Source: Cyanobium sp. E1_MAG_00006
GTDB lineage: Bacteria; Cyanobacteriota; Cyanobacteriia; PCC-6307; Cyanobiaceae
Direction: 5' to 3'
Assembly: GCA_027488975.1 (NCBI GenBank)
Contig: JAIYAQ010000005.1
Span: forward strand, 1-64,000
DNA: 64,000 bases
The translations under genes and the position numbers were made by a program. A model generated the notes under the pieces. It ran no database searches, was not told where the DNA came from, and worked only from the letters and a program-made list of their open reading frames with translations. Shown one piece after another: positions 1 through 64,000 of the stretch. Position 1 is the stretch's first letter; every line of letters begins with the position of its first letter.

Positions 1-840
1 GACACCGACGGCGCCATCTACATGGGCAGCCAGCGCGACCCGGCAGGCTGCCGCGTGGGCCTGTTCGGCGTGCCCTACGACGGCACCACCTCCTTCCGCC
101 CCGGCACCCGCTTCGGCCCCGGCGCCATCCGCGAGGTGAGCCCCGGCCTGGAGAGCTACTGCCCCCAGCTCGATCGCGACCTCGACGAGCTGGCCATTGC
201 CGATCTCGGCGCGGTGGACATCCCCTTCGGTGCCCCGGAGCCGGTGGTGGCGGCCGTGAAGCAGGCCACCGACGCCGTGCTGGCCCTCGGCCTCAAGCCC
301 CTGATGCTGGGCGGCGAGCACTCGATCAGCTCCGGCGCCGTTGCGGCGGTGGCGAAGCAGCACCCGGATCTGGTGCTGGTGCAGCTCGATGCTCACGCCG
401 ACCTGCGCCATGAGTGGCTCGGCGCCCACCACAGCCACGCCTGTGCCATGCGCCGCTGCCTGGAGGTGCTTCCCAGCCAGCAACTGCTGCAGATCGCCAT
501 CCGCAGCGGCACCCGCGAGGAGTTCTCCGAGCTGCGCCAGAGCGGCCGGCTGGTGGCGATCGAGGGCATGGCCGAGGCGCTGCGGCCGCTGCGCGGCAAA
601 CCGCTCTATCTCACCGTGGATCTGGATTGGTTCGATCCAGCGGTGATGGCCGGCACCGGCACCCCCGAACCCGGCGGCTTCCTCTGGAGCCACTTCACCA
701 CTTTGGTGGATGAACTGCGCCACCACAACTTGGTGGCCGCCGATGTGGTGGAGCTGGCGCCGATGCTGGATCCCACCGGCGTCAGCAGCGTGCTGGCAGC
801 CAAGGTCGTGCGCAGCCTGCTATTCCTTCTGGATCGCTGA
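1..840 (+). CDS. speB: Agmatinase (ureohydrolase family), 5' end outside window
   Basis: Hydrolyses agmatine to putrescine and urea, using a binuclear manganese centre, in polyamine metabolism. The open frame runs from base 1 with no stop before the first ATG at 22, and the residues before that ATG (DTDGAIY) fit the family, so the true start is probably upstream of the window. The metal-binding motifs of the arginase/agmatinase fold are visible: GGEHS near residue 97 (counted from the ATG), DAHADLRHEW near 123, and the segment DLDWFDPAVMAGTGTPEPGG near the C-terminus. The stop is at 838-840. In an organism with a complete urease island about 17 kb away, the urea it releases could be re-used; that link is inference. 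Confidence 0.93.
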   Translation, partial: DTDGAIYMGSQRDPAGCRVGLFGVPYDGTTSFRPGTRFGPGAIREVSPGLESYCPQLDRDLDELAIADLGAVDIPFGAPEPVVAAVKQATDAVLALGLKPLMLGGEHSISSGAVAAVAKQHPDLVLVQLDAHADLRHEWLGAHHSHACAMRRCLEVLPSQQLLQIAIRSGTREEFSELRQSGRLVAIEGMAEALRPLRGKPLYLTVDLDWFDPAVMAGTGTPEPGGFLWSHFTTLVDELRHHNLVAADVVELAPMLDPTGVSSVLAAKVVRSLLFLLDR

Positions 841-868
841 GGGTGCCGGCGCTGGCACCCACCGCCGA

Positions 869-1252
869 TCAGTAGGCGCAGGTACCGCTGGCGCGCTGCT
901 CACGCAGGCGCTCGTGCTGCTGGCCGATCAGCAGCACGGCCATGGTGGGGTGATTGTGGAGCAGGTTGAGGAAGCGCAGGCGATCAAGCCGCACCAGCTC
1001 CACCGGCGTTCGGGCCAGCGCGTCATTGCGGTAGACCCCGTCCTTCCAAACGATGTCCTCGTAGCTGAACAGCTCACCAGGCCGGCAACAGAGCTTGTCG
1101 CCGGCGATGTTGATCAGCTCAACGATGCCCCGCCTCACCCCAAAGATGGAATCGGCCGCCTGTCCCCGCCGGAAGAACGTCGCCCCGGTTGGAAACGAGA
1201 GGGTCTCACTGTCCACCTGGGCTGCCATCAGGTCCACAGGCGTGGCCACCAT
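869..1252 (-). CDS. Cyclic-nucleotide-binding-like (Crp-type N-terminal domain) protein without DNA-binding domain
   Basis: Small cytoplasmic protein of about 127 residues with a jelly-roll cNMP-binding-like segment: FPTGATFFRRGQAADSIFGV, then a GELFSYEDI turn, then RLDRLRFLNLLHNHP. It ends shortly after the dimerisation-helix region (IGQQHERLREQ), with no helix-turn-helix, so it cannot be a normal Crp/Fnr transcription factor. The phosphate-binding Arg of true cAMP receptors is not obvious. The reading frame stays open to an ATG at 1342. The ATG at 1252 was chosen because the extra residues look non-conserved. A GGAGG at 1276-1280 lies 8 bases before an in-frame TTG at 1267, which is a credible alternative start. 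Convergent with speB, with no clear terminator between them. Confidence 0.75.
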   Translation of the reverse strand: MVATPVDLMAAQVDSETLSFPTGATFFRRGQAADSIFGVRRGIVELINIAGDKLCCRPGELFSYEDIVWKDGVYRNDALARTPVELVRLDRLRFLNLLHNHPTMAVLLIGQQHERLREQRASGTCAY

Positions 1253-1378
1253 CACGGCTGCAACCAATTCACCCACCTCCGGGGTACAGGCCAATACGAC
1301 AGCATGGCACCCCCTAACAGAAACGAATGGCACCGGCAACACACCCGGCGGCCGCTCCCTGAAATCCTTAGGTTTTCT

Positions 1379-1612
1379 TCAGCTTTCCAGGAGGTCTGCC
1401 AACGCCAGCTGGCAATCGTGAGGCTGTGGATCCTGCCGCTGGCGCTCCGACACCAGCGGCAGTCGCGGAGGGCGGGCTGTCCAGTGATGGCACCACAGCT
1501 CAGCTGCCAGCTCTGGGTGAATGGGCAGGCGGCGCAGCTGACACCAGCCCGGCTCGGCGCCCACAGGCGGAGCGCAGTGACGACAGCTGCGGCAGCAGGA
1601 GCGGTTGCCCAT
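1379..1612 (-). CDS. Small cysteine-rich protein, unknown function
   Basis: A 77-residue protein with an N-terminal Cys cluster (CCRSCRHC, then a further GWCQLR) and an ELWCHHWTARPPRLP segment. The spaced CxxC, C and CHH residues suggest a small metal-binding (zinc or Fe-S) fold. The pattern resembles short conserved picocyanobacterial proteins I have seen, but I cannot name a family. The second half (after about residue 55) is less structured. Start chosen at the ATG at 1612, just before the Cys cluster. It lies between the Crp-like gene (same strand, 126 bp downstream of its stop) and the divergent gcvT. The function is unknown. Confidence 0.6.
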   Translation of the reverse strand: MGNRSCCRSCRHCAPPVGAEPGWCQLRRLPIHPELAAELWCHHWTARPPRLPLVSERQRQDPQPHDCQLALADLLES

Positions 1613-1795
1613 GGCACGCCCTCGGGTCGCCCAACGTAGTCAGCGATACGCCATGGCGCCAGTCCGACCCGCTCAAGCTGCGGGTTCTCTTCCCCTTTGA
1701 TCGGCCGCTTGGCCTGCGCAGCCGAGCCGGGCTGGACCCATCGGCAATCAGGGGCTCCATAGGATCCGCCCCAGTTCCCCCGCAGCCGCACTGCC

Positions 1796-2938
1796 ATGGC
1801 CAGCATCGAGCCAACGCAGGGCACAACGCTCCAGCGCACCCCGCTGTTCGAGGCCGCCTGTGCCGCCGGCGGCCGCATGGTGCCCTTCGCCGGCTGGGAG
1901 ATGGCTGTGCAGTTCAGCGGCCTGCTCCAGGAACACCAGGCGGTCCGGCAGGGCTGCGGCGTGTTCGACATCTCCCACATGGGCGTGTTGCGCCTGCGGG
2001 GAGAAGGGGTGAAGGATGCCCTCCAGGGTCTGGTGCCCACGGACCTGTTCCGCATCGGGCCCGGTGAGGCCTGCTACACGGTGCTGCTGAACGAGCAGGG
2101 CGGCATCCGTGACGACCTGATCGTGTACGACCGGGGCTGGCAGGCGGATTCCCAGGTGCACGAGCTGCTGCTGGTGATCAACGCCGCCTGCGCCGACACC
2201 GACACCGCCTGGCTGCGGAGCCAGCTGGAGCCCCAGGGAATCAGCCTCAGCGATGCCAAGGCCGATGGGGTGCTGCTGGCCCTGCAGGGGCCGGAAGCGC
2301 CGGCACTCCTCGAAAGCCTGAGCGGCCAGTCCCTGGCAGGCCTGCCGCGCTTCGGGCACCGCGAGCTTGCCCTGGCCGGCATCGGCGAGGCCTTCGTGGC
2401 CCGCACCGGCTACACCGGCGAGGACGGCTTCGAGCTGCTGCTGCCCCGCGCCGCAGGTCTCGCCCTGTGGGAGCGACTGCTGGCCGAGGGAGTCAGCCCC
2501 TGCGGGCTCGGCGCCCGCGACACCCTCCGCCTCGAGGCCGCCATGCACCTCTACGGGCAGGACATGGATGCCGGCACCACACCACTTGAGGTGGGTCTGG
2601 GCTGGCTGGTGCATCTAGAGATGCCCAAGCCCTTCATCGGCCGCTCCGTGCTGGAGCGGCAGACGCAGGCAGGCGCCCCGCGGCGGCTGGTGGGGCTGCA
2701 GCTGCAGGGCCGTGCCATCCCCCGCCATGGCTATCCGGTGCATGCGGCGCACGCAGCAGCCGACAGTCCCGCCATCGGCCAGGTCACCAGTGGCGGCTGG
2801 TCGCCGTGCCTGGAGGCGGGCATCGCCCTGGCCAGCGTGTCCGCGGAGCACGCCAGGCTCGGCACCGAGCTGATGGTGGAGATCCGGGGCCGCCGTGAAC
2901 CGGCGCTGGTGGTGAAGCGGCCGTTCCATAAGCGCTGA
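1796..2938 (+). CDS. gcvT: Aminomethyltransferase, glycine cleavage system T protein
   Basis: Transfers the methylene group from the aminomethyl-lipoyl H-protein to tetrahydrofolate, releasing ammonia, in the glycine cleavage complex. In cyanobacteria this is part of photorespiratory glycine use. The 380-residue length is normal. Hallmarks are [18 protein letters not shown] near the N-terminus, GVFDISHMG, the [13 protein letters not shown] folate/active-site segment in the middle, [20 protein letters not shown], and a C-terminal barrel domain beginning around residue 300. The ATG at 1796 gives the usual N-terminus. The next gene, aspS, starts 58 bp downstream on the same strand. Confidence 0.95.
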
Positions 2939-2996
2939 CGCGATCGGCCCCCGCCGCCCGGGTGGGACAATCGCCGATTGCTTTCCTCACCTCAGC

Positions 2997-4820
2997 ATGC
3001 GCAGCCACGGATGCGGCGACCTGCGCCAAGGCGCCACCGGCCAGGCCGTGCAGCTGTGCGGCTGGGTGGACCGCAGCCGTGACCACGGCGGTGTGATCTT
3101 CGTCGACCTGCGCGACCGCAGCGGCAGCGTGCAGATCACCGTCGACCCCGACAACGGTGCCGACACCTTTGCCGTGGCGGAGCACCTGCGCAACGAGACG
3201 GTGATCCAGGTGCAGGGCACCGTGCGCGAACGCCCGGCTGACGCCATCAACGACAAGCTGGCCACCGGTCGCGTGGAGGTGCTGGCCAGCACCATCACGG
3301 TTCTGAATGCCGTGAAGGGCAACCTGCCCTTCCCCGTGTCGGTGCACGACGAGGAGAACACCCGCGAAGAGCTGCGGCTGCGCCACCGCTATCTCGATCT
3401 GCGCCGCGAGCGCATGAACGGCAACCTGCGCCTGCGAGCCCAGACGATTCAGGCCGCCCGCCGCTTCCTGGAAGACCAGGGCTTCATCGAGGTGGAAACG
3501 CCGGTTCTCACCCGCTCCACCCCCGAAGGCGCCCGCGACTATCTGGTGCCCAGCCGCGTGTGCGGCGGTGAATGGTTCGCCCTGCCCCAGTCGCCCCAGC
3601 TGTTCAAGCAGCTGCTGATGGTGGGCGGCATTGAGCGCTACTACCAGGTGGCCCGCTGCTTCCGCGATGAAGACCTGCGGGCCGATCGCCAGCCGGAGTT
3701 CACCCAGCTGGACATGGAGATGAGCTTCATGGATCAGGAGCAGATCCTGGAACTCAACGAGGCCCTGATAGCCAGCATCTGGAAGGCCGTGAAAGGCGTG
3801 GAACTGCCGCGCCCCTTCCCGCGACTCACCTGGCATGACGCCATGGAGCGCTACGGCACCGACCGGCCCGACACCCGCTACGGCATGGAGCTGGTGAACG
3901 TGTCCGACCTGGTGGCGGACATGGGCTTCAAGGTGTTCAGTGGCGCGGTGGCCGCCGGTGGGTCGGTGAAGGTGCTGCCGGTGCCCGGCGGCAATGAGGC
4001 CCTCAGCAACGTGCGCATCAAGCCCGGCGGCGATGTGTTCGGTGAAGCCCAGAAGGCGGGAGCCGGCGGCCTGGCCTTCATCCGCGTGCGCGAGGGCGGC
4101 GAAATCGACACGATCGGCGCCATCAAGGACAACCTCACCGAGGAGAAGAAGGCTGAGCTGCTGGCACGCACCGGCGCCGAGCCCGGCACGTTGCTGCTGT
4201 TCGGCGCCGGCGACACCGCCACGGTGAACAAGGCCCTCGATCGGGTGCGCCAATTCCTGGCCCGCGAGCTGGGGCTGGTGAAGCCCGACCGGGAGAACGA
4301 CAGCTGGAACTTCCTCTGGGTGGTGGATTTCCCGATGTTCGAGTTCAACGCCGGCGAGAACCGCCTGGAAGCGCTGCACCACCCCTTCTGTGCCCCCAAC
4401 ACCGACGACCTGGGCAACGATCCCGCCGCCTGGGCCGACACCCTGCCCACGGCCCGCGCCCAGGCCTACGACCTCGTGCTCAACGGCCTGGAGCTGGGCG
4501 GCGGCTCACTGCGCATCCACGATTCGGCCCTGCAGCGCCAGGTGCTGCAGACCATCGGCCTGCCCCTCGAGGAAGCCAACCAGCAGTTCGGCTTCCTGAT
4601 GGACGCGCTCGACATGGGCGCCCCGCCCCACGGCGGCCTGGCCTTCGGCGTGGACCGGATCGTGATGCTGCTGGCCGGCGAGGAGTCGATCCGCGACACG
4701 ATCGCATTCCCCAAAACCCAGCAGGCCCGTTGCCTGATGACCGGCGCCCCTGGCGGCGTGGCCAGCAAGCAGCTGGAGGAGCTGCACGTGGCCAGCACCT
4801 GGGTGGAGGAGGAGGCCTGA
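2997..4820 (+). CDS. aspS: Aspartyl-tRNA synthetase
   Basis: Class II synthetase that charges tRNA-Asp; some bacterial enzymes also mischarge tRNA-Asn. At 607 residues it is the bacterial long form: N-terminal OB-fold anticodon domain ([23 protein letters not shown]), class II motif 2 ([21 protein letters not shown]), the GAD insertion domain (about residues 290-430), and motif 3 near the C-terminus ([16 protein letters not shown]), followed by the typical [13 protein letters not shown] end. The start ATG at 2997 gives MRSHGCGDL, the usual family start. A GGGACAAT element about 30 bases upstream may belong to a promoter, but this is weak. Confidence 0.97.
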
Positions 4821-4883
4821 CGCCGGGGCCGAGCCAAGGACAGGGACCCCACACCAGAGGGAGCCGCGAACCCGAACAGAACT

Positions 4884-6095
4884 GTGTGGTTTGCAGCCGC
4901 GTCTCAATCGAGACCCGAACCTGGGGTGTCCGCCTGCATCGTGCCCCCAGTGCCGCATGGCCACGGCCCCACTCCCGCCCGCACCGGAGGACGCCGTGCC
5001 AGCAGCGACCTGGTGCGCCTCTACCTGCAGGACATCGGCCGGGTTGACCTGCTCAGCAATGAGGAGGAGCTGACCCTGGCCCGGCTGGTGCAGCGGCGTG
5101 AACGCCTGCTGCGCGAGCGCCTGCAGCTGGCCGAAGACTGTGGCGAGCTGGCGGAGCTGATCGCTCTGGAGGCCGGCCGTCAGCGCCTGGCCTCACAGCT
5201 GGGCCACGGCCCCACCCTGCAGCAGTGGGCCGAGGCCAGCCAGCTGGCTCTGCCCGACCTGCGCGCCGCCCAGCAGCGCGGCCTTGAGGCCTGGGCCGCG
5301 CGCAGCGGCCAGAACGCAACCGAGATCAAGCAGGCCCTGCACCACGGTCGCCGCGCCCGCGACCGCATGATCCAGGCCAACCTGCGCCTGGTGGTGGCGG
5401 TAGCCAAGAAGTACCAGCAGCGGGGCATGGAGCTGCTCGATCTGGTGCAAGAGGGCACGCTGGGGCTGGAGCGGGCGGTGGAGAAATACGACCCCACCCG
5501 CGGCTTTCGCTTCAGCACCTACGCCTACTGGTGGATCCGCCAGGGCATCACGCGCGCCATCGCCACCCAGAGCCGCACGATCCGGCTGCCGGTGCACGTC
5601 ACCGAGAAACTCAACCGGATCAAGAAGGCCCAGCGGCAGATCGCCACGGAGCAGGGCCGGATCGCCTCCGTGGCCGACCTGGCCCGCGAACTGGGGCTCA
5701 GTGAGGACGTGGTGCGGCTGACCCTGATGCGCGTGCCGCGCTCGGTGTCGCTCGATGCGCGCGTGGGCCGCGATCAGGACACCGAACTGGGGGAGCTGCT
5801 GGAAGACAGCCATGCGACCCCCGAGCAGGCCCTGACTCGGGCCGAACTGCATGCCGATCTGGAAGCCCTGCTCGATGAACTCAGCGCCCGCGAAGCAACG
5901 GTGATTCGACTGCGCTTCGGCCTGGAGGACGACACGCCCCAGACCCTCTCGCAGATCGGCGAGGACCTGCACCTCTCACGCGAACGGGTGCGGCAGATCG
6001 AAACGCGGGCGCTGCTGAAACTGCGTCAGCCCCAGCGCCGCTGCCGGGTGCACGATTACCTCAGCAACCTCGACAGCGATCTGACGAACTCCTGA
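4884..6095 (+). CDS. RNA polymerase sigma factor, group 2 sigma-70
   Basis: Directs RNA polymerase to alternative promoters. About 403 residues without the long region 1.1 of the housekeeping factor. Region 1.2 is at SSDLVRLYLQDIGRVDLLS, region 2 at ANLRLVVAVAKKYQQRGMEL through FSTYAYWWIRQGITRAI, region 3 around RIASVADLARELGLSED, and the region 4 helix-turn-helix at TLSQIGEDLHLSRERVRQIE. The first 40 residues look non-conserved, so the real start may be an internal GTG. The ATG at 4884 lies about 20 bases after a GAGGGAG element, which is too far for a good ribosome site. It is probably stress- or nutrient-related, but which SigB-E type cannot be decided here. Confidence 0.9.
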   Translation: MWFAAASQSRPEPGVSACIVPPVPHGHGPTPARTGGRRASSDLVRLYLQDIGRVDLLSNEEELTLARLVQRRERLLRERLQLAEDCGELAELIALEAGRQRLASQLGHGPTLQQWAEASQLALPDLRAAQQRGLEAWAARSGQNATEIKQALHHGRRARDRMIQANLRLVVAVAKKYQQRGMELLDLVQEGTLGLERAVEKYDPTRGFRFSTYAYWWIRQGITRAIATQSRTIRLPVHVTEKLNRIKKAQRQIATEQGRIASVADLARELGLSEDVVRLTLMRVPRSVSLDARVGRDQDTELGELLEDSHATPEQALTRAELHADLEALLDELSAREATVIRLRFGLEDDTPQTLSQIGEDLHLSRERVRQIETRALLKLRQPQRRCRVHDYLSNLDSDLTNS

Positions 6096-6166
6096 GCCGC
6101 TGTGGCAGGCCAGGCAACCATCGCCAGACTGAGACCCACCAGCCCGGACGGCATCCGCTCAAGCCA

Positions 6167-6667
6167 ATGACCACCTTTGCCGGTTCTCCTTCCGCACAGC
6201 CGATCGACATCGGCATCCCCGCCGACCAGCGTCAGGCCATTGCCGACGGCCTGGCGCGCGTGCTGGCCGACAGCACCGTGCTCTACGCCAAGACCCACGG
6301 CTTCCACTGGAACGTGACCGGACCGATGTTCAACACGCTCCACCTGATGTTCATGGAGCAGTACACCGAGCTCTGGACAGCCCTGGATGCGATCGCCGAG
6401 CGCATCCGCGCCCTCGGCCATGTGGCCCCCTTCGGCGCCAGCCTCTACGCCAGCCTGGCTTCCATCCCGGAAAGCCAGGGTGTGCCGGCAGCCCTGGCCA
6501 TGGTGCGCGAACTGGTGCAGGGCCATGAGGCCGTGGCCCGCACGATCCGCGGCGTGTCGCGCCTGGCGGATGACGCCAACGATCAGCCCACCGCCGACCT
6601 GCTCACCCAGAGGCTGCAGATCCACGAGAAGACCGCCTGGATGCTGCGCAGCCTGCTGGAGGGGTGA
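6167..6667 (+). CDS. dps: Dps-family ferritin-like DNA-protection protein
   Basis: Dodecameric mini-ferritin that oxidises and stores iron and limits hydrogen-peroxide damage; some members bind DNA. At 166 residues it has the usual length. The inter-subunit ferroxidase motif is intact: KTHGFHWNVTGPMFNTLH, followed by EQYTELWTALDAIAERIRALGH. The ATG at 6167 gives a 20-residue N-terminal tail before the first helix. It follows the sigma factor by 71 bp. A long hairpin overlaps the stop codon and probably marks the 3' end of the transcript. Confidence 0.93.
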   Translation: MTTFAGSPSAQPIDIGIPADQRQAIADGLARVLADSTVLYAKTHGFHWNVTGPMFNTLHLMFMEQYTELWTALDAIAERIRALGHVAPFGASLYASLASIPESQGVPAALAMVRELVQGHEAVARTIRGVSRLADDANDQPTADLLTQRLQIHEKTAWMLRSLLEG

Positions 6668-6739
6668 GCCGCCTGGCGCCGCGCTGCGGCCGTCGCCTGC
6701 GGTGCAGGCAACATGGCCGCCGTCGGCGCCAGGCGGCTC
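6666..6739. repeat. Long inverted repeat at the dps stop codon (hairpin 1)
   Basis: A perfect 16-bp inverted repeat has arms at 6666-6681 and 6724-6739. Inside it are further complementary pairs: GCGGCC at 6686-6691 with GGCCGC at 6715-6720, and GCCTGC at 6695-6700 with GCAGGC at 6704-6709 around a 3-base loop. The whole segment can fold into one long interrupted stem. It overlaps the last two bases of the dps stop. No T-run follows on either strand, so a classical intrinsic terminator is not shown. RNA 3'-end protection or a protein-binding cruciform are alternatives. Confidence 0.7.
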
Positions 6740-6853
6740 CACCAACAGGGACGGACAGCGCTGAGGGAGGGAGCGACTGGAAGGGAACGGCTCCCTGCCG
6801 CGTTCCAGTGCCTCCACCCGCCGTTGCCCTGCAGCCCTGTCGCCCCTGTTGCC

Positions 6854-6931
6854 CCAGCGGGTTCCGCGCCGAGGAGGCGGGCATTGCGCCCCCCCGGGCA
6901 CCGGCCCGCCGACCGGCGCGGAACCCGCTGG
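6854..6931. repeat. Long inverted repeat upstream of pyrG (hairpin 2)
   Basis: A perfect 18-bp inverted repeat has arms at 6854-6871 and 6914-6931. A nested GGCGGG (6876-6881) and CCCGCC (6905-6910) pair lies inside. It is followed 10 bases later by a TAGATT element (6942-6947) that could be a -10 box for pyrG. The 300-base gap between dps and pyrG therefore holds two long hairpins, plus a weaker one (ACTGGAA at 6776-6782 with TTCCAGT at 6803-6809), and no convincing gene. Confidence 0.7.
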
Positions 6932-6941
6932 AAGCACTCGG

Positions 6942-6947
6942 TAGATT
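6942..6947 (+). promoter_or_regulatory. Possible -10 element of pyrG
   Basis: TAGATT matches four of the six bases of the TATAAT consensus and sits 20 bases before the pyrG ATG. This would give a short leader. No clear -35 is visible because hairpin 2 occupies that place. Weak evidence. Confidence 0.3.
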
Positions 6948-6949
6948 GA

Positions 6950-8595
<1,646 letters not shown>

Positions 8596-8596
<1 letters not shown>

Positions 8597-8611
8597 GCGG
8601 AGGCGTCCGCC
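8596..8611 (+). terminator. Short hairpin at the pyrG stop, candidate terminator
   Basis: GGCGGA and TCCGCC form a 6-bp GC-rich stem around a GGCG loop, starting on the last base of the pyrG stop codon. It lies between the convergent pyrG and hlyD-like genes. No T-run follows, so this is only a candidate. Confidence 0.3.
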
Positions 8612-8639
8612 CAGCAGATCCTGGCCGGACGTGCGCGCA

Positions 8640-9824
8640 TCAGAGACGCTTGAGCGAGTCGGTTTTGTTCTTGAACTCGCCGAGCAGAAGCTGCAGATAG
8701 CTGACCTTGCGCAGCTTGATGTTGGCCGTCAGCGACATACCCACTTGCAGGGGCAGGGTGGCTCCGCCCTTCAGCTGGAGCTGCTGTGAGGACAGCTGGA
8801 TCTCGGCCGGATAGCGATAGGTCTGCTTGAGTTGGTCGGGCGGCAGTGCATCGGAGCCGATCCGTTTCACCGTGCCCTGCAGCACGCCGAAGTCGGTGCT
8901 GGGGAAGGAATCAATACTGATATCCACCGGCTTGCCGACACGAACAAAGCCGATCTTGCTGCTATCGATCTCCACCTTGGCCTTAAGGTTGTTGTAGGGA
9001 ACGATCTTCATCACAGGCTCACTGCCTTGGGCGACAAAGCCTGGACCGGTGGGCTTGAGATCAAACACCACACCATCGACTGGTGAGCGGATGTCCTGAT
9101 AGCGGATATTCACACGCAGCTCCGTGAGCTTGCTCTGCAGATCGGCGAGCTCACCGCGCAACTGCTGAACAGACTGCTCAAGGATGGCCACCTGACGCTG
9201 ACGATCAACACTGGTCTTGGCAAGCTCTCCTTCCACATCGCGCACGCGGTTGCGCTGCTGGAGATACTGAAGCTCGGCGGACGCACCCACTTTCTTGAGG
9301 CTCTCCAGCCGTCCCAGAATCTCCTGCTCAAGCACGAGATTCTGGCGCAGCACCGCCTGCTCCGTGTCGTTGAAGTTGAGGTAGCGCTGCAGCTCCACCT
9401 CCTTCAGCTGCTGCTGCTGCTGCTTGGCGGGGATCGCCTTGATCAGGCTCAGCTCACGGTCCTTGGTGGCCTCGTTGTCGAGCCGCATCAACACCTGGCC
9501 TTTGCCAACGCGCTCGCCATCATTGACGAGCATCTCATCGAGCACACCACCCACCGGCACCTGGATGGTCTTCACATCACCAATCGGCTCAAGCTTGCCC
9601 GGCGCAACCACCACCTCCTCGGTCTGAGCGAGACTCAGCCAGGCCAGGGCGAACCCCGTGCAACCGATCAGAGCCCAGGTGAGCGTGCGCGCCAGAAAAC
9701 GCGACTGCTGCAGTACAACTTCCTCATGACTGCTCTGCACCCTCCGCTCGATCGCGTTCTGGGCCTGCCGCACAAGCCCACCAGGACGCGAACCCTTACC
9801 GGGACGAGGAACGAGATTGGCCAT
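8640..9824 (-). CDS. HlyD-family periplasmic adaptor (membrane fusion protein)
   Basis: Adaptor that links an inner-membrane ABC exporter to an outer-membrane channel in type I secretion. 394 residues: one transmembrane segment near residues 45-66 (WALIGCTGFALAWLSLAQ), a first lipoyl half-motif (VVVAPGKLEPIGDVKTIQVP then VGKGQVLMRLD), a long coiled-coil hairpin rich in Gln, Leu and Glu (about 110-235), the second lipoyl half (NIRYQDIRSPVDGVVFDLKP), and a beta-barrel C-terminus. The start ATG overlaps the end of the ABC exporter gene by one base, so translation is probably coupled. No outer-membrane TolC partner is in the window. Confidence 0.92.
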   Translation of the reverse strand: MANLVPRPGKGSRPGGLVRQAQNAIERRVQSSHEEVVLQQSRFLARTLTWALIGCTGFALAWLSLAQTEEVVVAPGKLEPIGDVKTIQVPVGGVLDEMLVNDGERVGKGQVLMRLDNEATKDRELSLIKAIPAKQQQQQLKEVELQRYLNFNDTEQAVLRQNLVLEQEILGRLESLKKVGASAELQYLQQRNRVRDVEGELAKTSVDRQRQVAILEQSVQQLRGELADLQSKLTELRVNIRYQDIRSPVDGVVFDLKPTGPGFVAQGSEPVMKIVPYNNLKAKVEIDSSKIGFVRVGKPVDISIDSFPSTDFGVLQGTVKRIGSDALPPDQLKQTYRYPAEIQLSSQQLQLKGGATLPLQVGMSLTANIKLRKVSYLQLLLGEFKNKTDSLKRL

Positions 9825-12802
9825 CAGCTTGCCTCCTGCTGGCGATAGAGGGCGAAATAGCGGCCCCTGCGGCCAATCAGATCATCGTGGGTTCCGGTCT
9901 CAACAATGGCGCCCTGATGGAGCATCACGATCAGATCGGCACGCCGGATCGTTGAAAGCCGGTGAGTGATGAAGAACACCGTGCAATGCTGCAGATTCTC
10001 CCTCAGGTTGTCGCAAACGCGGCGTTCCGTGTCGTAATCGAGAGCGCTGGTTGCCTCATCGAGCACCAGCATCTTCGGTCGGCTCAACAGGGTGCGGGCC
10101 AAGGCAATGCGCTGACGCTGGCCGCCGGAGAGGCCGGCACCACGCTCCCCCACGTTGGTGCTGTAGCCGGAGGGAAGTTCCATGATGAATTCATGGGCAC
10201 AGGCCAAGCCTGAAGCCTCAACGATCGCATCACTGGTGGCATCAGGGTCTGTTAGGGCGATATTCTCGGCCACCGAACCTGTGAACAACAGAGGCTCTTG
10301 AGGAACGATGCCGATCTGACGGCGCAGGGAATAGAGCTCAACCTTGTCGATGTCGTAGTTATCGATCATCACCCGACCGCTGCCGGGTGAATAGAGACGC
10401 GAGAGCAACTTGGTCAGCGTGCTCTTGCCGCTACCGCTCTGACCGACAACACCCACAAAGGTGCCAGCCGGGATATCCAGGTTGATGTTCTGAAGAACCG
10501 GCGTGGGTGACCCAGGAAAGGCAAAGGTCACATTCTCAAATACCACGCGACCATCCACGGGCGGCAGCGGGATCTTCTGCTTGTCATCGAGACTGGATTC
10601 CTCCGTTGTATCGACCACATCAGCGAGCCGCTCGAACGACACCTTCAGCTCCTGAATGTTCTGCCAGATGCTGGACAGGCGAAGCATCGGCTGGGTGACG
10701 TAGCCGGAAATGATCCGGAAGGCGATCAGCTGACCAAGACTCATCTCCCCGTTGAGCACCAGTGTGGCTCCGACCCAGAGCACAAGCAGCTGAGAGAGCT
10801 TCTGCAGCACCTGACTGGTTTCACTGAGAGCCGTGCCCGTGATCGTTTTCTCAAAGGTACGGGCGATGTATTTGCTGTAGAAGTCCTGCCATTTCCAACG
10901 GCTGATCATCTCCACGTTCTGTGCCTTGACCGTCTGGATGCCGCTCAGCACCTCAACCAGATGGCTCTGGGTGCGGGCATTCTCATTGGCCGCATCCCGG
11001 TACTGACGCCGGAACAGCGGAGCGCCGAGCACGGTGAGACCGATCTGGATCGGCAGCACGCTCAGAGCGATCAGAGTCAGCACCCAGCTGTAGAGCACCA
11101 TCACAACGATGTAAATCACCGAGAAGGCGGCATCCAGCACGGTGGTCAGGGCCTGACCGGTGAGGAAGTTGCGGATCTTCTCCATCTCGGCGATGCGTGT
11201 GCCCAGCTCACCGACCGGCCGGCGATCGAAGTAGCTCAAGGGCAAGCGCAGCAGGTGATCGATCACTTCCGCTCCCAGGCGCAGATCGATGCGGTTGGTG
11301 GTTTCCGTGAACAGGAAGGTGCGCAGAGAGCCGATCACACCCTCCATGAGGGTGACCACCACCAGCGCCACGCCCAGCACCTGAAGCGTGTCGAGGCTGC
11401 GCTGGCTGATCACCTTGTCGATGATCACCTGAATCAGCAGTGGATTGGCGAGGCTGAACAGCTGCACCACGAAGGAGGCCACCAGCACCTGGAGCAGCAG
11501 GCCACGGAACCGCTGCAGCGATGGCCAGAACCAGGAGAAGCCGAAGCGCTGCTCGGGTGTGCTGCTGCTGCGTTCCAGCAGCAGCATTTCGATGCCCTCG
11601 GGATAGTGCTCCGCGATCTGAGCCGGACTCAGCTCGACCCAGCCATCCCGAGGCGAGGCCAACACCACGCCACGGGCGTTGCTGAACTGCACGATGGCAA
11701 AGCCACCGTTCCAGAGCAGCAGCGCCGGCGTCTGCAGCCGCGTGCCCTGGGAGGCCGGCACCCGCACCCCACTGACGTGCAGGCCCAGCATGGCGCCGAG
11801 GTTGCCGCAGAGTTGAAGATCAGGTGTGCGGCCCCTATTGAGGCTGTCGCGCAGGATGCGCTCGATCGCATCGCGACGGAACGGCAGCTTCAGCTCGGCC
11901 GACAGCATCTGGAAGCAAGCCAGCACCTCATCAAGAGGCCCGCTGGCGCGGATCAGGCTGAAGCGGGTGCGCTCGCGGCTACCAAGATCCATGCCGGATT
12001 CCAGGGGCATGGTCTGGAGCACCTCATCGGTGCCGCCCACCACCACAACCTCCGGAACCAGCGGCGCCAGGGCCCCGGACCCGGCTGCGTCCTGCCCGTC
12101 CGCCGCCCCGGCGGAACCCAGCAGCAGCTCCAGCGGCTCCCGCTGCCAGGCCACCAGTCGGCAGGGCAGCGGGGGAGTTGCCGCGGGCACACCGGCTGCA
12201 GGATCGAGCAGCGAACCGAGCGGATGCTGGGGAAGGTTGTTGCTGGCCGCCAACAGCTGCTCGTTGGCACGCACACCACCCACCGCCATGGCGGTGGGCT
12301 CGAGGCTGCGGGCGTGGACCTGCATCGACTGGGTGAGGTCCCGCAACCCCGCCCTGGAACTGGGATGACTGGCCAGAACCGGCTCCAGTAACGCGGCGAG
12401 TTCAGCGGGCCAGAGCTGGGCGGCGCACCAGCTGCGGAAGGACGGCTCCTCCTGCAGGAGCTGCAGCAGATCCTGATCAGCCAAAGCCGCGGCCTGCAGC
12501 TCCCGGGCCGCCGCCACCTCCTCACATCCCTTGACGCGCAGGAAGGAGGCCAGGCCCACCCAGTCGCCAGGGCCGAGCTTGACCAGCGTGGCGGGACGCC
12601 CTTGCTCCTCCACCAGCAGCCTTGCTTCACCCTCAAGGATGAGCAGCACCTCACCCGGCACGAGGCTGCGGTGGCACAGGGGCTGACCGACAGCGAAGCG
12701 GCGCGGCTGAAACTGCACCGCCAGCTGCTCGAGGCGTGCTGGCGAGAGCTCGCGGAAGGCGGGGTGCTCCGCCAGCAGCGCATCGGAGACTGTGCTGGTC
12801 AT
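9824..12802 (-). CDS. ABC exporter with N-terminal cNMP-binding-like domain and degenerate C39-like domain
   Basis: Inner-membrane, HlyB-like ATP-driven exporter of 992 residues. Order of parts: a cyclic-nucleotide-binding-like jelly roll (about 1-130, FAVGQPLCHRSLVPGEVLLI), a low-complexity linker (about 180-290), a C39-peptidase-like segment (about 310-440) whose usual catalytic Cys-Gln is absent, a six-helix type-1 transmembrane domain (about 450-720), and a complete ATPase domain with Walker A GQSGSGKST, signature LSGGQRQR and Walker B MLVLDEATSALD. A C39-like domain without the catalytic Cys implies substrate docking without leader cleavage, as in HlyB (family knowledge). It overlaps the upstream isomerase gene by ATGA and the downstream hlyD-like gene by one base. 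The exported substrate is not in view. Confidence 0.92.
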   Translation of the reverse strand: MTSTVSDALLAEHPAFRELSPARLEQLAVQFQPRRFAVGQPLCHRSLVPGEVLLILEGEARLLVEEQGRPATLVKLGPGDWVGLASFLRVKGCEEVAAARELQAAALADQDLLQLLQEEPSFRSWCAAQLWPAELAALLEPVLASHPSSRAGLRDLTQSMQVHARSLEPTAMAVGGVRANEQLLAASNNLPQHPLGSLLDPAAGVPAATPPLPCRLVAWQREPLELLLGSAGAADGQDAAGSGALAPLVPEVVVVGGTDEVLQTMPLESGMDLGSRERTRFSLIRASGPLDEVLACFQMLSAELKLPFRRDAIERILRDSLNRGRTPDLQLCGNLGAMLGLHVSGVRVPASQGTRLQTPALLLWNGGFAIVQFSNARGVVLASPRDGWVELSPAQIAEHYPEGIEMLLLERSSSTPEQRFGFSWFWPSLQRFRGLLLQVLVASFVVQLFSLANPLLIQVIIDKVISQRSLDTLQVLGVALVVVTLMEGVIGSLRTFLFTETTNRIDLRLGAEVIDHLLRLPLSYFDRRPVGELGTRIAEMEKIRNFLTGQALTTVLDAAFSVIYIVVMVLYSWVLTLIALSVLPIQIGLTVLGAPLFRRQYRDAANENARTQSHLVEVLSGIQTVKAQNVEMISRWKWQDFYSKYIARTFEKTITGTALSETSQVLQKLSQLLVLWVGATLVLNGEMSLGQLIAFRIISGYVTQPMLRLSSIWQNIQELKVSFERLADVVDTTEESSLDDKQKIPLPPVDGRVVFENVTFAFPGSPTPVLQNINLDIPAGTFVGVVGQSGSGKSTLTKLLSRLYSPGSGRVMIDNYDIDKVELYSLRRQIGIVPQEPLLFTGSVAENIALTDPDATSDAIVEASGLACAHEFIMELPSGYSTNVGERGAGLSGGQRQRIALARTLLSRPKMLVLDEATSALDYDTERRVCDNLRENLQHCTVFFITHRLSTIRRADLIVMLHQGAIVETGTHDDLIGRRGRYFALYRQQEAS

Positions 12803-13593
12803 GGTTGGGCGAACCGGAGCGGGATGAGCTGACCGACGTGGCGTTCCACCTGCTCCTCGAGCGCCTCCTCGAACAGTTCCCGCGCCATCTGCGCCGCGGT
12901 GGCGTCATCCAGAGAGGCTGGCGAGAAGCTCTCCAGGCGCACCACCAGCCACCACTGCTCGATGCGGAATGGCTCCATCAGCACCCCAGGCGTGGCAGCC
13001 CGCAGCCGCTCAGCCAGGAGGGGATGGGCCTGAAGCAGTGGCACCGGACCGACGATGCCGCGGGTCGTGCGCTCCGGGCCCTCGGCGTAGCGGGCCGCCA
13101 GCTCAGAGAAGTCGGCCTCGCCCTCGTTGATCTGCAGGTAAAGCTCGCGGGCCAGGCCGGCATCCTCGAGGCGCAACAGACTGTAGACCACGCGGTCGAG
13201 CTGATTCTTGCGCTGCAAGAAGCGCGCTTCCGCCTTAGGCAGGTGATGGAGCTCGATGTAGCGCTGCAGCCGCAGCGGTTGCAGCAGCTGCTCCTCCAAT
13301 TCGTCCTGACGCAGCAGGTTCAGGCGCAAAAAAGTATCCAGTCCCTCCTGCGCAGAGATCTGCTGTTCACGCAAAAAGGCATCCATGGCGTGTCGGCGCT
13401 CCTCATCGGCCACCGCAATGCCTGATGAGAGCTCCGCCATCACCATGCTCCGCAACAGTGGACGCACAAGGCGGTGGCGGGCCAGAAGATCGAGCTGTTC
13501 GCCGGAGAGAGCGAACTGGGCAGTGGCAACCACAGCGTGGGCAAGAGACCGGTGAATCCCAGGCAACCTAGGTTGGATACAGGGTAACGGCAT
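12799..13593 (-). CDS. PpiC/SurA-like peptidyl-prolyl isomerase of the export operon
   Basis: Predicted parvulin-type prolyl isomerase or chaperone. The N-terminal half is helical and SurA-like (about residues 40-160). The C-terminal half carries the parvulin pattern: DFSELAARYAEGPERTTRGIVGPVPL, then LLAERLRAATPGVLMEPFRIEQWWLVVRLE. No signal peptide is visible, so it may act on the cytoplasmic side, holding the substrate before export; this is inference. The frame is open to an ATG at 13743, but that would cover the divergent queE start, so the ATG at 13593 was chosen. A GTG start near residue 20 is also possible. First gene of a three-gene operon with the ABC exporter and HlyD-like adaptor. 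Confidence 0.8.
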   Translation of the reverse strand: MPLPCIQPRLPGIHRSLAHAVVATAQFALSGEQLDLLARHRLVRPLLRSMVMAELSSGIAVADEERRHAMDAFLREQQISAQEGLDTFLRLNLLRQDELEEQLLQPLRLQRYIELHHLPKAEARFLQRKNQLDRVVYSLLRLEDAGLARELYLQINEGEADFSELAARYAEGPERTTRGIVGPVPLLQAHPLLAERLRAATPGVLMEPFRIEQWWLVVRLESFSPASLDDATAAQMARELFEEALEEQVERHVGQLIPLRFAQP

Positions 13594-13723
13594 CCCGTCT
13601 TTGCGTGCTGCGGCACACCGCGCTCTGTCTGCAATACACCCGATCCAGTACTCATCCAGCTGGTGCGTCCCGTCCTTCCTCCGTGCCGTCGCGTTCCCCG
13701 TGCCGTCAGCTCCTCTCCCACCG

Positions 13724-14368
13724 ATGACGCCGGCAGCGACCACCGAGAGCCTGCCGGTGGTGGAAACCTTCCATTCCCTTCAGGGAGAGGGAATGCACAG
13801 CGGCCGCAGCGCCTTCTTCATCCGCCTGGGGGGGTGCCGGGTGGGCTGCCGCTGGTGCGACACCAAACACTCCTGGCCGCTCGACGTTCATGCCGCCGTA
13901 CCGCTGCCGGAGTTGGTGGAGCGCAGCCGGGAGGCCGCCGCGGCCGGAGCCGCCTTCGTGGTGATCACCGGTGGCGAACCGCTGCACCACAACCTCGATG
14001 GCCTGTGCAGCGCGCTGGCCACCAGCGGCCTGCCCCTGCATCTGGAGACGAGCGGGGTGGACGCCCCCAGTGGGCGTTTCGACTGGATCACGCTCTCGCC
14101 CAAGCCCCATGCACCGCCGCGCGCGGCCCTGCTGGCAACGTGCCAAGAGCTGAAGGTGATCGTGCATGAGCCCGCCGATCTGACCTTCGCCGAAGCGATG
14201 GCCAGCCAGGCCCTCCAGGCCCGCGATCCGGCGGCCGAACACCCGGTGCTGCTGCTGCAGCCGGGCTGGCAGAGCTCCCCGGGGCAGGCCCTGGCACTGC
14301 AGCACGTGCAGGCCAACCCTGCCTGGCGCCTGAGCCTGCAGAGCCACAAGCTGCTGGGGGTGCGATGA
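13724..14368 (+). CDS. queE: 7-carboxy-7-deazaguanine synthase (radical SAM)
   Basis: Radical SAM enzyme that converts 6-carboxytetrahydropterin to 7-carboxy-7-deazaguanine on the route to preQ0, queuosine and related 7-deazaguanines. The iron-sulfur motif CxxxCxxC is present as CRVGCRWC near residue 40, preceded by the family segment [28 protein letters not shown] (SAM-binding GGE motif) is near residue 85. The ATG at 13724 was chosen over the upstream in-frame start at 13601, since homology begins right after it. It ends with an ATGA overlap with queC, so the two are translationally coupled. Confidence 0.94.
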
Positions 14369-15057
14369 ACGCCTCAGCTGCCCCCACCGCCATCGCGCTG
14401 CTGTCCGGAGGTCTCGATTCGGCCACCGCCGCCGCCCTGGCCATCGAGGCCGGTCTGCGCGTGATCGGACTGTCGTTCGACTATGGCCAGCGTCATCGGC
14501 GGGAGCTGGAGGCGGCGACCGCCGTGGCCGCAACGCTCGGATTGGCGGAGCACCACACGATCAGCGTCAACCTGGCCGCCTGGGGCGGTTCCTCCCTCAC
14601 CGACGGCACCCTGGTGATCCCCACCGGCGGTGTCCGCAGCGGGGAGATCCCCAGCACCTATGTGCCCGGTCGCAACACCGTGTTCATCGCCCTGGGACTG
14701 AGCCTGGCGGAGGCCCGCGGTGCGGAACGGCTGGTGCTGGGGGTGAATGCGGTGGATTACTCGGGGTACCCCGACTGCCGGCCCGACTACCTGGAGGCCT
14801 TCCAGGTGCTGGCGGATCTGGCCAGCAAGGCCGGCCGCGAAGGCCGCGGTGCGCGCCTGTGGGCACCGCTGGTGCAGTGGAGCAAAACGCGGATCGTGCA
14901 GGAAGCCCTACGCCTGAACGTGCCGATCCCATCCACCTGGAGCTGCTACAGCGGCGGCAGCGAGCCCTGCGGCCTCTGCGACAGCTGCCGCATCCGTGAT
15001 GCCGCCCTGATCGAGGCCGGCCGGGCCGATCTGGCCAGCGCCGCCGGCCGGCGCTGA
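14365..15057 (+). CDS. queC: 7-cyano-7-deazaguanine synthase
   Basis: ATP-dependent enzyme that turns 7-carboxy-7-deazaguanine into preQ0. 230 residues with the PP-loop [15 protein letters not shown] near the N-terminus, a [14 protein letters not shown] segment, and the C-terminal zinc-binding cluster [15 protein letters not shown]. It overlaps queE by 4 bases and touches pabB through TGATG. No queD or queF is visible nearby, so downstream conversion to preQ1 must be encoded elsewhere or be absent. Confidence 0.96.
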
Positions 15058-16430
15058 TGGCCGTGGAGCACACCCAGCGCCCCGAACGGCTGGAGCGACC
15101 CTGGATAGCGCCGCCGCTGCTGGCGCGGGCCCTGGTGGAGCGATGGGGTGCCGAGGGGCTGATCTGGCTGGATGGCGATGGCACGCAGCTGGGTCGTTGG
15201 GCGACCCTGGCGGCCGATCCGCTGGAGCAGAAATGCCGGCGTGGCCTGCCTGGCGAGCCGGGCAGCAGCGATCCCTTCAGTGCCCTGGAAGAGCTGGGGC
15301 CGGGGCACTGGACGGGCTGGCTGAGCTACGAGGCGGCCGCCTGGGCCGAGCCGGCGCGCCACTGGAAGGACGACACCATGGCCAGCCTCTGGATCGCCCG
15401 CCACGATCCGGTGCTGCGCTGCGATCTGGTGGCCCGGCGCCTGTGGATCGTCGGCGTCGATCGCCAGCGGCTGCAGGCCATGGCCGACTGGCTCGACAGC
15501 CTGGATCCAGCCGCTGACGCCCCCGACAGCGCTGGGGCCCCTGGCCATCAGCCGCAGCAGGCGCTGGCCATCCCCCACGCGGCCTGGCACTGGCACACCG
15601 ATGCCGCCCGCTTTGCTGCGGGGGTGGCCCGGATCCGCGAGTGGATCGCCAGCGGCGATCTGTTCCAGGCCAATCTCACGGCCTGCTGCAGCGCGCTGCT
15701 GCCGCCCGGAGTGCTCAGCGGCGCCGCTGCGGCTCTACCGCTGTTCGAGCGGTTGCGGCAGCATTGCCCCGCCCCCTTCGCCGGCCTTGTGGTGGCTAGC
15801 GATGAGGCCCGCGGCGAAGCGGTGATCTCCGCCTCACCGGAGCGGTTCCTGCAGGTGAACAGCGCCGGGCACGTGGAAACACGACCGATCAAGGGCACCC
15901 GACCGCGGCACGGCGATCCCGAACGGGATGCGGACCTGGCGGCCGAGCTGGTGTGCAGCAGCAAGGACCGCGCCGAGAACGTGATGATCGTCGATCTGCT
16001 GCGCAACGACCTGGGTCGGAGCTGCCGACCAGGATCGATCCACGTGCCGCAACTGGTGGGCCTGGAGAGCTACGCCAACGTGCACCACCTCACCTCGGTG
16101 GTGACCGGCGAACTCAGGCCTGAGCGCAGCTGGGTGGACCTGCTGCGGGCCTGCTGGCCGGGAGGCTCGATCAGTGGCGCTCCGAAACTGCGCGCCTGCC
16201 AGCGACTGGCGGAACTGGAACCGATAGCCCGTGGCCCCTACTGCGGCTCCCTGCTGCGGCGCGACTGGGACGGCAGTCTCGACAGCAGCATCCTCATCCG
16301 CACCCTGCTGCTGAAGGACCGTGAGCTGCGCCTGCAGGCGGGTTGTGGCATCGTCGCCGACTCCGACCCCGAGGCTGAAGCCGAGGAGCTGGGCTGGAAG
16401 CTGCACCCCCTGCTGGAGGCCCTGGCATGA
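15057..16430 (+). CDS. pabB: Aminodeoxychorismate synthase component I
   Basis: Uses chorismate and ammonia to make 4-amino-4-deoxychorismate for folate p-aminobenzoate. 457 residues. The chorismate-binding domain fills the C-terminal two thirds: SGDLFQANLT, the motif PIKGTRPR (the Lys in PIKGT is typical of PabB; anthranilate synthases usually have Ala there), SSKDRAENVMIVDLLRNDLG, and the PGGSISGAPKLRACQ motif. The glutaminase partner (PabA/TrpG) is not in the window. It is coupled by short overlaps to queC and to the next gene, an aminodeoxychorismate-lyase-like protein, which supports PabB over TrpE. Confidence 0.92.
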   Translation: MAVEHTQRPERLERPWIAPPLLARALVERWGAEGLIWLDGDGTQLGRWATLAADPLEQKCRRGLPGEPGSSDPFSALEELGPGHWTGWLSYEAAAWAEPARHWKDDTMASLWIARHDPVLRCDLVARRLWIVGVDRQRLQAMADWLDSLDPAADAPDSAGAPGHQPQQALAIPHAAWHWHTDAARFAAGVARIREWIASGDLFQANLTACCSALLPPGVLSGAAAALPLFERLRQHCPAPFAGLVVASDEARGEAVISASPERFLQVNSAGHVETRPIKGTRPRHGDPERDADLAAELVCSSKDRAENVMIVDLLRNDLGRSCRPGSIHVPQLVGLESYANVHHLTSVVTGELRPERSWVDLLRACWPGGSISGAPKLRACQRLAELEPIARGPYCGSLLRRDWDGSLDSSILIRTLLLKDRELRLQAGCGIVADSDPEAEAEELGWKLHPLLEALA

Positions 16431-17296
16431 GCGCCGGTCAGCCGGTGGAGGCAACGACCATCGCCTGGATCGACGGGCGCTGGGGCGCAGCGGCAGAACT
16501 GAGCCTGCCCCTGCTGGATCGGGGGCTGCTGCTGGCAGACGGCCTGTTCGAAACGGTGCTGGTGCAGGCGGGGCGGCCGCAGCTGCTGGAGCAGCACCTG
16601 GAGCGCTGGAGCCGCAGCGCCGCCGAGCTGGCGATGGCGCCTCCTCCGGGGCAGGCCGCGCTGGCCCCGCTGATCGCCGAGGCGATCGAACGGTCCGGGC
16701 TGGCGGGGGGGAGTCGGTGCGGAGCCCTGCGGCTGAACTGGAGCCGGGGCATCACTGCCGGGCGGGGCATCGATCTGCCCACGGGCGGTCCAACCGAACA
16801 GGCCGACACGGCCCCAGCCCATCGCTTCTGGCTTCAGCTCAGCCCCTGCACGCCGCTGTTCTCCGCCCAGACAGCGCGGATCAGTCGCCAGGAGCGGCGC
16901 AACGCCGACAGCCGACTGAGCCGATGCAAGACCTTCGCCTACGGCCAGGCGATTCAGGCCCGCCATGAGGCGCGCCAGGCCGGCGCTGAGGACGCCCTTC
17001 TACTCAATGGCAGCGGCGATCTGTGCTGCGGAACCACCGCCAATCTGCTGGTGCAACGCGAGGGCCGCTGGCTGACCCCACCGCTCAGCAGCGGCTGCCT
17101 GCCGGGGGTGATGCGCGGCAGGGCCCTGCAGCTGGGCCTGGCACGGGAAACCCGCCTGCAGCCAGACGTGCAGACGGGTGATCGCTGGCTGCTGCTGAAC
17201 AGCCTCAGCGCACGGCCACTCCGCGCCCTGGATGGCCAGCCCCTCGAGCCCCTCTGCGCCGAAGACGCGGAGGCCTTCTGGCGCCGGCTGCTCTGA
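16427..17296 (+). CDS. pabC: Aminotransferase class IV protein, probable aminodeoxychorismate lyase
   Basis: PLP-dependent fold type IV enzyme. The likely role is releasing pyruvate from aminodeoxychorismate to give p-aminobenzoate. 289 residues: N-terminal DRGLLLADGLFETVL, the PLP lysine in SRCKTFAYGQAI (about residue 168), DALLLNGSGDLCCGTTANLL, and the SSGCLPGVMRGRAL segment. The class also includes D-amino acid and branched-chain aminotransferases. The direct ATGA overlap with pabB is the main reason for the lyase call. Last gene of the queE-queC-pabB-pabC operon. Confidence 0.85.
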   Translation: MSAGQPVEATTIAWIDGRWGAAAELSLPLLDRGLLLADGLFETVLVQAGRPQLLEQHLERWSRSAAELAMAPPPGQAALAPLIAEAIERSGLAGGSRCGALRLNWSRGITAGRGIDLPTGGPTEQADTAPAHRFWLQLSPCTPLFSAQTARISRQERRNADSRLSRCKTFAYGQAIQARHEARQAGAEDALLLNGSGDLCCGTTANLLVQREGRWLTPPLSSGCLPGVMRGRALQLGLARETRLQPDVQTGDRWLLLNSLSARPLRALDGQPLEPLCAEDAEAFWRRLL

Positions 17297-17311
17297 GGAC
17301 GATCGGCCAGA

Positions 17312-17797
17312 TCAGTTGCAGCCCTGGGCAGAGATCCGGTAGGTGAACCCGGTGGCGGCCTGATCGGCGCTGGCACCGATCTTGAAGTTCAGCTGGCTGA
17401 CCGTCTTGCCGGGTACGGCCGGAATATCCCACTGGCGACCGGTGCCGACCTGGGGAGCGTACGACTCATTGACCACCTGCAGGTTGGAACCATCGGTGAA
17501 CTTCAGATAGGCCTGAATCGGGTAGGTGGCGCTGACGGAGGAGTTGGCCGTGAAGAAGAATTTATAACTGGAGTAGGGCTGGGTCACGAAGAAGTCCGTG
17601 TTCCAGTTCGGCCTGCCGAAGGGATTCCCGCTGCTGATGGTCTTGGTGACCACCGGCGTCACACCATTACCCCCCACCGGTGAGAGGAACTGGCAACTCT
17701 GCGCGGAGGCAGGGCTGGCGGCGACCAGCAGAGAGCTGCCGGCGGCGAGGGCAAGCAGAACACGGCGGCGGGAAGCGGAGAGAACGCGCTGAACCAT
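17312..17797 (-). CDS. Secreted/periplasmic small protein of unknown function
   Basis: About 161 residues. A signal peptide is plain: basic SASRRR, hydrophobic VLLALAAGSSLLVAA and cleavage-like SPASAQS. The mature part begins CQFLSPVGGNGV and ends in ISAQGCN, giving two Cys near the two ends that could form a disulfide. It is rich in aromatic residues and predicted beta strands (WNTDFFVTQPYSSYKFFFTA). The pattern matches conserved hypothetical proteins I recall from marine Synechococcus, but no function is known to me. The frame is open to 17878. The ATG at 17797 puts the signal peptide at the N-terminus. Convergent with pabC, 15 bp apart. Confidence 0.8.
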   Translation of the reverse strand: MVQRVLSASRRRVLLALAAGSSLLVAASPASAQSCQFLSPVGGNGVTPVVTKTISSGNPFGRPNWNTDFFVTQPYSSYKFFFTANSSVSATYPIQAYLKFTDGSNLQVVNESYAPQVGTGRQWDIPAVPGKTVSQLNFKIGASADQAATGFTYRISAQGCN

Positions 17798-17924
17798 GGG
17801 GACGATGACGAGAACAGAACGATGGAGCACAGAGGACAGCGGCTCTCTGCTCCAACCAGCTGTAGCAGTCTTCAGCACCCGTGGCGCCGAACTGCGGCAA
17901 CTTGGTACTCACCACAAAGGCAGA

Positions 17925-18632
17925 TCACACGCTGAGGAAGCGATCCACCACCTGCTTGCTCAGTTCGGTGGTGGGACCGCTGGCCACCACACCACCCTTC
18001 TGCATCGCGTAGTACCAGTCGGCCTGGCGCACGAAATGCAGGTGCTGCTCCACCAGCAGCACGCTGATGCCGGTGGTCTCGATGATGCGGCGCACGGCCC
18101 GCTCGATGTCGAGCACCACCGAGGGCTGGATGCCTTCGGTGGGTTCATCGAGCAGCAGCAGCTTCGGCTTGCCCAGCAGGGCGCGGGCGATCGCCAGCTG
18201 CTGCTGCTGTCCGCCGGAGAGGTCGCCGCCGCGGCGGGCCAAGAACTTCTCGAGGATCGGGAACAACTCGAACACCACCGGATCGATGTGGCGGTTCTTG
18301 GCCATGCCGCCCGGCAGAGCCTCCAGCCCCAGCAGCAGGTTCTCGCGCACCGTGAGTTGGGGGATGATCTCCCGCCCCTGGGGCACGTAGCCGATGCCGC
18401 TGCGGGCGCGGGCGTGGGGGGGCATCGCCGAGAACTCCCGCCCCTGCAGGCGCACGGCGCCGCTGCGCTGGCGCAACAGGCCGATCACCGATTTCAGCAA
18501 CGTGGTCTTGCCCACGCCGTTGCGACCGATCAGGCACACCATCTGCCCAGGCGCGACGCTGAGGTCAACGTCGCGCAGGATATGGCTCTCGCCGTAGTAG
18601 ACGTTCAGACCACGGATGTCGAGCAGGCTCAT
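17925..18632 (-). CDS. urtE: Urea ABC transporter ATP-binding subunit UrtE
   Basis: LivF-type ATPase of the high-affinity urea importer. 235 residues with Walker A GRNGVGKTT, the GYVPQGREI Q-loop, signature LSGGQQQQLAIARAL and Walker B LLLLDEPTEGIQPS. The start overlaps the urtD end by ATGA. It is the last gene of the reverse-strand urtABCDE operon. No T-rich hairpin was seen in the 127 bases after its stop. Confidence 0.95.
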   Translation of the reverse strand: MSLLDIRGLNVYYGESHILRDVDLSVAPGQMVCLIGRNGVGKTTLLKSVIGLLRQRSGAVRLQGREFSAMPPHARARSGIGYVPQGREIIPQLTVRENLLLGLEALPGGMAKNRHIDPVVFELFPILEKFLARRGGDLSGGQQQQLAIARALLGKPKLLLLDEPTEGIQPSVVLDIERAVRRIIETTGISVLLVEQHLHFVRQADWYYAMQKGGVVASGPTTELSKQVVDRFLSV

Positions 18633-19381
18633 GCCTCATCCTCCTGGATGTCGCGGCCGAGGTAGACCTCGATCACGCGGGGGTCGTTCTGCACCTGGTC
18701 CATCGAGCCTTCACACAGCACATGGCCTTCGTGCAGCACCGTGACCGGTGCCTGCAGATCGCGGATGAACTCCATGTCGTGCTCGATCACCAGCACGGTG
18801 TGATCGCCGGCCAGCTGGCGCAGCAGCTCACTGGTGCGAGCCGTTTCCTCATCGGTGAGACCGGCCACCGGCTCATCCACCAGCAGCAGCTCCGGGTCCT
18901 GCGCCACGAGCATGGCGATCTCCAGCCACTGCTTCTGGCCATGGGAGAGACCGCCGGCGGGCTGGTTGGCATGCACCTCCAGACCCACCACCCCCAGCAG
19001 GTGCTGCACGCGATCGCGCTGCTCACTGCTGAGGCTGCCGAACAACAGGGCCGCCGGTCCATGGGGCCCACGCACCGCCAGCTCGAGATTGCGGCGCGGC
19101 GTGAGGTTCTGATAGACGCGCGGCGTCTGGAACTTGCGGCCGATCCCCAGGCGGGAGATCCGATGTTCGCTCTGCCCCACCAGGGAGCGGCCGCGGAAGA
19201 ACACATCCCCCTTGGTGGGGCGCACCTTGCCGGTGATCACATCAAGGAACGTGGTCTTGCCGGCGCCGTTGGGGCCGATCACGGCACGCAGCTCACCGGG
19301 GGCCAGCTGCAGGTTGAGGTCGTTGAGGGCAAGGAAACCGTCGAAGCTGACGGTCACTCCCCGCAGTTCGAGCAAGGTCAT
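18629..19381 (-). CDS. urtD: Urea ABC transporter ATP-binding subunit UrtD
   Basis: LivG-type ATPase, partner of UrtE in powering urea import. 250 residues with Walker A GPNGAGKTTFLDVITG, the branched-chain-family marker GIGRKFQTPRVYQNLT, signature LSHGQKQWLEIAMLV and Walker B LLLVDEPVAGLTDEE, and a C-terminal LivG-like tail (VLCEGSMDQVQNDPRVIEVY). It overlaps urtC and urtE by 4 bases on each side, which points to translational coupling in the operon. Confidence 0.95.
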   Translation of the reverse strand: MTLLELRGVTVSFDGFLALNDLNLQLAPGELRAVIGPNGAGKTTFLDVITGKVRPTKGDVFFRGRSLVGQSEHRISRLGIGRKFQTPRVYQNLTPRRNLELAVRGPHGPAALLFGSLSSEQRDRVQHLLGVVGLEVHANQPAGGLSHGQKQWLEIAMLVAQDPELLLVDEPVAGLTDEETARTSELLRQLAGDHTVLVIEHDMEFIRDLQAPVTVLHEGHVLCEGSMDQVQNDPRVIEVYLGRDIQEDEA

Positions 19382-20535
19382 GACTGATCTCCACCGGCTG
19401 GGCCTTCCAGCTGCTGCTGTTCGGCCTTCACTTCAGGATTGAGGTCGAGTTCGGGGTAAGTGGCGAGCTTCGGCGGCGGCGCCACCAGAGCAAGCAGGCT
19501 GGCTGGACCGCCACTGCGCCACCAGCCCACCAGGCCGTCCGGCAGGGCCGTGACCACCAGCAGGAACAGGCCACCCTGGATGAACAGCCAGGTTTCAGGC
19601 AGTGCCTCGCTCACCAGGCTCTTGGCGTAGTTGATCAGCACGGCGCCGAGCACAGCGCCGATCAGGGTGCCACGACCGCCAACCGCCACCCAGATCACCA
19701 TCTCAATCGAGAAGGGCACCGCCATGTACTGGGGCGAGATGATGCCGGACTGCACGGTGTAGAGGGCACCGCTGATGCCCGCCAGGGCACCAGCCACGGC
19801 GAAGACCACCGTCTTGTAGGCCGTGGGGTTGTAGCCGGTGAAGCGAAGCCGCGGTTCGTCGTCGCGGATGGCGATCAGGGCATCGCCGAAGCGGCCGCGC
19901 GTGAGCCAGCGGCAGAGCAGGAAGGCGCCGATCGCCAGCAGCACCGTGATCCAGAACAGGGCACGCTGCATGCCATCGCTGCCCACCAGCTGGCCGAAGA
20001 TCACGGCGGTGTCGGTCTTGAGGCCATTGGTGCCGTTGATCAGCTTCTGCTGGCCGTTGAAGAAGTTGAAGAACACCAGCAGGGCGGCCTGGGTGAGGAT
20101 CGAGAAGTAGACCCCCTTGATGCGGTTGCGGAACACCAGATAGCCCAGGCCACCGGCCACCAGAGCCGGGATCACCCAGATGGCGAACAACGTGAACAGC
20201 GGTGAATTGAACGGCTGCCAGAAGGCGGGCAGACTCTTGACGCCATAGAGTGAGAAGAACTCCGGCAGCTGGCCAGGCTCGAGGCTGTCGAGCTGCAGAT
20301 ACATCCCCAAGGCATAGCCACCGAGGGCGAAGAAGATGCCCTGGCCGAGGCTGAGCATGCCGGTGTAGCCCCAGATCAGATCAATGCCAAGGGCAACGAT
20401 CCCAAGGGAAAGGAAACGTCCCAGCAGGTTCAGCCGGAACGGCGGCAGCAGTGCAGGCAGCACCAGGGCTGCCACCACGATCAGCACCCAGGGGAGCCAG
20501 CGACGCAGCTGGCGTGAGGCGAGCAGATCAGCCAT
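19378..20535 (-). CDS. urtC: Urea ABC transporter permease UrtC
   Basis: LivM-type inner-membrane permease of the urea importer, 385 residues with about 8-10 hydrophobic segments. The family segments GYTGMLSLGQGIFFALGGYA and RLRFTGYNPTAYKTVVFAVA are visible, as is the typical ADGLVGWW-like region near the C-terminus (TALPDGLVGWWRSGG). The ATG at 20535 is 3 bases after the urtB stop. The C-terminus is a charged cytoplasmic tail. Confidence 0.95.
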   Translation of the reverse strand: MADLLASRQLRRWLPWVLIVVAALVLPALLPPFRLNLLGRFLSLGIVALGIDLIWGYTGMLSLGQGIFFALGGYALGMYLQLDSLEPGQLPEFFSLYGVKSLPAFWQPFNSPLFTLFAIWVIPALVAGGLGYLVFRNRIKGVYFSILTQAALLVFFNFFNGQQKLINGTNGLKTDTAVIFGQLVGSDGMQRALFWITVLLAIGAFLLCRWLTRGRFGDALIAIRDDEPRLRFTGYNPTAYKTVVFAVAGALAGISGALYTVQSGIISPQYMAVPFSIEMVIWVAVGGRGTLIGAVLGAVLINYAKSLVSEALPETWLFIQGGLFLLVVTALPDGLVGWWRSGGPASLLALVAPPPKLATYPELDLNPEVKAEQQQLEGPAGGDQS

Positions 20536-20538
20536 CGA

Positions 20539-21696
20539 TCAGGCCTCCACCATGCGGCCCTTCTGCGGGAACAGACCGGCTGGTCTGATCTGCAGGAAGA
20601 CCACGATCAGGGCGAACACCAGCACCTTCGCCATCGAGGTGGTGGCGAAAAAGGTGATCAGATCATTAAGACCCGCAGGCATCGCCGGCCACACCAGCAG
20701 CAGCGAGCCGGAGCCCACGATGTAACTCAGAACACCGATGCCCAGGGCCGCCAGCACGGTGCCGGCCAGCTTGCCGACGCCGCCGAGCACCACCACCATG
20801 AAGCAGTCGACGATGTAGTTGCCGCCGAGGTTCGGACCCACCGAACCCAGCAGCGTCACCGCCACGCCAGCCACCCCGGCCAGACCGGAGCCGATCAGGA
20901 AGGTGAGCGCATCCACCTTCTCGGTGGGAATACCGAGGCAATCGCTCATCGGCCTGTTCTGGGTCACGGCGCGGATACGCATACCCCAAACACTCTTCTG
21001 CAGGAACCAACTCACCGCCACCAGGGCAATCACCGTGAGGGCGATGATGAACAAACGAGCCGCCGGCATGTTCACGGCGCCCACATCGATGGATCCCCGC
21101 AACCAGGTGGGGGCTGTCACATCGATGTTGCGGGCACTAAACCAGGGCTGATCAAGGGCGCGTTGATTACCGAGGGCAGAGGCGATGGCGATGCCGACAG
21201 CGCCGCTGACGATCCAGCTGCCGGTGCCGAGAAGCGGTGTCCAGCGCTGCTGCCACCAGGCCTTCGGCGTGAAGCGAGGAATCAACAAGCCACCTGCGAC
21301 CGCCAGCACCAGGCCGATGGCGAAGGCACTACTGACGGAGCGCACGAACTGCTGCAGGATCAGGCTGACACCCCAGGTGGCCAGCAGCGTTTCCAGCGGC
21401 CGGCCATAGAGGCGGCGGATGACTGTCTTTTCCAGAAGCAGACCCGCCAGGCCACTCACCAGAAAGGCCAGCGGAATCGCCACCAGGATGTAAATCGGGA
21501 ACAGAGCATCCGGCAGCACGGCCTTGAAGATGTTCTGCACCACAAAGGTGGTGTAGGCACCGAGCATCATCAACTCGCCATGGGCCATGTTGATGACACC
21601 CATCAAGCCGAAGACCACCGCCAGGCCCAGCGCCGCCAGCACCAGAACCGAGCCGATGGCCAGGCCGTTGAAGAGTGTGTCGTAGAGAAGATCCAT
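20539..21696 (-). CDS. urtB: Urea ABC transporter permease UrtB
   Basis: LivH-type inner-membrane permease, 385 residues. The N-terminal segment NGLAIGSVLVLAALGLAVVF is followed by GVINMAHGELMMLGAYTTF, a clear LivH/UrtB signature, and SDCLGIPTEKVDALTFLIGS lies in the cytoplasmic EAA-like region. The start codon is 134 bases after urtA. A hairpin with a T-run sits in that gap and probably lowers expression of the permease genes relative to the binding protein. Confidence 0.95.
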   Translation of the reverse strand: MDLLYDTLFNGLAIGSVLVLAALGLAVVFGLMGVINMAHGELMMLGAYTTFVVQNIFKAVLPDALFPIYILVAIPLAFLVSGLAGLLLEKTVIRRLYGRPLETLLATWGVSLILQQFVRSVSSAFAIGLVLAVAGGLLIPRFTPKAWWQQRWTPLLGTGSWIVSGAVGIAIASALGNQRALDQPWFSARNIDVTAPTWLRGSIDVGAVNMPAARLFIIALTVIALVAVSWFLQKSVWGMRIRAVTQNRPMSDCLGIPTEKVDALTFLIGSGLAGVAGVAVTLLGSVGPNLGGNYIVDCFMVVVLGGVGKLAGTVLAALGIGVLSYIVGSGSLLLVWPAMPAGLNDLITFFATTSMAKVLVFALIVVFLQIRPAGLFPQKGRMVEA

Positions 21697-21750
21697 CGCG
21701 ATCCGCAGGGATCAGGCAGAGGGCCAGAAATTGCGCCGAACGGCAGGAAC

Positions 21751-21779
21751 AAAAATGGGGGAGATCACTCTCCCCCATT
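21751..21779 (-). terminator. Hairpin plus T-run between urtA and urtB (partial terminator/3' stabiliser)
   Basis: A perfect 11-bp inverted repeat (arms 21754-21764 and 21769-21779, 4-base loop) is followed on the reverse strand by a run of five T (A-run at 21751-21755 on the plus strand, partly within the stem). This is the shape of an intrinsic terminator. As urtBCDE seem to depend on the urtA promoter, partial read-through is likely (inference). Confidence 0.8.
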
Positions 21780-21829
21780 GAGCTTCGAATACGTGAAGGC
21801 GGGCGGAACCGCAGAACCGCCCGGTTCGA

Positions 21830-23122
21830 TCACATCTTGTACTTGCCGGCGTCGGGGCGCTTCTGCGTCCAGTCGCAGGTGTAGCCCTTGGTTTCGGGCA
21901 CGTACTGGTTCCAGGCCAGAGGCTTCACGAAGCCTTTGTTCTCAAGGATCTTGAACATGCCATCCTTCTGCACCTCGCCGATCAGCACAAGCTTCTCAAC
22001 GTGGTGGTTGGGCTGCACGGTCACCTTGCCCTCGGGAGCGTCGAAGCTGACGCCGATCAGGGCCTCGCGGACCTTGTTGTCGTCAACGCTGTTGGCCTTC
22101 TCGGCAGCAGCGGCCCAGAGATACACCATCATGTAGGCGGCCTCAGCGGGGTCGTTGGTGACCCGCTTGTCGCCGTACTTGGCCTTGAAGTTCTTGGTGA
22201 ACTCCTTGGACGCTGGCGTATCGAGGCTCTGGAAGTAGTTCCAGGCCGCGTAGGTGCCCTCGAGGTACTCAGGACCGATTGCCGCGATCTCCTCCTCGGC
22301 GATCGAGAAGCTCATGATCGAGTAGCCGTTGGCCGGAGTGATGCCCGCGGCCTTCATCTGCTTGAAGAAGGCCACGTTGCTGTCGCCGTTCAGGGTGTTG
22401 ACGATCACACCACCCTTGGGCAGGGCCTGCTTGATCTTGGCGATGATCGGAGCCACCTCGGTGTTACCAAGGGGCAGGTAGTCCTCACCGACGACCTTGC
22501 CACCGTTGGCCTTGAGCTGCTCCTTCATGATGGTGTTGGCCGTGCGCGGATACACATAATCCGAGCCCACCAGGAAGAAATCCTTGCCTTTGTTCTTCAG
22601 CAGCCAGTCCACAGCAGGCTCAGCCTGCTGGTTGGGTGCAGCACCGCTGTAGAAGATGTTCTTGGAACACTCCTGACCCTCGTACTGGATCGGGTAGAAG
22701 AGGAAGTGATCCTTGGCTTCGAACACCGGCAGCATTGCCTTGCGGCTGGCGGAAGTCCAGCCACCGAACACCACAGCCACCTGATCCTGATCGATCAGTT
22801 TCTTGGCTTTCTCAGCGAAGGTGGGCCAGTCCGAAGCACCGTCTTCCTCGACGGGAACGATCTTCAGCTTCTTGCCGTCGACCGTCACGCCACCCTTGGC
22901 GTTGATCTCGTCGATGGCCATCAGCTCGGCTTCGGCCACCGTGTTCTCGGAGATGGCCATGGTGCCGGAGCGTGAGTGAAGGATCCCCACCTTCACTTCA
23001 CCGTCGAAATCACCAGAGGCTTGCTCACCGCCACCGCAGGCCACCAGCGACAGGCTGGCTGCAACAGCCGTTGCACCGGCGATCGAGCGCATGGCCACTT
23101 TGCGCATCTGAAGGGGATCCAT
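21830..23122 (-). CDS. urtA: Urea ABC transporter substrate-binding lipoprotein UrtA
   Basis: Binds urea in the periplasm for delivery to UrtBC. 430 residues. The signal peptide ends in a lipobox LSLVAC, so the mature protein is a lipid-anchored type 1 periplasmic binding protein. Family segments include KVGILHSRSGTMAISE at the start of the mature domain, VFGGWTSASRKAMLPVFE, LLFYPIQYEGQECSKN-like (FLFYPIQYEGQECSKNIFY) and ETKGYTCDW near the C-terminus. The ATG at 23122 (MDPLQ) is used; an internal ATG gives MRKVA. An NtcA-type site lies about 80-100 bases upstream. Confidence 0.96.
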   Translation of the reverse strand: MDPLQMRKVAMRSIAGATAVAASLSLVACGGGEQASGDFDGEVKVGILHSRSGTMAISENTVAEAELMAIDEINAKGGVTVDGKKLKIVPVEEDGASDWPTFAEKAKKLIDQDQVAVVFGGWTSASRKAMLPVFEAKDHFLFYPIQYEGQECSKNIFYSGAAPNQQAEPAVDWLLKNKGKDFFLVGSDYVYPRTANTIMKEQLKANGGKVVGEDYLPLGNTEVAPIIAKIKQALPKGGVIVNTLNGDSNVAFFKQMKAAGITPANGYSIMSFSIAEEEIAAIGPEYLEGTYAAWNYFQSLDTPASKEFTKNFKAKYGDKRVTNDPAEAAYMMVYLWAAAAEKANSVDDNKVREALIGVSFDAPEGKVTVQPNHHVEKLVLIGEVQKDGMFKILENKGFVKPLAWNQYVPETKGYTCDWTQKRPDAGKYKM

Positions 23123-23176
23123 GAAAACTCCTACGGAAAACCGCTGATTGTTGCCGCTGCGATCAGCGGTGGTCGG

Positions 23177-23219
23177 AAGGTATCCAGTACCCGGCCGAGG
23201 GCTTTGTAACCGTTGAAAC
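23177..23219 (-). promoter_or_regulatory. NtcA-type activated promoter of urtA
   Basis: On the reverse strand, 23219-23206 reads GTT-N8-TAC, one mismatch from the NtcA consensus GTA-N8-TAC. Exactly 23 bases further is TACCTT (23182-23177), fitting the TAN3T -10 box. This spacing is the classical class II NtcA-dependent arrangement, replacing a -35 box. It lies 55 bases or more before the urtA ATG. Nitrogen control of urtA by NtcA is known in other cyanobacteria. Confidence 0.7.
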
Positions 23220-23343
23220 GGATTTGCTAAGCGCTGACCTGGCGGCTCACCTGCAGGCCTGATCTCCCCACGGCGCCGGACTGGCCCTCGAGGTCAAACG
23301 GGGAGTTCCGCCTGGCCTTCCCTGCGATTCGCTACACGGCTGT

Positions 23344-23961
23344 TCAGTTGTTGCCGACCGGAGGCGGCAGCTGGGCGAGCAGGAACTGCTCGACAGCCTC
23401 CAGTCCCTCGCCGCTGCGGAGGTTGGTGAAGCACCAGGGCCGGCCGGGCCGCATGCGTTCGGTGTCCGCCTGCATCACCGCCAGGCTGGCCCCCACCAGC
23501 GGGGCCAGATCGATCTTGTTGATCACCAGCAGATCGGAGCGGGTGATGCCGGGCCCGCCCTTGCGCGGAATCTTGTCGCCGGCGGCCACGTCGATCACGT
23601 AGATGCAGAAATCCACCAGCTCAGGGCTGAAGCTGGCGGCCAAGTTGTCGCCACCGCTCTCTACCAGCACAAGATCCAGATCCGGGAAGAGCGCCTCCAG
23701 CTCCGCCACGGCGGCCCGGTTGATCGAGCAGTCCTCGCGGATGGCGGTGTGAGGGCAGCCACCGGTCTCCACACCGCGGATGCGGTCCGGTTCGAGGGCG
23801 CCGGCCCGGGTGAGGAACCGAGCGTCCTCCTGGGTGTAGATGTCGTTGGTCACCACCGCCAGCTGCAGGCGATCGCGCAGCCGGCGGCAGAGCGCTTCCA
23901 CAAGGGCCGTCTTGCCGGATCCCACCGGACCGGCGACACCAACGCGCAAACGACTGCTCAT
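23344..23961 (-). CDS. ureG: Urease accessory GTPase UreG
   Basis: SIMIBI-class GTPase that drives nickel delivery to urease together with UreE, UreF and UreD. 205 residues with the P-loop [15 protein letters not shown], the nickel/zinc-binding CPH motif ([13 protein letters not shown]), the [17 protein letters not shown] segment and the guanine-specific NKID. The frame is open to 24015, but the ATG at 23961 (MSSRLRVG) gives the normal N-terminus. It is separated from ureF by about 3.3 kb carrying another ABC transporter, where most cyanobacteria have the two side by side. Confidence 0.95.
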
Positions 23962-24020
23962 CGCTTTAACCAGGTGCAGCACGGTGCCATGACTGCCATC
24001 CTGGCGGAGCAGCAAGCGCG

Positions 24021-24499
24021 ATGGCGGCAGGGTCCGGCCGGCTCGACTTCGGCATCGTCGGTCTGAGCCTGCTGACCGGTTCCGCCCTCAGCATGGGCTT
24101 CATCCAGCTGCTGGCGGGGCCGCTGGAGGAGATGTCGACCCTCAGTGTTCAAGCCCTCGCGGTCCAGATCAGCGCGCTGGCGTCGCCCCTTCTGATCAGG
24201 CCGGCACCCTTCAGGGCGAGGCCCGGGCTGGTTCAGGCCTGCTGCAGGCAAGAATCAGCGGCGTCAGCGAGAGCATCGAACAGAGCCTCAGCTCCCTGGA
24301 GTCCACCCTGCAGGATGTGAGCGCCCTGGTGCGCAGCAGCAATGGCCTGCTGAGGGACATCCAGCGCAGCTGGCTGCTTCAGCTGCTGGAGCCCGCTGCC
24401 GAACGGGTCACCCCGACCCCGGCGACATCTACAGAACCAAAGACGCCGCCGGCGGGCGCAGTCCCTGCAGCGGAGTCCCAACCGCTCATCGGCCGCTGA
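24021..24499 (+). pseudogene. Frame-disrupted small membrane/coiled-coil protein gene
   Basis: Two overlapping short frames together look like one protein. The first (from 24021) has a hydrophobic helix ([20 protein letters not shown]) then an amphipathic stretch. After about 24180 the sensible reading moves by one base back (-1), giving GTLQGEARAGSGLLQARI, then a coiled-coil-like SESIEQSLSSLESTLQDVSA, SNGLLRDIQRSWLLQLLEP and a Pro/Thr/Ala-rich tail to 24499. It is on the opposite strand to the genes around it, between ureG and the COG2984-type binding protein. It may be a real frameshift or a sequencing error. No function is recognised. Confidence 0.5.
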
Positions 24500-24517
24500 A
24501 GCACTGCCGACTGAGAT

Positions 24518-25531
24518 TCAGCTCACCACTTTGTCGGCTCGCTTGAGCAGCGCTTCGGGCAGCGTCACGCCGATGGCCTTGGCCGTGGCCATGCTCACCA
24601 GCAGATCGGTCTTGGTGAGCGGTTCAAAGGCCATCGTCGCCGGGGATTCGCCCTTGAGCACGCGCACGGCGAGTCGACCGGCGGCCATGCCATCGTCGCG
24701 GTAGTTCCAGCCGATCACCGCCAGGCAACCCGGCAGTTCGATATCCGGCGGATCCACTGAGTACACCGGGATCCTGTTCTCCAGGCCCACCTTGCAGATG
24801 GCGTTGAAGGCCTGAATGGTGGCGTAATCGCCGATCTTCACGAAAGCCTCCACCTTCTTCTCGGCCAGGGCCTGCGCCGCCTGCAGCACCTCGCCGGAGT
24901 TCGCTACCGACTGGGCCTCGATCGTCAGCCCCCGCTTGTCGGCTTCCTTGCGCAGGATGCCGGCCTCGTAGTCGGAGTTGGGCTCACCGGGGTTGTAGAT
25001 CAGGCCAACGCGCCTGATTGCCGGGTTCACCTGCTTCGCCAGATCCAGCTCCTCCCCCACCGGGTTGGTGCCGATCGTGCCCACAACGTTGGGCCGGTGC
25101 TGGCCCACACCACCAGGAGGCTTGCCGGCGCCGGCACCCCAGGGATTGGAGCAGTAGCAGAAGACCACGGGCACCGATTCGGGCATCACCTTTATCGCCG
25201 CCTGCAGCGGCGGGGTGCCAACCGCCAGCACCATGTCCACCTTCTCGCTGAGGAACTGCTGCATCACCAGGGTGGTGTTGGGCAGTTCGCCGGCGGCGTC
25301 CTTCTGGAGGAAGGTAACGGTCTCGCCATCCCGGTATCCAGCGGCGACCAGGGCTTCCTCGAAACCCTCGCGGGTGAGGTTTGGCGGCGGCGCATCCACC
25401 ATCTGCAACATGCCGATCACCGGCCCTTTACGGGGCTTGCCGCCTCCCAGCCTGCCGCAGGCCGCCAACAGCAGCGAACTCCCCAGTCCGGCACCGGCCA
25501 GGGCGATGAACTCACGACGCCGCAGACTCAT
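24518..25531 (-). CDS. ABC transporter substrate-binding lipoprotein, COG2984 (ABC_sub_bind) family
   Basis: Periplasmic binding protein of 337 residues. The N-terminus RRREFIALAGAGLGSSLLLA with lipobox LLAAC indicates a lipoprotein, with Tat-like features. The mature part follows the TrpX-like fold: GPVIGMLQMVDAPPPNLTREG, LSEKVDMVLAVGTPPLQAAI, VGLIYNPGEPNSDYEAG and AVIGWNYRDDGMAAGRLAVR. Characterised relatives bind tryptophan/phenylalanine or aromatic acids, but the family is broad, so the ligand here is unknown. It overlaps the ATPase gene by ATGA. Its place inside the urease island makes a nitrogen-containing ligand plausible, but unproven. Confidence 0.88.
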   Translation of the reverse strand: MSLRRREFIALAGAGLGSSLLLAACGRLGGGKPRKGPVIGMLQMVDAPPPNLTREGFEEALVAAGYRDGETVTFLQKDAAGELPNTTLVMQQFLSEKVDMVLAVGTPPLQAAIKVMPESVPVVFCYCSNPWGAGAGKPPGGVGQHRPNVVGTIGTNPVGEELDLAKQVNPAIRRVGLIYNPGEPNSDYEAGILRKEADKRGLTIEAQSVANSGEVLQAAQALAEKKVEAFVKIGDYATIQAFNAICKVGLENRIPVYSVDPPDIELPGCLAVIGWNYRDDGMAAGRLAVRVLKGESPATMAFEPLTKTDLLVSMATAKAIGVTLPEALLKRADKVVS

Positions 25532-26352
25532 GGTGTTTCCGCAGGAGGTGGAGGCACGGTGGTATCCGGTGGCACTGTGCCGCTGCCGTACAGAGCCCGC
25601 AACGCCGCCGGTGTGAACCGTTGCCGCTCGGCAGCGCTCCAGTCGCCGATCAGGCGCCCCTCCTGCAGCATCACCAGCCGATCACCATGGCGCAGGGCCT
25701 GCTCAAGGCTGTGGGTCACCATCAAGGTGGTGGTGCCCAGGCGTTGCACCAAGCGATCGGTGAGCGCCATCACCGTGGCCTCGGCGCGGGGATCAAGGGC
25801 GGCAGTGTGCTCATCCAGGAGCAGCAACCGCGGCTGCCCCAGGCTGGCCATCACCAGGCTCACCGTCTGGCGCTGACCACCGGAGAGCTGACCCACAAGA
25901 GTTTCGAGCCGATCGGCCAGAGGGAGCCCCAACTCCTCCAGCAGAGCGGCGTAGCGACGGCGATCGCCGCGGCTGGGATGCAGACCGCCGATCAGACCGC
26001 GCCGACCGAACACGCTGAAGCGGCGGCATTCAGCCAGGCGCAGATTCTCAGCGATGGTGAGGTTGGGGGCGGTGCCGTCGAGCGGGTTCTGCATGACCCG
26101 ACCGATGAGGCGGGCGCGGCGATAATCCGGCCATCCGAGCAACTCCCGCCCCTCCAGCTGCACGGAACCGCCACCGGCCCGCAAGGCACCCGCGATCAGG
26201 TTGAGCAACGTCGACTTACCAGAGCCGTTGCTGCCGATCACAACGACGAACTGGCCCGAAGGGCAGTGGAGGTTGAAGCCTTGGAAGAGCTGGCGCCAGC
26301 TGCCGCCGGGCACGGAGTGGCCCCAGCTCAGCTCGCTGATGCTGAGGCTCAT
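25528..26352 (-). CDS. ABC transporter ATP-binding protein, COG1101 type
   Basis: Cytoplasmic ATPase of the COG2984-type importer. 274 residues with Walker A GSNGSGKSTLLNLIAG, the Q-loop region GRVMQNPLDGTAPNLTIAEN (the VMQNPLDGT pattern is characteristic of this subfamily), signature LSGGQRQTVSLVMASL, Walker B LLLLDEHTAALDPRAE, and a Pro/Thr-rich C-terminal tail. The D-loop begins LDEHTAALD instead of the commoner LDEPT, also seen in this subfamily. Overlaps by 4 bases at both ends. Confidence 0.9.
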   Translation of the reverse strand: MSLSISELSWGHSVPGGSWRQLFQGFNLHCPSGQFVVVIGSNGSGKSTLLNLIAGALRAGGGSVQLEGRELLGWPDYRRARLIGRVMQNPLDGTAPNLTIAENLRLAECRRFSVFGRRGLIGGLHPSRGDRRRYAALLEELGLPLADRLETLVGQLSGGQRQTVSLVMASLGQPRLLLLDEHTAALDPRAEATVMALTDRLVQRLGTTTLMVTHSLEQALRHGDRLVMLQEGRLIGDWSAAERQRFTPAALRALYGSGTVPPDTTVPPPPAETP

Positions 26353-27233
26353 GATCGGCCTCCTGGATCACTGACGCCAGGAAGGCGCAGGCGACCCAAC
26401 CCCAGGGCCGCCAACAGCAGCAGCGCCGTGGCCAGCTTGAGGTCCACCGGTTCCATGCCCAGCTGCAGGGCCAGGGCGATCATGGCCCGGAACAACACCG
26501 AGCCCAGCGCCACCGCCAGAAGGGCCATCGGCACGCTGCGGGGCCGCAGCACCGACTCACCGACGATCACGGCCCCCAGGCCGAGGATCAGGGAGCCGAT
26601 GCCCATGGTCACGTCGGCGAAGCCCTGATACATGGCAACCAGGGCCCCAGCGAGAGCAACCAGGCCATTGCCAGCGGCAATGCCGAGGGTGAGACCCCGA
26701 CGGGTGCTGATCCCGTTGGCGCGGGCCATGACCGGGTTATTGCCGATGGCCCGCAGGGCCAGACCCATATCGGTGGCGAGCCAGAGGGCCAGCAGACCGA
26801 TCAGCCCCAGAACCACAACCAGCAGAGCGATCAGCCACTGGCCGTCGGCGGCGAAACCGAGCTGGGGCAGGTTGCTCACCGAAAGCTTCAGGTCGGTGAG
26901 CGGGATGTTGGAGCGGCCCATCAGCCGCAGGGTGATCGAGTAGAGGCCGGTGGTGGTGAGGATGCCGGCGAACAGGTCGTTCACACCCAGGCGCGTGTGG
27001 ATCAGACCGGTGACCGTGCCGGCCAGGGCGCCGAGGGCCACGGCCGCCAGCAGCGCCAGAGGCGCGGCCACCTGCTGGCTGAGCAGCAGCGCGGCACTGC
27101 CACCGCCGAGCGCGAAGGAGCCATCCACCGTGATGTCGGCGAAGTTGAGCACACGCAGGGTGAGGTACACGCCGAGGGCCAGGCCGGCGTAGGCCAGCCC
27201 CTGATCCATGGCGCCAATCCAGATCGAGAGCAT
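26349..27233 (-). CDS. ABC transporter permease, COG4120 type
   Basis: Inner-membrane permease of 294 residues with about eight hydrophobic helices. Family markers are GVYLTLRVLNFADITVDGSF near the N-terminus, GLIHTRLGVNDLFAGILTTT, and LALRAIGNNPVMARANGIST in the cytoplasmic loop. The frame extends to 27359, inside ureF, but the ATG at 27233 (MLSIWIGAMDQG) fits the family; an ATG at 27209 is the alternative. It begins 58 bases after the ureF stop on the same strand with no visible promoter or terminator, so it probably sits on the ureEF transcript. Confidence 0.88.
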   Translation of the reverse strand: MLSIWIGAMDQGLAYAGLALGVYLTLRVLNFADITVDGSFALGGGSAALLLSQQVAAPLALLAAVALGALAGTVTGLIHTRLGVNDLFAGILTTTGLYSITLRLMGRSNIPLTDLKLSVSNLPQLGFAADGQWLIALLVVVLGLIGLLALWLATDMGLALRAIGNNPVMARANGISTRRGLTLGIAAGNGLVALAGALVAMYQGFADVTMGIGSLILGLGAVIVGESVLRPRSVPMALLAVALGSVLFRAMIALALQLGMEPVDLKLATALLLLAALGLGRLRLPGVSDPGGRS

Positions 27234-27291
27234 CGGCTTGGGCGGATCGCCGCATTGTGGCGATGCCGGCCCGGAAGGCCATGCGGCGCAG

Positions 27292-28034
27292 TCAGCTGCG
27301 GAACAGGCGTGAGTAGAGCTCGGCATGCTGCAGCTGGGCCAGGGAGGCCCCCACCCCACCGCTCCAGAGGGTGCGGGGGTCAGCCGCGGCGAGGGCGTGG
27401 GCCCGCTCGGCGATCAGCGGCGCCAGCGCCAGCTGCAAGCGCTGCCCCTGGGTGGGGCCAAGCGGCACCAGCCGCACGGCGGCGCTGATCTGATTGGCAA
27501 CCCAGCCGTAGAGGTAGGCCTCCTCAATGGCGGGAGAGCCGAGCCCAAGGCAGCAGGCGGCCCAGGCGAAGGCGGCGGGCCAGGCCAGGGTGGGCGCCGC
27601 CGTGGTGGAGGGCCCAGCGCCCCCCGCCGCCGGCAGCGGCCAGCCCAGATCCGCCAGCAGCAGCAGCAACGACAGACCCATCTGGCGCTGCTGGGCCCGC
27701 AGCTCCGGTGCCTCGCGCTGCGCCAGCAGCCAGCCGTCGAGATCCGCCAATGCGTTCCAGGCCTGCCGGGCCCGCTCAGCCCCGCCGTCCTCAGCGGCCT
27801 CCGCGCCCATGCCCTCAGGCAGGTTGTGCAGCAAAGCCTGCAACGGTGCCAGGGCCGCGACCTCGAGCGTGATCGCACCACCCATCAACTCGGCCCGCAG
27901 CCAGGCCTCCAACGGCTCGACAGCCGTGAGCCGACCGGCCTGCACGAGCACCTCCAGGCCCTCGGAGTAGCTGAAGGCCCCCACCGGCAGAGAGGGGCTC
28001 ACCAGCTGGAACAGCCGCAGCCGCGCCGGATCGC

Positions 28035-28038
<4 letters not shown>
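27292..28038 (-). CDS. ureF: Urease accessory protein UreF
   Basis: All-helical accessory protein that bridges UreG and UreD during nickel insertion into urease. 248 residues. The family N-terminus LRLFQLVSPSLPVGAFSYSE followed by GLEVLVQAGR is clear, as is the C-terminal RLVPLGPTQGQRLQLALAPL segment. A Gly/Ala/Pro-rich insertion lies in the middle. The start overlaps the ureE end by ATGA. Downstream, the usual neighbour ureG is displaced by an ABC transporter. Confidence 0.93.
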
Positions 28039-28613
<575 letters not shown>

Positions 28614-28731
28614 CAGATCAAGCCTCCTGCCACGGCCGCCGCAGCCTCACCGCTCACGCTGCACCCAGTGTGCCTGCGGCGCCAGGATCGCCCGGCATTG
28701 CCGGAGCAGACTTCCACCAGTGGGCGCCACC

Positions 28732-29685
28732 ATGACGCAGCCGGGCTCCGACAACGCCACACCGCAACCGTGGTGCGCCGAGGCGCGGCTGCGCTTCCTG
28801 CGGCGGGGCGACCACACCGGCCATCAGGGCAGCGCCAGCTCGCCACTGAAGCTGCAGCGGGCCTTCCGTCAGAGCAGCGGCCATTGCGAGCTGCCGCTTC
28901 TGCATACGGCCGGCGGTCTGGTGGGGGGCGATGAGCTGCGGATCACGGCCGAACTGGAGCCCGGCAGCCGTGCCCTGCTCACCAGCGTCGCCGCCCAGAA
29001 GGTGTACGGCACCGTGGCGCGCTCCCGCCGCAGGCCCGCCGGCGCCTGGGCCCAACAAACGCTCAACCTGCGGCTGGCAGCCGGCAGTGATCTGGAGTGG
29101 CTGCCGCAGGAGCTGGTGCTCTATGCCGATGGGCTGTTCGAGCAGCAGGCCCGGGTGGAACTGGAGGCCGGTGCCAGCTTTCTGGGCATCGAGGTGGTGC
29201 GGCTGGGGCGCACGGCCGCAGGGGAAACGCTGGCCGCGGGGCGCTGGCGCTCCTGCCTGGAGATCCGCCGCAGCGGCCGCTGGGAGCTGGTGGATCGGCT
29301 CGAGCTGGGGGGCGAAAGCCTCACCGGCAGTCATGGCCTGGCGGGTGAGCCGGTGTTCGGCTCGCTGGTGTGGGTGGCGCCGCGGCCGCTGGCGGCCGGG
29401 GAGCTGGAGCAGCTGATGGCCGACTGCCGTGCCGACCGGCGCGGGTTGGAAGGGGAGATGGCCTGTGGCGCCCTTGAGCAGGGGCTCGTGGCCCGCTACC
29501 GCGGCCCCTCCAGCCAGGCGGCCCGCCACTGGTTCAGCCGCATCTGGCGCCGCAGCCGCGCATTGCGGGGCCTGGCACCACCGGAACTGCCGCGGGTGTG
29601 GCCGTTCCAGGAGCAGCCGTTCGCCAAGCACGCACCTGCTGCCGCGGCAGTGCCGACCGTCGGCCCCAACACCGGTTCACCCTGA
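28732..29685 (+). CDS. ureD: Urease accessory protein UreD
   Basis: Scaffold accessory protein (UreD/UreH) that binds apo-urease for nickel delivery. 317 residues. Family markers: PLKLQRAFRQS, ELPLLHTAGGLVGGDELRI, LTSVAAQKVYGT, WLPQELVLYADG and FLGIEVVRLGR. The frame is open from 28504, but the ATG at 28732 is right before the conserved domain and leaves room for a divergent promoter with ureE. No NtcA consensus was found in that 118-base gap. ureA follows after 37 bases. Confidence 0.94.
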   Translation: MTQPGSDNATPQPWCAEARLRFLRRGDHTGHQGSASSPLKLQRAFRQSSGHCELPLLHTAGGLVGGDELRITAELEPGSRALLTSVAAQKVYGTVARSRRRPAGAWAQQTLNLRLAAGSDLEWLPQELVLYADGLFEQQARVELEAGASFLGIEVVRLGRTAAGETLAAGRWRSCLEIRRSGRWELVDRLELGGESLTGSHGLAGEPVFGSLVWVAPRPLAAGELEQLMADCRADRRGLEGEMACGALEQGLVARYRGPSSQAARHWFSRIWRRSRALRGLAPPELPRVWPFQEQPFAKHAPAAAAVPTVGPNTGSP

Positions 29686-29722
29686 ACCTGACCAGGGCCA
29701 CCACCCCTGCCAAAGTGAATGA

Positions 29723-30025
29723 ATGCTCCTCACGCCTCAGGAAAAGGACAAACTGCTGATCGTCACCGCCGCCCTGCTGGCGGAGCGGCGGCTGAACCGC
29801 GGCCTGAAGCTGAACCACCCGGAGGCGGTGGCCTGGCTGAGCTTTCTCGTGCTGGAAGGCGCACGCGACGGCAGGAGCGTGGCCGACCTGATGGCCGAGG
29901 GCACAACCTGGCTCACTCGTGAGCAGGTGATGGAGGGGGTGCCGGAGCTGGTGCACGAGGTGCAGATCGAAGCGGTCTTCACCGATGGCACCAAGCTCGT
30001 CACCCTGCACGAGCCGATCCGCTGA
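29723..30025 (+). CDS. ureA: Urease gamma subunit
   Basis: Small structural subunit of the nickel enzyme that hydrolyses urea to ammonia and carbon dioxide. 100 residues, the typical length. [20 protein letters not shown] at the start and the [20 protein letters not shown] segment near the end are diagnostic. It stands 4 bases before ureB in the ureDABC operon. Confidence 0.97.
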
Positions 30026-30029
30026 GCCC

Positions 30030-30347
30030 ATGCCTCCCCTGATCCCCGGCGAACTACTTCCCGAACCCGGCGAGCTGGAGCTCAATGCCGGCCGGCCGGT
30101 CACCACCGTGCTGGTGGCCAACCGCGGAGACCGTCCGGTGCAGGTGGGCTCCCACTTCCATTTCTTCGAGGCCAACGAGGCGCTGGTGTTCGAGCGGGAG
30201 GCCACCAGGGGCCAGCGACTCGACATTCCCGCCGGTACGGCGATCCGCTTCGAACCCGGTGACAGCCGCGAGGTGCAGCTGGTGCCCTTCGCCGGAGCAC
30301 GCCGCGTGTTCGGCTTCAACGGTCTGGTGAACGGCCCTCTCGACTAA
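30030..30347 (+). CDS. ureB: Urease beta subunit
   Basis: Structural subunit of urease, 105 residues. Diagnostic segments: [16 protein letters not shown], the [16 protein letters not shown] core and [15 protein letters not shown] at the C-terminus. The ATG at 30030 was chosen over the upstream in-frame start inside ureA. It is followed by ureC after 26 bases. Confidence 0.97.
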
Positions 30348-30373
30348 CGCGCGCTCCACGCACCCACCACCCC

Positions 30374-32086
<1,713 letters not shown>

Positions 32087-32119
32087 ACCAACGGCAGTGA
32101 CAGAACGGTTCTGAACCCT

Positions 32120-32136
32120 TTGCTGGGGACCAGCAA
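32120..32136. terminator. Hairpin between convergent ureC and a PilZ gene, candidate bidirectional terminator
   Basis: TTGCTGG and CCAGCAA form a 7-bp stem with a 3-base loop. A separate palindrome, CAGAAC-G-GTTCTG, lies just before at 32101-32113. Neither has a T-run, so termination is not proven. Position between two converging genes is the main support. Confidence 0.35.
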
Positions 32137-32137
32137 C

Positions 32138-32491
32138 TCAGCCGATGAGCTGCTCTGCCGGGTCAAGCTCCCGGCGGGCAGCACGGCGGCAGGGCAGCAG
32201 AGGTGGAATCGCCGCGAGTAGAGCATCCAAACCCACGCCGAAGGAGAGAACGAAGCCGGAGTTCACGAACCAGCGCAGCTCCCCATGCAGAAGATCCACA
32301 CCGAAGCTCGGGTGCGGTCGCACATCGAGCCTCAAACGCATCAGCGTCGTGATCGCCAGCTCAGGATGCTCGGTGATCAGCAGGCAGAAGCCGCCATTGC
32401 TGATGTCGAGGATGTCCGCCAGCGTCCAAGCGCAGGCTGGTGCGCCATCATCATTCAGCAGCTGCACCCCGATCGGACGACAGGCCTCCAC
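32138..32491 (-). CDS. PilZ-domain protein 1 (start uncertain)
   Basis: Likely c-di-GMP receptor domain. The PilZ D/NxSxxG motif is present as DISNGG within WTLADILDISNGGFCLLI. The first standard start is the GTG at 32491, but the other half of the c-di-GMP site, an Arg-rich RRLHAR preceded by QHQRV, is encoded just upstream (about 32498-32524) in the same open frame. That frame runs unbroken to 32638 with no ATG, GTG or TTG. So either the gene uses a rare start (an ATT at 32638 follows GAGGTGA) or its 5' end was disrupted. It is paralogous to the next PilZ gene upstream on the same strand. Confidence 0.65.
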   Translation of the reverse strand: MEACRPIGVQLLNDDGAPACAWTLADILDISNGGFCLLITEHPELAITTLMRLRLDVRPHPSFGVDLLHGELRWFVNSGFVLSFGVGLDALLAAIPPLLPCRRAARRELDPAEQLIG

Positions 32492-32809
32492 AGGGGCCCG
32501 TGCATGAAGACGACGGACACGCTGATGCTGCGGTTCCAGGGAAGTCGCAGCGGCGAAGTTGGCAAGCGGTCCAGAACCCAGGCCGCTGGACTGGTTCTGG
32601 TCAGAGAGATAACCGCCGGAGATGCTCGTGGAATGAATTCACCTCGGAGACCGAGACCTTCAGAGGCGGCATTACTGGGGTGCAGAGCCTGCTCGTCCGG
32701 TGGCGGCAATCGGTTCAGCTTAGTTAATCGATCTTATCGCTCATTTTAGGCCTCAAGCCAAGCCGCGTCGTCGTGCTTCAGCACATCGTCGCGAGGAGCT
32801 GGGCGACGG

Positions 32810-33319
32810 CTAATCCGTGGTCCAGACAGCCTGGTTGGGATCACGGCGCTGCCCTCGCCGCTCCATGGCCAGCCGGGGAATCGTTGTCAGCTGCGGCTCG
32901 AAGGACAGGCCAAGGGTTGAGAAGCTGTCGGCACTGATCCACCAACGGGTCTTCACAGTCACCCGAACCCAGGGGAAGTTGGGATGGGAGCGCAGATCCA
33001 GCTCCAGCATCTGGCCGGGCTGCAACTCCAGCGAACCGGTGATCAGCAGGCAGAGGCCTCCCAGGCTGATGTCGAGGATGTCGGCGAGCATCCACGAGCC
33101 GGCCGGCTGCCCGTCAGGGTCGAGGGGGCGCAGGGCGATCGGCCGGCTGCCGGCCACGGGGTAGCGCTCCAGGCGCCGGTGTTCCCGTCCGTTCCAGTCC
33201 TCCCCCTCCGAATCCACCAGACGATCAGGATCGTCTTGGCGTCCGACAGCGGCGATGTCGTCGGGCGCCTGAGGCTTGTTCATCGGCCCGCTGATCGGCT
33301 CGCTCATGGTGCTGCACAA
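32810..33319 (-). CDS. PilZ-domain protein 2
   Basis: About 169 residues. Both parts of a PilZ c-di-GMP site can be seen: the Arg-rich REHRRLERYPVAG (about 46-58) and DISLGG in MLADILDISLGGLCLLI (about 81-97). The N-terminal 40 residues are acidic and probably disordered. It shares the arrangement and several identical stretches with the PilZ gene downstream, suggesting a tandem duplication. ATGs at 33319 and 33307 (MSEP) are both possible starts. The effector it controls is not evident. No motility or pilus gene is nearby. Confidence 0.8.
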   Translation of the reverse strand: MCSTMSEPISGPMNKPQAPDDIAAVGRQDDPDRLVDSEGEDWNGREHRRLERYPVAGSRPIALRPLDPDGQPAGSWMLADILDISLGGLCLLITGSLELQPGQMLELDLRSHPNFPWVRVTVKTRWWISADSFSTLGLSFEPQLTTIPRLAMERRGQRRDPNQAVWTTD

Positions 33320-33484
33320 TCCTCCGAGAGATCAGCCGATCAGACTTCATTCTGAGGCCGCCTGTCGGTTCTGCCCACTCCCGGGCCGGCGCCTGAATCC
33401 TGTAACAACCGCTGCCGGGAAGGTCTCCACCCCGCTGGAGGATCGTTCCAGCGAAGTGGCCTCGATCGGCCCGCGGACGGCCCC

Positions 33485-34939
33485 ATGTTCACCGACTACA
33501 GGCCCGGCAAGGGTTACGACGAATATTTCAGCTCCAGCGAACAGCCCCGCCAGGCCCTGCAGCCCCTGCTCGGCGCCCTCGGCGCCCTGGGCCTCGATGA
33601 GCTGAACCGGAACCACGCCGCCGCCGGCATCCTGCTCAAGCGGCTGGGGGCCACCTTTCGCCTCAACGATTCCGGCAGCCGCGGCGGCGAGCGGATCTTG
33701 CCGTTCGACCCCCTGCCCCGCCTGATCGATCAGGCGGACTGGCAGCGGCTGGAGCAGGGGCTGATCCAGCGCCTTGAGGCGATCGATCTCTTCCTGGCCG
33801 ATGTGTATGGCGATCAGAAGATCCTTGCCGACGGCGTGATTCCGCGGGAGGACGTGGAAACCTCCCAGGGCTGGCGGCCGCAGATGCGCGGTTTCAAACC
33901 GCCACTCGGGCTCTGGTGCCAGATCTCAGGCCTCGATCTGGTGCGCGATGGTGCCGGCACCTGGCGGGTGCTGGAAGACAACCTGCGCTGCCCCTCCGGC
34001 GTGGCCTACTTCCTGGAAAACAGGCGCGTGATGAAGCGCATGTTCCCCAGCCTGTTCGCGGGGCGCACGGTCCAGCCGATCGACGATTACCCCTCACGCC
34101 TGCTGCAGACCCTGCGGGATCTCGCCCCCTGGACCGATCGGCCGCGGGTGGTGCTGCTGACCCCGGGGGTGTTCAACAGCGCCTACTTCGAGCACAGCTA
34201 CCTGGCCCAGCAGATGGGAATCGCCCTGGTGGAGGGCCGTGATCTGGCCTGCCAGGACGGACGGGTGTGGATGCGCAGCACCAGCGGGCTTGAGCCGGTG
34301 GATGTGATCTACCGCCGCATCGACGACGACTTCCTCGATCCGGCCGTGTTCCGCTCGGACTCCATGCTGGGGGTGCGGGGCCTGATGGAGGTGTACGCGG
34401 CCGGAAGGGTGGCGATCGCCAACGCACCGGGCACCGGCGTGGCGGACGACAAGCTGATCTACGCCTATCTCCCTGAGATGGTGCGCTACTACCTCGGCGA
34501 GGAGGCGATCATCGAGAACGTGCCCACCTACCTCTGCTCACGGGCGGATGATCAGGCCTACGTGCTCGCGCACCTGAGTGAGCTGGTGGTGAAGGCGGTA
34601 TCGGAGGCAGGGGGCTACGGCATGCTGATCGGTCCTCACGCCAGCGAGGCGGAGATCCTGGAGTTCGCCGACAAGATCCGCGCCAACCCGCGCAACTTCA
34701 TCGCCCAGCCGACCCTGGAGCTCTCAACCGTGCCGTCCCTGAGTGAAGGCGAGCTCTACCCCTGCCATGTGGACCTGCGGCCCTATGTACTGCGGGGCAA
34801 GGAAGCCTGGGTGAGCCCGGGTGGGCTCACACGCGTGGCCCTCAAGCGGGGCTCCCTGGTGGTGAATTCCTCCCAGGGCGGCGGCTGCAAGGACACCTGG
34901 ATCGTTGAGGAAGCTCCTGAGGAGACCGTCGCATGCTGA
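33485..34939 (+). CDS. Circularly permuted ATP-grasp protein (DUF404/DUF407, COG2308)
   Basis: Predicted ATP-dependent carboxylate-amine ligase of 484 residues. Family features: RILPFDPLPRLIDQADW near residue 75, LFLADVYGDQKIL, the ATP-grasp segment VLEDNLRCPSGVAYFLENR, VDVIYRRIDDDFLDP, and SEAGGYGMLIGPHA. The fold is a circularly permuted ATP-grasp, predicted by comparative genomics to form peptide or amide bonds; substrate unknown. Start at the ATG 33485. Its end overlaps the alpha-E gene by 7 bases. First gene of a four-gene cluster. Confidence 0.9.
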   Translation: MFTDYRPGKGYDEYFSSSEQPRQALQPLLGALGALGLDELNRNHAAAGILLKRLGATFRLNDSGSRGGERILPFDPLPRLIDQADWQRLEQGLIQRLEAIDLFLADVYGDQKILADGVIPREDVETSQGWRPQMRGFKPPLGLWCQISGLDLVRDGAGTWRVLEDNLRCPSGVAYFLENRRVMKRMFPSLFAGRTVQPIDDYPSRLLQTLRDLAPWTDRPRVVLLTPGVFNSAYFEHSYLAQQMGIALVEGRDLACQDGRVWMRSTSGLEPVDVIYRRIDDDFLDPAVFRSDSMLGVRGLMEVYAAGRVAIANAPGTGVADDKLIYAYLPEMVRYYLGEEAIIENVPTYLCSRADDQAYVLAHLSELVVKAVSEAGGYGMLIGPHASEAEILEFADKIRANPRNFIAQPTLELSTVPSLSEGELYPCHVDLRPYVLRGKEAWVSPGGLTRVALKRGSLVVNSSQGGGCKDTWIVEEAPEETVAC

Positions 34940-35964
34940 GCCGCGTCGCCGATTCCCTCTACTGGATCAACCGCTACGTGGAGCGGGCCGAGAACATCTC
35001 CCGCTTCGTGGAAGTGAGCGAAGCCATGGCGCTCGACTGCCCGCCCGGCAGCGCCGAGCCCTGGCTGCCGCTGATCGATGCCAGTGGCGATCGCGATCTG
35101 TTCGATGAGCTCTACCCCGGCGGCGGGCCCCAGCAGGTGGTGGAGTTCCTGGTGCGTGCGGAAGCCAATCCCAGCAGCATCGTGAACTGCATCGCCTTCG
35201 CCCGCGAGAACGCCCGGCAGATCCGCGATGTGGTCACCACCGAGATGTGGGAGCAGATCAACGGCCTCTACTGGACACTGCTGGAGAGCGACAGCTTCTG
35301 GCACCAGCCGCCGCAGGAGCAGCTGCGCGAGATCCGGCGGGGCTGCCAGCTGTTCTATGGGGTCACCGATGCCACCCTCAGCCGCGACCTCTCCTGGCAG
35401 TTCAGCCGCCTCGGACGCCTGCTGGAGCGGGCCGACAAGACGACCCGCATCCTCGATGTGAAGTACTTCCTGCTGCTGCCCAGCCCCGAAGAGGTTGGCG
35501 GCGTGCTGGATGAGCTGCAGTGGATCTCGCTGCTGCGCAGCGCCGGCGCCTATCAGATGTTCCGCCAGGCCCAGATGGGCGTGATCACCCCGAAGGCGGT
35601 GGCGGCCTTCCTGCTGCTCGATCCGATCTTCCCCCGCTCAGTGCGCTACTGCCTGGAGCGCATCCACGAAACCCTGCAGGTGGTGCGGGGCCGCTCCGTA
35701 CCCGGAGCACCCGATGAGCTGGAGTGCCTCAGCGGCCTCACCCTGGCCCGCTGGAGCTACACCCATATCGATGAGCTCGTGGCCGGCGGGCTCCACGAGT
35801 CCATCGATGCCCTGCAGACAGATCTCAACAATCTGCATGAGCTGATCCACGAGCGCTACTTCGTGCTGCCAGGCTTCAGCGCCACGGCCAGCGTGGCCGT
35901 TGCCGCTCCCACCGCCCCTTCGGCTTCAGCCTCCAGTCAAGACCTGGCATGCGCGCCCGCCTGA
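34933..35964 (+). CDS. Alpha-E domain protein (DUF403, COG2307)
   Basis: Helical protein of 343 residues that almost always accompanies the circularly permuted ATP-grasp protein. Diagnostic start: MLSRVADSLYWINRYVERAE. Further markers are FARENARQIRDVVTTEMWEQ, GRLLERADKTTRILDVKY and FPRSVRYCLERIHETLQ. The C-terminal 25 residues are Ala/Ser/Pro-rich. Its biochemical role is unknown. It overlaps the ATP-grasp gene by 7 bases and the transglutaminase gene by 16 bases, so the three products are probably made together. Confidence 0.9.
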   Translation: MLSRVADSLYWINRYVERAENISRFVEVSEAMALDCPPGSAEPWLPLIDASGDRDLFDELYPGGGPQQVVEFLVRAEANPSSIVNCIAFARENARQIRDVVTTEMWEQINGLYWTLLESDSFWHQPPQEQLREIRRGCQLFYGVTDATLSRDLSWQFSRLGRLLERADKTTRILDVKYFLLLPSPEEVGGVLDELQWISLLRSAGAYQMFRQAQMGVITPKAVAAFLLLDPIFPRSVRYCLERIHETLQVVRGRSVPGAPDELECLSGLTLARWSYTHIDELVAGGLHESIDALQTDLNNLHELIHERYFVLPGFSATASVAVAAPTAPSASASSQDLACAPA

Positions 35965-36836
35965 TCCACCGGTTCGACTACCGCTACACCAAGCCCGTGC
36001 TGCTGGGTCCGCACCGCTTCTGCCTGCGGCCGCGGCCGCACGGCTTCCAGCGGCTGATCGACTACCGCCTCGAGGTAAGCCCGGACCCGAGCCAGCTCTA
36101 CGACCTGCTCACAGCCGGCGGCGACACGATCACCCGTGCTCGCTTCCTCGGCGAGACGCGCACCTTCACGGTGACCGCCACCAGCGAGGTGGAAACCTTC
36201 ACGCCACCGCTGATCGAGGCCTGCCTGGATGAGGAGATGGCCCAGCTGCCGGTGGCCATCGGCCGCCTGAACCCCGACCTGCTGAGCAACCTGCAGGGCT
36301 GGCTGCCCAACGGCCAGCACGATGCCGCCGCCGTGGATGTGGCCCAGGAGGCGCTGATGGGCAGCGACGGTCGCAGCCTCACCTTCCTGCAGCAGCTGGT
36401 CGAGATCATTCAGGACAGGGTCAAGTACACCCAGCGCCACGTGGGCCCCGCCTGGCCTGCCGGCCGCACCCTCAAGGAGCGGGTGGGCTCCTGCCGCGAC
36501 CTGGCGATGCTGATGATCGAGTGCTGCCGCAGCGTGGGCCTGCCGGCCCGCTTCGTGAGCGGCTACCACCTGGTGGAGCCGAAACCGGAGCGTTACGACC
36601 TGCACGCCTGGACCGAGGTGTACCTGCAGGGGGCCGGCTGGCGCGGCTTCGACCCCAGCGGCAAGGGGGCGGTGGACGATCGCTACATCCCCGTGGCCAG
36701 CTCGTCAAAATCGGATCTCACCGCTGCCGTGAGCGGCAGTTTCTCCGGCCCACCCGGGGTGAAAAGCGAGCTGGACTGGCAGATCGAGGCCGAGATCCTT
36801 GATGCCATGAGCGCCCCGCTCGTGGGCGGCCACTAG
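35949..36836 (+). CDS. Transglutaminase-fold protein (COG1305 type)
   Basis: 295 residues: an N-terminal beta-rich domain (about 1-110) followed by a transglutaminase-like Cys-His-Asp core. The likely catalytic triad is Cys182 in VGSCRDLAMLM, His219 in DLHAWTEVYL and Asp235 in GFDPSGKG. In this family the fold may act as a peptidase or as a transferase. No signal peptide is seen, so it is probably cytoplasmic. In the conserved gene set it is thought to cut or transfer the amide bonds made by the ligases. Coupled to the alpha-E gene by overlap. Confidence 0.9.
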   Translation: MRARLIHRFDYRYTKPVLLGPHRFCLRPRPHGFQRLIDYRLEVSPDPSQLYDLLTAGGDTITRARFLGETRTFTVTATSEVETFTPPLIEACLDEEMAQLPVAIGRLNPDLLSNLQGWLPNGQHDAAAVDVAQEALMGSDGRSLTFLQQLVEIIQDRVKYTQRHVGPAWPAGRTLKERVGSCRDLAMLMIECCRSVGLPARFVSGYHLVEPKPERYDLHAWTEVYLQGAGWRGFDPSGKGAVDDRYIPVASSSKSDLTAAVSGSFSGPPGVKSELDWQIEAEILDAMSAPLVGGH

Positions 36837-36948
36837 AGCTGAGCCAGCTCACCACCGCACCGACAGGCGGATTGGTATCGGTTGCTGCTCCCCGGTGGTC
36901 AGCCCGCGCGCGATGACGGGGGGAATTCCATTCTGCGGCGACCCAGCC

Positions 36949-39036
36949 ATGACCGCCACGGCTCCAGCCCGCCCCCCCGCCTCGCCCAACGTGATCGCGG
37001 GCCCAAGCAGCGCCGATCTGGCCACGGCCAGCGCGCTGGAGCAGCGGCTGCAGCACGCCGGCGTGACCCTCACCATGGGCGGTGAACCCACCCTGGTGCC
37101 CGACGATCCCCAGGGAGCTGAATGGACCGTGGCGGCCGACGGCCCCACCAAGCTGCGCTACGCCCGCGCCCTGGCGGCCGAACTCCAGCGCATCGCCTGG
37201 CCCGGCAGCACCCTGATCTACTGCCCCGGCAAGCGCTACGACGGCGAAGTGAACCCCCGCTGGGCCCTGCGGCTGATCACCGGCCTGGATGGCCAGCCGG
37301 TGCTGCGCTGGCCCCAGGACCAGCCCGGCGGCACCAGCACGGCACGGCCCTCAGCCGCTGAAGCCCTGGCCCTGCTGAAGGCCATCGGCTCGCACCTCGG
37401 CCTGGCGGTGGAACCCCTGCCCCTGCGCGATTCCGTGCAACCGGATCGGCAGGTGTGGGCCGTGCCCCTCTCCTGCGAGGAGGGCCAGTGGCAGACCGTG
37501 GCCTGGCCCCTGGCGGAGGAACTGCGCGAGCTGATCCCTGCCCATGGTCCGGCCGGCCTGCGCCTGCCGCTGCAGCACTTTCCGGAGAACGCCCTGCGTC
37601 AGGTGCTCACCCTCGAGCTGGACGCCGACGGCTGGGGGTTGTTCCTGCCTCCGCTGCTGCGCGAACCGCTCCAGCGCCTGCTGAGCCTGATCGCCACCGC
37701 CAGCAGCGGTTGGAGCCAACCGGAGCTGAGCGGCGTGCTGCCCTACGACAGTCACGACCACTGGCAGGTGCTGGGGCTCACCGCCGATCCGGGGGTGCTG
37801 GAGGTGAACCTGCCGGTGTGCCACAGCTGGCGGGAGTACGCCGACTGGATCGAGCGGCTGGAGCGGGGCGGCGCCGCCGTGGGTCTGCGCAGCTGGAAAC
37901 AGGTGGGTGCGCGCATCGAGGGCACCGGCGGCGGCAACCACCTCCTCTGGGGCGGGCCAAGCCTGGAGACCAACCCGTTCTTCACGCGGCCCGCCTGGCT
38001 GGTGGGGATCCTGCGCTACTGGCAGCACCACCCGAGCCTGGGCTACCTGTTCAGCGGCCGCAGCGTCGGCCCCGCCTCCCAGGCGCCACGACCCGATGAG
38101 GGCTCCGCCGGCCTGCTGGATCTGGACCTGGCCCACAGCTGCCTGGAGCAACTCCCGACCGGCGACCAGCGGGTGCCCATCGGCGAAACCCTGCGGCACC
38201 TTCATGCCGACCGCAGCGGCAATACCCACCGCAGCGAGATCAGCCTCGACAAGTTCTGGAACCCCGCCTGGACCGCCGGCTGCCAGGGGCTGCTGGAGTT
38301 CCGGGCCCTGGAATCCCTGCCCCACCACCAGTGGACCAGCGCCGTGGCCCTGCTTTGGCGCGCCCTGGCGGTGCACCTGCTGGAGCCCAGCAACCGCCCC
38401 TCGGGCCTGCGGCCCTGGGGGGCGGCGCTGCACGACGAAGCCATGCTGCCCAGCGCCCTCTGGGCCGATCTGGAGCAGGTGCTGGCGGAGCTGGCGGCTG
38501 CCGGCCTGCCGCTCGATCCGGCGCCCTTCCGGGCGATATGGGAGTGGCGCTTTCCGGTTCTGCTGCACTGGCGCGAGGGGGAGGCGGAGCTGACGATCCG
38601 CCAGGCGCTCGAGCCATGGCCGCTACTGTGCGACACGCCGGTGGAGGGCGGCAGCACCAGCCGCTTCGTCGACAGCTCCCTGCGGCGCTTCGAGGTGATC
38701 ACCACGGCCGCCTTCCGCCAGCAGCACCGGCTGCAGCTGCAGGCACGCCCGCTGCAACTGCCGGCGGGCGACGCGGAACGCCCGGTGGCGGTGCGCTACC
38801 GCCAGGAGGCGCTGTTCCCCTGCCTGCACCCCTGCCTGCCGGTGCAGATTCCCCTGCAGCTCGATCTTCTGGCCGCCGCTGGCGGCCAGCCGCTGCGCAG
38901 CTGGCGGCTGTGGCAGGAGTGCGACGGTTTTGAAGCCCTCACCGCCGAGGAGGCAGCACCAAGCGCCTCTCAGCCCATTGCCGCACCGTTGCGCGGCGCC
39001 TTCCAGGACTGCTGCAGCATTGATCTGCGCCTGTGA
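36949..39036 (+). CDS. DUF2126 protein (COG4196), predicted amide ligase partner
   Basis: About 695 residues. The diagnostic start of the domain LTMGGEPTLVPDDPQGAEW is near residue 38, followed by ADGPTKLRYARALAAELQRI and a PGKRYDGEVNPRWAL segment; HRSEISLDKFWNP and GLLEFRALESLPHHQW come later. Many relatives have a transglutaminase domain fused in front; here the protein has only the DUF2126 part and the transglutaminase is the separate gene upstream. Start chosen at the ATG 36949, since the ORF's first start (36895) adds unlike sequence. Completes the four-gene cluster. Confidence 0.85.
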   Translation: MTATAPARPPASPNVIAGPSSADLATASALEQRLQHAGVTLTMGGEPTLVPDDPQGAEWTVAADGPTKLRYARALAAELQRIAWPGSTLIYCPGKRYDGEVNPRWALRLITGLDGQPVLRWPQDQPGGTSTARPSAAEALALLKAIGSHLGLAVEPLPLRDSVQPDRQVWAVPLSCEEGQWQTVAWPLAEELRELIPAHGPAGLRLPLQHFPENALRQVLTLELDADGWGLFLPPLLREPLQRLLSLIATASSGWSQPELSGVLPYDSHDHWQVLGLTADPGVLEVNLPVCHSWREYADWIERLERGGAAVGLRSWKQVGARIEGTGGGNHLLWGGPSLETNPFFTRPAWLVGILRYWQHHPSLGYLFSGRSVGPASQAPRPDEGSAGLLDLDLAHSCLEQLPTGDQRVPIGETLRHLHADRSGNTHRSEISLDKFWNPAWTAGCQGLLEFRALESLPHHQWTSAVALLWRALAVHLLEPSNRPSGLRPWGAALHDEAMLPSALWADLEQVLAELAAAGLPLDPAPFRAIWEWRFPVLLHWREGEAELTIRQALEPWPLLCDTPVEGGSTSRFVDSSLRRFEVITTAAFRQQHRLQLQARPLQLPAGDAERPVAVRYRQEALFPCLHPCLPVQIPLQLDLLAAAGGQPLRSWRLWQECDGFEALTAEEAAPSASQPIAAPLRGAFQDCCSIDLRL

Positions 39037-39153
39037 ACCGAGCCACCGGCTTCAGGTTGTGTTCAACAGGTTCACGTTTGATTGCGTGAGCAAAGCCACA
39101 CAGGCCAGCCGCACCCAGCCAGATCTACAACCGGAATAGTTCGGAGCGGATCG

Positions 39154-39357
39154 ATGAGCGGGCACCTTCACCTGGTTGGCCTCACGACGGACGGATGCCG
39201 CATCGCCCGCGATGGCGGCGGTGGCTATGTGGTGAACCACTCCGCTCAGGACGACAACTGGCAGCGGGTGGCCAACCTGCCGGCCGCCTATGCGGCCTGC
39301 GAGCTGTTCACCCAGCGCGACGCCCTGGCTCTTCCCCGCCGCCGTCAGCAGGCCTGA
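39154..39357 (+). CDS. Small hypothetical protein (67 aa)
   Basis: MSGHLHLVGLTTDGCRIARD is the N-terminus, then a Gly-rich GGGGYVVNHS, then a helical NLPAAYAACELFTQRDAL and a basic end. The ATG at 39154 is preceded by GGAG at 39143-39146 with a 7-base gap, a good ribosome site that settles the start. It lies 117 bases after the DUF2126 gene on the same strand. Family not recognised. An association with the preceding cluster is possible only from position. Confidence 0.6.
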   Translation: MSGHLHLVGLTTDGCRIARDGGGGYVVNHSAQDDNWQRVANLPAAYAACELFTQRDALALPRRRQQA

Positions 39358-39391
39358 GCCCAGCCTGCAAGAGCCCCGCGCCGCCGCGCTC

Positions 39392-39940
39392 CTACCAACT
39401 CACGCCGTGCAGCTTGGGCAGGGGCGCCGTCTTGAAGGTGGTGGCAAACAGGCGCGGAATCTTGCGGCTGTTGTACACGCGGAACTCGCGCAGCACACTG
39501 GCGCCCTCCTCACGAACGGCCTGATTGAGCACCACCGAACCGTCGGGATCGGAAACGGAGCGATGAAAAGTGCCGGGGGGAATGCGCAGGATGTCGCCAC
39601 CGGTTTCCAGGCGCACGATGTGATACGGGTAATTCCAGCCCAAGTTCACCAGATAGAAGGTGCGGCCACCGTGCAGGGCCAGCAGGTTGTCCTCCTGATG
39701 GGGATGCAGATAGAACTGCCAGGCCCCAGTGTTCTCCTCATCCGGCGGGCTGATGGCCGGGCCGGAGTGAATCACCAGATCGCGAGCGTTCGACTCGGCA
39801 ACGGTGATGTCGAAGAAACGAACGGCGGGGGTATCGCGGAACTTCTCGTAGGGGATCAGCTCGAACATCGGCGCCGGCCTCGGCGCCGATGTTCGGCTCT
39901 CGTGGGTGAAGGGATCCTGGTGAAGGGGGACGGCAGACAT
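39392..39940 (-). CDS. Cupin-like protein of unknown function
   Basis: Predicted beta-barrel (cupin-type) protein of about 182 residues. The segment WQFYLHPHQEDNLLALHGG carries HxHxxE-like metal ligands (HPHQED), and GDILRIPPGTFHRSVSDPDG matches the second cupin motif with its His. The core begins MFELIPYEKFRDTPAVRFFD, so an internal ATG at 39868 may be the real start; the ATG at 39940 adds 24 residues of less conserved look. A 15-bp hairpin overlaps that internal ATG. Enzymatic role unknown. Confidence 0.75.
   Translation of the reverse strand: MSAVPLHQDPFTHESRTSAPRPAPMFELIPYEKFRDTPAVRFFDITVAESNARDLVIHSGPAISPPDEENTGAWQFYLHPHQEDNLLALHGGRTFYLVNLGWNYPYHIVRLETGGDILRIPPGTFHRSVSDPDGSVVLNQAVREEGASVLREFRVYNSRKIPRLFATTFKTAPLPKLHGVSW
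39862..39895. repeat. Perfect 15-bp inverted repeat overlapping an internal start of the cupin-like gene
   Basis: Arms 39862-39876 and 39881-39895 are perfectly complementary around a 4-base loop. On the reverse strand the ATG at 39868 lies in the 3' arm, so in RNA the start codon would be paired. It may be a translational control hairpin, or only a palindromic coding sequence. Confidence 0.7.
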
Positions 39941-40067
39941 GGCAGAAGGTGCGGCGCAGGACCGCGGCGGATTGCCCAGTGAACCCACCTGCAAGCGCCG
40001 CAACCGTGTAGCGGACTACGGAACAGCCCTTTCCACAGACCAGTTCGCCAAGTGATTGGCAGGCCGA

Positions 40068-40334
40068 TCAGGCACCCCACACCTGCCATTCACCAACCCT
40101 GGGCCGGGGGCGTAGGCCTGCCCTGGAGCGCTGGGCTTCCAGCTCCAGGTTCACCACATGGGCACGGGCCAGCCCCGCCTGTTCAGCCAGATAGAAGTAC
40201 TCGTAGCCCGGCCAGTTGGACACCGGCACCGAGACACGTTCGGGGGTGCGGCTGCAACCGGCTGCAACCAGCCCCAGACAGCCCAGGGCGAGGGGAGCAA
40301 GCGCTCGGCGGGAGGGCATCCCGACTGCGGCCAT
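40068..40334 (-). pseudogene. Truncated substrate-binding lipoprotein remnant
   Basis: An 88-residue frame with a good lipoprotein signal (RRALAPLALGCLGLVAAGC) followed by VPVSNWPGYEYFYLAEQAGL. The latter is typical of the N-terminal lobe of NMT1/THI5-like solute-binding proteins, which run to about 300 residues. After about residue 55 the sequence becomes Arg/Pro-rich and stops, so nearly all the binding fold is missing. Nothing like the rest of the protein is seen in the next 64 bases. Upstream on the other strand is the degenerate GGDEF protein. Interpretation as a decayed gene is inference. Confidence 0.55.
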
Positions 40335-40423
40335 CGCGCAAGGTCCCTGACTGGCCTCAAGCTAGGCAGCGCCTGCGACGTTGTTCGCCATTCGAGGTGA
40401 CAGCCCGTTGATCTGTTGCCATC

Positions 40424-42337
40424 GTGGGCCTTGACGCACGCGGCTCCGTCGTGGACGGTCTGCCATCGCCACCAGAGCTGGTCCCAGCGGTTCAACCGTC
40501 CGGCGACAAATCCGCCGGCGATCCGGTATCAAACCGGCAGCGCCTGAAGCGGCTGCCTTGGATGGCCCTGCTCGCCGGCCTGGGCCTCCTGCTCAATTTC
40601 TGGCCGGTTCCGCTCTACTACGGCATCCAGTTGGTGCTGGGCTCGGTGCCACCGATCCTGGCGCTGCTGCTCTGGCGCACCTGGTGGGCGGTGCCGATGG
40701 GCATACTGCCCGCCCTGCAGACCTGGAAGCTCTGGGGCCATCCCTGGGCCGCCGTGATCTTCACCCTGGAGATGGTGTGGCTCACCCTGGCGGTGCGTCG
40801 CTTCACAGCCCCGGGCCAGGAGGACAACGGCCGGGTGGTGTTGTTCTCCATGGCCTACTGGCTGGTGCTGGGGGCCCCGCTGGTGCTGCTCTTCTACGGC
40901 GTGGTGCTGGGGCTCGACCCCACCAACGTGCAGATCGCCGCAGTGAAGCAGGCCTTCAACGGTGTGCTCAACACGGTGCTGGCCTTCGCGGGGCTGATCC
41001 TCATCCGCGGCCTGCTGACGGCCGGCAAGCACAGCCCCGGCGTGTCGCTGCGCGGCGTGATCATGGCCCTGGCACTGGTCACCATCCTGATGCCGAGCCT
41101 GCTGATCAGCCTGGCGGCGGGCCATCAGCTGGAGATCGCCGTGCAGCGCGGTGCGCTCGACGGTTTGAAGACGGTGAACCTGCTCTTCTCACAGATCAGC
41201 GCCCGCGACCAGAACACCCAGCTGGTGATGAAGCAGCTGGGTGAAGGCCTGGCCTACCGCCGCATCGAGGCCAACGGCACCTTGCTCAGCTCCGATCCAG
41301 CGCTGTTCCACCGGCTTGATGCCGACTTCCAGGACGGCGGCCGCGTCAACGTTCACGAGCCCGATCTGGCGATCCTGATCCCCCGAGCCAAAGGCCCGAC
41401 GCTCAGCAAATGGGTGAAGGGCTACTGGAGCTACAGCAGCCAGTACCGGAACACGGCCGGCCGCGGCACCTATCTCGTTCAGGTGGTGGAGCCCGCCCGG
41501 CCCGTGGTGATCCGTCTGCAGCAGCAGAGCGCCATCCTGCTGGCAGGCGCATTCGCCGTGGTGCTCCTCGGCGCCCTGGCCAGCCTCTGGCTGGGCCGGC
41601 GCTTCGAACGGGATTTCCAGCAGGTGCTGATCGCTCTGGAGGAGGACAACGCACAGCTGCGGCCGCTGCGGCTCTCGGCGGTGAAGGAACTGCGCAACCT
41701 GACGCTGCTGATCAACCACCGCATCCAGCAGGTGAACAGCCTGGGCGCCAGGCTGCGGCAGGCAAACGCCAAGCTGCGCAGCTCCCGGGCCGAGCTGAAG
41801 ATGCTGCTTCGCTGCGACCCACTCACCGGCTGCGGCAACCGCGAGGCCCTGGAGATCCGACTGCAGGAGGAGGTGGATCGTTGCGGCCGCAGCGGTGAAG
41901 CGCTCAGCTGCCTGGTGCTCGACGTGGACTACCTGGCGGCCATCAACCGCGACCATGGCCGCCGGGCCGGCGATGCCCTGCTGCAAGGGCTGACTCTGGC
42001 CCTGCGCAAACGCCTGCCCATCGCCGACCATCTCTACCGCCTGCAAAACGACTGCTTCGTGGTGCTCGCAATCGGCTGCCCCGAGCAGGCTGCTTTCGAG
42101 CTGGGCCAGCAGCTGCAGACGGCCATCACCTCTTTTTACCTCACCCCCGAATCAGCCGCCGACCCGTCGGGGAGCAACAGGTTGCGGACCAGCTGCTCCA
42201 TGGGGATCAGCTGCTTCCAGCCTGACCACGACAGCAGCGACACCCTTCTCGAGCGCGCCCAGGAGGCTCTGGCCACGGCCCGTAGCCGAGGCGCCGAGCA
42301 GCTGGTTCGAGCCGACGCAAGCCCGGCAGGCAGCTAA
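40424..42337 (+). CDS. Membrane protein with degenerate GGDEF domain
   Basis: 637 residues. The N-terminal part has about six to seven hydrophobic helices (about 45-230), then an extracytoplasmic region (about 235-365), another helix (AILLAGAFAVVLLGALASLW), a HAMP-like/coiled-coil stretch and a C-terminal GGDEF-type domain starting CDPLTGCGNREAL. The catalytic signature that should read GGDEF is QNDCF at about 541-545, so diguanylate cyclase activity is unlikely. It may bind GTP or regulate another protein. The GTG start at 40424 is poorly supported; starts at later GTG codons are possible. It faces away from the lipoprotein remnant. Confidence 0.85.
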   Translation: MGLDARGSVVDGLPSPPELVPAVQPSGDKSAGDPVSNRQRLKRLPWMALLAGLGLLLNFWPVPLYYGIQLVLGSVPPILALLLWRTWWAVPMGILPALQTWKLWGHPWAAVIFTLEMVWLTLAVRRFTAPGQEDNGRVVLFSMAYWLVLGAPLVLLFYGVVLGLDPTNVQIAAVKQAFNGVLNTVLAFAGLILIRGLLTAGKHSPGVSLRGVIMALALVTILMPSLLISLAAGHQLEIAVQRGALDGLKTVNLLFSQISARDQNTQLVMKQLGEGLAYRRIEANGTLLSSDPALFHRLDADFQDGGRVNVHEPDLAILIPRAKGPTLSKWVKGYWSYSSQYRNTAGRGTYLVQVVEPARPVVIRLQQQSAILLAGAFAVVLLGALASLWLGRRFERDFQQVLIALEEDNAQLRPLRLSAVKELRNLTLLINHRIQQVNSLGARLRQANAKLRSSRAELKMLLRCDPLTGCGNREALEIRLQEEVDRCGRSGEALSCLVLDVDYLAAINRDHGRRAGDALLQGLTLALRKRLPIADHLYRLQNDCFVVLAIGCPEQAAFELGQQLQTAITSFYLTPESAADPSGSNRLRTSCSMGISCFQPDHDSSDTLLERAQEALATARSRGAEQLVRADASPAGS

Positions 42338-42339
42338 CT

Positions 42340-43125
42340 TCAGAAAGGAATCGGCATCTCCACCGCCGCCGGCTCCGGCGCGCAGGCCGCCACCCGCTGG
42401 GCCACCACCCGGCCCACCACCACGATCGAGGGGGAGGCGAAGGCCTCGCGCTCGGCCTGGTCTGCCAGCTCCGCCAGGGTGCTCAGCAGCAACCTCTGGC
42501 CCACCACCGTGCCCTGCTGCACGATCGCGGCCGGGGTGTCGGCTGCCAGTCCGCCGGCGAGCAGCTCCGCGCAGATGGGGCGCAAATTGTGCAGGCCCAT
42601 GTAGATCACCAGGCCATCGCTGCTGCGGGCCAGCCCACGCCAATCAACGCCTGGGCGCGCCTTATCGATCTCCTCATGGCCGGTCACGAAGGTGACGCTC
42701 GAGCCGGCACGCCGATGGGTGATCGGGATGCCGGCGTAGGCGGGGGCGGCAATGCCGGCGGTGACGCCCGGCACCACCTCCACCGCCACACCATGGCGCG
42801 CCAGGTGCGCAGCCTCCTCGCCGCCGCGGCCGAACAGGAAGGGATCGCCACCCTTGAGGCGCACGATCAAACGATGGCGACCAGCCAGCTCCACCAGCAC
42901 GGCATTGGTGCTGGGCTGGGGCACCGAATGGTGGCCGCGGCGCTTGCCCACGAAGTGGCGCTCGCAATGATCCGGCACCAGATCCAGCAGCGCCCTGGGC
43001 ACCAGCGAGTCGTACACGAGTGCATCGCACTGGCTGAGCAGGCGGTGGGCCTTGATCGTGAGCAATTCGGGATCCCCCGGGCCCGCCCCCACCAGATACA
43101 CCGTGCCCCCGGCCGGTTCAGTCAC
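42340..43125 (-). CDS. cobA: Uroporphyrinogen-III C-methyltransferase
   Basis: SAM-dependent enzyme that dimethylates uroporphyrinogen III to precorrin-2 for siroheme and cobamide synthesis. About 261 residues. Motifs: VYLVGAGPGDPELLTIKAH at the N-terminus, VPRALLDLVPD, RLKGGDPFLFGRGGEE, EVVPGVTAGIAAPAYAGIPI and THR. The GTG at 43125 is the start: it follows GGAGGTG at proper spacing and overlaps the stop of the upstream chelatase-like gene as GTGA. The ATG at 43203 would add unrelated Pro/Arg-rich residues. It lacks the CysG oxidase/ferrochelatase domain. Confidence 0.94.
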   Translation of the reverse strand: MTEPAGGTVYLVGAGPGDPELLTIKAHRLLSQCDALVYDSLVPRALLDLVPDHCERHFVGKRRGHHSVPQPSTNAVLVELAGRHRLIVRLKGGDPFLFGRGGEEAAHLARHGVAVEVVPGVTAGIAAPAYAGIPITHRRAGSSVTFVTGHEEIDKARPGVDWRGLARSSDGLVIYMGLHNLRPICAELLAGGLAADTPAAIVQQGTVVGQRLLLSTLAELADQAEREAFASPSIVVVGRVVAQRVAACAPEPAAVEMPIPF

Positions 43126-43892
43126 GGCAGCACCTCCAGGGCCGAGAGCAGGAACTGACGCAAGGCGGCGAGGTCGAGGAGGGGGGGGACGAGGGCGAAG
43201 CAACCGGAAGCTGGTGCAGCCCCCGAGGTGGCGAACACCGCCGGAGACGCCAGCAACCGGTCCGTCAACCGATTGGCCGCCAGGGTGAGCGGCACCAGAA
43301 CAGCCGGCGACGGCAGATCAGAGCTGATCCGGTCGGCTTCTGCAGTGTATGGAGCGGCCAGACCCCGGCAGCCGAAGACGATCGTCTGATAACTGAGAAA
43401 GCGACTGGCCAGCGGCCCCTCCAGCGGGTGGTGCAACCAGACCACCTCGGCGCCGCCCCGGGCCGAAGCACGCCGCAGCTCCGCGGCCAGCAGGCTCTGC
43501 CAACGCGGCCAGGCTCCGAGAAAAGGCAGGCGCCGCAGGCGTAGCCCGATCATCTCGGGCCTCTGGCGCCAGGCGGCGGCGATCTCCGGCAGATCCCGGC
43601 GCACATGCCCGCCCGGCAGCAGCAGCAACGGCACCAGAACCACCGCACCCGCTCGCTGCGCTGCCTGCCAGAAGTCAGGATCGGGATCGGGAGCCGCTGC
43701 CGTGAGCACCTGCACCAGAACCGGGCCCCGCCGGCGGTCACCCAACTCTGCGGCCAGCTGCTGCAGCTCCGGCGGAATCATCCCCCCGTCGCGACCATGG
43801 GCCAGCAGCACCAGGGGAGCAGGACCATCGTTGCGGCTGAGGTCCTGCACCGATCCAGCGGCGGTTGCCACCACCCTGGCAGGGCACGCCAT
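43122..43892 (-). CDS. CbiX/SirB-like sirohydrochlorin chelatase family protein
   Basis: About 256 residues. PLVLLAHGRDGGMIPPELQQ near residue 25 contains the metal-binding His of the chelatase fold, and VVLVPLLLLPGGHVRRDLPE holds the second conserved His. This matches CbiX-type chelatases that insert iron or cobalt into sirohydrochlorin. The C-terminal half is more divergent and may be a degenerate second chelatase lobe. It is translationally coupled to cobA (GTGA overlap), so the pair should make siroheme for nitrite/sulfite reductase or cobamide precursors. Which metal is used is not clear. Confidence 0.82.
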   Translation of the reverse strand: MACPARVVATAAGSVQDLSRNDGPAPLVLLAHGRDGGMIPPELQQLAAELGDRRRGPVLVQVLTAAAPDPDPDFWQAAQRAGAVVLVPLLLLPGGHVRRDLPEIAAAWRQRPEMIGLRLRRLPFLGAWPRWQSLLAAELRRASARGGAEVVWLHHPLEGPLASRFLSYQTIVFGCRGLAAPYTAEADRISSDLPSPAVLVPLTLAANRLTDRLLASPAVFATSGAAPASGCFALVPPLLDLAALRQFLLSALEVLP

Positions 43893-43918
43893 CAGGTCGC
43901 GACAACGACCGCCGGGCC

Positions 43919-46117
43919 CTAGGAAGCGGCAGCGTCCCGCGGCAACAGAGCGGTGAAGGCCTCCAGCTCCAGGGGCCGGCTGAACCAGTAGCCCTGGTAC
44001 ACATCGCAGCCCAGCAGCTCCAGCACCTCCAGCTGGCCGGCGGTCTCCACCCCTTCAGCCAGGGTCTCCAACCCCAGGCCGCGACCCATCGCCAGGGCGG
44101 TGCGCACGATCGTTCGGGCGGATTCGCGGGTCTCGAGGTGTTCGATGAAGCTGCGATCGATCTTGATCCTGTGGATCGACAGGCGATTCAGCACCGCCAG
44201 GGAGGAATAGCCGGTGCCGAAGTCGTCCAGCGCAAGCTGCAGCCCCATGGCGGCCAGCTGTTGCACCTGGCCGATGGCCCCGGCCATCGGCAGGATCGAC
44301 GACTCGGTGATCTCCAGCTCCAGCAGCGCCGGCGGCAGACGGTGGCGCTGCAGCAGCTCCTCCACCTGCTCCATCAGGGAGGGCACGGTGAGCTCGAACT
44401 GGCGCGGCGAGAGGTTCACCGCCAGCCGGGGCGGCCGCAGGCCCACATCCAGCCAGCTGCGCAGCTGCCGGCAGGCCTGCTCCAGCACCCACTGGCCAAG
44501 GGGATGGATCAAACCGGTGCGCTCGGCCAGGGGCACGAAGCGTGCCGGGGGAACAGCGCCGTGGATCGGATCGTTCCAGCGCAACAGGGCCTCGGCCCCG
44601 ATCAGCCGACCGGCGGCATCCTGCTGGGGCTGGTAAACGAGGCGCAGCTCCCCCTTGCCCATGGCCCTGTGGAGACGGGCCTCCAGATCCATCTCCCGCT
44701 GCAGCCGGGTCGTGAATGTGGGCTGATAGATCAGGGTGGTTCCCGGAGCCACCTCACGGGCACAGCTGAGGGCCGTGGCGGCGGCCTGCAGCAGATCCTC
44801 GGCCCGGCAGCCATGCAGCGGGGCGAGGCTGTAGCCGGCACTGAAGCCGAGTCCCAGCGCGGCACCGACGGCCGAGGTGTCGAGCTGGGTGATGGTGTCG
44901 CGCAACTGGAGCACCACCTCCTGCGCCTGGGCCTGCAGGGCGGCGGGATCATCCGGCGTGCCGGGCAGCTCCCGCACCAGCAGGAACTCATCCCCGCCGA
45001 GTCGTGCCAGCTGATCGCCGGGGGCCCGCCAGGCCCGCAGACCATCGGCCACCGCCACCAGCAGGGCGTCCCCCGCGGCCCGTCCGAAGCTGTGGTTCAC
45101 CCGACGGAAGCCATCGAGATCGAGCCAGAGCACCAGCCAGGGCCGCGGGGCGGATTCCCGGAGGCGGCGCTCGAGCTCCCGCCGACTGGCCTCGGCATTG
45201 GCCAGCCCGGTGAGCGGATCCTGGAAAGCCAGGTCGGTCAGATCGGTCAGGGCCTGGTTGAGCGCGGTCACATCCCGCAGCAGCAGGCTGGCCACGCCCC
45301 CGCAGACCGTCTCCTCCACCCCATCGCGGCGGGGATGCATCTCCAGCTCCACCTGCCGCCGGCTGCCATCGGCCGCCAGCACGGGCAGGGCGCAGCGCCG
45401 CTCCCGCCCGGCCAGCACAGCCCCCCAGCTCTGCTCGAAGCTGGCCCGCGCCTGCTCGGGCAGGAACTCCAGCAGCCGGCGCCCGAGCAGACCACCCTCC
45501 GGCACCGCCAGAATGCGATGGAGCGCGGGGTTGGCGAACAGCAGGCTGGTGCCCGCATCGAGTTGGCCCACCCCATCGGCCATCTGCTCCACCAGCTCTC
45601 GGTAGCGGGCCTCACTGCTGCGCAGCGAAGCGATCAGGGAGGTCTGCACCTGGCGGGCCGCCTCGCTGCTCTCCAGGCGTCTGCGCAGGCTGATGTCGCG
45701 TAGGGCAAGGGTCCAGCGGGGCTGCGCCAACGGCCCCGCAACCAGACGCTGCCCCTCCAGCTCGACCTCCAGCGGCTCCCCCGCAACGGGCTGCAGATCG
45801 AGCTCCATGCGCAGGGCCTCCCCCTCGCCGAGGGCCTCAAGGCGCTCCTGGAGCACCCGCACCTGGCCGGGGTTGGGCAGCCAGTGCTGCAGGGGCTGGC
45901 CGTAGAGCTCGTGCTGAGGCACACCAAGCACGACGGCCAGACGGGTGTTGGCCTCAAGAATGCTGCCGCCGGGGCCCGCCAGGTTCAGCAGATCGCCACT
46001 GAACTGCACCATCTGGCGCAGGTAGGGCAGAGCGCCTGCCGCCTCCTGCAGCTCATGGCGCAGGCGCCGGATCTCTCGCTCCAGCCGTAAGCGCTCATCG
46101 GCCGGTGAGCCGCTCAT
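43919..46117 (-). CDS. PAS-GGDEF-EAL protein, c-di-GMP turnover enzyme
   Basis: 732 residues, no membrane segment. It begins with a short coiled coil, two PAS-like sensor segments (about 35-140 and 170-290), a GGDEF domain with intact ARLGGDEFLL (about 374-378), and an EAL domain with EALLRW (about 509), NLSPRQFEL, DDFGTGYSSL and IKIDRSFI, then the GVETAGQ segment. Both catalytic signatures look intact. The EAL residues suggest phosphodiesterase activity, with GGDEF active or GTP-sensing. Its start overlaps the DsbA-like gene by ATGA, indicating co-translation. Confidence 0.92.
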   Translation of the reverse strand: MSGSPADERLRLEREIRRLRHELQEAAGALPYLRQMVQFSGDLLNLAGPGGSILEANTRLAVVLGVPQHELYGQPLQHWLPNPGQVRVLQERLEALGEGEALRMELDLQPVAGEPLEVELEGQRLVAGPLAQPRWTLALRDISLRRRLESSEAARQVQTSLIASLRSSEARYRELVEQMADGVGQLDAGTSLLFANPALHRILAVPEGGLLGRRLLEFLPEQARASFEQSWGAVLAGRERRCALPVLAADGSRRQVELEMHPRRDGVEETVCGGVASLLLRDVTALNQALTDLTDLAFQDPLTGLANAEASRRELERRLRESAPRPWLVLWLDLDGFRRVNHSFGRAAGDALLVAVADGLRAWRAPGDQLARLGGDEFLLVRELPGTPDDPAALQAQAQEVVLQLRDTITQLDTSAVGAALGLGFSAGYSLAPLHGCRAEDLLQAAATALSCAREVAPGTTLIYQPTFTTRLQREMDLEARLHRAMGKGELRLVYQPQQDAAGRLIGAEALLRWNDPIHGAVPPARFVPLAERTGLIHPLGQWVLEQACRQLRSWLDVGLRPPRLAVNLSPRQFELTVPSLMEQVEELLQRHRLPPALLELEITESSILPMAGAIGQVQQLAAMGLQLALDDFGTGYSSLAVLNRLSIHRIKIDRSFIEHLETRESARTIVRTALAMGRGLGLETLAEGVETAGQLEVLELLGCDVYQGYWFSRPLELEAFTALLPRDAAAS

Positions 46118-46653
46118 CGGCAGGCGGGGCCGGGCGGCGGTTCATGCAGTGCCCCGAGCACGAACGCCTCCACGGCCGCCCGATCCTGCAGGCCGAGATG
46201 GCGGGCGCCGGAGGGAGCCAGCATGCAGGGGATGCGATCGAGCTCCTGCCGCCACCAGCCGGTGAGCCGCTCCAGCTGCTCAGGATCGAGGAAGCGATCC
46301 TCAGCCGGGTCCACGCCGGCCTGCTGCTGGCTGCCGGCGAGATCCTCCGGGCGGGCGATGTTGGCCTGGGCGCGCCAGAGGCGGCGGAAGATGGCGGTGC
46401 GCAGCGGTGCCGCCAGGGAGGGCTCTTCGGCCTCCACGGCCGCCTGCAGCAGCAGGGCCTGCTGGGAGTTCACCCACACCGGCGGCAGCTGCACCCCCAC
46501 CTCGGGGGCGCGGCGACGCACATCGCTCACCTCCCGCTGCAGGGTCTCGAGGTCATCCGCGCGGTTGGCCTGCGCGAAATCGTGCGGCAGGTGAGGGGCT
46601 TTCACCTTAGTTGGCGCGACTGGGTATGGGTCATGGGAAGGTGAGGCATCCAC
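46114..46653 (-). CDS. Hypothetical protein with weak DsbA-like fold resemblance
   Basis: Up to 179 residues. The middle segment PPVWVNSQQALLLQAAVEAE and LRTAIFRRLWRAQANIARPED resembles the helical insertion of DsbA/FrnE-type thioredoxin proteins, and HDFAQANRADDLETLQREV resembles the strand/helix before it. No CxxC active site is present, so an oxidoreductase role is unlikely. The start is unsure: the ATG at 46653 lies only 11 bases from the divergent MFS start, so the GTG near 46605 may be correct. Coupled to the GGDEF-EAL gene. Confidence 0.6.
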   Translation of the reverse strand: MDASPSHDPYPVAPTKVKAPHLPHDFAQANRADDLETLQREVSDVRRRAPEVGVQLPPVWVNSQQALLLQAAVEAEEPSLAAPLRTAIFRRLWRAQANIARPEDLAGSQQQAGVDPAEDRFLDPEQLERLTGWWRQELDRIPCMLAPSGARHLGLQDRAAVEAFVLGALHEPPPGPACR

Positions 46654-46664
46654 AGGCCTGCCAC

Positions 46665-47924
46665 ATGCGCCGGACTCGCCCCCCCATCGGGCTCTGCGCC
46701 TTCGTGACCCTGCTGAACGATCGCCTGGGGGAGAGCATCGTCTTCCCGCTGCTGCCGTTCCTGCTGGCCTCGTACACCAGCAATGGCCGCACCCTCGGCC
46801 TGCTGGCCGGCAGCTACGCCGTGGCCCAGTTCGCCTTCACGCCGCTGATCGGCGCCCTGAGCGACCGCTACGGCCGCAAGCCCGTGATCAGCGGCTGCGT
46901 GACGGGATCGGTGCTCGGCCTGGGTCTGTTCGCCCTCACCGTGAGCATCGACTGGCAGGCGATCCCCTGGGCCGCCGGCACCGCCATCCCCCTGGCACTG
47001 CTGTTCGCCGCCCGGCTGATCGACGGCGTCAGCGGCGGCACTGCCGCCACCGCCGGTGCCGTGCTGGCGGACATCTCCACGCCGGAGAACCGGGCCAAGG
47101 CCTTCGGGCTGATCGGCGTGGCCTTCGGCCTGGGCTTCATCCTCGGCCCCTTCTTCGGCGGGGTGCTGGCACGGGTGAACGTGACCCTGCCGGTGTGGGC
47201 CGCGGCCGGCTTCGCCCTGGTGAATCTGCTGCTGGTGCTCACGCTGCTGCCGGAAACCCATCCGCCGGAGGCGCGGCGTGCCCTGCCGCGCAAGCGCGAC
47301 CTCAACCCCTTCAGCGCCCTGCGCCGCGTGTTCACCAACCCACAGGTACGCCGCCTGTGTGCGGCCTTCTTCCTGTTCTTCCTGGCCTTCAACGGCTTCA
47401 CCGCCGTGCTGGTGCTCTATTTCAAGCAGGCGTTCAACTGGGGGCCTGGCCTGGCCGCCACCGCCTTCCTGGTGGTGGGTGTGGTGGCCACCGTGGTGCA
47501 GGGCGGCCTGATCGGCCCGCTCGTGAAACGCTTCGGGGAGTGGCGCCTCACCCTGGCAGGCCTGGGCTTCGTGATCGCCGGCTGCCTGCAGATCCCCGTG
47601 GCCAATGCGGGCAACGCCCGCAGCGTGGTGTTCAGCGCCGTGGCGATCCTGGCCTTCGGCACCGGCCTGGTGACCCCCTGCCTGCGGGCGTTGGTGTCCC
47701 GCCGGCTGGACGACTCCGGGCAGGGCGCAGCCCTCGGCAGCCTGCAGGGTCTGCAGAGCCTGGGCAGCTTCATCGGCCCGCCCCTGGCGGGCCTGAGCTA
47801 CGACCTGATCGGGCGCCAGAGCCCCTTCTGGCTGGGCATCGTCCTGCTGGCGGGCGTTGCCGCCCTGGTGGCGGGGGGGCTGCCGCCGCGGATCGCCAGC
47901 ACAGCGGGCGCGCAACAACCGTGA
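46665..47924 (+). CDS. MFS transporter, TetA/MdtG-like
   Basis: Major facilitator family membrane exporter of 419 residues with 12 predicted helices. The motif A sequence GALSDRYGRKPV sits between helices 2 and 3, and the motif C-like GLGFILGPFFGG is in helix 5, typical of proton-coupled drug antiporters. A cytoplasmic loop near residues 200-225 is basic (ALPRKRDLNPF). The ATG at 46665 (MRRTRPPIG) is chosen over 46611. Substrate unknown. Confidence 0.88.
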   Translation: MRRTRPPIGLCAFVTLLNDRLGESIVFPLLPFLLASYTSNGRTLGLLAGSYAVAQFAFTPLIGALSDRYGRKPVISGCVTGSVLGLGLFALTVSIDWQAIPWAAGTAIPLALLFAARLIDGVSGGTAATAGAVLADISTPENRAKAFGLIGVAFGLGFILGPFFGGVLARVNVTLPVWAAAGFALVNLLLVLTLLPETHPPEARRALPRKRDLNPFSALRRVFTNPQVRRLCAAFFLFFLAFNGFTAVLVLYFKQAFNWGPGLAATAFLVVGVVATVVQGGLIGPLVKRFGEWRLTLAGLGFVIAGCLQIPVANAGNARSVVFSAVAILAFGTGLVTPCLRALVSRRLDDSGQGAALGSLQGLQSLGSFIGPPLAGLSYDLIGRQSPFWLGIVLLAGVAALVAGGLPPRIASTAGAQQP

Positions 47925-48011
47925 GGGAGCGAACGGCGCGCTGGCGTTGTGGAACACCCATGCACAACCCTCGTGATTGCTACGTTGCTGCCCTAGGAGC
48001 ATGGGGACTCG

Positions 48012-50159
48012 ATGGCCAATCCAGCACTGGCTCCGGAGCTCTACATCAATCGTGAGCTGAGCTGGGTTGCCTTCAATCAGCGCGTGCTCTGCCAGGCCCT
48101 GAGCGAGCACACCCCACTGCTGGAGCAGGCGAAGTTCAGCGCCATCTTCAGCAACAACCTCGATGAGTTCTTCATGGTGCGGGTGGCTTCGCTGAAGTCA
48201 CAGATCGAGGCCGGCGTTCAGACCCTCAGCGACGACGGCTTCACCCCCGGCCAGCAGCTGGCACGCGTGCGCGACGCCCTGCACCCGCTGCTCGATCAGC
48301 AGCAGGCCCACTACCGCCTCTACCTCAAGCATCAGCTCGCCGAGAACGGCGTGCACTTGGTCGACTACGCCCGGCTGAACCGCAACCAGCAGGGCTGGAT
48401 CAACGACTACTTCCAGAACTCCATCTTCCCGGTGCTCACCCCCCTGGCGGTGGATCCGGCCCACCCGTTCCCGTTCATCAGCAACCTCAGCCTCAACATC
48501 GCCGCCCTGATCCGCGATCCCGACACGGGCCAGCAACAGTTCGCGCGGGTGAAGGTGCCGCAGAAGAACCTGCCGCGCTTCGTGGAGCTGCCGGCCGACC
48601 TGAGCGAGCACAACCCGGCGCCGGTGTACACCGCCGTGCCGCTGGAGCAGGTGGTGGCCTTCAACCTCGAGCTGCTGTTCCCCGGCATGGAGATCGAGGG
48701 TCACTACTTCTTCCGCGTCACCCGCGACGCGGACCTGGAGCTGCGCGACCTGGAGGCCGACGATCTGATGGAGGCCCTGCAGCAGGGCCTGCGTAAGCGG
48801 CGCATGGGCGGCGAAGTGGTGCGCCTGGAGGTGGCCAACGAGATGCCCGATGCGGTGGTGGATCTGCTGCTGGAGGGCACCGGCGTGGAACCGGAAGACC
48901 TCTACCGGATCAATGGCCCGCTCGGGCTCGACGACCTGATGAGCCTGATGGCGATGCCACTGCCCGAGCTCAAGGACAAACCCCACCGCGGCCGCACGGC
49001 AGCGGCCCTGGCGCGGGCCCAGAAGAACCTGCTGGAGGATGGCTCGATCAAGGCCGAGGAGTTCGAGAGCATCTTCTCGGTGCTGCGCCGAGGCGATGTG
49101 CTGCTTCACCACCCCTTCGATCTGTTCTCCACCTCCGTGGAGGAGTTCATCAACCAGGCGGCCGACGACGCCTCGGTGCTCGCCATCAAGATGACGCTCT
49201 ACCGGGTGTCGAAGGATTCACCGATCATCGCCGCCCTGATCCGTGCCGCCGAGAACGGCAAGCAGGTGATGGCCCTGGTGGAGCTCAAGGCCCGCTTCGA
49301 CGAAGACAACAACATCCAGTGGGCACGCCAGCTGGAGCGCTCGGGCGTGCATGTGGTCTACGGCGTGATCGGCCTGAAAACCCACACCAAGATCACCCTG
49401 GTGGTGCGCAAGGAGAAGGAGCGGCTGCGCAGCTACTGCCACATCGCCACCGGCAACTACAACTCCCGCACCGCCCAGCTCTACACCGATCTCGGCCTGC
49501 TCTCGGCCCGCCCCGAGCTAGGGCAGGACCTGGCGGAGCTGTTCAATTACCTCACCGGCTTCTCTAAGCAGCAGAACTTCCGCCGCCTGCTGGTGGCACC
49601 GGTGACGCTGCGCCGTCGCATGGAGGAGCTGATCCGCCGCGAAACTGAGCACGCCCGCGCCGGCCGGCCCGCCGCCATCAAGGCCAAGATGAACGCCCTG
49701 GTGGACCCCGCCATCATCGCCCTGCTCTACGAGGCCTCCCAGGCCGGGGTGCAGATCGATCTGGTGGTGCGCGGCATGTGCAGCCTGCGGCCCGGCGTGG
49801 AGGGTGTGAGCGAGAACATCCGCGTCTGCAGCGTGATCGGTCGCTTTCTGGAGCACTCCCGCATGTTCTGGTTTGCCAATGACGGTGCGAATGAGATGTA
49901 CCTCGGCAGCGCCGACTGGATGGGCCGCAACCTGGATCGCCGCGTTGAAGCGGTGGTGCCGATCGAGGAGCCGAGCCTGCATGCGCGTCTGCTGCGCCTG
50001 ATCGACGTCTACCTGCACGACAACTGCACCGCCTGGGACATGCGCAGCGATGGCAGCTTTCAGCGACGCATCCCGGAGGAGGAGAACCGCGCGGCGCAGC
50101 TCACGCTGATGGAGCACTGGCGCAGCGGACTTAACGACAGCGATGACGCAACGCCGTAG
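48012..50159 (+). CDS. ppk: Polyphosphate kinase 1
   Basis: Makes polyphosphate from ATP and can run in reverse. 715 residues. The N-terminal domain starts LYINRELSWVAFNQRVL. The catalytic domains carry the autophosphorylated His in KTHTKITLVVR, CHIATGNYNS, and the second His region LEHSRMFWFANDGANEMYLG. AGGAG at 47995-47999 precedes the ATG by 12 bases. It is important for phosphate storage. No Pho-box-like repeat could be shown in the 87-base upstream gap. Confidence 0.96.
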   Translation: MANPALAPELYINRELSWVAFNQRVLCQALSEHTPLLEQAKFSAIFSNNLDEFFMVRVASLKSQIEAGVQTLSDDGFTPGQQLARVRDALHPLLDQQQAHYRLYLKHQLAENGVHLVDYARLNRNQQGWINDYFQNSIFPVLTPLAVDPAHPFPFISNLSLNIAALIRDPDTGQQQFARVKVPQKNLPRFVELPADLSEHNPAPVYTAVPLEQVVAFNLELLFPGMEIEGHYFFRVTRDADLELRDLEADDLMEALQQGLRKRRMGGEVVRLEVANEMPDAVVDLLLEGTGVEPEDLYRINGPLGLDDLMSLMAMPLPELKDKPHRGRTAAALARAQKNLLEDGSIKAEEFESIFSVLRRGDVLLHHPFDLFSTSVEEFINQAADDASVLAIKMTLYRVSKDSPIIAALIRAAENGKQVMALVELKARFDEDNNIQWARQLERSGVHVVYGVIGLKTHTKITLVVRKEKERLRSYCHIATGNYNSRTAQLYTDLGLLSARPELGQDLAELFNYLTGFSKQQNFRRLLVAPVTLRRRMEELIRRETEHARAGRPAAIKAKMNALVDPAIIALLYEASQAGVQIDLVVRGMCSLRPGVEGVSENIRVCSVIGRFLEHSRMFWFANDGANEMYLGSADWMGRNLDRRVEAVVPIEEPSLHARLLRLIDVYLHDNCTAWDMRSDGSFQRRIPEEENRAAQLTLMEHWRSGLNDSDDATP

Positions 50160-50258
50160 CGGCGGCGACAAACACAAAGACAATCCGCCGCCAAGGCTGC
50201 AGTAAGTCTTCCAATTCATAGCAGTGCGATCAACGCACAAGTGCTACATTCCGGCCAA

Positions 50259-51323
50259 ATGAATTCGGGGCCGCAGGTCATGGGCTCAACTGAGCATTTC
50301 ACGCCGCCTGCAAACGCAGCGCCTGCGACCAGCTCCAACAGCAGCGAGATCGCCATGGTCGAGAACCAGGCGTCAGCTGCTTCCAGCCGGATCAGAAACA
50401 GATCAGCAGCCCGAAACACCGGGCCACGGCAGGCGGGTCGCCTCAGTGCTGATTCGATCGGCTGGTATCTGAGCAACATCGGCCGGGTGCCGCTGCTCAC
50501 CGCCGCCGAGGAGATCGAGCTGGCGCACCATGTGCAGGCGATGAAGCGTCTGCAGGAGCTGCCGGCAGAGCAGCTGACGCCGCGCCAGAAGCACCAGATC
50601 CGCATGGGCACCCGCGCCCGCGACCGGATGATGGCCGCCAACCTGCGCCTGGTGGTGAGCGTGGCCAAGAAGTATCAGAACCAGGGCCTGGAGCTGCTGG
50701 ATCTTGTGCAGGAGGGGGCCATCGGCCTCGAGCGCGCCGTCGACAAGTTCGATCCCGCCATGGGCTACAAGTTCTCCACCTACGCCTACTGGTGGATCCG
50801 CCAGGGCATGACCCGGGCGATCGACAACAGCGCCCGCACGATCCGCCTGCCGATCCATGTGAGCGAAAAGCTCTCGAAAATGCGGCGTATCACCCGCGAA
50901 CTCTCCCACCGCTTCGGCCGCCAGCCCAACCGTCTGGAACTGGCCCATGCCATGGGAATGGCACCGGAGGAACTGGAGGAGCTGATCTCCCAGAGCGCCC
51001 CCTGTGCCTCCCTGGATGCCCACGCCCGCGGCGACGATGACCGCAGCACCCTGGGCGAACTGATCGCCGATCCGAGCAGCAATGAGTCGATGGACTCGAT
51101 GGACCGCACCTTGCAGAAGGAGCATCTCGGCACCTGGCTCTCCCAGCTGAACGAGCGGGAGCGCCGCATCATCGAGCTGCGCTTCGGCCTGGCGGGCCAG
51201 GAGCCGCTGACGCTGGCGGAGATCGGCCGGCAGATCAACGTGTCCCGCGAGCGGGTGCGCCAACTGGAAGCCAAGGCGATCCTCAAGCTGCGCCTGATGA
51301 CCAACTACCAGCAGGCCGCCTGA
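50259..51323 (+). CDS. RNA polymerase sigma factor, group 2 sigma-70
   Basis: Second group 2 sigma factor of the window, about 354 residues. Region 1.2: DSIGWYLSNIGRVPLLTAAE; region 2: ANLRLVVSVAKKYQNQGLEL and FSTYAYWWIRQGMTRAIDNS; region 4: TLAEIGRQINVSRERVRQLE. The N-terminal 60 residues are Ser/Ala-rich and variable. The frame begins with a GTG at 50241, but TGCTACATT at 50242-50250 looks like an extended -10, so the ATG at 50259 (nearly leaderless) or at 50280 is more plausible. It differs from the first sigma factor mostly in its N-terminus and in region 4. Confidence 0.9.
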   Translation: MNSGPQVMGSTEHFTPPANAAPATSSNSSEIAMVENQASAASSRIRNRSAARNTGPRQAGRLSADSIGWYLSNIGRVPLLTAAEEIELAHHVQAMKRLQELPAEQLTPRQKHQIRMGTRARDRMMAANLRLVVSVAKKYQNQGLELLDLVQEGAIGLERAVDKFDPAMGYKFSTYAYWWIRQGMTRAIDNSARTIRLPIHVSEKLSKMRRITRELSHRFGRQPNRLELAHAMGMAPEELEELISQSAPCASLDAHARGDDDRSTLGELIADPSSNESMDSMDRTLQKEHLGTWLSQLNERERRIIELRFGLAGQEPLTLAEIGRQINVSRERVRQLEAKAILKLRLMTNYQQAA

Positions 51324-51345
51324 ACGGCGAGCCCTGCCTGCATCG

Positions 51346-52026
51346 GTGCCGCCTGAGATTCAGCGACAGCTCCTTTCAGTCGCCGTTGTCGTTGCCTGGC
51401 TCGCCATGGTGACGACAACGTCTCTGGTTGTGCGCCGTCTGCGGCCTGATCAGCGCGAGTGGAGTCGCAAGGTGGTGCACATCGGCACCGGTCCGGTGGT
51501 TCTGCTGGCCTGGTGGCTGCAGATCGATCGATCGCTTGCCCTGCCGGCTGCGGCCCTGGTGACACTCGCCACCGCCTTCAATCACCGCTTCCGACTGCTG
51601 CCCGCCGTGGAGGATGTCGGGCGCCAAAGCTACGGCACGATCGCCTACGGCGGTTCGATCACCGTGCTGCTGGCGCTCTACTGGCCGCAGCAGCCGCTGC
51701 CGGTGGCCGCGGGCGTGCTGGTGATGGCAGCCGGGGATGGCCTCGCCGGTCTGGTGGGTCCGGCGCTGAACTCACCACGCTGGCGCCTGCTGGGCCAGAA
51801 CAAATCTCTGGCGGGCACGGCCTGCATGGCACTCGCCAGCCTGGCAGTCCTGCTGGGGCTCACCGCCCTGGCAGCGACCAGCGGTCAGCCGGCTCCGCCG
51901 CTGCTGGCCCTGCTGCTGATCGCCGCCATTGCCACGGCCCTGGAGCAACTGAGCGGCTGGGGGATCGACAACCTCACCGTGCCACTGGCCACGGCCCTGC
52001 TCTGGCAGGCCTGCCTCAGGCCCTGA
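51346..52026 (+). CDS. Phytol/dolichol kinase family membrane protein
   Basis: Predicted CTP-dependent polyprenol kinase of 226 residues with about six hydrophobic helices. Markers: EWSRKVVHIGTGPVVLLAWW near residue 38, AYGGSITVLLAL, VMAAGDGLAGLVG and GQNKSLAGTACM, which match the phytol kinase/CDP-alcohol type family (slr1652/VTE5-like). It may recycle phytol from chlorophyll breakdown for tocopherol or chlorophyll synthesis. The start is 23 bases after the sigma factor stop. It ends 11 bases into the converging DAHP synthase gene. Confidence 0.85.
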   Translation: MPPEIQRQLLSVAVVVAWLAMVTTTSLVVRRLRPDQREWSRKVVHIGTGPVVLLAWWLQIDRSLALPAAALVTLATAFNHRFRLLPAVEDVGRQSYGTIAYGGSITVLLALYWPQQPLPVAAGVLVMAAGDGLAGLVGPALNSPRWRLLGQNKSLAGTACMALASLAVLLGLTALAATSGQPAPPLLALLLIAAIATALEQLSGWGIDNLTVPLATALLWQACLRP

Positions 52027-53089
52027 GCAGGGCTGCGCTCTGGCTCTCGGCCACCGCCGCCGCCAGCTCCGCCAGCACACTGCGGGTGCTGGCCAGGTCG
52101 ATGCAGGCATCGGTGATGCTCTGGCCGTAGGTGAGCTGGGCGAGATCGGCGGGGATCTTCTGGTTGCCGGCCACCAGATGGCTCTCAATCATCACGCCCA
52201 TCACATGGCGCGAGCCCTGGCGCAGCTGCTCGGCCACCTGGGCAGCCACCTCGCTCTGACGGCGGTAGTCCTTGTTGGAGTTGCCATGGCTGCAATCCAC
52301 CATCAGCCGGGCCGGCAGTCCCTCGCGGGCCAGAGCGGCGGCGGCGGTTTCGATGGCTTCGGCGTGGTAGTTGGTGCCCTGCTTGCCGCCGCGCAGCACC
52401 AGATGGCCATCCGGGTTGCCGGTGGTGGTCACGATCGCGGCATGGCCCTGCTGGTTGATACCCAGGAAATGGTGAGGCCGGGCCGCAGCCTCCATGGCAT
52501 TGATGGCGGTGGCGGCGCTGCCGTCGGTGCCGTTCTTGAAGCCGATCGGCATCGACAGGCCTGAGGCCATCTCGCGGTGGGTCTGGCTTTCTGTGGTGCG
52601 GGCGCCGATGGCGGTCCAGCTGATCAGATCGGCGATGTATTGCGGCACCACCGGATCCAGCAGCTCGGTGGCCGCCGGCAGACCCAGCTCCGCCAGGTGA
52701 AGCAGCAGGCCCCTGGCCAGTTTCAGGCCGGTGTTGATGTCGTAGCTGCCATCGAGGTGGGGGTCATTGATCAGCCCCTTCCAGCCCACGGTGGTGCGGG
52801 GCTTCTCGAAGTACACCCGCATCACCACCTCGAGCTGATCGCGGTGGCGCTCATGCTCCGCGGCGATGGCGGCGGCGTACTCCCTGGCGGCCCCCACGTC
52901 GTGCACGGAACAGGGGCCCACGATCACCAGCAGGCGGCGGTCCTCGCCGCGCAGGATCGCCTTGATCCGCTCGCGGGCCTCACGCACCGTGGTTGCTGCC
53001 GTGTTGCCCAGGGGCAGCTCACGGTGCAGCAGGGCGGGCGCCACCAGCGGCCTGGTTTCCACCACGTGGAGATCAGAGGTGGGAATCAT
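52016..53089 (-). CDS. 3-deoxy-7-phosphoheptulonate synthase, class I
   Basis: Condenses phosphoenolpyruvate and erythrose 4-phosphate, the first step of the shikimate pathway to aromatic amino acids. 357 residues of the AroF/G/H class I type: [85 protein letters not shown] and [11 protein letters not shown]. Which of the three feedback types cannot be told. Transcribed away from acnB; 138 bases separate their starts. Confidence 0.95.
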
Positions 53090-53227
53090 GGCTGGGGCCG
53101 TCGACCGGAAGGCGGACAGATCAGCCTAGGCGCCCATTTGCAGCCGTTGTCACCAAGGGCCGGACCATCGGCACAGAACAATGGTCAGCAGATCAACGTC
53201 ATCCAGGGTCCTCGGGCCCTGCGCCGC

Positions 53228-55843
53228 ATGTCCGCCAGCAGCTTCCTCGCCGCCTACCGCGCCGCCGCCGCCGAGCGCGAAGCCCTGGGCATCCCCGCCC
53301 TGCCGCTGACCGCCGAGCAGACCGCTGCCCTCACCGAGCTGCTGGCCGCACCCCCGGCCGGCGAGGAATCCTTTCTGTTACACCTGCTCAGTGAGCGCAT
53401 TCCACCCGGCGTAGATGAGGCGGCCTACGTGAAGGCCAGCTGGCTGAGCGCCGTGGCCCAGGGCACGGCCAGCAGCCCCCTGGTGAGCTCGATCGAGGCC
53501 GTGCAGCTGCTGGCCACGATGATCGGCGGCTACAACGTGGGCGCGCTGATCGAACTGCTCTCCAGCGCCGATCCGTCCATCGCCGAGGCGGCCACCACGG
53601 GCCTCAGCCGCACCCTGCTGGTGTACGACGCCTACAACGATGTTCTGGAGCTAGCACAGAGCAACCCGTATGCCCAGCGGGTGATCGACAGCTGGGCTGC
53701 CGCTGAGTGGTTCACCGCCAAGCCCGAACTGCCGGCCGAGATCACCGTGACGGTGTTCAAGGTGGAGGGGGAAACCAACACCGACGACCTCTCGCCGGCC
53801 ACCCACGCCACCACCCGGCCGGACATCCCCCTGCATGCCACGGCGATGCTGGAAACCCGCATGCCCGGCGGCCTGGAGCGGATCACCCAGCTGAAAACCA
53901 AGGGCCACCCCGTGGCCTACGTGGGCGATGTGGTGGGCACCGGCAGCTCCCGCAAGTCGGCCATCAACTCGGTGCTGTGGCACACCGGCACCGACATCCC
54001 GCACGTGCCCAACAAGCGCGGCGGCGGCGTGGTGCTCGGCGGCAAGATCGCGCCGATCTTCTTCAACACCGCCGAAGACTCAGGCGCCCTGCCGATCGAG
54101 TGCGACGTGACCGCCCTGAGCACCGGTGATGTGATCACGATCCGCCCCTACGCCGGCACGATCGAGCGCGCCGCCGGTGAAGCGGGGGCCGGCGAGATCG
54201 TGGCTCGCTTCGAGCTCAAGCCCAGCACCATCACCGATGAGGTGCGCGCCGGCGGCCGCATCCCGCTGCTGATCGGCCGCTCGCTGACCGACAAGGTGCG
54301 CGCCCAGCTGGGGCAGCCCGCCAGCGACCTGTTCATCCGCCCGGTGGCCCCGGCCGACACCGGCAAGGGCTTCACGCTGGCCCAGAAGATGGTGGGCAAG
54401 GCCTGCGGCCTGGCGGGCGTGCGCCCCGGCACCAGCTGCGAGCCGCTGATGACCACCGTCGGCTCCCAGGACACCACGGGCCCCATGACCCGCGATGAGA
54501 TGAAGGAGCTGGCCTGCCTGGGCTTCAGCGCCGATCTGGTGATGCAGAGCTTCTGCCACACCGCCGCCTATCCCAAGCCGGTGGACCTCAAGACCCACGC
54601 CGAACTGCCCGACTTCATGGCCTCCCGCGGCGGCGTAGCCCTGCGCCCCGGCGACGGCATCATCCACAGCTGGCTGAACCGCATGCTCCTGCCGGACACG
54701 GTGGGCACCGGCGGCGACAGCCACACCCGCTTCCCATTGGGGATCTCCTTCCCCGCCGGATCGGGCCTGGTGGCCTTTGCCGCCGCCATCGGCGCCATGC
54801 CGCTGGACATGCCCGAATCGGTGCTGGTGAAATTCTCCGGTTCGCTGCAGCCGGGCGTGACCCTGCGCGATGTGGTGAATGCCATCCCCTATGTGGCGAT
54901 CCAGCAGGGGCTGCTGACGGTGGCCAAGGAGGGCAAGCAGAACATCTTCAACGGCCGGATCATGGAGATCGAGGGCCTTCCCGATCTCAAGCTGGAACAG
55001 GCCTTCGAGCTCACCGATGCCACCGCCGAGCGCTCCTGCGCGGGCAGCACGATCAAGCTCTCTGTTGAAACGGTGAGCGAATACCTGCGCAGCAACGTGG
55101 CGCTGCTGAAGAACATGATTGCGCGCGGCTACAGCGATGCCCGCACCCTGGCCCGCCGCATCCAGGCGATGGAGGCCTGGCTGGCCAATCCGCAGCTGCT
55201 GGAGGCCGATGCTGATGCCGAGTATGCCGCCGTGATCGAGATCGATCTCGATGCGATCACCGAGCCGATCGTGGCCTGCCCCAACGATCCCGACAACGTG
55301 AAAACGCTCAGCGAGGTGTCGGGCGATCGCATCGATGAGGTGTTCATCGGCTCCTGCATGACCAACATCGGCCACTACCGCGCCGCCGCCAACGTGCTCG
55401 AGGGCCAGGGGCAGAACGCCGCCCGCCTGTGGGTGTGTCCGCCCACGCGCATGGATGAGGAGAAGCTGAAGGAGGAGGGCTACTACGCCACCTTCGAAGC
55501 GGCGGGCTCGCGCATGGAGATGCCCGGCTGCTCCCTGTGCATGGGCAACCAGGCCCGCGTGGAGGACAACACCACCGTGTTCTCCACCAGCACCCGCAAC
55601 TTCAACAACCGCCTCGGCAATGGCTCGCAGGTGTATCTGGGCAGCGCCGAACTGGCGGCGGTGTGCGCCCAGCTGGGCCGCATCCCCAGCAAGGACGACT
55701 ACTTGGCGATCGCCGCTGAGAGGATCGATCCCTTCGGCGCCGAGCTTTACCGCTACCTCAACTTCGATCAGATCGAGGGCTTTGGCGACAGCGGCCGGGT
55801 GATGAGTGCCGAGGAGGAGGCGAAGGTCCTGGCGGGGGTGTGA
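53228..55843 (+). CDS. acnB: Aconitate hydratase B / 2-methylcitrate dehydratase
   Basis: Interconverts citrate and isocitrate with a 4Fe-4S cluster. 871 residues, AcnB type: N-terminal HEAT-like domain (about 1-160), swivel domain with [20 protein letters not shown] and [16 protein letters not shown], then the cluster domain with [30 protein letters not shown] and [12 protein letters not shown], and cluster Cys residues including [12 protein letters not shown] and [12 protein letters not shown]. The long frame starts far upstream (52577), but the ATG at 53228 ([11 protein letters not shown]) is the family start. Confidence 0.97.
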
Positions 55844-55859
55844 TCGGGGGAGGCAGGGT

Positions 55860-56252
55860 TCAGGCTGCCATCCACCGCACGGGCCCCGGATAGGCGGCCA
55901 GCTGCAGATCGGCGGTGATCAGCAGCAGACCATCGGCACTGGCCTGGGCCAGCAGCAACCGATCAAAGGGATCGCGATGCAGCGGCGGCAGCGCAGCCAC
56001 GGCCAGGGCATGGTGGGCGGCAATCGACAGCTCTTGCCAACCTCCGTCCAGCAGTGCTCGGCGCAGCACCACCGGATCGAGCCTGAAATCGGGGCGCCCC
56101 AGGGCCTGCTTGATCACCAGCTCCCACAGGCTGGCCACGCTGAAAACGGGGATGTTGCGGGGATCCTCCAGCATGGAGGCCAGCCCCACGGGCAGGCGCT
56201 CGGGCGAGCCCATCGCCCAGATCAGCAGATGGGTATCGAGCAGCAGGCGCAT
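55860..56252 (-). CDS. PIN-domain toxin (VapC-like)
   Basis: Predicted ribonuclease toxin of 130 residues. The acidic PIN residues are visible: the first Asp in LLLDTHLLIWAM (residue 6), Glu in SLWELVIKQAL (about 44), and Asp in HRDPFDRLLLAQA (about 97), with a further Asp near ITADLQL. The type with DTHLLIWA and HRDPFDRLL is commonly paired with Phd/YefM-like antitoxins. It begins 8 bases after the antitoxin stop. Convergent with acnB. Confidence 0.9.
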   Translation of the reverse strand: MRLLLDTHLLIWAMGSPERLPVGLASMLEDPRNIPVFSVASLWELVIKQALGRPDFRLDPVVLRRALLDGGWQELSIAAHHALAVAALPPLHRDPFDRLLLAQASADGLLLITADLQLAAYPGPVRWMAA

Positions 56253-56260
56253 GGCTGCGA

Positions 56261-56509
56261 TCAGCGTCCTTCGAACAGATCAGCGATCTCCCGGGCTGCG
56301 ATCTGATCAAAGTCATCGGGCACATGGCACTGCCCCGCCAGCAGACCCAGCCGAGGGGGCCGGGCCGCTTCAGTGGCGCCGTCGGTGAGTGCTGAGACCT
56401 GCACCATGGGCCGTCCGGCCTTGCAGATCACGAAGGATTCACCCGCAGCAGCCTCCTCGACCAGCCGCGACAGATGGGTCTTGGCCTCGTGCATGTTCAC
56501 CTGACGCAT
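56261..56509 (-). CDS. Phd/YefM-family antitoxin
   Basis: 82 residues. VNMHEAKTHLSRLVEEAAAG at the N-terminus and FVICKAGRPMVQVSAL are the Phd/YefM DNA-binding fold. The acidic C-terminus (DDFDQIAAREIADLFEGR) should bind and block the toxin. The start ATG at 56509 puts the motif at residue 5. It precedes the PIN toxin in one transcript, the usual antitoxin-toxin order. Probably autoregulates through the operator-like repeats upstream. Confidence 0.9.
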   Translation of the reverse strand: MRQVNMHEAKTHLSRLVEEAAAGESFVICKAGRPMVQVSALTDGATEAARPPRLGLLAGQCHVPDDFDQIAAREIADLFEGR

Positions 56510-56540
56510 GGGAATGACAGGCCGTCATGTTGGCAACCAG

Positions 56541-56557
56541 CTTAGTCGACTTAGTCG
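56541..56557 (-). promoter_or_regulatory. Operator-like repeats upstream of the toxin-antitoxin operon
   Basis: CTTAGTCG occurs twice with a 9-base period (56541-56548 and 56550-56557). Within it, AGTCGACT (56544-56551) is a perfect palindrome and CGACT-T-AGTCG is another. Located 32-48 bases before the antitoxin start, where the autoregulatory operator would be expected. Binding is not shown. Confidence 0.4.
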
Positions 56558-56675
56558 GTTGGCCGGATCTGGCTCCGCGACCGGATCGGGTCTGGACCCT
56601 CGCCCTGCAAGATGAAGCCCAGCCCCTGAGCCGCGCCATCCCCTGAACCAGGAAACCCTGCTGTTTGAGCCCGCC

Positions 56676-58307
56676 GTGCCCGAAGCCGGGGCCCTGCGGG
56701 CGGTGCTGGCCTTCCCCAGCACCTACAGCGTGGGCATCACCAGTCTCGGCTACCAGGTGGTGTGGGCCACCCTGGCCCGGCGGGCGGATGTGGATGTGCG
56801 TCGGCTGTTCACCGACCAGGGGGATCCACCCCACGGCGGCAGCCGCAGCCGCGGGCCGGCCCTGGATCTATTCGGCCTCTCGCTGAGCTGGGAACTGGAT
56901 GGGCCGGTGCTGCTGGATCTGCTCGAGCAGCAGCGCATTCCCATCTGGGCGGCTGAGCGTGGCGACGGCGACCCGATCGTGTTCGGCGGCGGCCCGGTGC
57001 TCACCGCCAACCCCGAACCGCTGGCGCCGTTCTTCGATGCGGTGCTGCTGGGCGATGGCGAGCTGCTGCTGCCCGCCTTCGTGGATGCGGTGCAGGAGCA
57101 CCGCACGGCCCCGAGGGCCGAGCGCCTGCGCCAGCTGGCCCAGGTGCCTGGGGTCTACGTGCCCAGCCTCTACGCCCCCCGCTATGGCTCCGATGGCCGG
57201 CTGTTGGGCGTCGAGCCAGCAGAAGCCGGCATCCCGGCCACGGTGGCCAAACAGACCTGGCGCGGCAACACCCTCAGCCACTCCACGGTGATCACCCCGG
57301 AGGCGGCCTGGCCCTCGATTCACATGGTGGAGGTGGTGCGCAGCTGCCCGGAGCTGTGCCGCTTCTGCCTGGCCAGCTACCTCACCCTGCCCTTCCGCAC
57401 GCCGAGCCTTGATGACGGCCTGATCCCGGCGGTGGAGAAGGGCCTCAGCGCCACCCAGCGCCTTGGGCTGCTCGGCGCCTCGGTGACCCAGCACCCGCAA
57501 TTCGCCGATCTGCTGGCCTGGCTGGATCAGGATCGCTTCGAGGGCACCCGCGTGAGCGTGAGCTCGGTGCGGGCCGCCACGGTGACGCCCGAGCTGGGGC
57601 GGATCCTGGCCAAGCGCGGCAGCAAATCGCTCACGATCGCGATTGAGAGCGGCAGCGAACGCATGCGCCAGGTGGTGAACAAGAAGCTGGCCAGCGAGGA
57701 GATCTATGCCGCTGCTCGCTATGCGAAGGAAGGCGGACTCACCGGCCTGAAGCTCTACGGGATGGTGGGTCTGCCCACGGAGGAGGAGGCCGATGTGGAG
57801 GCCACCGCCCAGCTGCTGCTGGATCTGAAGAAGGCCACACCCGGCCTGCGGCTCTCCCTCGGGGTGAGCACCTTCGTGCCCAAGGCTCACACGCCATTTC
57901 AGTGGCAGGGGGTGCGGCCGGAGGCGGAGAAGCGGCTGAAGCTGCTGGCCAAACGCCTCAAGCCCAAAGGCATCGAGCTGCGCCCCGAGAGCTACGGCTG
58001 GAGCGTGATCCAGGCCCTTCTTTCCCGCAGCGACCGCCGCCTGGCCCCGGTGATCGCCGCCGCCCGCGGCAGCCACGACAGCCTGGGGGGCTGGAAGAAG
58101 GCCTACCGGGAGGTGCTGGAGCAGGCCGGCACCCCGGCAATGTCCCGCAGCGCGGACACTCCACCACCAGCCTGGGATGACGTCATCCACACCACCTGGC
58201 AGACCGAGCGGGTGCTGCCCTGGACTCACCTGCAGGGTGCGCTCGCACCGGAGGTGCTGGCCGGGCATGCCGCCAGCAGCCTGGCGGGGCAGGTCGATCA
58301 GCGATAA
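56676..58307 (+). CDS. B12-binding-type radical SAM protein
   Basis: 543 residues. The N-terminal half resembles a cobalamin-binding-like domain (FPSTYSVGITSLGYQVVWAT), and the radical SAM core starts with VRSCPELCRFCLASYL (CxxxCxxC, near residue 230). A TIAIESGSERMRQVVNK segment and MVGLPTEEEADVEAT follow. Such proteins are common in cyanobacteria but their reaction is unknown. The GTG at 56676 is used. The frame is open upstream to 56616 without a standard start, and the residues there (LLFEPAV) look family-like, so a non-ATG start slightly upstream is possible. The 3' end overlaps the next gene on the other strand by 10 bases. Confidence 0.85.
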   Translation: MPEAGALRAVLAFPSTYSVGITSLGYQVVWATLARRADVDVRRLFTDQGDPPHGGSRSRGPALDLFGLSLSWELDGPVLLDLLEQQRIPIWAAERGDGDPIVFGGGPVLTANPEPLAPFFDAVLLGDGELLLPAFVDAVQEHRTAPRAERLRQLAQVPGVYVPSLYAPRYGSDGRLLGVEPAEAGIPATVAKQTWRGNTLSHSTVITPEAAWPSIHMVEVVRSCPELCRFCLASYLTLPFRTPSLDDGLIPAVEKGLSATQRLGLLGASVTQHPQFADLLAWLDQDRFEGTRVSVSSVRAATVTPELGRILAKRGSKSLTIAIESGSERMRQVVNKKLASEEIYAAARYAKEGGLTGLKLYGMVGLPTEEEADVEATAQLLLDLKKATPGLRLSLGVSTFVPKAHTPFQWQGVRPEAEKRLKLLAKRLKPKGIELRPESYGWSVIQALLSRSDRRLAPVIAAARGSHDSLGGWKKAYREVLEQAGTPAMSRSADTPPPAWDDVIHTTWQTERVLPWTHLQGALAPEVLAGHAASSLAGQVDQR

Positions 58308-59653
58308 CAGCGCAGGCCGGCCAGCAGGATCCAGCCGGCGATGTTGATGCGGCTGTCGTACATGGGGATGTCGGTGGCATGCAGCGCCGCCAGCACCAGC
58401 ACCGCCGCCCACCAGGCCCGCTCGAACAACGCGCCGGTGGCCATGCCGGCTCCGGCGGCGCGGATCAACAGCCCCAGCACCAGGGCCACCAGCAGCAGCG
58501 CCGCCGGCAGGCCATGGCTGAGGGCCAGGTCGATCACGATGTTGTGGGGATGCCCGTGCCAGTGGCCGGTGCGCAGGGGATAGATCACGCTGAACGCGGC
58601 AGCCCCCCAGCCGAACCAGGGGCGATCGGCAATCAGGCCGAGGGCGGTGCTCCACTGGCTGAGGCGGGTGATGGCCAGCGGACGCTGGCCGTGGACGTTG
58701 AAGTCGTTGAGGCGCCCCCAGATCTCCTGCGGCACCAGCGCACGCGCGGGATCCTGCAGCAGCCCCGGGATGCCGGGCAGGGTGGCCAGGAGAACGGGCA
58801 GCAGGGCCAGAGCCAGCAGCGGCAGCAGCCACAACCAGCTGGCCGGGCCGGCCACGATCGGCACCGCCAGCAGCAGGGCACCCCAGGCATTACGGGAATC
58901 GGTGAGGTAAAGCGCCGCCACCTGGGTCGCCGCCAGCAGCAGCACCACCAGCAGCGATGCAGCCGGGCTCCAGCCGTCCCGCGCCTCTTCCTCACTGCGC
59001 CGGCTGCGCCAGCGCTGGGCGGCGGCCAGCAGGGCCGCCAGCAGGAAGGGCCAGCTGAGCGACAGCCAGGCCGCGGTGATGTTGGCGTAGTCGAACAGAC
59101 CCGAGAGCCGGCCCGGTGGATTGCCGCCGGCCTTGAGATGCCAGATCACCAGACCGCCGAGGATCTGCCAGGGGCCGCTCCAGCCCAGGAACAACTGGGC
59201 CATGCCGGTGGCCACCACCGGCACGGTGCCGGCCACGAACCAGAGGGCCACCCGCCGACGGGCCTGGGGGGAGGCCAGGTAGGGCTGGAAGCCCCAGAAA
59301 CCCCAGAAGAACGGCAGCCAGTTGGCCAGGCCCACCCAGGCCAGCGAGCCGTTGTACCCAGGGAACTCGCGCACCAGCAGCGCCCCGAGCAGCATCAGCA
59401 GTCCCACCGCCGCCAGCACCCGGTTGGCGGGATCGCGCCACCAGCCCGGCCAGCCGCCACGGCCGCGGCTGCCCTGCACCAAGGCCACCAACAGCAGCAG
59501 CGCGGCGATCAGCGCACTGGAGGGAAGAAACAGCACCCCCAGCTGGAAACAACGCCAGCCGAGGGGCGCCGCCGACTCGGGCCGCTGGCCGTCCAGCCGG
59601 GTGAGCAGCTGATGGAGTCGGCCGGTGAGGGCGGAGGGCAGCGCCGCCATCAC
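58298..59653 (-). CDS. O-antigen ligase/polymerase-like (Wzy_C) membrane protein
   Basis: Polytopic membrane protein of 451 residues with about 10-12 hydrophobic helices. The large periplasmic loop with RPWFGWGAAAFSVIYPL and HWHGHPHNIVIDLALSHG (conserved His-rich loop) is typical of the O-antigen ligase/polymerase superfamily. It may polymerise or attach a surface glycan, but relatives also include proteins of other functions. Ends overlap the radical SAM gene (convergent), and the 5' end overlaps purU by 4 bases. Confidence 0.85.
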   Translation of the reverse strand: MMAALPSALTGRLHQLLTRLDGQRPESAAPLGWRCFQLGVLFLPSSALIAALLLLVALVQGSRGRGGWPGWWRDPANRVLAAVGLLMLLGALLVREFPGYNGSLAWVGLANWLPFFWGFWGFQPYLASPQARRRVALWFVAGTVPVVATGMAQLFLGWSGPWQILGGLVIWHLKAGGNPPGRLSGLFDYANITAAWLSLSWPFLLAALLAAAQRWRSRRSEEEARDGWSPAASLLVVLLLAATQVAALYLTDSRNAWGALLLAVPIVAGPASWLWLLPLLALALLPVLLATLPGIPGLLQDPARALVPQEIWGRLNDFNVHGQRPLAITRLSQWSTALGLIADRPWFGWGAAAFSVIYPLRTGHWHGHPHNIVIDLALSHGLPAALLLVALVLGLLIRAAGAGMATGALFERAWWAAVLVLAALHATDIPMYDSRINIAGWILLAGLRCYR

Positions 59654-60522
59654 TCGAACACCGCCGTGCGGCCGCGATACACCATCACCTGGCGCTTGAG
59701 ATGCAGCCGCACCGCCCGGGCCAGGGCCAGGCGCTCGGTGTCACGGCCCTTGCGGATGAGATCGTCCACCTCGTCGCGGTGGCCCACCGAAACGGTCGAC
59801 TGGGCGATGATCGGGCCGGCATCCAGCTGCTCGGTCACGTAGTGAGCGGTGGCGCCGATCAGCTTCACGCCCCGTTCCCAGGCGCGATGATAGGGCTGCG
59901 CCCCCATGAAGGCCGGCAGGAAGGAGTGGTGGATGTTGATCACCTTGTGAAAGGCATCCGGCGGGTCGTAGGCGCTGAGGAACTCCGGCGTGAGCACCTG
60001 CATGTACTTGGCCAGGATCACCAGCTCAATGCCGTGCTCCGCCAGCAGCTCCAGGTGGCGCGCCTCAGCCTCGGCACGGTTGGCGTTGCTGATCGGCACA
60101 TGGGCGAAGCGGGCGCCGAATTCCTCGGCGATCGGAGCCAGATCGGGATGATTGGCGATCACCAGCGGCACCTGCATCGGCAGCTCGCCGGTGCGGGTAC
60201 GCCAGAGCAGATCGAGCAGGCAGTGATCCTGCTTGCTCACGAAGATCGCCACCGGCGGGCGGTAGTCCGAGAAGTTCACCTTGTATTCACCGCCGAGGCG
60301 CTCCGCCAAGGCGCTGGCGGTGGGGCAGATCGCCTGCCGCGGCAGGCCGAAGCCCTCGAGCTGCCACTCGATGCGACTGAGGAACAGGCCGGCCCCCTGG
60401 TCGCTGTGGTGATCGGCGTGCACGATGTTGCCGCCGTTGGCCGCCACCCAGCCGGAGAGCTCACGCACCAGCCCCGGCTGATCGGGACAGATCATCTGCA
60501 GGATGGCGGTGGCTGCCGTCAT
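59650..60522 (-). CDS. purU: Formyltetrahydrofolate deformylase
   Basis: Releases formate from 10-formyl-tetrahydrofolate to balance one-carbon units, linked to glycine cleavage and purine synthesis. 290 residues: N-terminal ACT-like domain (ILQMICPDQPGLVRELSGWV), then the formyltransferase fold with VISNANRAEAE-like segment, LAKYMQVLTPEFLSAY, and the catalytic NIHHSFLPAFMGAQPYHRAW. GATAHYVTEQLDAGPI near the C-terminus is diagnostic. Coupled by ATGA to the downstream O-antigen-ligase-like gene. In photorespiring cyanobacteria it fits with gcvT. Confidence 0.94.
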   Translation of the reverse strand: MTAATAILQMICPDQPGLVRELSGWVAANGGNIVHADHHSDQGAGLFLSRIEWQLEGFGLPRQAICPTASALAERLGGEYKVNFSDYRPPVAIFVSKQDHCLLDLLWRTRTGELPMQVPLVIANHPDLAPIAEEFGARFAHVPISNANRAEAEARHLELLAEHGIELVILAKYMQVLTPEFLSAYDPPDAFHKVINIHHSFLPAFMGAQPYHRAWERGVKLIGATAHYVTEQLDAGPIIAQSTVSVGHRDEVDDLIRKGRDTERLALARAVRLHLKRQVMVYRGRTAVFE

Positions 60523-60603
60523 GGCGGGGTGGCATCAAGCGCCGGCATGGGCGCATTGTGGCGGCTCGCCGCCGGTAAAGTCCCGGGAATCACCCTTCAA
60601 TCG

Positions 60604-61110
60604 ATGGCGGCCCCGTCCATGTCCGCGCTGCTCTCCTCCCTCACCACAGCCCTCAAGCGCCTCGGCCTGCTGGCCCTGGCTGTGGTGCTCAGCTTCGGCC
60701 TGGCCGCCTGCGATTCCGGCAAGGCCCGCGCCGCCAGCCTCAGCGCCGACGACATCGCCTACATCGAGCACCAGGCCGAGGGCTTCCTGGCCGCACGCGA
60801 CCGCCTGCCCGAGCTGGCCACGCTGGTGAACGAGAAGGACTGGACCTTCACCCGCAACGTGATCCACGGTCCGATGCAGGAAGTGAGCCGCCAGATGCTC
60901 TACATCAACCAGCACCTGCTCCCCGCCGATCGCCCCGAGGCCAACAAGCGCGCCAATGCCCTCAAGGCCGCCCTGGCCGATCTCGATGAGGCCGCCCGCC
61001 TGCAGGATGGCGCCAACCTCAGCAAGGCCTACATCAAGGTGGCCAGCGGCTTCGGCCTCTACGCCCAGGTGCTGCCGGCGCAGGTGCAGGCCGATCTGAA
61101 GCAGGACTGA
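60604..61110 (+). CDS. psbQ: PsbQ-like (CyanoQ) photosystem II lipoprotein
   Basis: Lumenal lipoprotein that stabilises the water-oxidising side of photosystem II. 168 residues. A lipoprotein signal (LALAVVLSFGLAAC) is followed by a four-helix-bundle-like mature part: DDIAYIEHQAEGFLAARDRL, LVNEKDWTFTRNVIHGPMQE, MLYINQHLLP. These are the hallmark segments of cyanobacterial PsbQ. The frame is open from much further upstream, but the ATG at 60604 (or 60619) starts the signal peptide. Divergent from purU. Confidence 0.93.
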   Translation: MAAPSMSALLSSLTTALKRLGLLALAVVLSFGLAACDSGKARAASLSADDIAYIEHQAEGFLAARDRLPELATLVNEKDWTFTRNVIHGPMQEVSRQMLYINQHLLPADRPEANKRANALKAALADLDEAARLQDGANLSKAYIKVASGFGLYAQVLPAQVQADLKQD

Positions 61111-61222
61111 CGAACTGAGCCGCAACGGCCTTGAGCAGCGCCCTATCAGCCCTTCGCACGCCACGCCAACCGGGCGGCCCGAGGCCGTCGCCGTTGTCGG
61201 TGCCGGTGTTGTTGGCCTTGCA

Positions 61223-62251
61223 GTGGCCTGGTTGCTGCAGAACCAGGGGCATGCTGTCTGCCTGATCGACCCACAGCTCGGGAAATCGCAAGCAGAAGGC
61301 GCTGGCAGCAGCGCCGCCCTGGGATTGCTGATGGCGCAGGTATACCGGCGCAGCAGCGGGCGCGGCTGGAGACTGCGCCAACGTTCGCTGCAATTGTGGC
61401 AAGACTGGCGCAGGCAGCTGCTGGCTCGAGGCCATGACCTGCCCTGGCGGCCGGGGCTCCTGCAGCTGGCAAGCAACGTCGCGGAGCTTCAGGCACAGCA
61501 ACGCTTGGCGGCTGAGCGGCAGGCCCGCGGCCTGCCGCTTCAGCTTCTGAGCAGCGAGGCCCTGCAGCAGCTTCAGCCCGTCGTTCCCGCCGCCGCCATT
61601 GGTGGACTGTTCTCACCCCTGGACGGCCAGCTCGATCCGATCCCGGCGATGGCGGCCCTGCTAGCCGACGCACGCCGCCTGGGGCTGGAGTGCCGGGGCG
61701 AGGCGGTGCTGCAGTTGGAGCGCGGAGAAAGCCAGCACCGTTGGCAGATCCAGCTGATGGGAGGTGAAACAGTCGCCTGTCACTGGCTGGTGCTCACGGC
61801 AGGCCTGGGAAGCCCCACCCTGTTGGAGCCCCTCGGCCACCAGCGCCCGCAGATGCCGGTGCTCGGCCAGGCCCTCGAGCTGCAGCTGCCGGAACAGGCC
61901 GCGGATCCGGTGCTGTGGCCGGGTTCGATCAGCTGGGCCGGCATCAACCTTGTGCCGCGGCCAGGCCGACACCTCTGGCTGGGGGCCACGCTGGAGCCCG
62001 GCACAGACCCCGCCGCGGCCACGCTCGAGACCCTGCGCCAACTGAACGGCGCGGCACCCCCCTGGCTGCTCGAGGCGGAGGTGGTTCGGCAGTGGCAGGG
62101 GCTGAGAGCCCGGCCCGAGGGACGGCCGGCACCGCTGCTCGAGCAGCTCGAGCCCGGACTGCTGCTGGCCAGTGGCCACTACCGCAACGGCGTACTGCTC
62201 GCCCCGGCCACGGCTGCCTGGGTGGCCGACCAGATCAGCCTGGAGCCCTGA
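61223..62251 (+). CDS. FAD-dependent oxidoreductase (DAO/ThiO-like), true 5' end upstream of first GTG
   Basis: Flavin amine/amino-acid oxidase family protein. The first standard start, the GTG at 61223, lies inside the dinucleotide-binding fold. Directly before it the same open frame encodes VAVVGAGVVGLAV, the GxGxxG FAD motif, so the protein must begin earlier. Upstream (to about 61115, just after the psbQ stop) there is no in-frame ATG, GTG or TTG; a CTG at 61115 is available. Later segments SSAALGLLMAQVYRRSSGR and GLLLASGHYRNGVLLAPATA match cyanobacterial members of the family. Substrate unknown. The listed start is the conservative one. Confidence 0.8.
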   Translation: MAWLLQNQGHAVCLIDPQLGKSQAEGAGSSAALGLLMAQVYRRSSGRGWRLRQRSLQLWQDWRRQLLARGHDLPWRPGLLQLASNVAELQAQQRLAAERQARGLPLQLLSSEALQQLQPVVPAAAIGGLFSPLDGQLDPIPAMAALLADARRLGLECRGEAVLQLERGESQHRWQIQLMGGETVACHWLVLTAGLGSPTLLEPLGHQRPQMPVLGQALELQLPEQAADPVLWPGSISWAGINLVPRPGRHLWLGATLEPGTDPAAATLETLRQLNGAAPPWLLEAEVVRQWQGLRARPEGRPAPLLEQLEPGLLLASGHYRNGVLLAPATAAWVADQISLEP

Positions 62252-62264
62252 TCCACCGGGCCAT

Positions 62265-62288
62265 AAAAAAGCCCCCCGGCTGGGGGGC
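62265..62288 (-). terminator. Intrinsic terminator of dnaK
   Basis: On the reverse strand, GCCCCCC-AGCC-GGGGGGC forms a 7-bp GC stem (62288-62271) followed by TTTTTT (62270-62265), 57 bases after the dnaK stop. This is a classic intrinsic terminator. It can also separate dnaK from the converging oxidoreductase. Confidence 0.92.
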
Positions 62289-62344
62289 GGAGGGGAAAGC
62301 ATCCAGGGAGAGCCGTTCAGCAGACACGGCCCAGCCGCGGGAGC

Positions 62345-64000
<1,656 letters not shown>

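Follow-up and report, generated by a model that had tools for sequence, protein, structure and literature searches.

The closest described counterparts of the transporter considered here are the TrpXYZ and CD0873-type ABC importers, assembled from COG2984, COG4120 and COG1101 proteins, with which it shares the same three parts, a receptor of the PF04392 family and the same receptor fold. Three solved receptors of this kind (PDB: 3lkv, 3lft and 6hni) are described as binding Phe, Trp and Tyr (PMC6816091). A second system of relevance is the urea importer UrtABCDE, which lies next door in the genome and whose permeases likewise belong to the PF02653 superfamily; it differs in having two permease and two ATPase genes, whereas the present importer has one of each and a receptor of another family. 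A third likeness is offered by marine Synechococcus, for which the consulted part of a review records orphan urtA genes whose partner is unknown (PMC8786288), that is, picocyanobacterial receptors that likewise lack a permease of their own.

The locus in which the importer resides is a urease cluster, and in such clusters ureE, ureF and ureG are often contiguous, according to the available portion of PMC6737895. Within limited sets of search terms and the partial texts that these returned, we recognised no description of this importer in the urease cluster.

Organization of the locus

The window, by which we mean the whole analysed stretch of 64,000 nucleotides, carries on its minus strand, in the direction of reading, ureE, ureF, the permease, the ATPase, the receptor, ureG and urtABCDE, while ureD, ureA, ureB and ureC are on the plus strand, opposite to the importer. 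The relevant features are as follows:

28035..28613, minus strand: ureE, with a histidine-rich tail (PF05194, 81.7 bits)
27292..28038, minus strand: ureF, upstream neighbour of the importer (PF01730, 110.4 bits)
26349..27233, minus strand: ABC permease, BPD_transp_2 or COG4120-like (open reading frame; PF02653, 69.4 bits)
25528..26352, minus strand: ABC ATPase, COG1101-like (PF00005, 97.3 bits; ATGA overlap with the permease)
24518..25531, minus strand: receptor, a PF04392 substrate-binding lipoprotein (SBP), COG2984-like (PF04392, 170.8 bits, cut-off 25.9)
24039..24484, plus strand: decayed MlaE-MlaD remnant, antisense, between the receptor and ureG (tblastn)
23344..23961, minus strand: ureG, downstream neighbour of the importer (TIGR00101, 320.7 bits, cut-off 204.2)
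23206..23219, minus strand: NtcA-type site GTTN8TAC with TAN3T downstream, before urtA (motif scan)
17925..23122, minus strand: urtABCDE urea importer (open reading frames; homologs mapped in relatives)

The permease-ATPase and ATPase-receptor junctions are each a 4-base ATGA overlap; the initial annotation's account of three overlapped importer genes splitting ureF from ureG is borne out by the reading frames and family profiles. The permease follows ureF after 58 bases, and the receptor is followed after 556 bases by ureG, for which the start codon at 23961 was chosen. The remnant in this latter interval was recognised only via the MlaD and MlaE proteins of relatives: adjoining pieces correspond, in this order, to MlaE residues 31-83 (66%) and MlaD residues 192-278 (44%), and its frames gave no match in Pfam or NCBIfam. 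The receptor gene is the only PF04392 gene in its own genome, and by eye the N-terminus of its product appears twin-arginine/lipobox-like.

With a receptor over the PF04392 cut-off and adjoining PF02653 and PF00005 partners, the three genes constitute an importer of the PF04392 type. The AlphaFold model of the receptor (pLDDT 87.8) has the type I receptor fold, its best solved matches being 3lkv, 3lft chain A and 6hni (TMt 0.94-0.95, rmsd 1.5-1.8) at 26-30% identity. To judge from the sequences, the three genes probably encode a functional transporter, in which a lipoprotein receptor outside the membrane would act with a dimer formed from the single permease and with the single ATPase. It does not score as a Urt system, the equivalog models staying below their cut-offs (UrtB 24.2 against 250.3 bits, UrtD 91.9 against 304.1, and UrtE 92 against 285.8).

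Distribution and placement among relatives

PF04392 matches at E<=0.001 were found in 60 of 300 genomes of the family, 59 of them over the cut-off; we refer to these 59, which are related and not independent genomes, as carriers. Close permease matches (E<1e-90) were present in 47 of the 300, with 9 further weak hits, and UreG was over its cut-off in 223. In a sample of 292 genomes of the phylum, 28 had PF04392 matches at E<=0.001 and 17 exceeded the cut-off; outside the family, strong matches were confined to G451, G497 and G312. For locus mapping 60 stretches, and later 15 more, were fetched and their ure, urt and importer genes mapped. The named loci L111-L178 largely repeat genomes already sampled (for example, L113 is L027, and L114 is part of L029), and they stand outside the counts.

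In 32 of the 59 carriers a PF04392 gene separates ureF from ureG or lies immediately ahead of ureG. These include: 1) ten genomes of Vulcanococcus, the window's own genus, with a full importer in the gap (cut off by the contig end in G005), and three with the receptor alone. 2) Four genomes of the Synechococcus lacustris group (g44) with a full importer at the gap; in the three whose contig includes ureF, extra genes separate it from the permease by 3.8-7.5 kb, and in G145 ureF is off the contig. 3) Fifteen genomes (13 of g6 and two of g47) with a divergent receptor, SBP2, in the gap, which in G294 is in pieces. In all 11 fetched ure loci that lack such a gene at this place, ureG comes next after ureF (-1 to 108 bases). 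The gap placement is not a matter of chance, as it recurs in Vulcanococcus and in the S. lacustris group.

In 23 of the 59 carriers the only PF04392 gene is located elsewhere. All 26 importer loci fetched from outside the urease locus occupy one conserved site, between a DUF gene with carB and tpiA; these names, like those of folP and the exporter below, are our own readings of the sequences. Among 11 such loci mapped in detail (L022, L046, L048, L050, L051, L054, L056, L059, L061, L066 and L076), the DUF gene precedes the permease in all. On the DUF side, carB is present within about 6 kb in every locus but L051, where it was not seen; the far side has an exporter ATPase, tpiA and folP in 10 (not in G014). 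In a further 14 loci and in L064, within the limits of the contigs, the permease adjoins the DUF gene, the receptor adjoins the exporter, or both. The importer at this site is broken in G167, with the receptor in pieces and no ATPase hit, and in G067, G102, G112 and G192 the DUF and exporter genes adjoin without an importer between them. In ten tpiA stretches of the window's own genus, carB and the DUF gene were not within the 12 kb taken. An ortholog placed elsewhere in most relatives, which the initial annotation held would mark the location as accidental, is what is seen outside Vulcanococcus and the S. lacustris group.

A tree of the permease, ATPase and receptor, which took in only loci with all three genes, separates 15 ure-located from 23 elsewhere-located rows by one change, with weak support for the ure-located group (35; the other figure is 85). 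Rows L112, L113 and L150 received the ure-located label by hand, L112 and L113 in this three-gene tree too; L176, L177 and L178 were dropped from the receptor tree. In the latter, the SBP2 sequences (17 rows) make up a single clade, whose long branch is of unsure placement. By the AU test a single clade of all gap-located receptors including SBP2 is not rejected (p 0.08), and one of the gap-located receptors without SBP2 is rejected (p 0.02). An ancestor of these freshwater picocyanobacteria probably acquired the importer between ureF and ureG, and we infer a single arrival; the low support of 35 and the rejected clade count against this picture.

Persistence of the importer after loss of urease and urt

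The outer neighbours of the ure/urt block (33485-34939 and 17312-17878 in the window) allowed comparison with genomes lacking the block, and in four of the 59 carriers the importer was found where the block had been. In G021 (L027) the order is the 33485-homolog, permease, ATPase, SBP and the 17312-homolog. About 533 and 134 bases separate the importer from these neighbours; all three importer reading frames are open, and blastn found no further ure or urt DNA on the contig. In G011 one contig (L202) holds the 33485-homolog, permease and ATPase, and another (L029) the ATPase, SBP, another gene and the 17312-homolog. In G006 one contig (L039) runs from the 33485-homolog through a ureA remnant, permease and ATPase to the start of the SBP, and another (L038) from the SBP end through SBP2, MlaD and MlaE to the 17312-homolog. 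G007 (L034) has ureA, importer, SBP2, MlaD, MlaE and the 17312-homolog in this order. Contigs end inside the importer in G006 and G011. In the receptor tree G021 and G011 are sisters (99), as are G006 and G007 (100), and because these sister pairs are separate, at least two losses of ure/urt are likely.

Thirteen genomes were searched for ureC and UrtB. The former was present in six and not found in G006, G011, G021, G103, G162, G176 and G243; G007 has a ureC end fragment on a separate contig. Only G000, G015 and G023 yielded a true UrtB, the others giving 34-39% partial hits or none, and it was not found in G006, G007, G011, G021, G103, G162, G176 and G243. As G006, G007, G011 and G021 are metagenome-assembled (completeness 82%, 84%, 93% and 75%, respectively; contamination 2-6%), absence beyond their contigs is less certain. 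G103, G162 and G176, which have the importer at the other site and no ureC, are 99% complete. Because both the ure-less loci and these three genomes still hold the importer, it is kept without urease. An accessory system dependent on urease would be absent or decayed without it, and the importer of G021 is intact.

These results run counter to the role in urea metabolism or urease function that had been proposed from the gene neighbourhood: the importer persists in loci and genomes without urease and urt, and its only copy lies at the other conserved site in the 23 carriers noted above. Nor is ureG significantly commoner in carriers (48 of 59) than in non-carriers (175 of 241; Fisher p 0.19).

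Operon spacing and promoters

Of 17 loci in which the SBP precedes ureG, 14 have the two genes nearly or actually overlapping, at -4 to +5 bases between SBP stop and ureG start codon, the exceptions being G004 (54), the window (556) and G022 (1550). The ureF-permease gap is 43-58 bases in nine loci and 33 in G010, and in 11 of 15 loci the SBP2 start, as chosen by script, falls at -4 to +5 bases relative to the end of ureF. The coupling of receptor stop and ureG start makes co-transcription with ureEFG likely; the importer would then be read with ureEFG via coupled start and stop codons. The earlier suggestion of co-transcription, itself drawn from sequence, gains from the tight overlaps that both genera retain, and joint transcription of the importer with these genes is probable. 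A stable place over two genera, with the ureG overlap, could reflect useful shared regulation.

The promoter that the initial annotation had failed to see was also missing from our scan of 23000-29800, where no sigma-70-like promoter was found; as just 0.4 were expected, this is weak evidence. Likewise, inspection by eye of the ureF-permease gap across loci gave no evident conserved promoter. The NtcA-type form that was scanned, namely a relaxed motif with spacing to a -10 box, follows what we take to be the general form of such sites and was picked after viewing the alignment. It is present in 25 of 43 regions upstream of urtA, against 0.56 expected in shuffles, and missing from the other 18. 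The site stands before urtA only and not before the importer: it was found in 0 of 14 regions upstream of the permease, where only 0.06 would be expected by chance, and in 0 of 18 upstream of the SBP, 0 of 14 of SBP2, 0 of 43 of ureG and 0 of 40 of ureE. The strict form GTAN8TAC gave nothing near ure or urt, and without the -10 spacing the relaxed motif occurs in the window about as often as chance predicts (6 found against 6.9 expected). We infer that urt is under a nitrogen-type promoter of its own.

Receptors without a permease

In G002, G016 and G017 the receptor stands alone: a search of the genomes found no permease for it, and there is no ATPase at the locus. These three orphans group together in the receptor tree (100) and join two full importers of their own genus (97); as they nest with full importers, the permease and ATPase were therefore lost in the orphan lineage. 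Purifying selection is seen both in the orphans (dN/dS 0.13-0.17, 3 pairs) and in the SBPs of full importers (0.07-0.125, 6 pairs); the values for SBP2 are 0.21-0.32 (5 pairs). Besides UrtB and UrtC, the PF02653 permeases of the three genomes consist of one adjacent pair, which by eye, at the G002 locus, looks amino-acid-type (Liv/Nat-like) and has its own receptor. It is conceivable, albeit doubtful, that the lone SBP and SBP2 function as second receptors by docking on another importer, in the simplest case UrtBCDE; a single urea permease would then accept two receptors, each with its own ligand. The marine Synechococcus urtA orphans differ from this case, in which a PF04392 receptor derived from a full importer sits inside the ureF-ureG gap.

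Ligand and role of the importer

The reading that we favour, with a probability of roughly 0.7, is a complete PF04392-type importer that would take up a small organic solute of its own, sharing the operon and not needed by urease or urea uptake. Its position within ureEFG, with start and stop codons coupled, could also be accommodated if it took up a nitrogen compound from which the cell makes urea, such as arginine, agmatine, or a guanidino or purine product. In favour of such a substrate, Asp260 of the receptor, at the position of Glu263 in CD0873, could hold a cation; freshwater strains are reported to grow on basic amino acids (PMC11851481); and an arginase-family gene lies in the window at 22-840. 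However, this family is present in 29 of 30 genomes regardless of the importer, with no contrast between carriers and others, and was discarded as a hint of arginine; the retention of the importer without urease and urt, and the lack of an NtcA-type site upstream, further render a urea precursor improbable. Position beside ureE, F and G is the one point in favour of a supply of nickel or a nickel chelator to urease, an explanation to which we give hardly any credence: the type I fold of the receptor most resembles that of receptors for aromatic amino acids, the ATPase scores 95.4 and 93.3 bits against NikE equivalog cut-offs of 354 and 332.55, and the importer is kept in genomes without ureC.

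Import of tryptophan or another aromatic amino acid in the manner of TrpXYZ would fit the ligands of the best solved relatives, as well as the selectivity positions, where Asp260 is accompanied by Tyr277 at Tyr279 of the Tyr-binding CD0873. Yet the receptor reaches only 144.7 bits with the TrpX equivalog model (NF041285, cut-off 390), and several conserved cleft residues are replaced. Of 62 residues identical in the three aromatic binders, 36 are kept, including Thr106-Pro107, Gln110, Glu183, Asn185 and Asp235, and 26 differ, including the His, Leu and Asp of His-Pro-x-Leu-Asp (47, 50, 51), Asp129, Ser-Asp 153-154 and Asn236. Moreover, as far as the consulted part of PMC11851481 extends, no degradation route for Phe, Trp or Tyr is reported in freshwater strains, and we consider an aromatic importer slightly less plausible than the urea-precursor reading. 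Returning to an importer with its own solute, our guess at its ligand, and no more than that, is a nitrogen compound of amino-acid-like or cationic nature, and not simply Trp, Phe or Tyr.

RNA elements were also considered. No riboswitch exceeded the gathering score in the window or in seven carrier or relative loci, and a guanidine link was dropped; S. suis TrpX is reportedly T-box controlled, and no T-box was found in the same seven loci.

Conclusion

The importer is of a known kind, with an inherited and probably co-transcribed placement in the ureF-ureG gap and, most likely, a function independent of urease. Its operon position hints at a function that comparison contradicts, which counsels caution against a urea-related annotation. 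The findings give the importer a testable context in the use of basic amino acids by freshwater strains, which grow on these compounds without encoding the known basic amino acid importer, according to the part of PMC11851481 consulted. The lone receptors, in turn, make the picocyanobacterial orphan-receptor question, as it appears in the consulted part of PMC8786288, testable in a defined locus.

Genes between ureF and ureG

In 15 genomes an antisense MlaD-MlaE pair lies between SBP2, the divergent second PF04392 receptor, and ureG. In G006 and G007 this antisense pair adjoins SBP2, and in G022 it is placed after the importer's own receptor. Two of the pairs and a decayed remnant are located as follows:

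L053 (fetched locus), 4744-6285, antisense: MlaD-MlaE pair
L057 (fetched locus), 9590-11106, antisense: MlaD-MlaE pair
Window, 24039-24484, plus strand: decayed MlaD-MlaE remnant

Urease, urea-transport and arginase-family genes

Further features of the window are:

22-840: gene of the arginase/agmatinase family, at a distance of about 17 kb from urtE
23206-23219: NtcA-type site before urtA
28035-28120: long His-Asp repeat forming the end of UreE
30529-30815, antisense inside ureC: 5_ureB_sRNA (RF02514) match, Rfam, 123.4 bits

Nickel-storing UreE proteins have the same kind of His-Asp repeat end. The 5_ureB_sRNA match, which Rfam also returns for L036, may be explained by nothing more than conservation of the urease coding sequence. 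Similar NtcA-type sites, in a motif form chosen after the alignment had been viewed, precede urtA in 25 of 43 upstream regions, and the arginase/agmatinase family was found in 29 of the 30 genomes searched.

Across loci L023-L081, UrtABC occurs as two divergent types that alternate between relatives at one place, with UrtA about 70% identical to that of the window in one type and about 90% in the other; the alternation looks as if exchange had taken place.

Other importer loci

One record carrying the picocyanobacterial importer locus, L144 (CALPNT020000026.1), is titled Bifidobacterium breve, which looks like mislabelling. At L027, L029/L202, L034 and L038/L039 the ure and urt genes have gone from the locus and the importer is still in place; this loss probably took place in two Vulcanococcus lineages.
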